NCBI GenBank assembly: GCA_963855995.1
Contig: OY979718.1
Coordinates: 21,692,282 to 21,756,281 of the forward strand
Length of the DNA stretch: 64,000 nt
Reading direction: 5' to 3'
Source: Muricea muricata
Taxonomy: Eukaryota > Cnidaria > Anthozoa > Malacalcyonacea > Plexauridae
The notes under the pieces were generated by a model. The model was not told where the DNA came from, did no database searches, and worked only from the letters and a program-made list of their open reading frames with translations. Below are positions 1-64,000 of the stretch, piece after piece; within the stretch, counting starts at the first letter, position 1, and every line of letters begins with the position of its first letter. Both the position numbers and the translations under genes were made by a program.

Positions 1-1885
1 AAACATCAGTACCTGCAGAAATCACAACTGATCTCCGTCCTATTTCATTGACACCTACCTTGTCCATAATTTGTGAATCATTTGTATCCGACTGGTTGAT
101 TAGTTGAATCATGGATAGTTTAAGAAATGGATAGGACACTAGGTGACGTCAGTGTTGAAACCTACCTTGCGATTCGTGATGTCACGAGTATTGCGAATAT
201 GCTAACGGTTTTCGCTATTTTCTTTATTTTGCCATATTTTTCGCATTCAAACTGTAATTTTGGAGCCTAAACTGGTCTGGTTAATTTACAAACATGCCTA
301 TGCCACGACAAAGTATTTGAGGTAAATGTTTTTCGTCTTTGTTTTGGAATGTTTAATTTTTGTAGCTACGAAAATGGCATCCCAAGACTATCGATGATTA
401 AACTAAAATTTGGAATGCATTTTTAACTGTTTAATTCTTGAAATATTTTCTAAAATTTACTGACAGTACTTAGATACTTCATCGTAGATTGGTTTAGAAA
501 TATTTATTTGTTTTTAGACTAAAATGTTCAGCTGTATTATTGCTAAACGTGCAGGTTTTGAGGAGTTATGGTGATGTCATAATTTGCAGCTAGGTTGAAA
601 CGCCGTCAGCACGCTGAAAACATCACAAATGACGACGAGTTTTCTATCCATTTCTGTAACAATCCATGGTTGAATCAAAAATAAAATCGACAAGAGGCAG
701 TTTGGTTCTTTGAATTCTTCAACGACCCATAATCTAATTAGTTTGGTGCATCACCCTAGCTTCAAAAGGAGACCCACGCGTCAAAATGTGCCGTAAGAGT
801 ATTTTTGCTTGATTTTTCTAAGGCATTTTACTTAGTAGACCATAATATTTTACTACGCAGGTTAATAGATTTAAACGTTCCCCCAACTATTCTTAATTGG
901 ATTAAAAGTTTTTTAACTGAACGCAGACAACGCGTGAGGCTGGGAGTTGTTCCTCGAGTTGGAGAACGTTAAACGGAGGAGTGCCACAAGGAACTGTTTT
1001 AGGACCAGTTGTTTTCCTAGTGATGATAAAGGATCTTCTTGCCGAATAGCCTGATAGATGGAAGCACGTTGACGACAGCACTGCTGCTGAAAGTGTCACG
1101 CGGGATTGTAACAGTAAACTCTAGGATCTTGTAGATTATATTTATAACTGGACTATTAAAAATAATATGAAGTTAAATGTGACTAAATGCAAAGAAATGG
1201 TTGTCAACTTCAGTAAGGGAAAACGAAATTTCCCGTTGCTAGTAATCGATAATATTGAGGTTGAACGTGTTAATTCTGCCCGAATTCTAGTCGTTATGAT
1301 CCAAAATAATATAAATTGGTGTGAACACGTTACTAAAATTCTTAAGAAAGCAGGGAAGAGATTGTGTATGCTTAGGTTACTGAAACGAGCTAACGCCGAC
1401 ACAAAAACATTATCAACCGTATATACTACAGTTATAAGACCAGTTTTGGAGTATGCTTGTCAAGTTTGGCACTTTAATATCTCAGGATATCTAAGTGATG
1501 ACATTGAAAGAGTTCAAAGAAGGGCGTTAAGGATCATATTACCGGAACTTAGTTACACGGAGGCAAGAGAACTTTTTAACATTCCACTATTGAAGGACCG
1601 GAGCGAGTTTATGCAAACGATTCTTTTTAAAGCATGAGAACCCTCAAACACTTAATGAATTTTTACTTAATAAATCTGCCGCTACATATGATTTGAGGAT
1701 AAAATGTAAATATAATAATCATTTTTGTAAAACAGAACGTTTTAAGAAGTCTTTTTTGTCACAAATTATTTCGAAATTGAATTGTAACTAATAGTATTTT
1801 TCATGTATTGATATTTTATCTTAATTACTTATGTAATTTAACCTTTTGTTACAAAATCAGTGATTTTTCTAATAATAATAACAAC
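1..1885 (+). pseudogene. Decayed CR1/L2-like LINE reverse transcriptase, split by a MITE
   Basis: Remains of a non-LTR retrotransposon reverse transcriptase. Bases 1-109 encode the palm start (DLRPISLTP). The reading frame resumes after the 111-668 insertion with FGSLNSSTTHNLISLVHH, then LDFSKAF-like text near 805-860, GVPQGT near 980, and HVDD in place of the catalytic YADD at 1065-1076. An open stretch at 1167-1637 carries the RT thumb and C-terminal region (LEYACQVWH, RVQRRALRI). Homology continues in another frame to a stop near 1790, and a short AAT-rich tail ends near 1885. Stops and frameshifts occur near 108, 770, 950, 1050 and 1635, so it is dead. The 5' part lies outside the window. 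CR1/L2-like is a family-level inference. Confidence 0.85.
111..668. mobile_element. MITE inserted in the LINE, 8-bp target duplication
   Basis: A 558-bp segment with terminal inverted repeats (ATGGATAGTTTAAGAAATGG at left against CATGGATTGTTACAGAAATG read inward at right). It is flanked on both sides by GTTGAATC (103-110 and 669-676). Removing the insert and one flank copy restores continuous LINE reading-frame homology, which shows a clean insertion. No transposase is present. The 8-bp duplication suggests hAT, but the termini do not prove the superfamily. Confidence 0.85.
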
Positions 1886-2653
1886 AAAATCGCATAGTCC
1901 CAGTGAATGTGGTGCTCAGATCTTAATCCCATTCCCAGTTTATTGTTTTTTGGCCAATGAATCCCTGTCCCAGTACCTGAAATTCAATTTTCGCAATCAA
2001 AAATAGGCATCTCCCAGTTCTCATTTTACCCCTTAGGATTTCCTGATATCAGAACTATTTAGCTATGCAAAACTTTCTCGGAACATGTCGACACCAAGTT
2101 GTAGGTGTCCTATATTTGCTTCGCAATTTTTTTCCTATTTCTTCGTCATTTTACCTCGAGTTTCCTCCAGATATCTTCCTTGTATCGTCTTTGCCATTTT
2201 TATTAAATCAATCAGCATTTTGAAGACTTTTGGAAGACTTTTGGTGTCTTGTATTCGGTCCAAGCAGAGAGATTTTCAGCAAAGCCTTTCCATCGCAGAT
2301 AAGCAGCAAATGACGTCAGGTGATCATTGTCCTCCAAAAAATACCCGCATGTACGTAAAATATTCAATAGTCCATGCACGAAACTAAAAAGGGATTTTAT
2401 TACGCAAACGAAGTGTTTTTGGCATCATTTCTAACTCAGGTATTTCATCTACTTTTTTCCTTCTTGTTTACTTAGTTAATTCGCCTGCGTTTTGTATTTT
2501 TTTTTATTTGCATGGTTATGAGCAAGAAAAGACCCGTTCGTGATTTCGTTGGCTAACATATTTCCCTCCGTGGCCGAGAGGTAAAGGTGACTGTGTTCCT
2601 GATTGCCCAAATCGTTTGACTTTGGTTTTGGGTGGTTCGTGTTTTTTAGCTAT

Positions 2654-3145
2654 TAGAGACCTTTATGTAGTTTGGCGTTTACGGCAAACGGCAAACCTCA
2701 AGCGTGTTCATTATTATAAAAACGAAATCATGAACCGTGAAGTGCTCAAGCTAAGCGATGTATTCAATAAATCGAAAATACTGATCTACGATGTACTTGT
2801 ATGACCACCGAAAGGTATCACTGACGGAAAACAGTTTAGGGCCTCAATCGCTTGACGTTCGAGTTGACGTTTCACGTTTGTAGTGAGCCGCTATGAGCAT
2901 GTCTAGCAGTTCAATTGTAGAATTCAAACATGAAACGCCACAATTCAAACGTGAAGCCATGTAAGCAGGAAAATGATTGACGTCAGTCATCAAGTGTCTG
3001 TGATCGAACGATCTATGTGCAGTGTATTTATTCTTATTAATAGTTCGTATGGGTAAAACATTTCACGGTCACTAGTTTTATTTTTATCTCAAAGGACGTG
3101 TCTCAGGTTTGCCGTTTGCCGTAAACGCCAAACTAAAGGTCTCTA
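2654..3145. mobile_element. MITE with ~45-bp inverted termini in the left foldback arm
   Basis: Both ends carry a near-identical inverted terminus: TAGAGACCTTTA followed by GTTTGGCGTTTACGGCAAAC and GGCAAACCT. The left flank is CTAT (2650-2653) and the same CTAT follows the right end (3146-3149). The corresponding position in the right foldback arm lacks the element. No ORF of note, so non-autonomous. Superfamily not assigned. Confidence 0.8.
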
Positions 3146-3849
3146 CTATTTAAGCAAATTTTCTAAACTTGACTGTTGGGGACAGGTCTGTAGGGTTGGT
3201 GCAATGAAGACTTCTCGCCGTTATTTCTCTTCGTTCATGAAGACAAGTTGTTTTCGTCAAGAAATAACGACGAGATGATTTAAAGTCGCCACTAAACCAC
3301 AGCACTGTAAAACTAGAACTACAATGTAATGGCTTAACTATATATGGCTGACTTCTTCCCAAAGCTTATACTTTTATTGTATGGTAAAAACATGGATGCG
3401 CAAAGATGCGCGAACATTTTCAAAGCCTTTAAAGCAATTTGTTCAGGAAATAACCCAAGACGACAACGCTTACTAAATCAAAGCCGTGTAGTCATGTCTT
3501 AAGTTGCTTAGCTAGCTATGTTTTACAGAAAAGTCTTTGTAATAAGCGAATTTGACGTTTGCAAATTAATAACTTTTGTCTTTTTTGACTTTACGTGGAC
3601 TTTTCTTCTTTCTTGATCGAGCTTTATGCGCCATTGCGTTCAGTGTCCTTGATATAGGAGCCATTTATTTATGGCCTTGGGTTTAATTCCCAAACACTGA
3701 ATGGCAGTCTTCAGCTCTCTCAAGTAATGAGGTAACATTGCAACAAGCTGGCAATAAGTATGACACATACATAAAGACATTTTACTACCAACATGCAGGA
3801 AAGTTTGCATCGAGACTCATAGCTTCTACATAGCCAAGCACATTTTATA

Positions 3850-4115
3850 TAGGTTATATCACAAATAAACTGCAGAGTTAACTATATGCATCTCATTGAT
3901 CTTAAAATAACCTTATATTACTTCGGAGAAAACAGTTTTCTACCTATCGAGAAAGATTGCTGCTCACAGCTTGTATATAACCAGGCATTTTATAGGTTAA
4001 ATCACAAGTCAACTGCAGGGTATATGCATGTCGTTGTCTTAAAAAAATCCTATTACTCTTCAGTAAAACAGTTTCCTATCCACGAGAAAGCATGACGCTC
4101 ACAGCTTGTATAATA
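3850..4115. repeat. Two-copy tandem repeat in the foldback spacer
   Basis: About 135 bp is present twice in direct orientation (about 3850-3980 and 3990-4115). Both copies share ATAGGTTA.ATCACAA, ACTGCAG, ATATGCAT, AAACAGTTT and end in CACAGCTTGTATA. Divergence is moderate. No coding potential recognised. Confidence 0.75.
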
Positions 4116-4876
4116 ATATAACCATTGAATGATACAAATTAAAGTGCACGATCTATTTATTTAACTTTGCCAACTGACATGCAGCATTTTACAGTAAATT
4201 TATGACGACATATAATAAATCTTACAATGGCAGGGTGCACGCTACAGTTTTCAGCAATTACAGCGGTCCCATGGACTATGCTAATACTATACAACGAACA
4301 CAAATCTAATAACAACACGATATTTGACGGGACTGATTACGAGACTTGTTACAAGACAAACATATAGATTTCCATGTTCTTGGATCATCATATCTGCGTT
4401 AACTTAGGCTTATAGAATGTACTATACGTTTCTCGTTGTTGCGGCGTGAGTTACGTGTTGACAAATTGGTTACAGCGCGACAACGAGTGTCATCTTGTTG
4501 CAATGTTATCTCATACTTGAAAGAGCTGAAGACTGCCATTCAGTGTTCGGGAATTAAACCCAAGGCCATTAATAAATGACTCCTATATCAAGGACACTGG
4601 ACACAATGGCACATAAAGCGCGATCAAGAAAGAAGAAAGGCCCACGGAAAGTTAAAGCAAACTTCGGATTCACTTTCTGCAAAGACCTTGCTATAAAACA
4701 TAGCTAAACAACTTAAAACATGACTACATGGCTTTGATTTAGTAAGCGTTGTCGTCTTTAACACTTTTCTGTAAGAAAAAACTTGTTTTAAAGGCTCTAA
4801 AGTGTTTGCGCATCTTTGCGCATCCATACTTCAGTACCGTAAGCTTTGGGAAGAAGTCAGTCATATGTATTTGGCA

Positions 4877-4935
4877 CAGTGTAGTGGTTTAATCAACCAC
4901 TACACTGTAGTTGTAGTTTTACAGTGTAGTGGTTT
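4877..4935. repeat. Short palindrome
   Basis: ACAGTGTAGTGGTTTAATCA is followed at once by its reverse complement, and a further copy of ACAGTGTAGTGGTTTA follows near 4920. The homologous left-arm position has only one diverged copy, so this looks like a local inverted duplication within the right foldback arm. Confidence 0.7.
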
Positions 4936-5800
4936 AGTGGTGTCTTGAAGTCTTCTCGTCGTTATTTCTCGACGAAGACAACTTGTCTTCTTAAACGAAG
5001 CGAAATAACGACGAGAAGTCTTCAAAGCACCAACCCTACAGGTCTGTCCCCAACAGTCAAGTTAAGGAAATTTGCTTAAATATCAGTTAAAAACACTAGG
5101 CAAATAACGTTTGCCTCCTTGGTCTCGCGGTACTGCCTAAGTGTTTTCCTGTACTCCACGCCCACAGCTTTGACTTGAGTTTTGGGTGGATCGTCGACTG
5201 GTCTGTCCAACTGAGCGAGTGAAGCATTTTAAGTTGAACTTGGCCTGTCGACGAACCACCCAAAATCAAAGTTAAACGATGTGGACAATCAGGAAGACAG
5301 TTACCTTTACCTCTCGGCCATGAAGGGAAAGATGTTTGCAAACAAAAACTTAAACGGGTCTTTCCTTGTTCATCAGCATGCAAATAAAAAAAATATACAA
5401 AAACGCCCCTTACCAGCGTTTCTTTTGCGAAACAAGTAAATAAATTGGAAGTAAGGAAATTGGAGAATCATTTGAGTAAAAAACAATGGCGAAACACTTC
5501 ATTCTCGCAATAAAATCTTACTTTGAGCTTCGTACAAAGAACATCAAAGATTATACATACGGGTATTTGCTGGCGGACAATGGTTATCTGACGTCATTTG
5601 CTGCTCGTAGTCCAAGAAGAAGCTTCGAGAAAATATATGTCTGCCACGATGAGGAATGTCCAAGCAAAGGGTCTTGAAAATACCTTATTCAAGAAGAACA
5701 AATACAGATTTACTACGCAGAAATAACGAAAAGCCTCACAGAAGCTATGTGGATGAAAATCGAACCAAAATGACGAAGAATTGAGGCCAAAATTGAGAAG

Positions 5801-7289
5801 AAAAATAACGTGTTGTCGAACGAATTTAAAATCAAGATGGCGTCGTCTTCTTCTCCTAAAATCAATGCAGCTAAAATCGTTCTAGTGAAGTTGGGCATCA
5901 ACAATATTCGTATTCTAGTATTCCTTAATTATTCTGCGTATTTAAATGGTAAATATTTTAGTTATTAAATGCTACCTTTTTTAAAAATCCGGCCTGGCAT
6001 ACCAGGTCGCAATCTCAATTTTCTGTAATCAAATAAAAATCATTTTAATGTAATAATATAACTCAGTTTCGATTTTTCTCGCTTTCTCTAGCTGGGCGTA
6101 AGAGAACCGATCGAAATGGAAAACTGGCCCCTCAATTAAACAGAATTTTCAATTTCGAGGTAAGATAATTTGTATCTCAAGTCTGCGTCTTTTAGCTGTA
6201 CAACTAGTTCGGACTAATGATTTGGCATTAATTTTGTCAGACAGATACTTTCAGGTGGTTGAAAGTTTCTAATTTTTCATACCTAAAATATTGCCTACAT
6301 TTTACATAATCCAGAGAGACTGGGACACAACCACGAGACAAATGTGATACGAGAATCCACGTCCAAAAAGGAGATTCAAAAGCATTCGAGATGGTAAGAA
6401 AAACAAATATTACTAAATATTTCATTATCTGTATTCTCCCCCCCCCCCCCAAAAAAAAATCCTCTGTCAGTGACGTAACTTTACCATTAACATGAAAAAC
6501 ATGTCTCTAAAGTAATTTCTTTTTATGGGAATTTACTATAACTTACTTTCATTCTTTCTGCTGTTACTTTTTCTTAAAAACTTTTTGTGTCCACTGATAC
6601 ACTGCACTCTACACAGGAAATGGGAATTTCAGATTTCTAGTTAAATTTAATAGGAATTCTTAGCTAGGGTCAAATGAGAATTCATTTTTCTAGACCAATG
6701 TTAACAACTGACATCATAAGTGTTTACATGACTTTTGTACTGCGTTTCATTTGAACTACATGCAAATCTAAATTTCTTGATCCTTGCACTTCAGGCCCTC
6801 GTTTAATTTCGACATTAAACCCCCTTCCCTCTTCTCTAATCCAATCTTCCGTTTACCACTTTATTTCTTACACTAGCCCTCTCAAGGTAATACCTCCTGA
6901 TTTCACTTCAATTTTCATCTTTTCACACACTTCTTACTCAAATGACCCCTCCTAGAGTAGCATCCCTTTTCGTCACCCAAATTCAGTCTTTATCCTGTTT
7001 GCGCTCTTCTTTCTCCCACTATCCATCCAGTACTTGTAAGTTGTTCATTTGTCGTAGTACAGGAGAATTATTTATTCAGTTTGACGATTACATTTATATG
7101 ATAACTACAGTGAAACACGACTCATTTTAATTCCGCCTCGTTGTTACCTAGCCCTAGCAGCACTAATAAGTTTCTGATATTTTACCTCATTTTACAATTC
7201 CAACCACCCATTCAATATTTCGAAAACGGAATACCCAGAGCAACGACTGTCGGCAGAGCGTTGATTAACTTCTCACATGGATGTCACAA
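5801..7289. other. Non-coding interval
   Basis: No gene recognised. It contains a C10A9 homopolymer run near 6440-6459 and otherwise unremarkable AT-rich DNA. Small ORFs here lack any recognisable domain. Confidence 0.6.
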
Positions 7290-7365
7290 GTCTGAAGTGG
7301 GGATTGAACCCACAACCTGAGAGGTGACAGGCGCTTCCTCTGAAGATTGCGCCACTTGGACATTA
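7290..7365 (-). repeat. tRNA-derived SINE head
   Basis: On the minus strand a tRNA-like block has an A-box-like AGTGGCGCAATCTTCAGAGG and a B-box-like GGGTTCAATCC. The spacing is tRNA-like, but acceptor-stem pairing is not convincing, so it is better read as a SINE promoter head than a tRNA gene. A related head with the same CCTCTCAGGTTG block lies at 17160-17260. Confidence 0.6.
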
Positions 7366-8459
7366 GTGTGCAAGGACACAATCCTACATGAGAAATTTAA
7401 ATTCCCTGGCTTGCGTTTCATTGACATTGTTGTTGCATAAATCAGTTATTAAGTAATTTTTTTAGCCGGAGAGCGTCATCCATGTACCTGGGATGTTGCT
7501 CTACTTTAATGAAAACGTACAAAGACACTTTGCCTTTCCTTGACCTTAGTCTCGCAACATTCCGCATGAATGGATCACGCTATCCAGCAAATAAACTAAA
7601 ATATTGCAACATATTTCGCATGCATGAATGACCTTATCCTGAACAGAACACCATATGCTATTTCATTACCATTTGTCTCCACGTAATGAGACAGAGTAAC
7701 TCAAATTTTGGAAATCGAGGGCATTTTTGGGAGTCATTTTCAGTTGGTTTCCTATGTTATACAGTTCATATATAAGTAGTTTGCCAATATAGTTTGTCCA
7801 TGAATTTTCGTCCTCTCGGAGTTTTATCCTTTGATAATCCCCTGATATTCCACGCCTATAATAATTACTTAGTCTTCTGTAATACGTATGTAAAATGTTA
7901 TAATTATTTATCTTTTCAAAGGACTCCAAGTGACAAAAAAAATCAGTGCATGAAGCCAGGACAGAAGAAGATGGGAAAGAAGTGAATTACAAATCGTGTC
8001 CGCTCTATCGCAATGTACGGTTTGTCAACATCATTCACAACAAATACTCGTTTAGGAACCGTATTCTGAAATACTGGAAACTAAATTTTAGTTTTCAGTA
8101 TACGTATTCTGAATTAGTGTTTTGTAACATTAAGAATTTTCTTTCTATTTTATGATGGTCGACTGGATATAAGTGAGCTTGTTACCCAATGGACCGACGT
8201 GATGTTCTATATATTAAATGACAGAGAGAGCGCCAACCTGATGAAACCATGGACAGCATGACGATTCTTCAACCAAGTGGAAGCGACGACGATCGAAAGA
8301 TAGAGTGAATGTAGGTTTATTGATAAGACTTTAATCGAGCGTCGTTTTTTTCATGCGCCAAACCTAATACAACTGAGTTTAACAATCGAGTGAACTTAAT
8401 ATGTCGATCTAAATGTATTCAACAGTTTAACGTGAAGTATTTAGGATGATCGGAGAAAA
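7366..8459. other. Non-coding interval
   Basis: No gene or mobile-element border identified. Small ORFs near 7666-8155 overlap on both strands and encode low-complexity peptides with no recognised domain. Confidence 0.55.
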
Positions 8460-8467
8460 AAACTAGG

Positions 8468-9230
8468 CAGGGGCGGTGGAAGACGTTTCATATTGGGGGG
8501 GGGGGGGCTAATTGCTAAACATTGTAGCACCGGGGGTGAATGCCGACAAAAATCCACAAGAAATTTTGACACGTTTCCCCTCCGCTGTTTTTGATAAACA
8601 TATATAATAAAGTAATGAAATTTGAAGCACAAAAGTCATTGATATAGATAATTAACTAAAAAGAAGAATAATATGGCTCAAATTCATATTTACAAAGCGA
8701 TTTATAGAACAAATACAAATTAATAGATGTCAGTTCAAAACAAGATTTAAAAGTTGCCAAAGAAATCTTTGTGTCGACTGTTCGTTCCGGTAAAATCTCT
8801 TGCAATGCTGATGAGATCGAGGTCATCCGTTCTTTGCTTATGTGTGTGAAGTAGTATGAAATGGTTAAGCCTCTTCAGTGTCATAGTTACTGATTATGAT
8901 TACTGATAGTGCGCGGTACTGCAGCGCAACGGTGGTTTTTTTGGAGACAAATGTTCAAAGAAATTAATTATTGGGAATACCGTTAACCACAATATTTTAA
9001 ACCAGGAAATGTTTTTACTTGATTTGTGACATTGTGGGAGCTTGGTTCACAAAATGGTTATTTTCTATTTTCCATCCATTTTTTCGGCTTGTGATTAGCC
9101 TGCGCAGTTGCAAACTATCTCGTTTTTTCAACCTTTGGTGTGAAAATATTGCGGGCGCTTAGCCCCCCCCCCCATCAGAAATACTGGTGGGGGGCATAGC
9201 CTCCCTAACCCCCCTGTTCCGCCGCCCTTG
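8468..9230. mobile_element. hAT-like MITE with perfect 8-bp target duplication
   Basis: A 763-bp element beginning CAGGGGCGG and ending in the inverse (CAAGGGCGG read inward). It is flanked by AAACTAGG at 8460-8467 and 9231-9238. Subterminal poly-G (8495-8507) and poly-C (9163-9173) runs followed by GGGGGGCTAA extend the inverted repeat. An 8-bp target duplication and CAGGG termini are typical of the hAT superfamily. No transposase, so non-autonomous. Confidence 0.88.
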
Positions 9231-9238
9231 AAACTAGG

Positions 9239-10654
9239 GCACTTTATGCATCACTTTTGGCGCATGAAAAGGCGACGTTTGACTTGCTCTAAACTATTAC
9301 GTCGTACCAGATTCATCTTTGAAACTTAGTTCGTTAATGCAATTACTAGTAATTAGGTTTAGCCCATGAAACAAGCGCGTTCGACTATTGACAAAGTATA
9401 TATTATTTGTACTCACTTTACTGGGTAAACTTTTGTCGCTCTCCGTTTCCTTCTCAGTTCCAGTTCAAATTTTGTGTTTTAGTTTCCAACTAGAGAATGC
9501 AACATTAAATGACCAGTCCAGGGCTACAGTACATACAAGGTTTCTCATTGTAAGTAGATAGAGAAGATCATTTGACCATTTACGCGATTTGAGCCGGACG
9601 GACGAGATTTTTATCGGGTCAATAAGAAGGCTAAAGTGGCTGGTCGTGGCCAGTAATTTCCTGATAAAATCGGCAAACTAAAATCGGGTATTAGGTAAAA
9701 AAATACTGGACAGTTTAGTTTTTTAACCCCACCCCCTTTCCGAAAATACCACCCCAGCCCTAAACGCTGTAACGCTTTGCTTTTGTTAATTTTGGCAAAA
9801 GTGTAAAACAACAAATCCTCCTTCACTGGCGGCCATTTTGAAAAAATGACAACCAGTAAATATTGCCTCGTATTTACCAGTCAGGCAACCAATAAAAAAA
9901 CCATTATTTGCCAACGAAATTATACTAAAACTAATTATCTACACTGGTCAACATTTCTACAACAGAGAAAGCATGGGCAGTTGATCTGCATCTGATTTAC
10001 AAACGCTAGAGGTTGTAGATCCGATGCAGATCGGATGCGAATGCTTTATCGTTCTTATAAAATGTCTGGATGAAAACGTTCTTTCATAATCTCAAAGATA
10101 TAAATGATATTTGGTTACAAAATTAAACTTAAAGTTCATGTAAATCAGGGCAAAATCTGTATCCAATTTACAAATATTAATTAAAACTAAGCGGATATTA
10201 TTAAAAACAGTGTATAATGACTCAGTTCTTATATTTTCTAAATGAAAAAGATTGCAAATTTTGAGTGGAAGATTACCTTAAGCGACAATGACCCGCGTGC
10301 TCCGCCCCCTGAGTACGACCTTTCCACTTCTGTACATATATTTTTACAATAGCATAGTTTGTAATTTATCGTAATTGTGATCTAATCGAGTCTTTTCTTT
10401 CAAAAGGTGATGGGATGTGAAGAAACGTAAAGAGAAAGATCAGTATGAACGATCCTGTATGACATTGACGCACAAACAATAACAGTATTCAAGAATGAGA
10501 AGACGTGCATTGGAATAGAAAGTAGTGGTAATTTACAAGTTAGTAGAGAACAAGATACTTATTATTAAGAGGTCAAAGAGGGGATTAGGTTATTTCTTAT
10601 TGCTTCTCACTGACAAAATTTTTTCTGGTTGAAAAAAAAGAGACAAATTGAGTG
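9239..10654. other. Non-coding interval
   Basis: AT-rich, with no recognisable coding or repeat structure beyond an imperfect local repeat of GATCTGCATCTGA / GATCCGATGCAGATC near 9978-10036. Confidence 0.55.
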
Positions 10655-10902
10655 ACCTGGGGCCGGTTGTATCAAAGGCATTTAGCTTAAACGGTGGATA
10701 AGTCAAAAATATAAAACAAGTTTGCATGTTGTATAAACAAACTAGCTAAAGTTATTTGACCTGCGAAGAACAATTACATATAAAACTAAATATTTGTTCA
10801 ATTAAACTCATAATTTCGGTTCCGTATAAGGTGTAAAGGTGATTTTTAAATTTCACTTACCACCGTTTAAGCTAAACGCCTTTCATACAGCCGGTCCCAG
10901 GT
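10655..10902. mobile_element. Short MITE with ~50-bp inverted termini
   Basis: A 248-bp palindrome-like element. Left end ACCTGGGGCCGGTTGTAT then CATTTAGCTTAAACGGTGG. The right end carries the inverse, with a few changes (ATACAGCCGGTCCCAGGT). No target duplication could be separated from the palindromic ends. Superfamily not assigned. Confidence 0.75.
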
Positions 10903-12611
10903 TGGTACTTCAGTTAATGCGTGTGAAGAAATGAACGATATGGAATGTTCTAAAAGTTTCCAAGTTTTGAATAATGACACTTACGTTTGGTTTCAATTTT
11001 CAAGTTAAAAAATCAGGTGAAAATATAGTGGTCAATAATGACAGTGTTTTTTAAAAGAAAAATACGTTCACGCATGCTAATTGAATGAACATTGTCCTTA
11101 TCTCTGAAAACAAAACAAAATCAAGCATGTCACTTATTATGTTGGACTAACGTTGAATAGAACTATTGTGTAATTATCAGATTAAATTCCCAGGGGAATA
11201 TACTATTTCTTTGTGCGCATGAAAATCAGTACGTATTCATTATATTTTTTTGCTCATTTTAAATTCCCATGGGAATACAGCTTGCTTTATTTCCATGGTA
11301 ATTCAAAGTGGAGACTTAAATTTATAATGAGAATCCTCTTTGACTTAAATATGATAAGTATCTTGGTGCTTTCGGGTTTGTTTTGGTAAGCAGGAACAAT
11401 GGGACAATTAATCTATTGTTTTTGTGCACTAGAGCAAATTACGCAAGTGGTTTGAGAGCAGCTGCGTCGTACCATGCAAATGAAGGCGTTTCGGTTAAAT
11501 AAGCATGAAAACTACGGTTAAGTCTTATATTTCGATCTATTTGTACTGTGCCTAGTTACACGGTCCTTAAATTGCATTCTGAGCCAGAATTCTTATAGAT
11601 GAGTTTCACTTTTTAAAGACTTTCAAATCAAAGTAATTTATACTCTTCGTATTCTCATGCTTATTTCACCCAGCCTCAGACATTGGTAAGGTTAGGTTTG
11701 TATTTGCGTCGGACCAGTTAACACAACACAAAGCCCATGCCCTTTCAGCTAAGGTTTTTCATCTTGAAACTCGACCAAAAACTCAGATTAAGTGGGTTTA
11801 AGTAGCTAGAGATAAAGTAATTTATCTTTTATTTTGCTTTTTTGTTTATAACGTAATTTATTAGCTAAATGTATGGAATGCGAGGGTGTGCGCCGTGTGT
11901 AAGTTGCATGGGGTTATAGGCTTATTAAAGAAATTCAAATTTTAGAAGTATGTTAAAAAACCAAAATCAATAATTGTTTCCAACAAAATAAATAAGTTTC
12001 AACAAGCTTGGTCTAGAATTTTCTTTTAAAATTGATATTGTTAGGGACATATAACTGTTGGTTCATTCTTATAATAAAGATCAATCCCAACATAATGCTT
12101 TGAGTAAAGGTTTATTAGTAACAAAATGCGGGACAAGTTTTGTATATTTGGCAAAGTAAGGCAAAAGTAAGTAGGCAGTTTACCTGTTTGTATATGGGAT
12201 CTTTGATGTTTCTGTTTGGCCTAAAATATCCGAATATATTAAGTTCAGTAGGCATAGCATACTTTACTAAAATTTTAATTCCTTTAATTTTTTATTTGGG
12301 TGGCAGTCGGGGTGGTGGTGGTGCATGTGGGTTTATCAGCAGTGAGTGACTGTGCGATGGTAAGGAATGTGAGGGTAACGAATGGAATGCAGGAGTTTAG
12401 GACGGAGGAAGACAGCTTAGAACTGAGGCAGGTAGGAAGCTGGTAGGATCAGCGGGGGGCACTTGTCATTTTGGCTTTGGGAATCAAATTTGCATGCTAA
12501 GTACTTAAGTCACTAACCTTAGTTGTTTTAATTTATTAGGTATACGCGGCTGCTCTCTAAAGAAGATCAACTTAGCAATTGCATTAGCATTTGCAAAGTT
12601 GGTCTTCTCCT
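10903..12611. other. Non-coding interval with CCCATGGG-type palindromes
   Basis: No gene. TTCCCATGGGAAT or close variants (TTCCCAGGGGAAT) appear near 11190, 11263 and 11300, and again at 12766. Otherwise AT-rich. Confidence 0.5.
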
Positions 12612-12739
12612 CGCCGGCTACTCCGGCCAGTTCTCTGAGTGCTACTTCCACTGCAATTAAGTAGAAGTACTTATACGTTATGTATAAGTACTTCTACTTA
12701 GGTGGAAGTAGCACTTGGGGAGCTGGCCGGGGTAGGGGG
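12612..12739. repeat. Long hairpin (~60-bp arms)
   Basis: Inverted arms include CGCCGGCTACTCCGGCCAG with AGTGCTACTTCCAC on the left and the reverse complements on the right. A near-perfect core, AAGTAGAAGTACTTATAC, surrounds a few-base loop near 12678. Possibly a miniature foldback element. No target duplication seen. Confidence 0.8.
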
Positions 12740-12956
12740 ATTTTTTTTATTCAATTTCTCAATTCCCATGGGAATTGAATTTTTAATTAAAAGGGGGTCA
12801 CATGTAAATTTTGTAAACAATTTATTGAAAAGAATTTGTACAGATTACAATTTGAACAACAATAAAAAGAGATTAACTATCACAAACTTGTACTTATTCA
12901 AATAACAATAGAAGAAAACAGAACATGGCAGAAAGAAAACTATTGACATTGCGCTC

Positions 12957-13076
12957 AACACAAGTGAATAAACACAAGTGAACAAACACAAGTGAACAAA
13001 CACAAGTGAACAAACACAAGTGAACAAACACAAGTGAATAAACACAAGTGAATAAACACAAGTGAATAAACACAAT
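12957..13076. repeat. 14-bp minisatellite, about 8.5 copies
   Basis: Tandem repeats of ACACAAGTGAACAA with a C/T variant at one position (GAACAA or GAATAA). The unit being 14 bp explains the spurious minus-strand ORF rich in CLFT/VYSL. No CRISPR spacer structure. Confidence 0.92.
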
Positions 13077-16000
13077 GCTAAAGAACTTGGTTTTAATTCA
13101 AGGTTTCAAGATAAACATTCATACTTCAAGATAAATAATACAACTCTATACAAACTTTGATGAAGAAACATTACAGAGTTGTTTTACAATTAGAGAAAAT
13201 AAATGGCTTTAAGATGAAGACAAACAAAACATGCTTTATAAACATTTATTGTGAAACTTTATGTTATTCAAAAATAAGACATGTCTTTTAGACTGAATCC
13301 CACGACTTAAATTTTTGCCAGTATCGCAAAAATTAAAATATTTATCTTTAAAGGGCCTTGACATTTTGACATTATTTTATAAACTTCTTGCAATGAAAAT
13401 ACTTTTAAAAAAATCGTTTCTAACGTAAAAAGAGAGTTTGTTTTTCAAGTGAATCTTTATAAAATCCTAAAGCCATATAATTCTCTCATGGTGTTTTCAA
13501 CCTAACAACAATTTAACCTAGATAGAGATGACGTTGTTGTTGACATTGTTATATTTAAAATATATAAACGAACTTGGATTTAGCGAAACTGTAATGTAGA
13601 TGACGTTTCAGTCGAAAACGTTCTAATTATTTTGTGGGTTTTTTCCTAAATCTAACAGATTTTACGTCTACTTGAAACAGCCTATATCTAATCAAGTTGA
13701 TAAAAAAGAACATTAGTTTGAAAAATTTCATTTCTTATTTTTGTTTGTTCTAAGACTATTTTTCAATAAAAATAAAGCTCTACAAATAAACCTCTTAACC
13801 ATTTTACTTCTAAAATGTCGTTTCCATTATATTTTACCTATGACTGAACAAGTCTTTTAATGTCAATGTAACAGTGACATTTTTATTAGGTTTTTATATT
13901 ATGAGATAATTTTTCATACAAAGACAAGCTTTTTTCAAATGCTCAAGGACTATTTTTAAATTCTGAAAATGTCTTTGCCATTTAAATTACTCAAATGAAC
14001 AAATATAACCCAGTTATACTGAAATGTTAAATGAATCAAGCTACATTAAAATGTCAAACATCAATGTTTAAAGCAATTGTTGGTTGTTGAAAAATTCACG
14101 GACCAATTTTGACTAAAAATTATTGTTGTTAGGTAAAAAACGCACTTATTTGAAGTATAGATTTATCTTTACTTACTTGTTGAAAAAACCATGTTGAAAA
14201 GCCATATAAACCTGTTTTCTTATATTATTATTCCACTGTTGCAGAGTGGAACTTTTGAAAGTAAAGTTAAACTGAAGCAAACTAATTAATGCATTGTTGA
14301 AAGTTTATTTCAATTGTCTAAATGAATTTAGAATGAATAAGACAAAATTTCCATAAACATAAGTCAGTATAAAGTGAAAACGTAAATCAATTAAGGAAGT
14401 ATGTTGCAATTTTAAAACTTTGAAATACCGGTACGTTTTCATATTCCAAGTAGCTTGCATTTGTAAACACAGATTGGCTGCTCACTTTTTTATGACTAAT
14501 CATTACAACACTGCTCACTTCCTTAAGAAGATCTTTTATTTTGATTGTGTGGCAAGTTTTGTCATCAATGCAAAATCAGGTCTTGCTGCTTCAGTTCAAC
14601 TCAAATTCAAACAAGTCCTACTTTCCCAGTAATTTTAGCCAATATCTGTTTAAACACTTCAAAATGTTTAGTTAAAATCACAAGGTTTGTTGGTTTTTTG
14701 CATGTTTGAATTATTTTCTAGCGTAAAAGGCCTAAATGGTTTAGTGTGTAAAAGAGTTTTAAAATGACAAATTATACAAAACAATTTGGGTTTTTTTTCA
14801 ATTCACTGGAGAGATCACCAGGTTTGATTTACTTAGTTTTGCCATAAGAATCCCTACAACAGCATTAGTCGGATATATATGCAGTTAAAGAATCGATTTT
14901 GTGATTTTCAAATAAACATTTTGAACAGCATAAATTCATATAAAACAAAAGATGATTGAGAAGGTAGATCAAGTAAACCAAATTATATTTTTTTCTTTTG
15001 TACACTTTGATAAACAAGTTCTGAAATGTAAATTGTGTAAGCACAGAAAAGGTACATAATACCAAACAAAGACAATACCAAAAATATTTGAAATCATAAT
15101 AAAATATTTTGGTTTCTTAAAAAACCATCTCAATCTTTTAAGACAAACACATTAATATGGCAAAGACAAATAATGACAAACCGTTATGCTTTGTTGTTTT
15201 GGTTTTCGTATCATTACAGTAAAATATTATTGCTGAGTCTTTTGAATAAAATAAGAGGTAGAACATGCATGTTCTCACAAAGAACTTAGTTAAAATTCAT
15301 ACAAGCATAGAAATTAATAGCTTTATCCAGACTGAAAAATCTAGACTGAACATCTGAAACATATTACCATACTACAAGATGCAATATGTTTTTTCAAAAC
15401 AAACTCAGTTTATCATTTTTGTCTTGCTTCAAATGGAAAATGTTTTGAAAATGAGATGTGTCTTCCCGTGACTTGTGGTAGCATGAAATTTTGTTTCTCT
15501 TCAATTGGGACAAAATCTATAGCTGGTGCCAGCAACAATATAAATATTTTGAATCAACTAATACTGACATTGCACATTCTTTGTGATCATTAAATTGGCA
15601 CTGCCACTTGTCACAAGCAAGCATACAATTTTCAAATCATTTCATACTTAAAGAAGTTAAAAAATATAGACCTTTTCAATTCTTTCCATCACCAGTGTTT
15701 GTTTTGAAGGCACTTTAAGGCACATGAACTTGCAAAGTAGGTCTAAAATTTCAAGAATATTATTGGTTAGAAACAAAAAAAGAACCATATGTTATTGTAA
15801 CAATACTGTAAGTCATATTTATGCATGTGAAATGACTAAATGAGATGTTTTAACAATAGTTTTAAATTTTTTAAAATTTCCCCTCCTAACAGGTTCAATT
15901 AGAATGGTTTTCAACGATAAGTCATGTTAGTGCCCATGAAAACCCACAACTTTCAGGAACACCAACAGTCGTAGACCAGTTTTTGAGGATGCATGTAAGC

Positions 16001-17159
16001 ATTCAATGTGTATATACCCTGTTTTCTCATGTCATTATTACTATACAAGGGGGGGGGGGGAAGAGGAGTTCTTGTCATGAAATGCTAAAGGACTTTTTCA
16101 GATCTCACGAATTTTGAAGAAAATAATTACATTTTCAAAATTTTTTAAACACTCCAGACAACATAACAACTGCATGTTAGAAAAGAGTGGGAAAAGATTC
16201 AAATGAACAGATAGATAAACACCCAAATTCTCCGAACATCTGCTTCAAAGTTTTAGTGGTACAGGACATTACAAAGTAATCAGTTTATAATAGGTTTTAG
16301 GGTTTGTGTATGTCAATGGATTGTGAAAGTGCATCTAATAAAAATGCATCAATATAAAATTGTCATAAGTGACATAATAATACATTTCTAATTACAATAA
16401 TCACATATTTTTATTATAATAATTAAAAGGTATACAATTAACTACAATTGAATTGATTCGGTATTCAAATAAGACGCTACATCCAGAATTTACTAGTTTA
16501 AAATGTTTAAAGCCTTTTGCATGTGCATTTCATATATACACATATAAGTATTAGGTCAAACAGAAATATGATCATATATATAGACTGATTCAAATCACTA
16601 AACAAGATTTTAACTTTCTCAAAACACAGTTCATCACTACTTGACTTTTTCTGTGATAAAAATGCTTTGAGAACATGTGATTTTCCATCACAAGTGGTTA
16701 CAAGAAATGATGATCAAATCTGGTGAGAATGAAACTGCCATTTCTAAAATTATATTCCCAATTGTTGTACAAAGACAAAATGATTTTTGCACAAACATAT
16801 TCAAAGTACTTCAGTTCAAAGATAAAGTATTATTTTACTATAAATAAAACATGAAAATATCAAGACCTGTGCAACTTTCATCAACAGTGTTTACATGAAC
16901 AACTAGATAAGCATTGAGGAATATGTATGTAGATCTAAAAAATATTAAAATATAAGATAAGTAAATCAAATTTCAGCAGACAATCTGAATTTCATTCCAT
17001 ACTGGGAGCATATTATACTGTCAGCTTTGTCCCAGGGGTAAGGACACCACATCAGTTTACACAAACAACTGCTCTCCCATAGTACCAGAGTACCTGGAGA
17101 AAATCACAGCTTTTTCCAGATCATTGACTATTCTTTTCACAAGGACAGGGTTTTAATTG
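13077..17159. other. 4-kb AT-rich interval with no recognised feature
   Basis: The longest featureless stretch. I could not find coding exons, RNA genes or clear repeat borders. It has a short poly-G run at 16050-16059 and scattered A/T tracts. It may be intergenic, intronic or old unrecognisable repeats. Confidence 0.5.
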
Positions 17160-17260
17160 AGATTTACATTGAGATCCTACTGAGAATCAAACCTGCAACC
17201 TGAGAGGTTTAAGGAGGAGGCAAGTGGTTTAAGCACTTTGGTACCAAGAAGGGGTGGAGT
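17160..17260 (-). repeat. tRNA-derived SINE head
   Basis: Minus-strand block with GTGGTTTAAGCAC-like D-arm context, CACTTGCCTCC, CCTCTCAGGTTGCAGG and TTTGATTCTCAGTAGGATC. The B box is GGTTTGATTCTC. It resembles the head at 7290-7365. No tRNA gene is called because acceptor-stem pairing is absent. Confidence 0.55.
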
Positions 17261-17345
17261 GAAAAAATTTGATCTAGGCACACCATACCCACTCTATCTT
17301 TAACAGGATATATTTGGTTGGTTTAGACAAAAACAACCACCTTAA

Positions 17346-18125
17346 ATTGCTCCCTACAGTTGCAGGGCAGATCTATATAGATCAGTGCAGAGCTTCGCCG
17401 ACCAGCAAATGTTTTGAAATGAACGATACATGAAAAGTTGTGTTTTGAGGTTTTTCTACGGCGAAATCACCAAGTGTTCTGTACATGATAAAAAATTTGT
17501 GAAACCTAAACAATATGTATGTTTTTAACTGTTTTTTTCTGTTTTCCGACCGCGTTTTCGTGAGCATTTACGTTTAGCTCATTCTGAAATGTTTTTCGTA
17601 CGTCGAGTCGAAATTTTATCACGTCAGCAATGATTTTGTGGATTTTAGCCTCGATTATCCCCTGTTTCCTTTGGTGATTTTTTTAAAACTACGTCCAGTT
17701 GTTATACTATATCTAAGGTAAGACATATTCGAATTTTTAAAAAATCTACAAATACGTTTCCCCGCAATCGAAATCCACGAATATATCAAAATCTGAATTA
17801 TAAACCTGTCTTCAAATTTTGATATCTTTTTCCTTTATACATCAATAATCAACTAAAAAAATTTCAGAAAATTTGACCGAAGAGAAAGAAAGTTATTCTT
17901 CATTCATTGTGAAATTTAGCATTTAAACTGCAAAAAATAAAACGATCTAGTTACCATAGCAACGCTTATTTTGTTCCTATTTTTCTATATATGCACATCA
18001 AACACCTTCATATCTTTCCTGAAAGCACTCACATTGCCCTGTTTTAAGTGTAGTCAGTACAAATTTCATTGCAAGCTGATGTGTCTTGAAAAGCCTAACA
18101 TTTTATGCCACTGTAGGGAGCCACC
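17346..18125. mobile_element. TTAA-flanked MITE (piggyBac-like candidate)
   Basis: A 780-bp element between TTAA (17342-17345) and TTAA (18126-18129). Termini are imperfect inverted repeats: ATTGCTCCCTACAGTTGC at left and GGTGGCTCCCTACAGTGGC read inward at right. TTAA target duplication is the piggyBac signature, but no transposase is present and the left terminus is diverged. Confidence 0.75.
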
Positions 18126-18129
18126 TTAA

Positions 18130-19565
18130 GTTAAAATAAAGTTAAATTGCTTGGTTCTGTCGAGTCAATTATGATGAAAATATTTGTACTCATTTAGCAA
18201 CATAATCATTACAGCTCACAAAAACACAATTTTTGGTAGAATTTTTATGCATAGTCCTTATAAGTTTCCTTATTGGCAAATACGAAAACTAACAGTGGAT
18301 TTCGTCTAAACTGCAATTCTTAGTTGGCAATCAAATCACAGAGAAAACGAAGTACACAATGTGTGAAAATACGAACTTTTTACGTGCAAATATTTCGCTT
18401 AATTTAGCCTGATCGACCACGAAATTCATTTATATCATAGATGTGGATACTCTTCTACAACTACTGATAGAAAATATAGCATATTACCAAGAAATAAAGG
18501 CAGGATAGCTGCAAATATCTTGAGACTTTCAGTACGCCACTACAGAAAAAATTTTTGAATTTGGACTTTTCGGATTATCGACCATATGTTATCGACGAGC
18601 AAATGCGATGAGCACGCGATCAATCCCGAGCAAATGATTACAGAAAAAAGCCCAGGGGGGAGGGGGGGGGGGAGGTTGTACACTACTGCGCAGCTCTCTG
18701 GTGATAAAGTGCTAATGAATGAAGTACCTGAAAACTGGCAAAGTTTAGTTGAAACACTGTCGGCAAGCTGCCATTTTTCTTGCAGCTTCCAACCAACTTC
18801 TACTCTTGAGAGATGAAAAAATGGCAAAAACGCTTTTTCATTCCAGTTTTTAAATGTCTTCTTTACATATCAAACATTGTTCACTAATTAACATCCTTTA
18901 AGAGTAGAATTGCGTTGCAAGTTGCAGGAAAAATCACACCGTGTTACAGTGCCTCTATTATTTTCTTCAAGCTACTCCATTGCCAAGGGTTACAGTTAGC
19001 TAACCCTAAGGTTAAGGTTAATTAGAGATAGTTACCACAGAGTACGGCAGGCGCTAATTAATCCTACGGTTCACGCAAGGTTTACAACTCCCAAGGTTTG
19101 GCTGAAAGCTCACTCTATCGTTTAATATGATGACCAATCGAATTTTATCCAGCAAAACGTATGGGTCTGTCATCAGGCTAGCTATCCCAGCTAACCCTAG
19201 GGTGAGGGTGGTAAGGGGATGGGTGCGGTCACGTTTAACACCGAGGGTAAAGCAGTTTCACAATTCAGGTGTCCTAAAAAGCAGCTTCATGTCTCATCTA
19301 CATTATAGCTTGCTCAGATCAAAAGCACGTTCATTTAGAAAGATATCTAGTGATTTCTTTCAATATATGTAATTCTCCAGTATGTATTCAGCCCCGAATG
19401 GCATCCGAAGATATTTTTACTACATTAATAAAGCACAGTTCACGAGACTGACATCTAGTTATCTCATTTCACAGAGAATTTTTAATGATTGAGAATCTCA
19501 TAAACAAATCACCTTTCATGGCACCAAAATCAAGCAATTCACACTGTTCACGAACATTTAATATA
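18130..19565. other. Non-coding interval with degenerate TTAGGG-type motifs
   Basis: No gene. It has a G-run at 18656-18672 and scattered CCCTAA/TTAGGG-like words at 18990-19020 and 19185-19215. These are irregular and not a telomere array. Confidence 0.5.
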
Positions 19566-19796
19566 GCCAATTAGTATAAATTTCCAGGTGACTATCGATT
19601 TTCCAGCATTCTGATTGGTCAAGATTCACTATCTCTGAAGTGATAGTCACTGACCAGTGACTATAGCTTTTTGATTTTTGCTTTTCTATACAGTAATGAA
19701 TTTGATGTGAATTTTTGTAAAGTTTAGTTGATTATTATTTGTAAGCACCTGGAAATTTATTAGGATTGTAATCACCTCGCCTTCGGCGACTAATTG
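19566..19796. mobile_element. MITE of the AATTGTT/CGCCTTCGGCG family, copy 1
   Basis: Contains ATTTCCAGGTG and its inverse near the two ends, the phrase TGATTGGTCAAGATTCACTA, and the terminal hairpin TCGCCTTCGGCGA followed by CTAATTGTTAA. Related copies are at 22718-23051, 31930-32036 and 49030-49302. Borders approximate. Confidence 0.6.
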
Positions 19797-21237
19797 TTAA
19801 ATATTAATCATGGCTCATGAAAATACCCTTTATTACTCTCAAGGGCTAGTATTAGGGTTAGCTAATTCTAGCTTTAGGGATAGGTAACTGTAAGTTTAGT
19901 GCAGGGGCAGATCTAGGATTTTTCGTACGTTAGTCAAAATTGTATGACGCAATCGATGACGTAAACCTGATGACGTCATTTCACATCAGGATGGTAGTCT
20001 AATATTCGCGGGAGTGTAGATTTTTTATTTTATGAAGCAAAAGATGCGTAAATAGCATAACATTCGCAATTCAAAAAGTTTTGCATGTAATAGTGGTGTG
20101 GCAATTCTTAAGGGTGCAATCTATACACACACAAGCTTTAGTTTATTATACTTGTGTGCGTTCGTGATTAATAATTGATCGCTAATTAAACTCACATACA
20201 CACACTAGATTTCTTTTTTGTTTGTTTATTTTTTTGCCTTCTGGAAAACTACCTGGCATGGTATATCATATTTCATATTCTATGTTCACTGCCTCATTAG
20301 GAGCAAAGGGACTGTTGTTACTAAATATTGTTTATGTTTGCATGACACCAACATGGTCCCTATTACCTATTTGAATATTGTTTTTTACCTTATCTATCTC
20401 ATACATTTACAACAAGTCACTCAAACTCAGCTTTCATGCTACACCATATTTCAAATTGTAGTTACTGCTTCATTACAAACATAGAGACTGTTGTTACAAA
20501 ATATTGTCTATTCTAAATGATCCCAACATCAAGTGATGTCAATATTCTTAAACTGTGCACTAAAGTATTGTCACCCACCAACAACAAGGAAATGGACCTA
20601 TAAGGGCAATTCCCAGAGGCTTCTGATCTAACAAAACAGACAAAATATAAATTAATTTCTAAATTTAATTGTTTGTGATAATTTAATCCTTAGGATGTTT
20701 TATATTTGCATTTTTAAAATTAAGACAAGAAAACTATGATATTATATGTTAAATTTACACTTGTAATTTTACTGCGCTCAGTTGTAACTATTTTTAAAGA
20801 TTTATAATAAGTCTAACCAACTCGTAATACAGTACACTGAAGAATTATATAAATTGCCCAAATGCCTAACAGCCTTGTGTTGAGATTTTTGCGCTACTAT
20901 AGAATACTAGCAATAATTTTTATAGTGTCACAACTAAATAGGTATAAAACCTGACCTTTCACCTTTATATAATATATTTTTAGATTATAGCCCACACAAC
21001 TATTACATAAACACTCCTGGCTATTCTCGATATTAACAAATAGCATTTTCCCTCTTAGGTTTGACCATTAACCGCAAAAATATGCAAATTTGTTGTGCAG
21101 TCAAACTTCAAAACTAAATCCAAATTGGGATGCGTGTATTTTTATGGATATGCATGACGCGCAATCGCACATCTGTTCGCTTATGTTTATTATACCTAAA
21201 CGAAATAATCTTGACAAATCACGTTAAGTTTACCTTA

Positions 21238-21484
21238 TTGCAGTAAAAAGCTTGTCCTTTTGATCCCGCACGCTCTTCCGAATGTAGATCTCGGCGCTGA
21301 TATTCCTGCTTAAACTGACGTCCTTGCTACTCATGGCACCCAGCAACTGCTCAATCGTACTCTATGATATAGCATGGATTTTCCTTCCGAGATCAGTCCA
21401 ACAGTCTTTCAAAACCGACAAGTTGTTCGCCGCAAATGCCGATTGAACCGTCTCGGACATTAGACTGATTTCATTAGTTGACAT
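21238..21484 (-). pseudogene. Possible unrecognised exon remnant
   Basis: On the minus strand an open frame starts MSTNEISLMSETVQSAF, hits one in-frame TAG after about 40 codons, and continues open through RNISAEIYIRKSVRDQKDKL to a GTAAAC donor-like site preceded by ATAAG. The composition looks coding, but I recognise no family. It lies inside the 19902-22421 element and could be a transposase fragment or a captured exon. Confidence 0.35.
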
Positions 21485-21559
21485 TTCCAAATTTTACAGC
21501 TCCAACATTCGAATAAGCGAGCATATGTTCATCAGAAAGACTTTTAGCATCCTGAAATA

Positions 21560-22039
21560 CCGTAGAGTCTCGAAACTAAGCGCCCCTTTAAAAGTAAGCG
21601 CCCCTTTAAAAGTAAGCGCCCCTTTAAAAGTAAGCGCCCCGCGAAAGTAAGCGCCTTTTTCAACACTCGCTAGAGAATCTGGAAAGTAGGCGCCCCTCGA
21701 TAGTAAGCGCCCCTTAATAGTAAGCGCCCAATGAGATCAGTAATTTTGAAAGTAAGCAGGGCGCTTACTTTCGAGTATTAGTATTATATACTGGTCATAC
21801 CTAAGTAAAAACTCTTAGCTATAGATTTTTGGTAATGTAATTGATGTAATGTTGAAAAGCTTTTAGCCATACAGTAGGTGCACAATAAGTACTCTGGCAT
21901 GGAATTATCCTTGGCCGCTGCTGAAAATAACAACTTGAAAGTAGGCGGCCCTCGATAGTAAGCGCTCCTCAAAAGTAAGCGCCCAATGAGATCACTAATT
22001 TTGAAAGTAAGCAGGGCGCTTACTTTCGAGACTCTACGG
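21560..22039. mobile_element. TA-flanked MITE built from AAGCGCCC repeats (Tc1/mariner-like)
   Basis: A 480-bp element flanked by TA (21558-21559 and 22040-22041). Inverted termini begin CCGTAGAGTCTCGAAA followed by (C/G)TAAGCGCCC. The left half has three tandem 18-bp units (CCCCTTTAAAAGTAAGCG), and the interior carries many further AAGCGCC words. A ~57-bp block ending GGGCGCTTACTTTCGAG occurs twice (about 21720-21775 and 21975-22031). TA duplication suggests Tc1/mariner or pogo. No transposase. Confidence 0.82.
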
Positions 22040-22717
22040 TATTTTAATTTAACTGGCACCCCTGAATTTTGCAAATCGGTCAGAACTCCCCACAGATCAG
22101 TCAAAATCGAAAGAATTCGCTTGTTTCCATGGAAATAAGCATCTAGACCGGTCTAGACCAATCAGAACACTGGATTTTGACGATTTGACTGACCGACTTT
22201 ACGTATGTCAGCTGCTCAATGACTTGACTAAGCTCGTTGGCTTCATAACTGGACTGCACTCCATTGAATATTAATTAGAAACGCTGCATGAAGTAGATAC
22301 TGGACAGTTATAAGTTATGATAATAGTAATTGTATTATAGTTTAAATATTTAAGACTTTAACAAGTTGCAATTTTTACGTCAGTCGCGTGACTGATTTGA
22401 CGACCCCTAGATCCTCCCCTGGTTGTATACTCCGAAGAGACTGGAAATGGCGCAACTGCCGGTAGCTGAAATATTTTGAAGCAATGCTGTTCGCATGAGT
22501 TGATTTTTTTCTACCCTCGTCGCCAATTTTATGTTCTTTCCACTTTATTTATCGTTTCTTACGTTCACTTAGAGTATACTGTCCGCCATCTTGGCTCTTC
22601 CCCCAGTCTCTGTCCGTGGAGACACAATACATTTCTATAGAAATTCATTCCTTATACGGTCAAAAACACAGAAAAATTTGCATTTGCATGACCAATTGTC
22701 GGGCTGGCTTCGCTACT

Positions 22718-23051
22718 GAAATAGTATTATCTATTAGTATTTTTACACAAGTGAACATAAGAAATCCGACGTTGTGATTGGTCCAATATAACGTGACAGG
22801 TGAATACAAGAGTACAGGTGAATATAACAGTAAAAACAAGTTTAGAAAATGGCAACTAGCTGCCGTTTTGTACAAATTACGGACAAAGAAATAAACAAAA
22901 TTAAAATAACTTTTGTAAAAATACTAAAACAATTATTCACATCAAGCTCGGTGATTTTCGGGGAATATTCACCTCGAATTCGTCTCGGTGAATATTCCCC
23001 GATAATCACCTCGCCTTCAGCGAATAATTGTTAATTAGTAATAATACTATA
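22718..23051. mobile_element. MITE of the AATTGTT/CGCCTTCGGCG family, copy 2
   Basis: Ends ATAGTATTAT at left and its inverse at right. Contains GTGATTGGTCCAATATAACG, an internal hairpin around GGGGAATATTCACC near 22960 and 22993, and CTCGCCTTCAGCGAATAATT near its right end. It abuts the HECTD1-like relic. Confidence 0.65.
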
Positions 23052-24894
23052 CATAGAGTAATTGTAGATATTGCAAGCGCTTGATTCGCATGCGTTATTT
23101 TGGTTTTTTCGACCTCAAATTGCACAAAAAGTATCGAGGCAAAAGTATTTTTGTTTCTGTTTACTTGCTGTTACATTCTCAACTTCCAGAAGCTATTCAA
23201 TAAAGCATTACAAGGAGATGAAAGATGTGTACTTAATACAATGAGACTTGTTAATCTCTTGCTAGTTTTGTTATTTGAAGGTCGTAAAGCCCTGCCAAAG
23301 GCAAGAGTCCAGGTTTGATTCCTGGTTTTAAAAGACTCAACTCGTCCGCGGACAGATCACATGGACAGTTGATTGACTGCATTAGAAGTAAAGACACTGA
23401 AGCATTGATAGATGCTATTGAAAATGGTAGGTATCGTACATTACATGCACGTACTGTAAAGTTTTTTATACATTTCTTTGAGATTTGTCACATTTGAAGC
23501 ACAATATATGATGGTACATAGGCTACCAAGTGCGGATTGGGTGTGACACCCCAGTTTTGCCGAACATTTGGTACAATATTTACAGTACTGTGCAAAGTTT
23601 ATTATAGGCATGTATAAATCTTAATTTGACATTGTGCAACAAATCGGGTTTCGACAAAGGTTGTGATGAAAAACATACGCATGTAATAACTACGACAACA
23701 AATGCTTATCATGATAAAAGTCCACTCTCTTAGTTCAAACGATTGAAAATTCAATCTTTTTGGGATTGTTTTTAGGGATCATACGTTTTCTATTGAAAAG
23801 TAATCTAATTGAGTGACATATTTCAATCAATTGGAACACTGAAAAAGTATCCCTCAATCTATATTCAATCTATTAGAGTAAAACATAGTCTATTAGATTA
23901 AAAATCCGTCAAACCAATCTTTTAAATTAAGAGAGAGCAGATACAACAACAAGATACGACAACAAATACTTATGATAAACGTCACTTCTAGTGTTACGTT
24001 TCAAAAAAATGCGGAGAACCTCAACAGCATAGAGAAAGGTGCCTATAGCTTTTGCACAGTGCTGTATGTCAGAAAAATGAGGCTTGTTGCTAAATATAAT
24101 CGAGTGTATCTGTGAATTTGTCATCAGAATGGTCAGTATTGTCAATAAATTGAAAAGTATGTACAGAGGATCATCCCCCAACGAAATGGTCTCAATAAAA
24201 TATGCTCAGATTTTTTCACATTCTGTGAAGATCTGTTTAACCCTCGCAATTTGCGCCACACGACAATAGTATACACATACAGTACCACTGGGCCTGCTGT
24301 ATTCAATGTTTTAGGAAGAGTTGAAGTTAATTTTATGGACGATGTTGGACAAACTGCTCAACTGGGCATCAGCTTTTGGGACATTAGAAATGGTAATATC
24401 ATTTCATATCGCTTGCCATATCACTTGCTTGCCTCTCATACGAGAACTGTAGCGTGTGTAAAAATCGCAGCTTTCTCGTGTCGTATTGTAACTTAGGGTT
24501 ATGCACCCAATGCGTCACCCTATTACACCACTTTAAACGCCGTTACATTACATCAAACATTACGTCATGTGTAGGTGGAATGCCAGTACGAAAAAGAAGC
24601 TGACGTTAACAGAGGACAGTGGTCTTCATCTCTTCATTACGCGGCATGTTTTGGACGACCACTCATAGCTAAGGTGGGTGAATGTACGATAGCAGCGCCT
24701 AGGAGAAAAGTAATTAATTAGAGACATAATTGTCATCATCTGAATCATGATCTGATCTCAACAAATCATGATCTGAATAACGGTGACAGTCGCTATCTGG
24801 CACAAGAGTATTTCCTTTCCACTTTCTTAGCAAATGACGTCATCCCTTGAGTAAATATAGAGCAGGGCTGCAACATCAGAACACTTCTGATGAA

Positions 24895-25100
24895 GACACC
24901 GTTGTAAGGTCGACTTGAACCCAGCCATATGAAAAAAATATACAGTCAACGCTCTGCCGAAAGTCGTAGTTTTTCTCCGGGTACTTTGGTTTCCTCCCAC
25001 AGGGAAAGTTGACAGGGTGGGATAGGTAATACGGGCCCACAGTAATTGGATCACCCTGTTGTGGTGACCCTGCCCCTGTGGCTAAGCTTAATAAAATTAA
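24895..25100. repeat. SINE-like block
   Basis: Intron sequence with TTTTTCTCCGGGTACTTTGG and TTTCCTCCCACAGGGAA, a phrase I associate with dispersed SINEs in many animals, ending in TTAATAAAATTAACAACAAC. Orientation and borders uncertain. Confidence 0.4.
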
Positions 25101-25424
25101 CAACAACTATATGAGCTCAAGCATAAATTTGAACAACCCTCCCTGTTAAGCAGCCCATTTTTATGACCCTCCCCAAGTTTCCACCAACTCACCACTGTTA
25201 ATTTCTGACAAAGTATCGATCTTGTTGCGTAGGTATTGCTACGGAATGGTGCAGATCCCGAGTTACGAGATAAAGAAGGGAAAACACCTGCAGATAAAGC
25301 GAGAGAAAGACCTGACGAGGGACATCGCGAAGTGTTGGAAATATTACATTCACCAAGTAAGTACCCACAGTTTATGCAAATTTCATTTCTTATGTGTGCC
25401 AACAGATATTAGAAAGGAAAAGAT

Positions 25425-25470
25425 AAGAGCAAATGTTCTGCCAACTGAGCTACGCGGTCAACTCGGTTCA
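25425..25470 (-). repeat. tRNA 5'-half-like SINE fragment
   Basis: The minus strand reads CCGCGTAGCTCAGTTGGCAG, an excellent A box and D arm, but no tRNA 3' half follows. It is a SINE head or tRNA pseudogene fragment inside the intron between HECTD1-like exons D and E. Confidence 0.6.
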
Positions 25471-25507
25471 AGTATGTGATATTTAAGAAATATAAAACAT
25501 TTTTCCG

Positions 25508-25690
25508 TGTTGATATACAGTTATATCAACACGAGTGGAAATTGGAAAAATGAGAAATTGTGTGGAAACACGACGCTCAAAGGATACGAAAAAGTTCTGT
25601 GTTTACAAGTGGCGAGAACTTTTTCGTGTTTACATTGAGTTATGTAAACGTGGCTCTTAACCAATCAGCGTTCAGGATTCACAAATGCTA
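25508..25690. mobile_element. Hairpin-rich MITE-like insert
   Basis: CGTGTTGATATACAGTTATA with its inverse near 25518-25543, and CGTGTTTACATTGAGTTATG with its inverse near 25628-25654. Also two TCAACACG/GTTTACA-type stems and AACCAATCAGCGTT at the right edge. Target duplication not found. Confidence 0.5.
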
Positions 25691-25765
25691 TATTATAATT
25701 TGGAACTGGGTCTAGTTCCTTTGACGTCAAATGTAATCTTAATAAGTGTGATCATGATTTTTATC

Positions 25766-25862
25766 TGTTACTCTGAGTTTACTTAGGTTCGATTCCCGCC
25801 GTGGTCAGGCATATTTTTCAGCTTGTGGTGTTCGGTGTGGATGTAAACTCAGAGTAACACCA
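25766..25862. repeat. Small inverted repeat enclosing a tRNA B box
   Basis: GTTACTCTGAGTTTA and its reverse complement TAAACTCAGAGTAAC bracket about 65 bp that contains GGTTCGATTCCCGCC, a perfect pol III B box. It is within the same intron as the tRNA 5'-half-like fragment at 25425-25470. Confidence 0.65.
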
Positions 25863-26158
25863 TAAACATCATTTCTACCTGACCGCATAACACAAGACAC
25901 GGAATATAATGATTATAAAAAAGTGTTCCTTAATCTTTCTTTTCAGAAGGTAACTGGATGACGCCTTTCAACAACAGTACCAATACAGCCGGGGGTAAGG
26001 GACTATAAGGTGGAAGTGAGAGATCGAAAGATAACGAGAAAAAAATGAGGATGAATCTGCAGATTCTACCGCTGATCCGGAGACTGCAGCCTCATACATA
26101 ATTCATCTCCTCCCATTGTTTATCAAGTCCTACCAAACCTCACATCACATAGTTTTAA

Positions 26159-26588
26159 AGTGTTTATGCAACGAAATTTCACCCCGACGTTTTTTGACCT
26201 CAGTGTAGAGATAACGTAAAATGGGTCGGTAACTTCTTTTACAGAAGTTCATTGTCTTGCTTCTTTCGTGAGAAATTTAGCTTTGAATAATACGCAAATA
26301 TCATACTTATGACATCACAGTGCACAATGTATTTTAAAACAACACAGATTTTTCGAACAATTTAATTTTGTCAAATAAAATTCCAAAATTATAACTTATA
26401 TACTTTATAACTAAAAACTCATTATGCACTGTGATGTCATAAGTATGATATTTGCATATTATTCAAAGCCAAAATTCTCACGAAAGAAGCAAGATGCAAC
26501 TTCTGTAAAAGAAGTTACGAACCCATTTTATGTTAGCTTTACACGGAGGCCATAAAACTTTAGGGTGAAGTTTTGTTGCATAAACACT
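26159..26588. mobile_element. TTAA-flanked foldback MITE at the end of the HECTD1-like relic
   Basis: A 430-bp near-palindrome. It begins AGTGTTTATGCAAC and ends in the inverse, with TTAA at 26155-26158 and 26589-26592. Arms of about 185 bp include AACTTCTTTTACAGAAGTT and ATCATACTTATGACATCACA with inverted partners. TTAA flanks suggest piggyBac-type insertion, but TTAA is self-complementary, so it could belong to the palindrome. Confidence 0.75.
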
Positions 26589-26809
26589 TTAAAGACATCC
26601 ATCTTACTCAGCAAACCATGTGCTCTGGTATCGCAGCAACAAAATTGCTTCGGGGGGAAGGGAAAGGAAATACCAGGTCTCAAGCATTTTTGTACGAGAT
26701 TGTAGATTTGGGGTTGCTAACCTTATTAAGGTTACGTTTTCCAGGTAAGTGAACTTTGGGGTTAGGTATATCAATAATCCTTGGGTTGTGCTAATCAAGC
26801 ATGGGCCTA

Positions 26810-27425
26810 CGCGTATGACATATATCAAAACATTTTTAGAAAATTGGTTACTAGTGCAACATATAGCAAAAATATTTTACAATAGATATATCAATTACTT
26901 ACATATGTCACATTTACCAAAAGTATTTTACAAAAGATTTTTTAATTGATTACATGTGTAAAATTTAGAGAGACAATTTTTACGAGAGAGTTCTCAATTG
27001 GTTATATGTGTGACATATACAAAAACATTTTTTGAAACGATTTTTCAATTGGATTTTTCAATTAGTTACATGCGTGACATTCAAAAAAAATATTTTAGAA
27101 AAGATTTCTCAGTTAGGTACGTGTGTGACACATGCCAAAAAATTGTACAAAGACCAAAAAAAATTACCAAATATTTTTTCAAAGGATGTTTTGAATGGTT
27201 ACGTGTGTAACATGTACCAAAAATGTTTTACAAAAGTTTTTTTAGTTACATTTGTGACATACACCAAAAAATATTTTAGAAAAAAATTTTCAATTGGTTA
27301 CGTGTGTGGCAATTCCCAAACACTTTCTACAAGAGATATTTTCCAATTGGTTGTGACATTAATAAAAAAAATGTTTTACATAAAATTTTTCAATTGGTTA
27401 CATGTGTGACATTTACCAAAAAATT
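26810..27425. repeat. Diverged ~50-bp minisatellite, about 11 copies
   Basis: Repeated units run CAATTGGTTACATGTGTGAC, then ATWYACCAAAAA and a T/A-rich part with TTTTACAAAAGATTTTT. The TTGGTTAC anchor recurs near 26844, 26894, 26945, 26996, 27060, 27111, 27195, 27243, 27292, 27344 and 27391, giving 47-84 bp spacing and mostly about 50. Small overlapping ORFs here are artefacts of the repeat. Confidence 0.82.
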
Positions 27426-27429
27426 TTCT

Positions 27430-30350
27430 GCGATCAGCCATAGTTACCCACAATTGCTCATTTGCTCTGTACGAGTAGACCTACGCCTAGTATTTTCACT
27501 GCTCTCTCGAGCATCTTCTTGCGGTTGATTTACGGCTTCTCTGGTATGCCGAACTTTTTGTATTGGCCGTCGCAAACACTTTGAAGACTTCTCAGAGTTG
27601 CCAATCCTCACAACTGTTCCTTCAACTTACCATCCCCACTCTGTTAGCCACCTTGCCCAATTTCCGCTTTGCCTTTGGTAGAATCTTTTCAGGATGCACC
27701 GCCACTATGTCTCCTAGCTCAATGAAAGATTATGATGCTCTCTCAAATCCAATAGATACTCCCTCTGCCGTATACGCCAAAAGTGCGTCGTTATGTTCGA
27801 TAGATGTCGTGCTCGAGTTAATGCACCGTAAGTCGATTCTCTGCCTGTTACCAGCTCTGGTATCGTTAAAACTCTTCGACCCATAAGTAAATGTGAAGGT
27901 GTGGGTAGCTCTTCTGTTTCTCCGGCATCAACGTATGTCAAGGAACGTGAATCTCGAAAACTACTGTCAGTATTTCCTCGTTTGATAACATTGCTCTTCT
28001 AAAATTTTCTTCGGACATCTTTTCGCACATTTAATCATTCGTCCAAAAAACCCTCCCAGCCATGGGGCACGTTCTAAGTTAAAGCTCCAACAGACTCTCT
28101 TACTCGTTAGATAATTCTGAACTTGTGGCTGGTCAGACAAATGTTTCAACTTCTTTGATGTCTTAGCGTGGTCACTGATTGCTCTTCGTGGTACACCACG
28201 TCAACTTGAAAACCTTCGAAAGAAGTGAATAAATGTGATGAAGTGGCTGATAAGTCAGGAACTAAAGAGATAGCCTTTTGTTGGTTGGTAACCTTTTGGT
28301 TCAGGTCTGTCCGTATAAACAATGGTCCTGAAAAATTCACACCGGTATTTGTAAATGCAGGATCATCTGGTACTCTGAACGTCGGTAATGGAGCTGGTGT
28401 CAGGACTGGCGTACGATCTCTCCTCGAATCGTCGGCAAACCACACAAACATAGATGATCTTTCGCACGACTTGTCTCTCGATCACCCGAAAAACGCGATC
28501 ACAGCTCTGCTAACGTTTCTTCAACACCGTTGTGACCAACTCTGTTGTGGCAATCATTAACAATTAAGGTATGGTGATGATCATGACTGACAACAATTCC
28601 AGCCTTGGGATACTCTGCTTCGTTAGTGGTGCGACACGCGTTTTCGATTCAGCAAGTTGAGCTAAATCTTCTCGGTCCGTTACCGTTCTCAGGTAAATAA
28701 CTGCAGCGTACGCCGATTTACTTGCATCACCTAATCCAGGTAGCTTGGTGCGTATTATCTTTCCCGTAATATCATTAAGATAACATCTTGGAATCCATAA
28801 GCTTCGAATTGCTCGAAAATCAGCCAGCTATGTATCATGGTTTGAAAGTGATCATTCAGTGTCGCATCCCAGTCCCATTTTGCTATACAAAGTCGCTGAA
28901 AGGGTAACTTCATAGGCAATACTAGCGGCGCTATAATTTCAAAGGGTCATATATTCTAGCGATTGCTCGAACAACAGATCGTTTTATGAATGGCTCCATA
29001 GAATTGACCACTAATGCACCAGTCCCAAATATTAGCTCATCTTTAGACGTATCCCGACTGGTTGCCAAGTTCTGAGTCACTTGTTTCTCGTTCACCTGAA
29101 CCACCGATTGTTAGCGTAAGTCGACTCATCTGCAGTTGCTCTCACTTCACGACCTTGGAGAGTCTGGGTGGTCTGTTCCTCTTCTAATCTCTTGGTGCAC
29201 TTGGAGATCATTCGTTCTCCATTTTTGGAGGGCGAAACCCCCTTCCGACATACGTTGGCCCCCTATCTGATACAACTCCATGACGTCATCTCTGGTGTCA
29301 CTTCCTCCATTCAAATCATCAAGGTAAAATGAGGGCAGAAACAATTCTACAAATGCTGGGTCGTCTGTATAACTTCGGATGTCATGGTCGATATATGGTT
29401 GCGATAAGTAAGAATGGGCTTCAGCAACTTTGAATAGATCAGCAACTTCGGATTATCACATGGAATGTTATCTATCCAAATAAAACGTAAGACATCTCGA
29501 TCTTCTTCCACCAAGGAAACCTGGTGAAATGTGTTTTCTACATCACTAACAAGGCCAATCTGGTGGTAGCAAAAATCTTTGGCAAAAATGACGGTCCAGT
29601 GAGCAAACAATCGTTCAACGATGGGCCAATTTTCTTAGCGCTAGCTTCGTACGACTATGCGTACTTTCGTCGTTCAACTTTCGTCGTTCAACTTTCGTCG
29701 GACTATGCTCAACAATGAGTTCAGGATCATCCCGATGCTGTGCAACTTGTCGCTTCAATCTTCCAAGACTCAACTCATAATTATCTGGTAGGACAGGGTC
29801 TGGTAACTTCCAAGGCAACCAAACCTCATAGCGTCCATTCTTGAATTTGAATCCATCCAAAAACTGCTCATGTACCGAATCCTCTTCTGGCCGTATTCCG
29901 ATAGTGTCCAGGTCCCAGAATCTAGCAATGTTTCACGAAAGATACACTTGTTTGAACTGGTAATTGTTTCCCAATTAATATAAGAAGATGAGTGGCAATT
30001 AAATTAGTTGATGATGCAATGTCCACTCCATCGTCACGTACTGAGCCCGATAAGGTATAACCAAGCTTTGCCTCCATAGCAACGAGACCCCTCTCCCCCC
30101 GCACGACATTACCAGAGACAATATGCGAGTAAAAATCAGCACCAACTAAGACATCTATTTCTGGTAACGACTTAGTATCCACATCATCTGCAAGCAGCAG
30201 GTTATTCAAATGGAAAGACCTTTCTGTCGCAAACTTCACCGGCTGTTTCATCAAGGGTGAACAGATCATAGGAACGATAAGCAGTTAACGTCAAAGTGAG
30301 ACCACTGTCTATGCTTTTCATACTTAGATTTACCACATCATCATAACTCA
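27430..30350 (-). pseudogene. Wrecked BEL/Pao LTR-retrotransposon pol
   Basis: Reading from 30350 down, fragments follow BEL/Pao pol order. A DUF1758-type aspartic-protease-like segment is at about 29930-30340 (DVLVGADFYSHIVSG). A linker is at 29615-29860. Reverse transcriptase is at about 29147-29610, with EEDRDVLRFIW and YLDDL at the catalytic box. An RNase H-like part is near 28600-28750, integrase at about 27967-28450 (FNLERAPW, GGFFGRM), and a DUF5641-like tail at 27560-27941 (TPSHLLMGRR). Many stops and frameshifts break it. No gag, no LTR and no primer-binding site were found, so both ends are truncated. The low-coordinate end abuts the 50-bp minisatellite. Confidence 0.85.
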
Positions 30351-30364
30351 TAGCTCGTTCTGAA

Positions 30365-30440
30365 GAAAATCCAAAGGCTAACCCTAAGGCTAGGGTTGGG
30401 CAAGGCTTAGGGATTAGGGTTAGGTTGGGATAGAAGGAAT
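30365..30440. repeat. Degenerate TTAGGG-like patch
   Basis: Irregular GGCTAACCCTAAGGCTAGGG and GGATTAGGGTTAGGTTGGG words over about 75 bp. Too short and irregular for a telomere. Similar scattered words occur near 18990, 19190 and 19855. Confidence 0.55.
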
Positions 30441-30600
30441 ATTAGGTGATTTAAACCGTGTTGTAAAATGTCGATAGTTATGTATTATAAACTAATAGTC
30501 AAGTCAAAATTTTGCAAAGTTAACGTGGTTCGAATGAAGTCCTGCAATTGCTATGGAAGAACACATCCTGGGTTTGGCGAATGTTAACATTGATTATACG

Positions 30601-31081
30601 TTAAATGGCAACAAAAAGTTTTATTGTCTCATTTGAAAGAGACTCTAAAACAATATATAGAAGTGTATTACAAAATTTTTATATCCGTTTTACATCGGGA
30701 GATATTCTCACCTAAATCAACAAACTGTCCGCCATCTTGGTTTTATTTTTAACCTCATTAACAATGTTTTGGTGACGTCACAACAGGGATAAGCCAGTCG
30801 AAGCTACTCCTAAATACCTATCAACAATTGAATATTGTTTGAAATCTTCTCCGTCCGTGTTGAAATTCGAATTACTTGCTGTACATCGCTAAAAAAATGT
30901 GTGAGAAAAAAACATCGCGTGATCCCCGTTGTGACGTATCGTGCATATCCGCAAATATCCAAGATGGCGGACAATTTAAGATTTCAAATGAAAATATTTC
31001 ACTTAGGCAGATATAAAAATTCTGCAATAGACTTCTATATATTGTTTTACGATAAAAAAATTTGTTGATATTTCCCTTTAA
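30601..31081. mobile_element. TTAA-flanked palindromic MITE
   Basis: Inverted arms share AACAATATATAGAAGT, AATTTTTATAT, TGTCCGCCATCTTGG and GTGACG near 30648-30775 and 30930-31055. TTAA stands at 30601-30604 and 31078-31081. Termini ATGGCAACAAA and AGGGAAATATCAACAAA (inward) are only partly alike. Third TTAA-bordered element in the window. Confidence 0.7.
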
Positions 31082-31599
31082 AAGAAAAGTATTAGCTGAT
31101 AGCTGCTGATTTAAACCTTGTAGTAAACGTTAACGCCTGATAGTCAGTCTTTTGGACAAGACAATTTGTTGCAAATCAACGAAGATATAATTGGTTCCTC
31201 CTACGCGTGCCAAGAATCATTTTGGGTTTCATTACTTGTAAGAATTCATTATAGATTACAAGTAAAGAAATAGTTATGATAAAAAAGTTATATATCCCAT
31301 CAATTCTCCCGTCGTCTGGCTGTACCTGCATCATGAAGGCCGGAAAACCTTGTGTGGCCCAACTTTCGAGTTCAAACCCTTGATTTTGCCATGAACGAAG
31401 TTGAGAAAAGAATAGGTTTAAGACAGAGAAGAAGAGGAAGGAGAAATAAAAACAAAACAGAGAAAGAAAGACAAAAACGAGGGATTTTATCTTTCTATTT
31501 TGTATGATACAAAAACACTATATAGCTATTTTGTTATAAAGATATACTTCAAAACATTTAAATTCTCGAGGCTCCAGAAATTGGCGGGACTGTATCAAC

Positions 31600-31875
31600 C
31601 AGATGTCTGGAAAAAAGAAGCTTGCACCCAGTAACATCAAAATCATTAAGAATGGCACTATTATTTCTGGTAAAGACCTCGCCCAGTCATTTAACACCTT
31701 TTTCTTAAGCGTGAATAATGATATATCCCCACTGCCTTCTGCATCTCAACCTATTCCAAAAATTTTTCCCCACGAAGTTTGTACAAAGTATAAAGTTTCA
31801 AAGTTCAGCGATCCTGACGGTATTCCTAACCGAGTCATACAGCGGCTACAGCCTTATGAAAAACACGATGCGATA
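31600..31875 (+). pseudogene. LINE fragment (pre-RT region)
   Basis: An open frame reads IIKNGTIISGKDLAQSFNTF and later SDPDGIPNRVIQRL, matching the stretch just upstream of and entering the RT domain in CR1/jockey-type LINEs (FNxFF and GPDGIPxRxL motifs). It breaks off near 31875 and has no RT core, so it is an isolated scrap. Confidence 0.7.
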
Positions 31876-31929
31876 GAAAACGCAACGCGTATTAGAAAAC
31901 GCCATTAGGACATCGTAGGGTGGCTATTT

Positions 31930-32036
31930 AACAATAAGGCGCCGAAGCCTAGGTGATTACAAGCCTATATATTCACTGACTGAAGGCGAAGTGAATATAG
32001 GCTTGCAATCACCAAACCTGAGGCGACTAATTGTTT
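31930..32036. mobile_element. Hairpin MITE of the AATTGTT/CGCCTTCGGCG family, copy 3
   Basis: A 107-bp palindrome: AACAATAAGGCGCC, GGTGATTACAAGCCTATATA and TTCACTGAC, then a GAAGGCGAAGTGAATATAGG return arm with GGCGACTAATTGTT. Shorter than the other copies. Confidence 0.65.
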
Positions 32037-33649
32037 TAGTGTGAATTTCCAGGTGTCTACAAATGAAAATCTGTGCAGTAAGTCTTTGTAAAAGCTATGT
32101 TTTTAATTACAAATATTTTAAACAAACAGATTTTTTGGAGAATTCCCTGTGCTGGCACATGTTGTATGTTTAACTCCTCAAGTTGGGGTGAGGTGTCTGT
32201 ACAGCTGTAAGCTATTATACCTATTGGTGTTCAATAACCTTTTATAGTGTAGTTTGACCAACCATGCATGCGTAAAAAAGACGTTTTGGTGTATACTAAG
32301 CTGTTGTTTCTGTGCCATTGTGTAAGTTTCTTCTCGAGTTACTCTCTTTATCGAAAATTCCTGCCAAAAATATCATTCCAACACCTATGATGCTTCACTG
32401 ATACCTGAGAAGTTGAACACGTTGATGTTGCCTGGATTACTTTCTGTGCTTCCTGTCACCAGGCCAACCAAAGGTCACCACACGTATATCTGTGAAAAAC
32501 TTGTTTTAATGCATCGTCATGCACAATGCCATGAACCAAAAATAATTTTCGCCGTATAGATGAAATTTGTTTTGGTAAAATATAGAAAAAACCAATATTC
32601 AGCCTGATCTCCAGGCATAAATCCAACTAAGAAACATTCTGCATCACTCTCAAGGGGGCAATGCACGCCAACGAAAGGCAGCACAATCAAAGCATACCAT
32701 CATTGAAACACCACTGTGACCTTATCAAAAGATATTCCATTTGATCCAGTAAAAAGCTTGACGGTATAAACAAATTGAAGATTTGTTTCTCCAATTTCAA
32801 AGAATGATGATTGAACAAAATATTTGCTGAGTTGTGCGTAAAAAAGTACACAGATGGAAACATTCTGCTAAATGCAGAGAGCGTTAAATGTTTTAATAAA
32901 ATATTGTAATTGAAAGAAAAAAGAGTAGTATAGCTCCATCGGGAACATGATTTTTTTCACAAAACTAAATTTTTGACTATAGGACTAAATTTTTGACTTT
33001 ATCAAAAGCCACTTTTAAAATGATTTGCGCACAAAGATGAATTACTAAAAAGCAATTTTAAGTTAGTACGACAAGAGTATGGACTATGTTGAACACACCA
33101 GCAACGTTTTACACAATTTGATACGCGCGAATTCCAGCAGGCGAAATTTTAAAATTGGACTTTCCACTACTTTGGTTGTTACGCATGATTGATTTTTTGT
33201 TTCATTATAAATTAATTTTATGCATAAAAAGAGAAAAGAGACTGCATAATACAAAATGTATACACATGCCCTTGCCCTTAGCTGTGTGGAGCCAAACACC
33301 ACATAAAGGAATACCCAGCTTACACATGGGTGATCTCATGGGCGGTCTCATGACGTTTGCATATCTAAAGCATGGAAGAAGCATGTTTTCCAGTTTTCAC
33401 TTCCAATGGCCCGTGGAAGGTTAGTCAATTACAGGTGACATTCACATTGACATGTAAAATGTCAAATCAGCACTTCAGGTGGGGAGGTGGGTCAGAATAG
33501 ACGACCATGATAACTCCCATGATAAACAAAATTTTTATTAATACGAACAAAATCTTTCATTACAGCTAAAAGGGCGTCTTAAAATTAGTAAAATTGCCAT
33601 ATTTGGTAGCGAAATTCTACATAACGGAAATTTTGTAGCTCTGCGAAGT
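32037..33649. other. Non-coding interval
   Basis: No gene or repeat border recognised. Overlapping small ORFs on both strands at 33084-33424 have no recognisable domain. Confidence 0.5.
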
Positions 33650-33651
33650 TT

Positions 33652-33713
33652 GCATGTTTTGTTGTATATAGTTTCTATTACTTCGCATGTTTTGTTGTAT
33701 ACAGTTTTTATTA
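33652..33713. repeat. 31-bp direct duplication
   Basis: TTGCATGTTTTGTTGTATA..AGTTTYTATTA occurs twice in tandem with minor changes. Confidence 0.75.
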
Positions 33714-33894
33714 AGCACAGGCCTTGGAGAGCCCACCACTGTCGCCTCAAATGTGGTGCTGATCACCGTTATAATCAGTGAGAAAATCATCTGTTTACAT
33801 TGAATCACATCATTCGCAATAAAAACAGACACCTTCAAGCTGGTATTAATAGAAGGTCCTGATGAGGTAAGATGGGACCTGAGAATACCTTTTT

Positions 33895-34598
33895 TGTCAA
33901 AAATATCACATGGAGATGAACACGCAAACATTTTAATGCAAATGATTTTTTATGCAATCGCCGAGGGTTCTCTTAACACAACAAGCTATGGAACATCCGT
34001 TTGTAGTTTCTTTATTGTTTGCTCGTAGTCACCAAGCTCTCGACTATAATATAATAACAACCAACAACCGTTGAAGACCTTCCTGGAACTCATCAGACAT
34101 CAACGATTTTTCGTGACGTTGCTGAAACTTGCATATGGAGTCACACTCATGGCCTCTGAACAGACGGAATTTTCGCACTCTGGAGCAACTTCTTCTCGAA
34201 ATATTTCATCAAATTTCATAGCATGTAAAATATCCGGTAAAACATTCTCAACAGAATCTCAAGTTAAAGACGTTTAGTAAAGCGCAGATAGCATGATGAA
34301 TTTTAAAATCAATTCGGTTGATCTGACGAGCTGTTTGCATTCATTTAATAAATACCATATATCTATTTCGTCAGCAGTTTCGCCTTCGTCTAATTACTGA
34401 AATAGCATGTGTATCGCCTATACCACCTTCTCCAAATGTAACACCTCGTCACCAAATTTTTGCTGTATAGTGTTGAGAACATTAGTAATCTGCTTTGATA
34501 TTGGTCGCTCAGTTGCACCCAGTCGTTTAAACAGATGTTCAAAATCTCCAAACGCTCGCGGCAGTAAATAAAGAATTTGTTTCAAATCGCACTTGTAC
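33895..34598 (-). pseudogene. Truncated duplicate of the sacsin-like exon 2
   Basis: Strongly similar, on the same strand, to about 40357-41270 of the sacsin-like gene. Shared stretches include ATCACATGGAGATGAACACG (near-identical), TTATTGTTTGCTCGTAGTC, TGCACTCTGGAGCAACTTCT-like text, and TAATCTGCTTTG.TATTGGTC. Relative to the intact gene it has lost about 165 bp near 33988 and about 45 bp near 34235. Stop codons interrupt the frame. It begins and ends abruptly, with a LINE close to its high-coordinate end. It lies 3' of the intact gene in the same orientation, so a tandem duplication followed by decay is the simplest reading. No HEPN exon copy was found beside it. Confidence 0.88.
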
Positions 34599-34819
34599 CC
34601 GGAGGAAACCCAGAGTGTGAACTTATACTGTTTTCACATACAAAAAAGTACGTGCTCGTCTTCCTGCTTCGTAGTCGTGCTCATTGCCCAAACTCTCTAT
34701 TAACATTTATTGAACGGCCTCACTTCTCAGCCTCACAGAATGTGCGAACAATTAAAATAGATAAGAGTATCTCCTATGTAGTCATTCACACTTCTGTAGT
34801 CACATTTATGTAGTCATTA

Positions 34820-36993
34820 TGTCCCATTTCATATAATGGATATTTTTGATGAAGTGGATGATAAAGTTTATGTGTTGGACACTTTATATTCTGACATTGT
34901 TAACGAACATGCACCTATTAAGCAATTCCACTTAAGAGGAAATCAAGTTCCATTTATGAGCGAAAAGTGGAGGAAAGCCATTCGCCATAGAAACATGCTT
35001 TGGAAAAAATTTATACGAAATCGCACTGATGAGCTTTATGCGATTTACAAAAAGCAAAGAAATATATGTACTTCTTTGCGACGTAAAGCAATAAAATCAT
35101 ATTTTCACTCCAAGGTAGAAACATCGAAAAATCCTGGCGATTTTTGGAATGTTTGTCGGCCTTTCCTCCCTTCAAAAAAGTCTAAACAAGCAAACGACAT
35201 TGTGTTGCAAGAAGATGGCCAGTTAGTTAAAGACAAAAGAACTTTAGCACAATTATTTAACAGCTATTTCGTTCATGTTGCAGATATAGCGCCAGAAGTT
35301 AATGAAAGGTCTTTTGGAACGGATTTTAGTCTTCACCCAAGCATTAAGACGATATTGCATAATAAAAACCAAGATGAATCATCTGAATTTAACTTTTGTT
35401 GTATAGATAGGGATCAAGTAGAGAAACTCATGTTAAACATCAAAAGCAAAAAATCATGCGGACACGATCAAATATCATCACGCTTGAGTATTAGCTGAGC
35501 CAATTGCGAAAATAATAAATAGTTCAATTACACTAGGCCAATATCCTACTTCTTGGAAAATGGGCCAAGTGACGCCTTTATTCAAGAAAGATAACGAGTT
35601 TAATAAAAAGAACTATAGACCAGTATCCATTTTACCCTCCTTTAACAATGTTTTCGAGAAAATCCTCGCTAACCAATTTGAAGATTTTTATGAGAATATA
35701 TTGTCGGATCATATTTCTGCGTATAGGAAAAATTATAGTTGTGAAACATCTTTGTTGAAGCTAACTGAAAACTGGCGTCAATCTTTAGATAACAAAGAAA
35801 TTGTTGCAGTTATATCGTTGGATTTGTCTAAATCTTTCGACTGCATACCTCACAATTTGCTCTTGGCAAAGCTTAAGGCATATGGTGTTAGTGAACATTC
35901 TGTATAAGTTTATTTAAAAGCTATTTGTCTAATCGCATGCAACGCGTGAAAATTGGTGATACATATTCAAGTTGGGAATGCGTAACTAGGGGAGTTCCAC
36001 AAGGCAGTGTCTTGGGGCCAAGATTGTTCAATATTCACATTAATGACTTATTTTATAATATAAATCTTGGAACACTTCATGCTTATGCAGATGATGAGCA
36101 GTTATACAATTCTGATCGTGATCCTGCAGTTTTGGAGAGAAAACTTCAATATGAAATGGACTTAGTGAATACATGGTACAGCAATAATGGCATGATTGTA
36201 AATCCTGAAAAACATCAAGCAATGATTCTTGGCAATTGCAATCACAAATTTGCATTTCCTGTAAATAAATCGATCGAATTATTGGGAGTAACACTAGATA
36301 ATGAACTGAAGTTTAATTGCCACATTACAACAATTTGCGACAAAGTTAACAATCAGTTTAGTGTAATTAAGAGGTTTGGAAGCCTCTTTAGAAAAAAATT
36401 ATTATTAAAACTTTATAAAGTATTTGTTTTACCACATTTCCGCTATTGCTCTCTGATATGGCATTTTTGTGGAAAAAGAAATTCTGACAAATTAGAATCT
36501 CTAAATAGGCGTATATTAAGATATATTTTTCAGGATAAGGGATCTAATTATCGTGACTTATTATCTCAAGCAAATACTAGTACATTATATAATGCTAGAA
36601 TGCATAGTATGTTATCTATGGTGTATAAGAGCCTTTTGCATCCTAAGTATCCTAATTATATAAAAAGATTATTTAAAACTAGAACGTCTAAATACATACT
36701 TAGAGGCCAAAATATATTAGCGTTAACGAAACCAAAAACGACCAAGTATGGATTGGAATCCATTAAATATTTAGCGGCTAAGAGTTGGAACTCGCTCACG
36801 GACGATCTTAGGACGGCAATGGATATTAATAAATTTAAAACCGCAATTAGAACGTTAGATTTTTCTATTCCTTTTTAAAATATAAATTGTATATTTAGAT
36901 TTAGATTTATGCTCGAAGATATTAGCCCATTAGTTTAAGCTACTCTGTAAATTCGAGTTTAAATAAAGTGTATGTATGTATGTATGTATGTAC
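34820..36993 (+). pseudogene. 5'-truncated CR1/L2-like LINE with TATG tail
   Basis: It starts within the endonuclease-RT linker (MDIFDEVDDKVYV, with NEHAPIKQ and PFMSEKWRKAI). It continues through the RT core with NYRPVSILP near 35610, SLDLSKSFDCIPHNLL near 35815, GVPQGSVLGP near 35991, the catalytic YADD box (36084-36095), and a C-terminal region ending at a stop at 36878. Frameshifts near 35490 and 35905 break the frame into three open pieces. The 3' UTR ends in a TATG/ATGT microsatellite (36969-36993), as in CR1/L2-type LINEs. The endonuclease domain is missing. The catalytic core is better kept than in the LINE at 1-1885, so this insertion is younger. Confidence 0.88.
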
Positions 36994-37026
36994 ACTACTG
37001 ACTACAATGAATGTGTTACAATAATA

Positions 37027-37032
37027 TTTATT
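37027..37032 (-). terminator. Possible AATAAA polyadenylation signal
   Basis: AATAAA on the minus strand about 450 bp beyond the stop of the sacsin-like gene. No closer match was seen in the first 100 bp downstream. Weak evidence in AT-rich DNA. Confidence 0.25.
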
Positions 37033-37483
37033 TATCGTTTTCCCCCCTCAGTCTGGTGGACATGTTGCCAGTCCAAAATTATAGGAGCACGCCCTCGATT
37101 TGTGCACATATTAATGATATAGGTATAGTGACGAGTATAGTTTTCTACTTCGGTTAAAATTGAGCGTTAGAGACAAACTAAACCAAAAAGGCTGTCATTC
37201 AATAATGCTTGACGTCAGTTATAAAACCACTATGGTGGTAATGCTTTCCTTTGCCTGTTCTTCATGAATTATTAATGCTCTTTGGTTTTTCAAATTTTGG
37301 CAAAAATCATCATCACTTGAATTATTACTAAATTGGGATACATGTTAGACATTTTAGCCGTGCGACTAGCCGAGTGAAGCCATACTAATTTCCTTTGCAG
37401 TTGCCAAACTGCCTTTACCATTCGTTATATAATTCCAAAACATTTTGTCGGAAGGACTACGGTTTGACCAAACTTAAAAAATC

Positions 37484-37925
37484 TTATTCCTGAAACAGTC
37501 CTTTCACATATTCCAGCACTTTAGAAGCGGCATCTACTGCACTCTCGGCTTCATTGAGGTCGAACGCTTCGGCTGGGACGACATTGAACGGTTGGCAATT
37601 GGGATACCGAGAACTGAGGTAATAGTCTGAAACTGTCCTCATCCATTTCATCACTGTCACGTCCGGCAGCCCAGTATCTTCCCTGAGGATGTTTGCAAGT
37701 TCCATCACCCTATGTGAGCCAAGCGATGAAGCGGAGATGCCGCAGTAATAAAAGAACATGGCTTTTATACATTTCTCTACCACCTCGTGGCTGTTGAAAC
37801 AGGCTTGGGCGTTAAAAGGTGGTCCAGATCGAAGTAACCATGCTAAGTCGCTTTCGGCTTGATTCAGCCAACGAAATGCTTCCTCGTCGTTTTTTTTATA
37901 AAATTCGTCGTCTTCATCCCAGTTG
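37484..37925 (-). CDS. Exon 3 of the sacsin-like gene (HEPN domain)
   Basis: Last coding exon. It follows acceptor TTATTGCAG and continues the Ser codon split across the intron (AG|C). Sequence NWDEDDEF leads to the HEPN helices: AFRWLNQAESDLAWLL, NSHEVVEKCIKAMFFY, then SSRYPNCQPF, the positions where sacsin HEPN binds nucleotides. An in-frame extension upstream (to 37972) reads intron and is not used. Full-length HEPN, so the C terminus looks intact. Confidence 0.9.
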
Positions 37926-40900
37926 CTGCAATAAATATAGATGTAAATTTTTTCATTTTTGGCACAGGTCAATTTTCTAACTTATGTTCTGAAAGTAATA
38001 CCATAAAGTACAAAACATGATTCGAAAAAAACATCTCGAAAACGAAAGATATAGATTCGTAAAGAAGATGCAGCTTTAAATGGTCGTATTTGGATCCTTT
38101 TACACAATGATAATCAGACCAACTAGTTTTCCAATCACTCAATTTTGGTTCCAAAGTAGACCTACGAAACCATTGCCTCTCATAAAAAAAATGTTTATTT
38201 TAAATTTCCAAAAGTTTCGAGTTTTTTGACAATTTTCTGCGTACATGTCAAAGTGCAAAAATTTACATCACTGAAGCATACAGAAAGGTCGTGCTTGTCT
38301 CTCCCATTCTCAAAAATACCTCAATCCGAGACACACTCCGCAATCACACAGTTTAATACACTAGCTCGACACTCATAGTTACAAACTTTCAATACCCTAT
38401 CTTACTTAAGATTGAAGACGGTTGATGCCACAAATAGATGGCTAATCACTCGGGCGAAAAATTAGGATTTCTAATACTGGCACAACTCTGATTTGCACAC
38501 GCTTAACAACCATGAATAACAGTAACAGTTTTCGTAAAAACATCCATGGCTAATATCACAGGAACAAAATAAAACAAATTTGAAATGTGAGGTTTTCACA
38601 TACCTGTGGACGCCAGTCACAGCAATTAATATCCGTAATTACAGCTACAAATCGTAAAACAATCGCAAACTAAACAGTTAGGAACAATGGCTAATACTGC
38701 ATAATGTGTTAAAGTGACAAGTGTAACTGTTCTGAGATTAAACTCCCAAGGCTACTTTCTGATGTGGCTGTAGAACGAACGATACTGCGGTGCATATCGA
38801 TACTGCGGTGCCATGTTTATAATAATTAGCCGTTTCCGTACTGTAATCCACACAAAGAGCAATGTGCATCATGGTACATAATTTGTTCAAATGCAGGCAA
38901 TTCTATCAGTCGATGTGGTTTACGTCTCGTTTACATTCATGAAAATCTTGACGACTGGGGTAGGGGGTGTCCACGGGGGCTTTTCGCTTTATTTTATATT
39001 AGGACTTATTTTGTGTGTTGCGGTGATGACAATTTTGCACTTTGACATACACGCTAAAAATTGTCAAAAAATCGAAACTCTTTTGAAATTTAAAATAAAC
39101 CATTTTGTTTTGATGAAGGGCGAGAGTTCCTTAATCCATACACAAAGTTTGAGGACTGGTCTTTTTTTGAACAAAAATTGAGTGGTTGGAATTTAAAGAG
39201 ACGAACTCTTAGAACAGTGAAAAACCTTAAAGGTAAGCAATTATGGCACCGCGTGAATTTTTCCTTTTCGGCATCTTTTAAATCATGTTCGTATGCCGCG
39301 AGCCCATAATTTGAGCAAGAAGAGCCTGTAGTTAATCTTTTAGCAGCGCCAATTAATTCATACATATGTTTCTTATAGATGCTATGTATATCCCTTTGAA
39401 AATGCAAGTAGTCGCCCTGCTTATACAGATCAGCTGTAATTCGAGCTAGCTGATGCAGCCTCCCTGTGTATAGCCAACCTTTCATGGCGAATAGTGGTAA
39501 TGAACGACTGATTACTACCAAGTAGAAAAAATGGCATGCTTAAACTAATAATATAGTATGCTATTGTAATAGTTGCAACTGCAAGTATCTAGCAACAATC
39601 ATTCGCCTGATGATCGTTTCAGAAGCAACATGAAACACAGTGTAGCAAATTATATTCAAAATATTGTAATGTTTTATTGATTGTAGACATGTAATGAATC
39701 AAAGATGAAGAAAAATAATGAGGTGGATCAACTCGGCATGCTGCCCACGCTAAACAATGCTAATCATGCCTGTATATTTGGATTTTTTGCATGTAGCCGA
39801 GAAAAAATTGCAATTAGCCCTGTGTGGTTTAAACTTGCCCACTTTGCTTGAATTAGTCAAACCACATAACATTTGTTCATTGTGACCAAGAATCTCAGTT
39901 AGCTTCAGGCACTGCAGGTAGTGCCGCTACCTAGGATCCCAACATTTGACAGGCATGATGCTAATTAAAAGTATTTCATTTAAAATGGAAACCCTGTACC
40001 CACATTCACCTGAAGAAAATATTATAGGACTAACCTTGAATGCCTGACATCTCCGCCACCAACATGATAACCAGCACCATGATAACTGCCAGCTTGATGA
40101 CCACCACCATGGTTACCCCCTCGATAACCAATACCATATCGACCATCATAAAAATTTGCACTATCACTCCTATGGGAGTTGGACCCATGACCTTTCGTTA
40201 CACTTGCATCTTTAAACTCAGCTCCCATTCCACTGCGATTACATCTTTCGCTCTCTACGTCGCGATCCCAGCCAGAGAATGGATCACTATCAGCAAGAAT
40301 TAACACCCCAGTAGTTTGAGGTACTATACTAAACTCATTTAGCTTTCGAGAAATGTCACATGGAGACGAGCACCCGAGCATTTTAATCAGTCCCATCTTT
40401 TCGTTTATGGACTCGCCGAGGATCCTGTTAACACAACAAGCTATGGAAACCAAATCATCCTCAAACTCGTGTTGAACGTACAATGTCCACATGCCTTCAT
40501 CTTGTACTGCGTAACAACTTTCTTCCAAGTTCGCCACAGGCTCAACGTCATTACACTCTCGATTGGTGATATTAATTTTTATTTTGTCCGTGCCGACGCA
40601 TTTGACTTGAACATTCGTTTGTAGGTTTTTTATTGTTTGCTCGTAGTCCTTAGGGTCTTGACTCTCATGCAATAACAACCGTTGGAGGCCTTCTTGGAAC
40701 TCATCAGATATCAACAATTTTTCGTAACGTTGCTGAAATTTGCATGGGAAACTACGCTTGGCCTCAGAACAGACTGCATTCTTGCACTCTGGAGCAACTT
40801 CTTCCCGAAATATTTCATCAAATTTCTTTGGACGTAAATGATCCGGTAAAGCATCGATATAACTCTTAGGGACCTTTTTCAATCCAAACTCCTTAAATCT

Positions 40901-43900
40901 CAACAGAATCTTAAGTTGAAGATCTTCAGTCAAACGCGTATACCGTGATGAAACTTGGTAAATCAATTCGCTGGATCTGACAAGCTGCTTGCGTTGACTT
41001 AATAAATACAATATATTTATTTCTTCAGCAGTTTCGCCTTCTTCCAATGACTGAAATAGCATGTGTATTGCGTATATCACCTTCTTCACCACCTCCAAAT
41101 GTAACACCTCGTCACCAAATTTTTGTTGTATAGAGTTGAGAACATTAGTAATCTGCTTTGGTGTTGGTCTCTCAGCTGCACCCAATCGTTTAAACAGATG
41201 TTCAAAATCTCCAAACCGTCGCGGCACTAAATAAAGAAATGGTTTCAAATTGCAGTTGTCCGGTAGTTTGAATACCACTTGTTCACCTTTTACAAAAACT
41301 TTATCTTCCTGCAAAAATATGCATGGGACTTCTTTCAGTTGCGCGCCAATACACACACAAACTTCAGTGCATTCGTCATTTAAGGCGCGACCATAACACT
41401 GTGTAGACTTGCATAGATGCTTGTAAACGGCCTTGGTGATTTCATGCATGACATTACTATCAACTGTGTCAGGATTGTAAGATGTGGCTACGTTTTGTAG
41501 ATGGTGAAGGACATCGGTGTGTGTCGGTCCGGACCAGGCTATGTTAAGGGCTTTCAGGTTAGCACCATTCGCATGTTCTGCCGGTGGAAGTATAGAGGCA
41601 GAGGTCCAGGCTAAATCTCTGAAGCGCCACGGTACCGCATTACTGAATTTAACGAATGGTGGATAGCCGCTGCTGGAACATTGGTATTGTTTGTGCATCG
41701 ATGAAAATTTTCCTTCCACTTCAGCTTGCACGATAAACTCGATCTGAGACACTCGGGAGAGAAATTCATCGTCTTGTTGTAAGGATTCCTCGTTAAAAAG
41801 ATACTCTACCAACGCTTTGGATTGATCCCTACATTGTCGAAAATCACGAAACAAATGTCCATTCTCAGCAACTTTCGCGCAAAATTGCAAGAATATCTCA
41901 GGTGTGATGTCAACCTGTAGTCCAATATCACGAAGCAGACGCGACCAGCTTTCGTCGTTGAATAGCGACGGAGGAAATTTGTTGCTATCACCCCCATACA
42001 TTACTTCGAACACGTGGTTGCTTTGGTCGAAAAATTCAGATGCTTTATGAAGAAGGCCATCTTTATCAGGAATACAGGCCGTCTGACTCATTCTCTTCAA
42101 AAAAAAGTCCTTTTCAGGGTTGCAACCTTGAGGTAAGGAAGGGTGGACTTTGTCTCTTATGTATAGCAAATGCGTCATTTGGTTTTCTGTACTGAACATG
42201 CTGAAATGTCTGAAGATATAGCCCGTATAAAATTCCTTAATGTTTCGAATAATCTTGACTCCAAGCTCTTTGTAGAGTTTCTCAAGGGCAGGCAAAGCAT
42301 CAGCGAGGAGAAATAGACATTTAGCTCGTTCCTGAAGCTCATCGAACTGTTCTGTTGGAATTCTGGGAGGAATAACGGCACATGAAGAATACGGACCAGT
42401 CAAACTCACAAACTGTCCGTCGAATGCTTTATAAAAAGGAAGGCTTCTTACTAATTCCTTGTGTTCTTTGAGTGCTTGATAATTATCTTGCATAAATTGG
42501 AGAAAGTTACAAGTTTCCTCTTCAGAAATTTCTGAGGCGTGTGTCAGGCTTTCGGTCTTCAGCATGTGATTGAGAACAAGCAAGACGTCTAATGCGTCGT
42601 GCGGATGCGCCACATAGGCATCAGTGACGGCTGGTATCCTTCGCAGAGGTATGGCTGTTTTCTTCGGTGTAATTTTGCATCCGGTTAGGGATGAGGCATA
42701 TTCATCTCTAAAAGTGATTTCCTTGTTCAAAACGGGACACTTCATGTTACTCAAGAATGTTCGAACTTTTTGTTCAGGAATGGACACATTTCCAGCAGTT
42801 GTCATATCCAAGACAGTTTTTCCGTGCTCAATCGTCACGAGTTTTCCGCTAGTTGTTGGAATTAGAGGCCATTCCGATAGACATTTTAAGGAGGCACAAT
42901 CTCCATCATTTGCATCAAGCTTTGTGTCATTTTGTAAGAGATCCCAAAATTTTTTTAACCACTTTTGAGAAAGCGTTCCTTCCACTGGGTATTGCCATGA
43001 TTCGTTATCTTTGATATCTATTAGTACTTGATGTGTGAATACATCTGGCAGCAACGTCGGCAGATCACGCACAGTTAGCTCTATGACGATCTTCTCTTTC
43101 GATCCGATAGCTGAAAGTGGAATGTCACAGACTATTTCAGAATGGACAAAGGAATGCAAGTGTTCCGGAAAAAGATCACCGAATTTAGAGCAAAACACGG
43201 GTTGTTGTGAATTAAAGACTCTGAGGTAGCCATCTTCTGTTAGTAGCAAAGGAACGTCTTCCAATTGCCCGCCGAAACTGTCATCTTCGCAACAGTAATT
43301 TATCAGTTTTGATAACTCTGTAACACTCTTGACTGCGGTGGTTTCCAGTTTTTTGGGGAGATTTGTAATCTTGCAAGTTGAATGCATCAATTTAAATTCT
43401 CTAAGGAAAGCAATCACGCTTTTCGGGGTTACTTCATTCGAAGAGCGACCAGCCGTTTTAAAGTTACAATATATTCTGTATGGAGCATATAGTAGAACAG
43501 GAATGCCAATTTGCAACAACAATGTCAAAAAATTGTTCTCCGAGCTACATTGATGGAAGTATGCTTCGTCAGCTGAAACCCATTCAGTGCAAGTAACAGG
43601 CATAGTTTCGCGTGATTCTGATAATCTCCCAGAGTTTTCACTACCAAGGTTTTCCAGATTTTCAAAGGCACTGTCGGTATCTTTTTCTAGAGTACTACAG
43701 TTTGGTTCGTTTCCTGATTTGATAGGAACAAGCAGTGGAAATACTTTAGCATTTGTTCGTCCAAGATAACGATATAACTCAATAATGAGCGGGTTCCAAG
43801 GAGAACCATCTAAAACGTTCGGGAACAAAGCATGATAGCGAGAAAGTTGGTTGTCTGTCCCATCATTGCAAAGATGGTTACGAGCCTCCTTGATCAAAGC

Positions 43901-46900
43901 TGCATAGGCTGGCGGTAACACGCAAGTGTTGATGAAGTGATTCCACTTGCACTTTGGTCCTTCGCCATCCGTGTTAGTCCAAAGACGTCGTCTGTGGTTA
44001 TCCAAGGCAAAACGTCCATTTACATGAACTGGTAGATTAGAGTAATTCTCTGGAAGAGGTAAGAAGCAGTATACCGTGCCTTTTAATGGTTCCTTCTGCG
44101 AATGCGACCATAATCGAGCTGCAAAGCCACCACTTGGAAGAAGACCAAGTTCTCGACCGTTGGCGATCTCATTCCGTAGCTCATCAGAGATGTCAAGGCT
44201 TTCATCATCCGATCCAATGCGCTTCTGTATCAGCCATTGTTCGACATCTTTTCCGTTCTCTTTAATATTCAGGATGTAACTCACACTTTCCCATCCAACG
44301 TTTGGTACAGAAGTAGAACCAGTGCCATCAATATTTTTTTCCGACTTGTAGCGTTTCTTTGCATCTTCAGGTGTAATAATGGACTCGACCCGCAATATTT
44401 CTTTGAGCTTGTCATTGGAATTAATCTTGGAAAGCGTTATCTTCTTCACGTGATTTAGAAATAACAGCGAGTTTCCGGCTTCCTTTTGGAAGGTCTGGAA
44501 AAGGTCTTCTACGAGAGGGCATTTATTTGATATCTTGGACTCATTTCCTCCCCGTCTTAAAGGAAAACGAAACATTGTCGAACCACATAATTTAAAGTGT
44601 TCAGGAAGATATCCCTTAAGCGTATCTGAGATGCAGCTTCTAAATTTCTCATCCGCCGACTTGAGATCAAACAATTGGCCACGATCGTTATCTCCAAAAT
44701 GGCGGCAGTGAGGATCAAGAAACGCCAAAGTATGTTCATCTGATAGAAAACTTGGGCAGTCTGTAAGGTGGTACACAGAATTGAAACCGATGCCATATTT
44801 TCCTGCCATTTTAGGGTGGTCTTTTTTGCTTCCGGTACCGAGATTCCTGATCCCATCGAGGTCTTCTTTGCTGAATGGTCTGTCGTTGAACACACAAAGC
44901 GCTGGCCCCAGGACTTCGTCGGAATTTTTGTCTGTCGCGACCTTTTCTGATTTCAAAGATCGAGTGTCGTGAATTAGATGTATTTCCGAGGCCTGAGCAT
45001 CATCTGCGTTTTGCACTAGTTCTTTAAGTATTCCATCAACAGGATATCCATCAAGAATTCCTTTGAGTCGGTCTGTCAACTCTTCGTGTTGGCCAAATGA
45101 CTCACCGTAACCAATATCATTTGCACGTGTTTTTAATATGACACCCTTCAACGATTTCGCACCAAGGTGATGGGCAGTGTGCAGCGGTATTTTTTCGTGG
45201 ACTTTTAAGTTGTCATCAGATTCGTCCAACCACAAATCTAAGTTCACAACGAGGCTAGAGCTTGGACGCAAGATACCGTTGGTATCCGGTAGAAGAATGT
45301 CGTCAATGTTTTCTTTCGAAGCCATGTTTCTGTCGTATATTTCAGTGATAAAAAATGTGGCGACTTGTAATTCATCCTTTGTAAGGGGACTTCCTTGCTT
45401 CGCTCTGTTTAAGTCAGACAGAGCGTCGATAAAGTCTTTCTCGTCAAACGTATCTTTGACATGAGTAGCTTGAAATAGTTGATAATAATTTCCTTGATAA
45501 TTTGGAGGCAGAGCGTACAAAAATGGAGCTCCTTTTTCGTTTAACTTACGAGCCACTTTCTTTGTTTGCACAAATCTATCTCCAATAAATAACCAATGTT
45601 GCTTTCTTAGTTTTTTAAGGATTGTTGCGGCTGTTTTGTTTATGACTTGGTTATTGAAAAATTTGTAAATTTCCTTGCAGACTGATTGAATCTTGGATCT
45701 CTTTTCAGCGTCTTGTTTTTCGTATTGAGATAACTGGTTCCAATATTTCATAGCTTCATCTAACTGCTGAAGCACGAACTTGTCTTCAGGAAGACGCTTC
45801 GACAACCCCAAGAGATCTTCTACTTTATTATTCAGCTTTCCACAACCAGTGCTCTCAGATGTGTCTACAATTAGACAAGACGAACCAACTAGGTTTGCAT
45901 CTTTTGGTAAGAAAACGTTTCTTGGAGCACAAAGACATTGCGAGTAATTAGTTGAACCCTTCCAAGGTAAAATATATTTAACTGCAGGTTTTCTTAACAC
46001 CGGCAAGATATTCAACTCCTCGAGAAGCTTGGCGTGAGAAGTAGGTTTACCCAGTTGATTGATCCGATCGTTGAGGTACTTTATTAACTTCCGAGAAGAT
46101 TCATTATTTGCCAGAACGTTGCCATTCGAGATTACCCGAGCTCTTTCGAGAATTCCTTTCCAATCAAGATCTCGAACCATACCAAGTTTTTCCAAAGCAT
46201 ACAACCGATTTGGATGACGGAGGCCATTTCCAACTGGAAAACGGTGATCTTCTTCGGAAAACAACTTCGCTGCAGCACCCCGTGGGTGGATAAGGTCAGC
46301 AGGTTTAACAAGAATTCTGCTGTTTGCTGACACCGCAATACATGCATTTCGCCGAAAAAGATCTTCATCGCCTTTTATTCCACGGGCTTCAAGGATACGA
46401 TCTAAACCAAAGCATACGATTTCATCTCGCCGGGTGCTCGCGAAGTGTTGGATGTTTGGAAAAAAGTGTTGTTTGAGAAACTCCGTAAAGTTTAGAGTAC
46501 GTCGTTGCAGGATTTTTTGGCAATCAAATTCCTTGAGGGTTAGCAAAATGTTACTGGGAAGGTTAAATACATGTATTCCTAATGATCTTAATATTTCCAC
46601 TGACGTTTCATAGATCTGGTTGAAATCCACACTCAATAAGATACCATCGGTGATACTCATCCACAATCCATCACTGTAAAATAGCTCAGATTGTGTATCT
46701 AACAAAACAGTGCAAACTTTCTCGACAAGCCTTTTCCAGGAATGCATATCAACACGGGATATGTTTGGCCACAAAGTATGGAATTTGTAATGCGGAACAT
46801 CGTTAATCAAATCTTTCATATTTTCAAGAAGCATTATATAAGCTCTGGCCAATGCGTCCTCCATCAGTGCTTCATTCCAATCCACCTCGATTTGTTGTTT

Positions 46901-49900
46901 CTGCATGACTGTTCGTTTCCAGATCCCAACACGATTTGACATGATAGCAAAGTTACCATTTACATGCACAGGAAGTCCCGTAGGAATAGACAATGGGAAA
47001 AAACAGAACAGTTCCCCACGAAGATCTCGTGTGCTTTGATTCAATGCTTTTTGAATTAAAAATGCTGCTCCACCACATGGTAAGTAGCCGCGATCTCGTC
47101 CCTCTGGCGAGCGAGCAATTGCAAGCGAAGAATCACTTCCGCTGGCCGAAACTACAAGCCACTTTTGGTCACAACTGTTCGCAGGTTTACCATGGTTCAA
47201 CTCTGATGATTCAATTGTAGTGGTGATGGTAGCAACTTCACAGAGAAAAGGGTATTCACTCAGACGCGATTGAGTTCGGTATTGTTTCCACCACTTTGAA
47301 CACTCTCTAATGAATGGTTCAGCGCTTTTCATCCCACTTTCTCGAAGCTTTGTCACGTCTGGTTTGTTTACAGATAATATCAACCGCATTTCATCTGGAT
47401 GACTGCACTCATCCAATTCGTATACTTCTACTTTTTTAACATGCTGCGAAAAGATCAGGAGAGTCGAAGAACATTCACAAAGGTTAGAAATAATTGCTCG
47501 GATCTTTTCATTACCATAGGCAGTCTTGCTGATGCCACTCGTTTGTGCTTGGGCAACTGTGCGGAATGGAAATCGAAACAATGTTGCGTCATAGTCGAAG
47601 CTACAGTGATTTTGTACATGTAGCCATTGCAACCAGCTGACTTTAGCCTTCTCAATATTGCAACCAAAGACTCCATTGTACAGTTGAAGCTGGTCACAGT
47701 AAAGTGTTAAGGAATTTGGATTCTTAGCAAGGTTAATACGGACACCAGAACGGGACTTATCCCTAATGTGATGTTGCAAATGGTGAGTATTGGGATCGAG
47801 GACAACCAAGTGTTCTCGGCTAATAAAGCTCGGCACATCTGTCACGTGATAGACAGCGTTGAAACCAAGGCCAAATCGACCAATTTTCGAAATATCTTCC
47901 ACTTTTGTCTCTCCAGCCAGCTTGTAAATATTCTCAAAATCTTCGTCGGAAAATACAGCGTTATTGTAGGCCCAAAGAGCAGGACCTTGACATTCTGCCA
48001 TGCCAGGAGAAAATAAGCTTCCAGCTGGACCGTTTCTCCAATCCACCAAAAACTTAACCGTCGTTGCACCTGCATCATCCGCATTTTGGATCAACTCTTT
48101 GAATATTCCAATCCCATCTTTGTACTCTCGAAGTATATTTCTAATTCGAGTTGTCAGTGATTCATACTGTCCTACTTGTTCAAACAGCTCTGTTGGAAGA
48201 ATACAAATGTACAAGAGCATAAATTGTACAATAACTTTTATGCAGGTGAGCCTAGATTGGTTTGGAAAAGTGTTCCTATTTACCAATTAGAGTAAGTTCT
48301 CTAGCGAGAGTTTATTAAAGAAACAGTTGATGCAGGCGAAGCCCGGCAAATATACTATCTCTTGAAACATCGAGAGCGAGTAGCAGCGATCAAACAAGAA
48401 ATTCCTAACAGAAATGAGTTTTGAACCATTTTTTTAAAATGCTCCTGGAAAATATTTTTGGTGCTGCACGCTATCTATTGAACACCGCTGAAACAGTTTT
48501 TCATATATCAGACAAATATTATTTTCCTTACTTTCTTAGGTATTCCGCGTAAGTTTGAGTCGGTGTCGCAAGACAATAATTATACTTATAACTAGAAAAC
48601 TCTGAGTAGGCAACTTTTCTTTTGGGGGAATATAAAATACAATTCAAGTATTCAAATATGATTTTAAAGCAAACCATCAAACGCATTCTGCTTGAGTTTG
48701 TCGATATCTTGTCTTGTTTTCAACCAGCTCCATGTTTTTTATAGAGCAGTGAGCTATGTATAATTATACTTGAAACGATAACTTTTATCTTTGAAACCAA
48801 TTCCAAAATGAAGGGTGCCATTGATAACCAGGAATCCCAAATTACCCATTTTCAAACAGTGTTTTCAATACTATCGTCAAAACCTTATTAATAATTCATG
48901 AACTAACTATCCAATAACCAGTGCTAAATAAGTCACGTGCATGCCTCTTTATACCTGCTAGAGAACACTTCATTAAGCAATAACACAAAAGATAATTAGT
49001 AGAATCATACTAGCATACTAATGCGAATGCTGTAATTTGATTGGTTACTCTACTCGCTATCTATTCCTCGATAGATAGCGAGTAGCAAAACAACAATTTT
49101 CCTGCCGTCTTTTTTGTAATTTAAAGACGATATGTAGTATTATTTTTAACAAAATGGCTTATGAATGAATTATTTATCCTAGATTCTACTAAAACAATTA
49201 CTCGCTCTCAATTTCTATCCGTTGATAGTTAATTCGGGCTTCGCCCTCATCAACTATCACCGCATAGAAATTTCGAGCTCGAAATCTAATTGTTAATTGT
49301 CATGCAAATTATATAAAGATTTTTATATAAAGATTTGACTTTGTTATGCAAATGTCTTCTGAAGCCATTTAAAACACTCACATGACGTGGGTTTATTAGG
49401 TACAAAGCCACTCGCGCGAATCGTGTTTGAAATAGTACATAAAGCCCTTTAAACCCTTTTTAAGTCAAATTTCTTGTAGACTTAAAAGAGTGCTGTTCTA
49501 GATTGAATACAGCGTTTGAAAATGGGTGGCATTTGGGCACTAGGTTATAAATGGCGGCCTTCAATTTGTTTCAAAGATGGAAGGCAAATTATCGTTCGGA
49601 GTATACTTGTATCGAGTTCATAGCTACAGAGCATAGTGCATAGATCAATCTTTTACAGGGGCGATTAGATTTTGCCCGATTATGTTAGCAGCTTTTGGTC
49701 AATATTCGGCGTTAAAATTCAAAATGTATGCGACCGTACCGGCGTCTGTTGCGTTTTGGCAACTTTCTATATGTCAACTTTCTTAGCAACTTTCGCCAAA
49801 CCGACCATTTCAAAATCTGTCAACAGTTGGCTCTTTTCCAAAAAATAACTGGAAAAAAATTGTCATGCAGTCGAATTCTTATAGCTACCGCAAAAAACCA

Positions 49901-50218
49901 TTGTAAAAACAGATGACAGACTTATTATTCTACCAGTATTAAAAATAAAGAATATGATCAACAATTTTATTAAAATAAATAATTAAATAACAGATGATAA
50001 GGTATTGCCTTTCTAACATCACTAAAAAGTTAACCCATACCACATTAGATATAGTATAAATAGACGAGTGATATAACAGTAACCTTGCTTCGCTCATTCG
50101 CATTGTTGGCTCAATGAATAAGACCAAAGCTCAAACATTTTGTTAGTACATCAGTAAATTTCTTGGCCGGTGCTACTTTATTAATATGCGACTTACCATC
50201 CTCGTATTTTTCAGCCAT
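37484..50218 (-). CDS. Sacsin-like protein, two HSP90-like ATPase modules plus HEPN, 3 exons
   Basis: Spliced model on the minus strand: 50218-50197 (22 nt), 48189-40035 (8,155 nt), 37925-37484 (442 nt), totalling 8,619 nt and 2,872 residues. Donors are GTAAGT and GTTAGT, acceptors CCAACAG and TTGCAG, and phases join cleanly. GHL/HSP90-type ATPase module 1 has ELIQNADDAGAT (~residue 39) and GRFGLGFNAVYH (~110). Module 2 has ELVQNADDAQAS (~1064) and GKYGIGFNSVYH (~1136). A Gly/His/Tyr-rich linker (~2690-2725) precedes a C-terminal HEPN domain. Human sacsin (~4,579 aa) has a ubiquitin-like domain, three repeats, a J domain and HEPN. Here there are two repeats, no ubiquitin-like N terminus, and no J domain that I can see. 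Family knowledge suggests an ATP-dependent chaperone-like role. The specific function is unknown. 5' UTR exons are undetermined. Confidence 0.92.
37926..40034 (-). other. Intron 2 of the sacsin-like gene
   Basis: 2,109 bp between donor GTTAGT (40034-40029) and acceptor TTATTGCAG. Mostly AT-rich. It contains an unexplained open frame at 39090-39521, annotated separately. Confidence 0.85.
39090..39521 (-). other. Unrecognised open frame inside intron 2
   Basis: A 143-codon minus-strand frame with coding-like composition (KGWLYTGRLHQLARITADLY, HSIYKKHMYELIGAAKRLTT, AAYEHDLKDAEKEKF). An acceptor-like TAATCAG precedes it. A donor-like AAGGTTTTT follows the LPLR text. I recognise no family. It could be an alternative exon, an exon of a nested gene, or a captured fragment. 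Confidence 0.35.
40035..48189 (-). CDS. Exon 2 of the sacsin-like gene (giant exon, both ATPase modules)
   Basis: An 8,155-nt exon without internal stops, encoding residues 8 to about 2726. The acceptor is a pyrimidine-rich TTTGTATTCTTCCAACAG, after which GAG|CTG begins ELFEQVGQYESLT. The open frame extends 32 codons upstream (to 48286), but that part is intron, with hydrophobic non-conserved sequence. The donor is AAG|GTTAGT at 40034. A giant exon is characteristic of sacsin genes. The minus-strand frame is clean throughout, so ORFs on other frames here are shadows. Confidence 0.92.
48190..50196 (-). other. Intron 1 of the sacsin-like gene
   Basis: 2,007 bp between donor GTAAGT (50196-50191) and the exon 2 acceptor. 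Contains a MITE at 49030-49302. No other coding exon recognised. Confidence 0.8.
49030..49302. mobile_element. MITE of the AATTGTT/CGCCTTCGGCG family, copy 4
   Basis: Contains TTTGATTGGTTACTC, the hairpin CTCGCTATCTATTCCTCGAT with its return arm, and a second hairpin CGGGCTTCGCCC near 49226, ending CGAAATCTAATTGTTAATT. Located in sacsin-like intron 1. Borders approximate. Confidence 0.6.
50197..50218 (-). CDS. 22-nt coding exon 1 of the sacsin-like gene
   Basis: ATGGCTGAAAAATACGAGGA plus TG, then donor GTAAGT. It encodes MAEKYED plus the first base of the GAG codon completed by exon 2. The phase fits exactly, the donor is consensus, and the start has a purine at -3 and G at +4. No better exon was seen in this interval. 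It might be preceded by non-coding exons. Confidence 0.75.
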
Positions 50219-50557
50219 TTCCGATGTGCAATTTTCGTGATAGAACCATTCATCTACATCTTATGAAAGTATTTTCTATATCGCCTGAAATCGAAAACGC
50301 ATGATAAATGAAGTTCGTAACAGTGTACAAAAAATGTAGCATAACTAGGTCATAAAGCCAAAAAAATTACATAACGGAACATGAATTACAATGTCAACTA
50401 TACCCTTTCACAGTCATCCTTACTGTTGTCGACACTTACAAAGGGATTACTGAATACATGGCCTGACCTAAAACTGTCATGGAAACTAAGCACGGGAACT
50501 AATTTGCACCAAATTCACGTCATGTATAATGACGCCACTGGTTTTACATACTCGTAA

Positions 50558-50565
50558 TGACGTCA
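50558..50565. promoter_or_regulatory. CRE/ATF consensus upstream of the sacsin-like gene
   Basis: TGACGTCA, the palindromic CREB/ATF site, lies about 340 bp upstream of the ATG. A related ACGTCAT/ATGACG pair is at 50518-50535. The same octamer also occurs inside several MITEs in the window, so it may be repeat-derived. Confidence 0.3.
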
Positions 50566-51207
50566 TTTTAGTTTGATTGGTTTCTTACGAGTAGACCAGT
50601 TTTTCATCTTACGGCTACGTTTTTAAGTGATAAAACAGTCCCATTAGAACCATGTGTTGCAAAAATAAATTACATGTGCTATATAAAGCAAGGCTAATGT
50701 GTATTGTCCAATGTTATTTATTATCCAACAAATAAAAAAGAATTGATTTTAAACGAAAAAATTTGTTGGGATTATTGTGTAAATATGTTCAATTAAATTT
50801 TGGAAATAAAGTATGTCCATATGCGTTAAAATTACTTTTTTATAATGATAACACATTTCATTTTAATCATTTAGTCAATTCAAAGCAGCCAACTGAATAC
50901 ATCCTATTTGCAAAAAAATCGCTGCTCCTGACACTCAGTATAACACGGAAAGACACAGTAATGAAGGCTGTTGGGATTAATGTTTAGTTACACTTGCAGT
51001 CAAGAAAATGTATTGAATTACAGTAAACAGATGTTGCTAAATCACACACGGCCACACCCAGTCACCCTAATATAGCTGTTGTACGAAGTTTAACACCGCT
51101 TTTAAAGTTATAAAAGTGATTATACTTGCTACTTTACTCTTTGAAAACTGAATGTCTAGATCAGAATCTGAGCATTTGTTAGTTAAGGCTAAAACTGGAC
51201 TAAAAAT

Positions 51208-51622
51208 ATGGTGTTCAGCTGTAAACTGCTCCAAAAACAAGCGGTCAAATCCAGAACTCAGTCTTTTTTTTTCGATTTCCTTGTGATCCTACAAGAGTAC
51301 AAGGTAACTTGTCTGACACGTTCGCATTTTTTTCAAATTAAATTTTTACACACTGAAACAAAGCCAAAGGTGAATGCTATTATTTAGATCAAGAGAATGG
51401 CTATTACTATGTAGACGACAGGATCTAATGGACAATACTCCTCAGTACCTTTATAACAATTGTATATAGCATTCAAACCACTCTGAGGACTGCATGTTTT
51501 ACAACTACTTGCGAAATCGTTTGAAGTCGGATGCCAAGCCTAATTAGTTTGATATTCCAAACCCATCTCTCAAGATTGGTTCAAAATACAAAGGAATACC
51601 GTCAGCGTGGCCCCTTCAGGTA
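51208..51622 (+). pseudogene. Decayed THAP zinc-finger exon
   Basis: Fragments in different frames match a THAP domain: CSAVNCSKNKRSNPELS near 51213-51263 and RFPCDP near 51273. Then HSNHSEDCMFYNYLRNRLK starts near 51467, where family members have CSNHF. The tail KPN*FDIPNPSLKIGSK ends at a consensus GTAAGT donor (51623). The Cys of the CSNHF zinc ligand pair is replaced by His, a stop interrupts the tail, and a frame change is needed. It is a relic of a THAP gene or transposon 5' exon. Confidence 0.7.
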
Positions 51623-51928
51623 AGTAATAAAACGACTTAGTTGAAGCAATGACAGTAGGTTTTCCAAGTTAGGTATGCTAAATTTCTAATTACATCAACT
51701 GCAGGCAGTGGGAGGAGGAATAATATAATTTCTAAATTAAAGTAAGTAACACGATATACAAACAATATTAATACAATACTCAAAACTGCAATTCCTTGGA
51801 TCATGATGTCTCTTGAGGGTGTACGAACAAAATAACCTATGCAAAACTTGTGAGCCCAAATATCCCATAAAAGTAAATTTAAAATGAAGACTATTTTGTC
51901 ATGGGCAATGATTTTGTCTTTTCTGTAG

Positions 51929-52337
51929 CAGGGGCATAGCCAAGGGGGGGGGGGCAAGGGGGCAAGGGGGCAGTCCCCCCCTCCCAATCGTCCCAGAAAC
52001 TATTTTTTCAAAACGTTCAAATCCGGGTAGAAAATTGTTGGGGGTGTGGTTATCTGATAGTGAAAGGAGACCAGTTTTGGAATTTATCGCCAAATTAAGT
52101 AATTGTTCGCATTTCCAATCTAAAGCAAATAAAGAATTACTAAAAAAGTCATTTCTATTTTCTATCAAATTGACGGTCTTGTGAATTCTTCTTGCCAAAC
52201 TTCCAGAATGTGGGAGCCCCTATTTTGGAGAATTTCAGAAACCCTATATAGAATTTTAAATTTCCCCGGTGGGATGTTGCTCGACACCCCTTAAATGAGT
52301 TTGCCCCCCCCAAGTCAGGGCCCATGCTACGCCCCTG
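51929..52337. mobile_element. hAT-like MITE, 409 bp
   Basis: Starts CAGGGGCATAGCCAAGG with a poly-G run and ends in the inverse (CAGGGGCGTAGCATGGG read inward). Flanks TTCTGTAG (51921-51928) and TTCTGTAC (52338-52345) agree in 7 of 8 bases. The termini are related to those of the element at 8468-9230. Confidence 0.85.
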
Positions 52338-52724
52338 TTCTGTACATGTAGAAACGCCATCACCAGTAACTCAAGGAGTAACCACAAGCACTCAAACAAC
52401 CCAGGAAATTTCATATAACACACCTAGCCAAATTTAAAGGAGTACTTCAACAGGTTGATTCTGACACTTTCTACTACTGTGAAACTGTCCCCACATTCGT
52501 CCTCACATTCATTATGAGATTAAATAAACAGATTAGGACCACCTGCGGTATGCTTACTATTTCCAATCATTCGAACAGCGTTTACCTTTATATCAAGCTT
52601 TAAGCACTTCAAATACTTTCAATTTTAGTCTCTGAAGCAATAATAATTACAGCTCTTGCGACTTATACTTTAAAGGTAAAAATAAAAAAATTACCATTTC
52701 TGGGGAACAAATTTTCTCCATGTT

Positions 52725-54065
52725 TCTGTACAACTTAAATGTCAGTCATTGCAATATGATATTTACTGTACAATCAATGAGCCATCTGCCTACGAGTGCT
52801 ACCAACTTAATTTTCTAGTTACTTATTCTATAGAATTTTTTTATTTTCACACATATGATACAGATTTTTATGCTCATTCCATTCCATTCCATTCTCAATG
52901 TATCACAAGTTCTGTACGTATCAGTGCTACCAATCTAATTTTCTAGTTACCTATTCAATAATTTTTTTTTTATTTTTGCATATATGATATAGATTTTTAT
53001 GCTCTTTCTAACAATATATCACAAGTTCTGGGGGATAACTTTTCTGTATGTGTTTTTGTAACTTAAATGTCAGTCGTCGTAATATGATATTTACAATCAT
53101 GGAACGAGGCAAATGCGTACCAGCCCTACTAACTTAATTTTCTAGTTACCTATTCTATAATTTTTTTTATTTTCGCATATATCATTTAGGTTTTCATGCT
53201 CTTTCTAACGATATATCACAAGCTCTGGGGAATAACTTTTCTGTATGTGTTTTCGCAACTTAAATGTCAGTCGTTGTAATATGATATTTACAATCAATGA
53301 CCCAAATGCGTACGAGCGTTACCAACTAAATTTTCTAGTTACCTATTCTATAAATCTTTTTTATTTTCGGATATATGATTTATATTTTTATGCTCTTTCT
53401 AACGACATATTACAAGTTTTGGGCACTAACTTTTCTGTATGTGTTTTTGCATCTTAAATATCAGTCAATTTGAAACGATGTCAGTAAATGCGCAAAACGA
53501 ATTGAGCATGAGTAACATGTACTTAATTTTCCAGTTACCTACTTCATAAAATTTTTTTATTTTTACATATATGAAACAGATTTTCATGCTCTTTCGAACA
53601 ATGTATCACAAGTTCTGGGGAATAACTTTTCTGTATGTGTTTTTGCAACTTAAATGTCAGTCATCGTAATATGATATTTACAATCAATGAGCCAAATGCG
53701 CACGAGCGCTACCAACTTAATTTTCTAGTTACCTATTCCATAAAATCTTTTTATTTTCGCATATATAATACAGATTTTCATGCTCTTTCTAACGATATAT
53801 CACAAGTTCTGGGGAATAACTTTTCTGTATGTGTTTTTGCAACTTAAATGTCAGTCGTCGTAATATGATATTTACAATCAATGAGCCAAATGCGTACGAG
53901 CGCTACCAACTTAATTTTCTAGTTACCTATTCCATAAAATTTTTTTATTTTCGCCTATATGATACAGATTTTCATGCTCTTTCTAACGATATATCACAAG
54001 TTCTGGCGAATAACTTTTCTGCATGTGTTTTTGCAACTTAAATGTCAGTCGTCGTAATATGATAT
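52725..54065. repeat. ~195-bp tandem array, left arm
   Basis: The anchor CTTAAATGTCAGTC recurs near 52738, 53062, 53260, 53454, 53649, 53843 and 54037, giving mostly 194-198 bp spacing. One intervening unit (52920-52990) is truncated. Units share CAAGTTCTGGGGAATAACTT and TTCTAGTTACCTATTC. Satellite-like; the 70-codon ORFs in successive units are repeat artefacts. Confidence 0.88.
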
Positions 54066-54271
54066 TTACAATCATGGATGCAAAAACACATTAAGATTAA
54101 GATGTAAAAACACATACAGAAAAGTTATTCCCCAGAACTTGCGATATATCGTTAGAAAGAGCATGAAAATCTAAATGCTATATGAGAAAATTAAAAAAAT
54201 TATGGAATAGGTATAGATCTCCATAGATATAGTAGACCTAGATTGCTGACGTATACCTAGCGCGCGTGACC

Positions 54272-55097
54272 ATAGAGATTATAAAAGAATAGAGTCGGCA
54301 TCGCGGGATAAACTGCGGGACAAATTGAACAAATCTAATGGGGGGCAAATTTAGGTCCCGGATGTATAGCGATGAAAAACATACTGTTTTTGTCAATTTT
54401 TGCTTGTTTGTATGACCATGATGCACACAGATACTGACTATACTAGGAAAACATGTTTTTAGCTTTCTAGTTTTTGTAATTTTAGGTGCAGACAGCCAGA
54501 TTTTTGTGTAAATATCAGAGTTTTTCAACCTTAGGTTCTCCCTAGCAACGCATAGCAACCAGTTTTTGACCGGCTTTTCACAGCGAGGGTTTGCAAAATA
54601 TCTGCCAAAATATCTCACATCTGGACACAAATTGAACTTTTTTGCCTTCAGGCAGTTATCAAAATTGTTTTAGAGGTGCAACAAGGTGTACAGCCACAAT
54701 ACTGCGATCTATTTAAACTTTAAAGACTTTTCAAGTGTGTTCATTTGATTTTTCGAATACAAAAATTGCATTTTCGCTAACAAATACTCAATATTAAACA
54801 TACCCAATTTTATCCAGTATTCAAAACACAAAATTCAAACCTTTCAAGGCAATCCCGCACTAATCTTTAACATTTTCGCCTTAGTTTTTATTAAAAAACT
54901 CTTAGTGCGAAAAAATCGTAAAAAGTTTTTTCTCAGCTTTCTCAATCTGTTGTTGCGAACAGTCGATCAACAGCCAATAGGTGTAAGATGTTACATCCGG
55001 GTCTTAAATTTGCCCCCCATTAGCGAGCTTCAATTTGTCCCGCGAGCTTGACTGAATTTTAATCAGGATGCCGCCTCTATTCTTTTATAATCTCTAT
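54272..55097. mobile_element. MITE nested in the left foldback arm, 10-bp target duplication
   Basis: An 826-bp element with termini ATAGAGATTATAAAAGAATA and the inverse. GCGCGTGACC flanks it at 54262-54271 and 55098-55107. The right foldback arm at about 56850-56865 carries one copy of the same site uninterrupted, which is the empty site. A 9-11 bp duplication would fit a Mutator-like element. Further inverted homology (CGGGACAAATTGAA, CTAATGGGGGGCAAATTTA) extends inward. No transposase. Confidence 0.88.
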
Positions 55098-55388
55098 GCG
55101 CGTGACCCCCAATAGAAGAATCCAAGATGGCGTCGCAACCGGGCAAAAAAACTAGGAATAGTATTACGAAAAACAGGTTTTTGGGCTTTTTTGATCGTTT
55201 AACTGCTGCGAATCACGTTCAACTGGACTTTTTTGAAAATAAATCACTATTGCGGAGGTTTTGAACCTGAAATGAGACGAGTGATCTAGATTCTTACAAA
55301 ATTATCGTTCGCTGAAGATTCCAAGGAGTGGACGTTTTGACCGGTCCCGTTAGTTTGCGTGGATTATTGCACTTTTAACACTTCGAAT

Positions 55389-56559
55389 CACGATCGATCG
55401 CGTATATTTAGAAAACGATGTTTATTATCTATGTTTTAATTGTGAAAAGGAAAGCATTTGCCGAATTTTATGAAAAAATATCGTGGGTTAATTTCCTCAG
55501 TATCAGCAGCTATACGCCGGCTATTATGACTGCACATCCACCTCCACCTGGAAGGTAGAATTTTGTTTGTTTGTTTGTCTGTTTGTTCATTATGGTTTTT
55601 ATGAGTTTATGGGAAATGATTGTTTGTGTAGAATCTGCTGACAAAGTAGCACAAATGTAAAAACAAATGATTTAAATAAGTATGAAAGAAACCCATGTTT
55701 CCAATTGGTTTCTATTGATTTATGATTATTGATATCAATACATATAATTTGTGTAAATCTGAGAAGCTAAGCATAGTTTTAGAGACTCATGATATTATTA
55801 AAGTGTACGTGAACATGCATGGGGCTTGATAACATGCATGAATCAAATTAACATTTAATATACTTGATGCAAAGATCTGTTAAAATGTTAAATGACCAGG
55901 TTTTGTTTCATCAAAACTCAGAAAGTGTCTGGTATTATAAATTATAGATGTACAGTATAATAAAGTTCAAAATACATATTGCTGGTTGCCAATGTGATTC
56001 TGATTTTGCTCAAAATCAATTTCAATATTGAAATCTGCACATGAAAATCTCACCATTTGTCAACAAGCTGTGCCTGTGACAAATGTGTTGCAAAGATGAA
56101 AACAAGTTGTGAAATGCTGTAATTTTATAAAGCTCCTGTAAGCATGTTAACAAGACATTTATAAATGCTTGTAAATGTGTGGGAATGTAAACACAGTTTT
56201 TGCAAAACAGTTTATTATAAAATCAGAGATTCTTTAGGATTGCTACAGAGATAATTAAGCAATATAACTTGCTACAGAGATAATTAAGTAATATTGACTT
56301 CTGCCTATAGGTATCAATTTTCATTTGTAATAAATATGACATCTATGCAAGCCCAAAGCAGAACTTTGCATGTCCATTATTAGCTTATCCCAACTTAAAG
56401 TCAATCATGCCTCCTGCAAAACTTATAGTGTACCTGTACTGAAGAACTTTACGCAGATGTTCAATTTCAGATTTAATACTAAGCAAAAATCAAAATAACA
56501 CCCAAAATCAAAATCACTAGAATTAATAATTTGCAAAAAAGTTAGATTTACTACAAGAA
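55389..56559. other. Spacer of the 6.1-kb foldback
   Basis: AT-rich, no ORF or domain recognised. Contains a GTTT microsatellite at 55563-55587 and a short direct repeat TTGCTACAGAGATAATTAAG near 56238 and 56269. Confidence 0.6.
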
Positions 56560-57044
56560 CATACTAAACAACAAGTGTTAAAAGTCCAATAATGCACGCA
56601 AACTAACGAAACCGGTCAAAACGTCCACTCCTTGAAATCTTTATCGAACGATAATTTTGTAAGAATCTAGCCCACTCTTCTCATTTTGCGTTCAAAACCT
56701 CCGCAATAGTGATCTATTTTCAAAAAAGTCCAGTTGAAGGTGATTCGCAGCAGTTAAACCGTCAAAAAAGCTCAAAAACCTGTTTTTTGTAATACAATTC
56801 CTAATGTTTTTGCCCGGTTGCGACGCCATCTTGGATTCTTCTATTGGGGGTCACGCGCGCTAGGTATACGTCAGCAATCTAGGTCTACTATATCTATGGA
56901 GATCTATACCTATTCCATAATTTTTTTAATTTTCTCATATAGCATTTAGATTTTCATGCTCTTTCTAACGATATATCGCAAGTTCTGGGGAATAACTTTT
57001 CTGTATGTGTTTTTACATCTTAATCTTAATGTGTTTTTGCATCC

Positions 57045-58290
57045 ATGATTGTAAATATCATATTACGACGACTGACATTTAAGTTGCAAAAACACCTACA
57101 GAAAAGTTATTTCCCAGAACTTGTGATACATCGTTAGAAAGTGCATAAAAATCTGTATCATATATGCGAACATAAAAAAATTTTATAGAATAGGTAACTA
57201 GAAAATTAAGTTGGTAGCGCTCGTACGCATTCGGCTCATTGATTGTAAATATCATATTACGATGACTGACATTTAATTAAGTTGCAAAAACGCATACAGA
57301 AAAGTTATTCCCCAGAACTTGTGATACATTGTTTGAAAGAGCATGAAAATCTGTTTCATATATGTAAAAATAAAAAAATTCTATGGAATAGGTAACTGGA
57401 AAATTAAGTATATGTTACTCATGCTCAATTTGTCTTGCGCATTTACTGACATCGTTTCAAATTGACTGATATTTAAGATGCAAAAACACATACAGAAAAG
57501 TTATTCCCCAGAGCTTGTGATATATCGTTAGAAAGACCATAAAAATCTAAATCATATATCCGAAAATAAAAAAAATTTATGGAATAGGTAACTAGAAAAT
57601 TAAGTTGGTAACGCTCGTACGCATTTGGCTCATTGATTGTAAATATCATATTACGACGACCGACATTTAAGTTGCAAAAACACACACAGAAAAGTTATTC
57701 CCCAGAACTTGTGATATATCGTTAGAAAGAGCATAAAAATCTATATCATATATGCGAAAATAAAAAAAATTATAGAATAGGTAACTAGAAAATTAGATTG
57801 GTAGCACTGATACGCAGTTGGCTCATTGATTTTACATTAAACATCATATTAGAAAGACTGATATTTAGGATGCATAAACACATACAGAAAAGTTATTCCA
57901 CAGAAATTGTGATATAGCATTAGAAAGACCATGAAAATTTTTACCATGTATGTGAAAATAAAAAAAAATCTATAGAATAAGTAACTAGAAAATAAAGTTG
58001 ATGTTACTCATGCTCAATTTGTCTCGCACATTTAATACTGATATTGTTTCAAATTTACTGATATTTAAGATGGAAAAACACGTAGACAAAAGTTATTCCC
58101 CAGAACTTGTAATATATTGAGAATGGAATGGAATGGAATGAGCATAAAAATCTGTATCATATTTGTGAAAATAAAAAAATTCTATAGAATAAGTAACTAG
58201 AAAATTAAGTTGGTAGCACTCGTAGGCAGATGGCTCATTTATTGTACAGTAAATATCATATTGCAATGACTGACATTTAAGTTGTACAGA
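57045..58290. repeat. ~195-bp tandem array, right arm (inverted)
   Basis: Mirror image of the left array. GACTGACATTTAAG or close variants recur near 57070, 57268, 57470, 57660, 57860, 58067 and 58268. Unit order and variant features (the diverged unit with ACATCGTTTCAAATTGACTG near 57450, and the GGAATGGAATGG microsatellite) match the left arm in reverse. Confidence 0.87.
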
Positions 58291-58582
58291 AACATGGAGA
58301 AAATTTGTTCCCCAGAAATGGTAAATTTTGTTATTTTAACCTTTAAAGTATAAGTCGCAAGAGCTGTAATTATTATTGCTTCAGAGACTAAAATTGAAAG
58401 TATTTGGAATGCTTAAAGTTTGATATAAAGGTAAACGCTGTTCGAATGATTGGAAATAGTGAACATACCGCAGGTGGTCCTAGTCTGTTTATTTAATCTC
58501 ATAATGAATATGGGGCGAATGGGGAGATTGTGGGGAGGAATATGAGGACGAATGTGGGGACCAATCTGGGGACAGTTTCACA

Positions 58583-59101
58583 TTAGTCACTTTTTATAAG
58601 GTGTGGTGGGTCGAAGTCGAACATGAGGAAATAAGGCGAGTAAAGTATTGTATATTCAGTATTTAGAAATAATTAAAGGACCTTTTAGCACAATAAAGTT
58701 GGTTACTAACCTCTATTCAATAAATACTAGCTGCAAAATTAAAATCGGTTGAGAAATACCAAAGATACGACAGTTTAAATTGCCCAACCTTAACGCCAGT
58801 CCCCACGCGCAGGACTTCACGACACGAGTGAGACTTCTGTATTTTTTTACTTAGTAATTAAAGTTTGCGAGGCAACTGCTAATTTAAAAGTATACTGTTC
58901 TCGGAAACTCCACCGCCCTCAACAGCTCGTATTATGCATATGACAAAGGGTCGCGACAGTGTTGATTTTCTTTATATTTTATATTGTGCGACTATGTAAA
59001 GATTTATTACAAATACGAACATTATATATACATAAACAAAACTAAACATAACATTAACAATATCCTACCCTTTCTAGTTCGTTTCTTTGAAATTAGGGGA
59101 C
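58583..59101. other. Non-coding interval
   Basis: No gene or repeat border recognised between the foldback and the THAP/DDE element. Confidence 0.5.
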
Positions 59102-60148
59102 TTCAAGGTTTCCGACGCCATAAGCCAGGGGGTGCAAAAACATTGGGACCGAGTGCGCGGCCATATAATTTCCATATAGGAGTGAGAAAAATCATTTGCA
59201 TATATTCTTCAATTTCTTAAAAAAGTTTGAGAATAATCAATCAATTTTAACAATTCTAACGAAATACTGGGTTTTTTCTGACCTATGGACGAAATTTCAT
59301 TTAAATCAACGGCCAGCAACTTTTGAAACATGGCAATTTTTAGAAGCGTTTTCGAGCTATTTATCCCTCGGCGTAAAAGTGAGCTAGCGTGGATTGCTTC
59401 GAGACCAAACGCAAAAATGGTTAAAATTTTAGTGGCGCGTGAAGATTTATCATGCAGGAGAACTCATGGGGTGACAATTTGTAATTTGATATCTTGTAAG
59501 CTTCCTTAATGTGATTTTATAGCCGTAAAACGTGGTCTATGCGGTATCACATAACAGTTGATCGCGTCTCTTCGAGGTATACAAGTGAAAGCTTTTTTAT
59601 ATATTCGAAAATTTTCCTGGTAATATCCTGGTAATTTCAAATTGGCATAATTGTGTACGATAGTAATTGTAATGCATGAATCACACATTTGGTGTCTGTA
59701 CAATTGACAAACTCAAATGGAATATGTAAACAATTTTTAATTTTGTACAAGATGGAATAGATACAAAAATATGTAAGATATAAAAAATGTAATGCAATAA
59801 TTTTTTGCTATAACATTAGAAATTACTAAATCTAGTAGCTATTGGACACTTAACATAGAGAATAGAGTGCATTAGTACTTGTTCTGAAGCATACATCAAA
59901 TCTCCAGACTTATGTATTATAAAATATAACAATTTTTTCATGTTTAATGCATATTTAAAGATGGTGTGAAGTTTGTTCTGTGCATCAGTTCTGCTGATAA
60001 TCAAGAGGACTTGCAGTTATTAACACTACTGCAATTTTGCATCTTCTGAATGAAAACTCTGGTTCATATTCATTAATGACAAAAACAAACCAGAGCAGTG
60101 TTTAGATATTAAGTTTGTATATCATATTTTACCAATATAGAAGTTCAA

Positions 60149-60195
60149 AATGTAAACAAAGCATTTGTTTGTTAAACAAATGCTTTGTTTACATT
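60149..60195. repeat. Near-perfect hairpin
   Basis: AATGTAAACAAAGCATTTGT followed after a 7-base centre by its exact reverse complement. It lies in the non-coding part of the THAP/DDE element, downstream of the transposase. Confidence 0.9.
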
Positions 60196-60774
60196 AAGAA
60201 CTTCACAAAATCTTCAGCATTTAAGAAGAATATAGCTGTACTGTGCATATAATTAGTTTCTTACCGGGGATGGTTGTTCAAAGCTGCATTAGTGCTAACC
60301 CAGGGTTAAACTTAGGCCACTGCTTTAGTTTCTGTATTTCTACACATATTTTAAAACTTCAACAACAAAAACAACAATTGAACCAGACATATAGCCTTTG
60401 AAGAAATATTCTGACCTCACACTTGTACAAGCACTTCCTCACAATTTTATGTTAACTCAGGGTTAGGGCTTGTCAACAAAGAACCCCAGAATAAGATATC
60501 TTACAAAATTTAGTATGTCAAATTATCTTTGATTATTGATGTTATGTCATTAAAAATGTTTGCTAAAATGTTTTCCTATATGTCAAGTTGACAAGCAGCA
60601 TCATAAGACTAAGTTAATACAGTATGTATGAGCAATAATTTAATTCTTGCAAAACACTTTGTAAGTTTACCCCCATCTTTATCAGAGCAATAATATGAAG
60701 ACAGCCTTGCAGGTAGGAAGTTCTTGTGTAATAAACTTACAAAGTTCCCTACTACAATAAAATAGCATTACTAT

Positions 60775-62495
60775 ACTCACACAATGGAGGCAGAAGATTG
60801 CACAAGGCAGCACAAACACGAACAATATCATCAGCTAGGGGAATCAAATAATTGACAATTCATTTTTTAAAATATGAAAAACTTTCATCCTACCAATAGC
60901 TTGTTCCACATAAATCCTCACATTTGCAATATTTGATGTTTTCCTCACATCTGATGGTAGCATCTGCATTGACTTGGCTTTGCTTGGAGGAATGCATAAT
61001 GTTGCCATCTTCATCAGTACTAGATCCTCCATGGTCTTAAATCCTCTGTATGCCATAATTTCATCATATGGTTCGACAAGATCCAAAAACCCAGAATCTC
61101 TCACAATGTGCACATCGGTTGCTCTACCACCATAAGCTGGGGAGAGATGAAACAGCACCATTTTGAGTTATAGCAACCAGCACTTTATAGGTGTAGTGAT
61201 GCTTGTACTCACTCCACATTGTTGCAGCCAAATCCAGTCCACTGGGTGTATGAGTAAAACACTCAAAACAATCAATTATGCACCTTACTTTTGGGTACAA
61301 TCTTTTGAAACAGTTGCTGCTTAATTTGTGTGCTGGTGGACCAAATGATAAGAACAGCCAGCTCCTTTGACATTAATTTGATCCATGTGGCCAGTATGCT
61401 ACTATAGTACCAGAGGAAACTTGAAACCCCAGGGTGGAATCCGTGTCAACCTCACGCCGAAGTCACGTCAGGGTTTTTAAATAACACGCCAGGACGAACA
61501 CGCCCCTGTGTAAATGACGTTCGTATATATGTACGCATATATCAATATGTGTGCCAAAATACGCCAAATAAACGCCAAATGGTATTACAATTTGCGCCGG
61601 CGCTTCTCACGCCAGTACGCCAAGGATTTTGAGTTATACAATCTCACGCCAGTGCGCCGAATATTTTCAAACTCCACGCCGAAGATCTTCGGCGTGACAT
61701 ACACGGATTCCACCCTGGTTGAAACCGGAATGCCAAATCATCATTCACGAGGGACAGCCTGATTTTCATCAACGTACATAAAAACTCCTGTTCTAATTGA
61801 AGTTTTCTTGGTGGACCACATCTGCTTTCAACCCCTACACTGGATGCATAATCTTCAAAGGGTGATGGAGATCTTGAGTCACTTGACTCTCTTTGTGTTT
61901 GTTGTGAACCTCTCCAGTATTCAAAATTCCGGGCTTTGGGACAAAGATGATTGAAGAGAGATTGGAATGCTTCTGTTGAAGGAATGCCAGTGTACAATTT
62001 CACCTCAAACTCTCTTGTCAATTGCCCGAACTGGTAAGGAATAGATGCCAAGTGTTCCTCTGGTTCAGATGAATCTGATCCTGGTTAATCTAGGTCTTCC
62101 ATCTCTTCATCTTCCAATTTAGTCCCTTCAGGCTCACAGTGCGCTCCCTTTGTGCTTGTTTTTCCTACGGTCTTTCGCTTCTTTGGTGACTTTTGATGCT
62201 GGTAGTCAGAGAGAGTTAAAAATATGGACGGGTAGTCGGTTTCAGGTTTACCAGGGGCTCGTTTTCCCATTGGGAAATGATTAGAGCAGACAAATGTTTC
62301 CGACGCACCTGGCTCAGGATTAAAGTCATCCTTTCTGCTTTTTAAAACCTGCTTCCGGCAAAGTTCTGCGCGATTTTCATCCTTAGGCCATTTGTGAAAG
62401 CAAAGAGTTTGGACGTGTGATCTCTTCACTTGTAGATCTGTATAGCGTTGGTCGTTATGACAGTACCCAATCGCACAGCGAGCGTGGCCTGGCAT
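60775..62495 (-). pseudogene. Inactive THAP-domain DDE transposase
   Basis: Start MPGHARCAIGYC at 62495 opens a THAP zinc finger (CAIGYC, HKWPKD, VCSNHF) with a basic/acidic tail. A TAA at 62085-62087 interrupts it, and the same frame resumes with a helical region (LTREFEVKLYTGIPS). Then come LQLEQEFLCTLMKIRL, WIKLMSKELAVLIIW, RCIIDCFECF (first catalytic Asp), RATDVHIVRDSGFLDL, MAYRGF and VEQAIGRMK (catalytic Glu), ending LADDIVRVCAALCNLLPPL. The second catalytic Asp (DRGF in the family) is Tyr here (TAC near 61058). A MITE splits the frame at 61429-61718, and frameshifts occur near 61312 and 61145. Clearly dead. Confidence 0.88.
61429..61718. mobile_element. hAT-like MITE inside the transposase, perfect 8-bp duplication
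   Basis: 290 bp with perfect termini CCAGGGTGGAATCCGTGT. Flanked by TTGAAACC at 61421-61428 and 61719-61726. The interior contains about ten ACGCC words, many in the form CACGCCAGT or CACGCCGAAG, plus CTTCGGCGTG hairpins. Such subterminal repeats are typical transposase-binding arrays in hAT elements. Confidence 0.9.
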
Positions 62496-63056
62496 AACCA
62501 GCGCACTTGAAGAACACTTGTAATTCAACGAATAATAAAATTTATAACTATTTTTCACAGCTTATAAAAGCTTTCACCTGCCGAATCTGTTACGTGATAC
62601 CGCATAGACCACGTTTTACGGCTATAAAATCACATTAAGGAAGCTTACAAGATATCAAATTACAAATTGTCACCCCATGAGTTCTCCTGCATGATAAATC
62701 TTCACGCGCCACTAAAATTTTAACCATTTTTGCGTTTGGTCTCGAAGCAATCCACGCTAGCTCACTTTTACGCCGAGGGATAAATAGCTCGAAAACGCTT
62801 CTAAAAATAACCATGTTTCAAAAGTTGCTGGCCGTTGATTGAAATGAAATTTCGTCCATAGGTCAGAAAAAACCCAGTATTTCGTTAGAATTGTTAAAAT
62901 TGATTGATTATTCTCAAACTTTTTTAAGAAATTGAAGAATATATGCAAATGAATTTTTCTCACTCCTATATGGAAATTATATGGAAATGGCGTTAGCCGC
63001 GCACTCGGTCCCAATGTTTTTGCACCCCCTGGCTTATGGCGTCGGAAAGTCGGAAA

Positions 63057-63985
63057 CAGTGAACTCTAATACAACTGGAACGATAACTTGGCCGCCATCT
63101 TTGAAGCCAAATTGAAGGCCGCCATGTACGTCACGCCGCGAAAATATGACCTATTTTCAAAAGCTCTTTTCGACCCTTTAACTTCGTGTTTTAGAGCCAG
63201 TTAGGTGCTAAATATTTTCTAGATAGATTGAAATTTCATCTACCTCAACTTTCTAGGACGTCCAGTGAGGTTTTAAAATATTTTTTGGCTGCTAAAAATG
63301 AAAAACAGTTTCGGCGAAAACTTTGTCACGAAATATATTTTTTAAACAACTGTTACCTCTCGAGTTTTAACAGTTAGATGGAAGAGGCTGCCAAGAACTA
63401 TCCGTAACCGAAGTTTAAAGCTTTAAAACTAATGCTATCTGACGAAAAATGTTAGTTTTGTACGTATTTTTAAATCAACCATACAAATACACCACTTTGA
63501 AAACCTCGATTTACTCACGTTTTAGAAGAGCTGCAGCAAAAACCAAAAGCTCAAAATAAACAACGATACCTGGACTTTAGCACAAGATAAGTTTTGGAAG
63601 AGTTGACATGTTTTAAAGCAATATATTCTTGAGTTGAAGAGCGTAGTTTGCTTCGTAGTTTGCTTCGGCACGTTGAAACTTTCGTCATTTTCCAGAGTAA
63701 AAAACTGATAGCCCTCAATTTTTTCCGTAACCAAGTGTAGAACAGTCAGGACTATCCAGAAAACCAGGATCGAATCTTTAAAATTGAAGTCTTGCGATAA
63801 AAATTCTCATTTTTCAAGCATATTTTCGCTCAAAAACAAACTTTTCACTCCTCGTAAATTTCCCCAGTCCTTTCGAACAAGCCATTTTCCCCGCGCGGTT
63901 CCCGCCTTTTGCTTCAAATTTGGCTTCATCCAATCATAGGACGAAAACATAGGAGTTATCGTTCCAGTTGTATTAGAGTTCACTG
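63057..63985. mobile_element. hAT-like MITE in the right terminal repeat
   Basis: 929 bp with a perfect 32-bp inverted terminus (CAGTGAACTCTAATACAACT then GGAACGATAACT). Flanked by GTCGGAAA at 63049-63056 and 63986-63993. A third tandem copy of the octamer stands at 63041-63048. No transposase. Perfect termini imply recent mobility. Confidence 0.92.
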
Positions 63986-64000
63986 GTCGGAAACCTTGAA

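Follow-up and report, generated by a model that had tools for sequence, protein, structure and literature searches.

The gene on the minus strand at positions 37484-50218 of the window (the whole stretch of 64,000 nucleotides of Muricea muricata DNA that was analysed), here called W, very probably encodes a sacsin paralogue with an intact open reading frame of about 2,872 amino acids, as judged from its identity and domain architecture. The predicted product is a giant sacsin-type chaperone-like protein, apparently deprived of sacsin's Hsp70-recruiting domain; its family has multiplied and swapped pieces within the genome. Taking everything together, the best explanation, to which we assign a probability of roughly 0.6, is a two-repeat sacsin-HEPN protein that is uncoupled from Hsp70, since it lacks a J domain. 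Such a natural J-less sacsin would separate the ATPase-HEPN core from Hsp70 recruitment and thus bears on the role of the sacsin core in the ataxia ARSACS, while homology between a repeat of sacsin and an antiphage protein of bacteria suggests, in a form open to test, where the repeat comes from and what it does. Below, A to E denote paralogues and F a three-repeat comparator from the same genome.

According to a preliminary description of this DNA, the long open frame at 40022-48286 is not the protein, and three exons have to be joined. Both that frame and a HEPN-bearing frame at 37484-37972 are present in the open-frame listing, and the join of 50218-50197, 48189-40035 and 37925-37484 on the minus strand yields an open frame of 8619 nt whose sole stop is the terminal one, with GT-AG borders at both introns, in agreement with the three-exon structure. 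Shifting the start of exon 2 inward by 1 or 2 bases introduces 141 or 223 stops into the join. The features are as follows.

50197..50218, minus strand: exon 1, proposed first coding exon, 22 nt, encoding MAEKYED plus one base of codon 8, with GTAAGT as its donor; 21 of 22 bases the same in paralogue C
48190..50196, minus strand: intron 1, GT-AG; acceptor of exon 2 conserved in A to E
40035..48189, minus strand: exon 2, 8155 nt, predicted to encode both SACS repeats and a C-terminal linker; donor TCAAG|GT kept in A to E
47396..48163, minus strand: SACS domain 1 (HSP90-like GHKL ATPase), clustering with middle repeats of longer sacsins
44405..45088, minus strand: SACS domain 2, clustering with last repeats of longer sacsins
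40035..40165 (start approximate), minus strand: Gly/His/Tyr-rich linker, in the place of the pre-J region and J domain of other sacsins read
37926..40034, minus strand: intron 2, GT-AG, with open frames inside, partly in a stretch absent from paralogue C
37484..37925, minus strand: exon 3, including the stop codon
37499..37873, minus strand: HEPN domain PF05168, Pfam E 1.1e-13

A partial decayed copy lies downstream of W, transposon pieces flank the gene on both sides, and a viral scan gave four weak loci.

The borders of exon 2 are conserved at both acceptor and donor in 5/5 paralogues read. The HEPN exon is assigned to W because the genome holds at least 17 PF05168 matches, each on the 3' side of a SACS gene and in its orientation, one for each of 17 such genes, which bears out the earlier proposal that the last exon adds this domain. 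A further coding exon within intron 2, at about 39600-39260, was considered and rejected, since its open frames fall partly in the stretch that paralogue C lacks. Exon 1 is the weakest point of the proposed gene model, as it depends on one close paralogue. The earlier claim of a 22-nt first coding exon fits the in-frame join, and of three start-to-GTRAG candidates of matching phase 5' of exon 2 no other has a strong start context. Its seven codons have a counterpart in C, with one of 22 bases changed, where the surrounding DNA is about 90% identical regardless (1092/1219 columns), but no counterpart was found in the approximately 9 kb that precede A, B, D or E. An alternative start that needs no splicing is an in-frame ATG, present in both W and C, which lies 10 codons ahead of the beginning of exon 2.

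With respect to domain content, the HMM search for sacsin, HEPN and DnaJ domains that had been suggested at the outset, run with Pfam, detected SACS in two stretches of the predicted product (E 3.6e-145) and HEPN once (1.1e-13). Together with PDB matches to the sacsin entries 5v44-5v47 (1.2e-38 to 3.2e-41), this agrees with the initial assignment as a sacsin-like ATPase-ATPase-HEPN protein. No match to DnaJ or ubiquitin was obtained in the product at E<=1, as had been noted from the letters alone, when neither a J nor a ubiquitin-like (Ubl) domain was visible. Seven ATPase-type residues, E23, N27, D30, G60, G95, G98 and G100, are invariant in 9/9 aligned SACS domains; we take these to be residues with a role in ATP binding.

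It is conceivable that W is an ordinary sacsin of which the J and Ubl exons were missed, and that it acts as an Hsp70-coupled chaperone as in vertebrates. Short exons can indeed hide, and HPD-type J domains are present in 3/3 comparator sacsins read at that end, where the same open frame holds both J and HEPN. Within the C7 and C14 clusters, reading covered one C7 gene (4837000-4854999), short pieces around individual SACS domains, and the end of a C14 gene with eight repeats; in all, a J domain was read or matched in 5 of the 11 other sacsin genes, namely those covered at that end. However, a J profile built from this genome's own sacsins, which recovered left-out members at 5.9e-21 to 1.7e-31 as a positive control, found no J domain above background in the coding-strand open frames of at least 25 amino acids from the stretches of the six two-repeat genes, the best W-class frame giving E 0.36 against 0.21 for a background frame of F. 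Pfam, with a cut-off of E<=0.1, matched neither Ubl, Death nor J in three frames over 13.8 kb 5' of W, and W shares the order linker, donor, intron, HEPN with A, B, C and E. An overlooked J domain in an otherwise conventional sacsin is therefore quite improbable.

A profile search gave at least 66 SACS matches in the genome, which were grouped by hand into 17 genes, mostly clustered. Six of these have two repeats and lack both the first repeat and the J region of sacsin; in agreement with this, no first-type SACS repeat was found near W by the genome SACS search or in the repeat tree. In this quick tree, with SH-aLRT support only, the first repeat of W falls with middle repeats (support of the set 99) and its second with last repeats (100). 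Among the six two-repeat genes, the last repeats come together in a single set (98), whereas the first repeats have no supported group of their own, and the second repeat of F falls among them in an unresolved position. One animal row of the tree, C14five_b, was tallied as bacterial on account of its name ending, and this alone accounts for the second change in the table of groups. Since the six genes lack repeat 1 and J while the three comparators read possess an HPD-type J domain, W is, by sequence criteria, a member of a derived sacsin subclass in which a SACS repeat of the middle type is followed by one of the last type, a short Gly/His-rich linker and HEPN. The absence of J looks like a derived loss common to the six genes in a genome that keeps J-bearing sacsins, and W is accordingly classed with a J-less group of sacsin paralogues and not as a canonical sacsin.

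The subclass might also represent a burst of segmental copies that are becoming pseudogenes, which would explain the decayed copy and the transposon pieces near W. The frames of C and D are broken, D has its HEPN split into two parts with 3.8 kb between them, and the exon 2-HEPN join of E was not resolved in frame, so part of the two-repeat subclass may be decaying. In the analysis of these joins the rows for E and the C rows with donor 17642, which were not constrained to the frame of exon 2, were left out. The HEPN of W itself is missing 3 residues that the 7 other aligned domains have. In W, A and B, however, the frames of exon 2 and HEPN are open, and W compared with A or B gives dN/dS of 0.24-0.26 on exon 2. 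Over all comparisons of W with A, B, C, E and pieces of D, the values are 0.16-0.42 for exon 2 and 0.17-0.46 for HEPN, the value of about 0.38 for W and C being compatible also with relaxed constraint. Both exons thus look to be under purifying selection, and the reading of the subclass as decaying duplicates is unlikely. Exon 2 of W is further a mosaic of two paralogues, C and D, on another contig: in its first part W agrees with D at 585 sites and with C at 81, and then with D at 37 and with C at 330.

Exon 2 also matches models of the bacterial Tiamat defence protein TmtA (3.1e-108, two stretches), the best stretch aligning residues 6-511 with profile positions 12-399 of 1370. In a Lyngbya TmtA-like protein (L033) the SACS domain is 39% identical and the body behind the ATPase is homologous over 912 columns. 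The sacsin repeat is, by these alignments, homologous to Tiamat-type proteins also outside the ATPase, and this is a prokaryotic conflict link different from the one first proposed, in which conflict proteins of prokaryotes combine HEPN with HSP90-like ATPases. With a profile made from animal sequences, HEPN was found in 0/82 bacterial SACS frames, all from SACS-type relatives (80 of 110 relatives were kept; 12 frames run off the 3' end of their locus and a number of others are short fragments of frames that are broken), and Pfam found it in 0/5. The fusion as proposed did not appear in this set, and import of a HEPN-ATPase fusion from bacteria is likewise unsupported.

These relationships raise the possibility that W is an innate immune sensor-effector in which a Tiamat-like ATPase acts as the switch and HEPN as the output, duplication and gene conversion having diversified it. 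The TmtA matches extending past the ATPase, the mostly clustered family of 17 genes and the strong mosaicism are in line with this, as is a paper on Acropora that reports two old haplogroups for a sacsin-like gene and cites a response to an immunogen (PMC8626496). On the other hand, dN/dS is well below 1, the bacterial relatives scanned have no HEPN, and the HEPN domain is without the usual RNase histidine. W reads RYPNCQ where catalytic HEPN RNases have Rx4-6H, the motif by which they are defined (PMC3710099); a histidine at the allowed spacing is found in 0/8 aligned HEPN domains, E having one just beyond it. A Death fusion was rejected, as among the 58 genome matches listed at E<=0.01 none lies near any sacsin gene, and the three frames scanned upstream of W gave none. 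An immune sensor-effector is thus possible but, on balance, not likely. More doubtful still is the wider idea that sacsin consists of Tiamat-type antiphage ATPases joined head to tail, and that in this animal its J-less SACS-SACS-HEPN branch, freed from Hsp70, is now a fast-recombining intracellular immune family. Among 5.39 million papers searched, none contains both 'sacsin' and 'Tiamat', other wording not being excluded.

Sacsin repeats are thought to bind ATP and clamp a client. In the preferred reading of W as a J-less sacsin uncoupled from Hsp70, the two GHKL ATPase modules would bind and presumably hydrolyse ATP and clamp a client, HEPN would dimerise the giant chain and might bind nucleotide or RNA without cutting it, and Hsp70 would not be recruited or stimulated by way of a J domain. 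The protein could then serve either as a stress scaffold or as an intracellular immune sensor, functions that we put forward only tentatively.

Comparison with known systems places W among the sacsins. Unlike the sacsin-DEATH fusions known in Amphimedon according to one survey (PMC3710099), the W gene has no Death domain match. Its HEPN matches the prokaryotic proteins 1ufb (1.2e-8) and 1wol (1.1e-5) better than human sacsin HEPN 3o10 (0.92), but 1ufb keeps RYPDAH where W has RYPNCQ. Tiamat is a stand-alone bacterial protein that blocks phage, whereas W is an animal gene with two repeats and HEPN; TmtA-like proteins mostly have one clear SACS domain in frames of about 1,200-1,900 amino acids, and some frames of about 2,500 show a second weak ATPase match. 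Animal sacsin, described in the same survey as three Hsp90-like modules with DnaJ and HEPN (PMC3710099), shares with W the SACS repeats, the C-terminal HEPN, the overall order and the close match to 5v44-5v47. W differs from it in having two repeats instead of three, no J, no Ubl found, and a short linker behind which HEPN has an exon of its own; lack of Ubl appears ordinary for a non-vertebrate, because the survey gives Ubl as a vertebrate addition. Gene F (C3:6.08-6.10 Mb) is 39.6% identical to W over 2,728 columns, but has three repeats, a J domain with HPD, and HEPN in the same open frame. For the Acropora sacsin-like gene, the published account gives a J domain and suggests a single copy, unlike W, together with three exons, Hsp90-like and HEPN domains and unusual diversity, as in W (PMC8626496).

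The gene studied here, W (minus strand, exons 50218-50197, 48189-40035 and 37925-37484), belongs to a subclass of sacsin genes that lack a J domain and show unusual duplication and mosaicism. The genome holding it comprises 453 Mb in 74 contigs, and the window spans C3:21692282-21756281. A preliminary description had proposed a three-exon gene built around a long minus-strand open reading frame at 40022-48286 and a separate HEPN frame, and both frames were confirmed at these places. The three-exon join is in frame over 8,619 nt with the terminal codon as its sole stop, and exon 2 begun one or two bases further in acquires 141 or 223 stops. Pfam detects SACS in two stretches (E 3.6e-145), the repeats W1 and W2, and HEPN once (E 1.1e-13); the suggested absence of DnaJ and ubiquitin domains was borne out, neither giving a match at E<=1. 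As comparators, the two-repeat paralogues A, B, C, D (contig C2) and E (contig C3) and the three-repeat gene F (contig C3) were fetched.

The exon 2 acceptor and donor (TCAAG/GT) are kept in all five two-repeat paralogues. The join of exon 2 to HEPN is in frame for A and B, and paralogue C has a W-like donor and a CAG acceptor in frame (letters read by eye). A counterpart of exon 1 (MAEKYED) occurs in C, with 21 of 22 bases identical and GTAAGT likewise present; this support is modest because the flank there is about 90% identical overall, and counterparts were not found for A, B, D and E. In A, B and D, the stretch from the nearest upstream stop to the SACS domain contains no in-frame ATG, so their start must lie in an exon further upstream. 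W is a real gene that was assembled correctly, with exon 1 provisional. The 13.8 kb upstream of it yielded only transposon-type domains when three frames were searched with Pfam. Two mobile-element traces were seen in the window:

60850-62558, minus strand: THAP and DDE_Tnp_4 matches, a transposon remnant
35925-36878, plus strand: reverse transcriptase fragment, a short way downstream of the HEPN exon

The whole genome yields 66 SACS matches, and 14 control prokaryotes yield 0, these counts being lower bounds. Grouped by place and strand, they give 17 sacsin genes with 54 repeats (two in six genes, three in eight, five in two and eight in one). HEPN (PF05168) also has 17 matches, each downstream of one of the 17 SACS genes on the same strand; for A-F this order was seen in 6 of 6, with the HEPN of D in two pieces. 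The eight-repeat gene is accompanied on contig C14 by two further sacsin genes of five repeats each:

G000:C14:2046256-2075838: eight-repeat sacsin-type gene (repeats by grouping), open frame of 9,446 aa with J and HEPN

The genome search placed no Death-domain match near any sacsin gene. A series of weak Death-domain matches at G000:C4:7.1-10.2 Mb (frames of 202-236 aa, five with two matches) is perhaps another expanded family. On the mitochondrial contig C74, cox1 lies on the strand opposite cox2 and atp6 (names other than COX1 were assigned by reading translations), an arrangement known from medusozoan cnidarians. A second COX1 match with one stop, on a large contig (G000:C1:38414782-38416095), is perhaps a nuclear copy.

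A J domain with HPD precedes HEPN in F, in a C7 gene and in the eight-repeat C14 gene, for which Pfam DnaJ gave only 0.00087, 0.014 and 0.014, below cut-off; at E<=1 the sacsin genes it matched genome-wide were F and three C14 genes. Reading of this region in three genes, together with the Pfam matches, showed J in five of the 11 longer sacsin genes. A J profile built from the F, C7 and C14 genes recovered the left-out member at 5.9e-21 to 1.7e-31, and its best E values against W-class frames, 0.36 to 0.98, did not improve on the 0.21 of a background frame in F. In a SACS-domain tree (quick method, SH-aLRT support only) W1 falls among middle repeats and W2 among last repeats. A single set (support 98) unites the last repeats of all six two-repeat genes, and their first repeats form no supported set that excludes F2. 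With W1 of middle type, W2 of last type and J at background, W looks like a canonical sacsin that lacks repeat 1 and has, in place of the pre-J and J region, a short linker; this linker is Gly/His/Tyr-rich in W and poly-Gly/Tyr in E.

Exon 2 of W (40035-48189) has a mosaic make-up involving two paralogues, C and D, that lie on another contig. Across alignment columns 600-3600, W sides with D rather than C at 585 sites and with C rather than D at 81; from column 6600 to the end, the corresponding counts are 37 and 330 (Fisher p 5e-144 for the contrast). In columns 6000-6600, W differs from a state shared by C and D at 67 sites, and each of the other two pairings accounts for 6. W and C also have matching flanks, in blocks of mostly 79-95% identity spread across some 27 kb. 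Because the copies sit on different contigs, recombination or gene conversion either crossed chromosomes or predates their dispersal. For exon 2 of W, dN/dS was 0.24 with A, 0.26 with B, 0.38-0.39 with C, 0.39-0.42 with pieces of D and 0.16 with E (dS saturated); for HEPN it was 0.17 to 0.46. Paralogues C and D carry frame breaks. A decayed partial copy was also observed, with a similar one downstream of paralogue C:

33901-34591, minus strand: approximately residues 2320-2534 of W's own exon 2, 56.5% identical at 33992-34591

The HEPN domain of sacsin serves in nucleotide or RNA binding and in dimerisation. Among eight aligned HEPN domains (W, A, B, C, E, F, one C7 gene and the eight-repeat C14 gene), RYP is kept in all and a histidine at the 1ufb RYPDAH position in none; that of E has a histidine just past the allowed spacing. 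As to the function of W-class proteins, which we infer, the missing motif histidine would favour binding of nucleotides or RNA and dimerisation. By the motif definition in the part of PMC3710099 consulted, the eight domains would be non-catalytic, although the same source notes a conserved histidine elsewhere in some members, and position H71 of W is invariant (7/7).

Searching bacterial genomes with the SACS alignment gave 110 relatives, of which 80 were kept; the 19 at the head of the list come from cyanobacteria and have 37-40% identity, above the 32% between W1 and W2. PADLOC models of TmtA, which we take to be Tiamat, matched 5 of 5 bacterial loci scanned:

L033 (Lyngbya): 2.6e-263
L034: 3e-209
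L057: 4.8e-110
L060 and L068: only about 1e-26, over ATPase pieces

Outside the ATPase, a profile of eight animal last repeats aligned with one of ten bacterial proteins, picked for length, over 912 columns (probability 100, E 2.9e-41); first-repeat bodies aligned over 443 columns (probability 99.3), and the single reversed control gave 0.2. The homology between a sacsin repeat and the TmtA-like proteins (L033 and other cyanobacterial loci, L032-L050) thus reaches far past the ATPase. Certain bacterial frames, about 2,500 aa long, give a weak second ATPase match, so repeat number varies in bacteria too. HEPN occurred in 0 of 82 bacterial SACS frames (12 of which run off the locus), and Pfam found it in 0 of the 5 relatives scanned. 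The mechanism of Tiamat is listed as unknown in the portion of PMC12926258 available.

In the literature surveyed, mostly at less than full-text depth, we met no J-less two-repeat sacsin class. The sacsin HEPN, the vertebrate Ubl and sponge DEATH fusions are described, and an RNA-level stress role already proposed, in the sections of PMC3710099 consulted, and a fusion of sacsin to TRADD-N appears among conflict proteins in an excerpt of PMC8195603. For Acropora, the available part of PMC8626496 describes two old haplogroups of a three-exon sacsin-like gene whose domains are Hsp90, J and HEPN.
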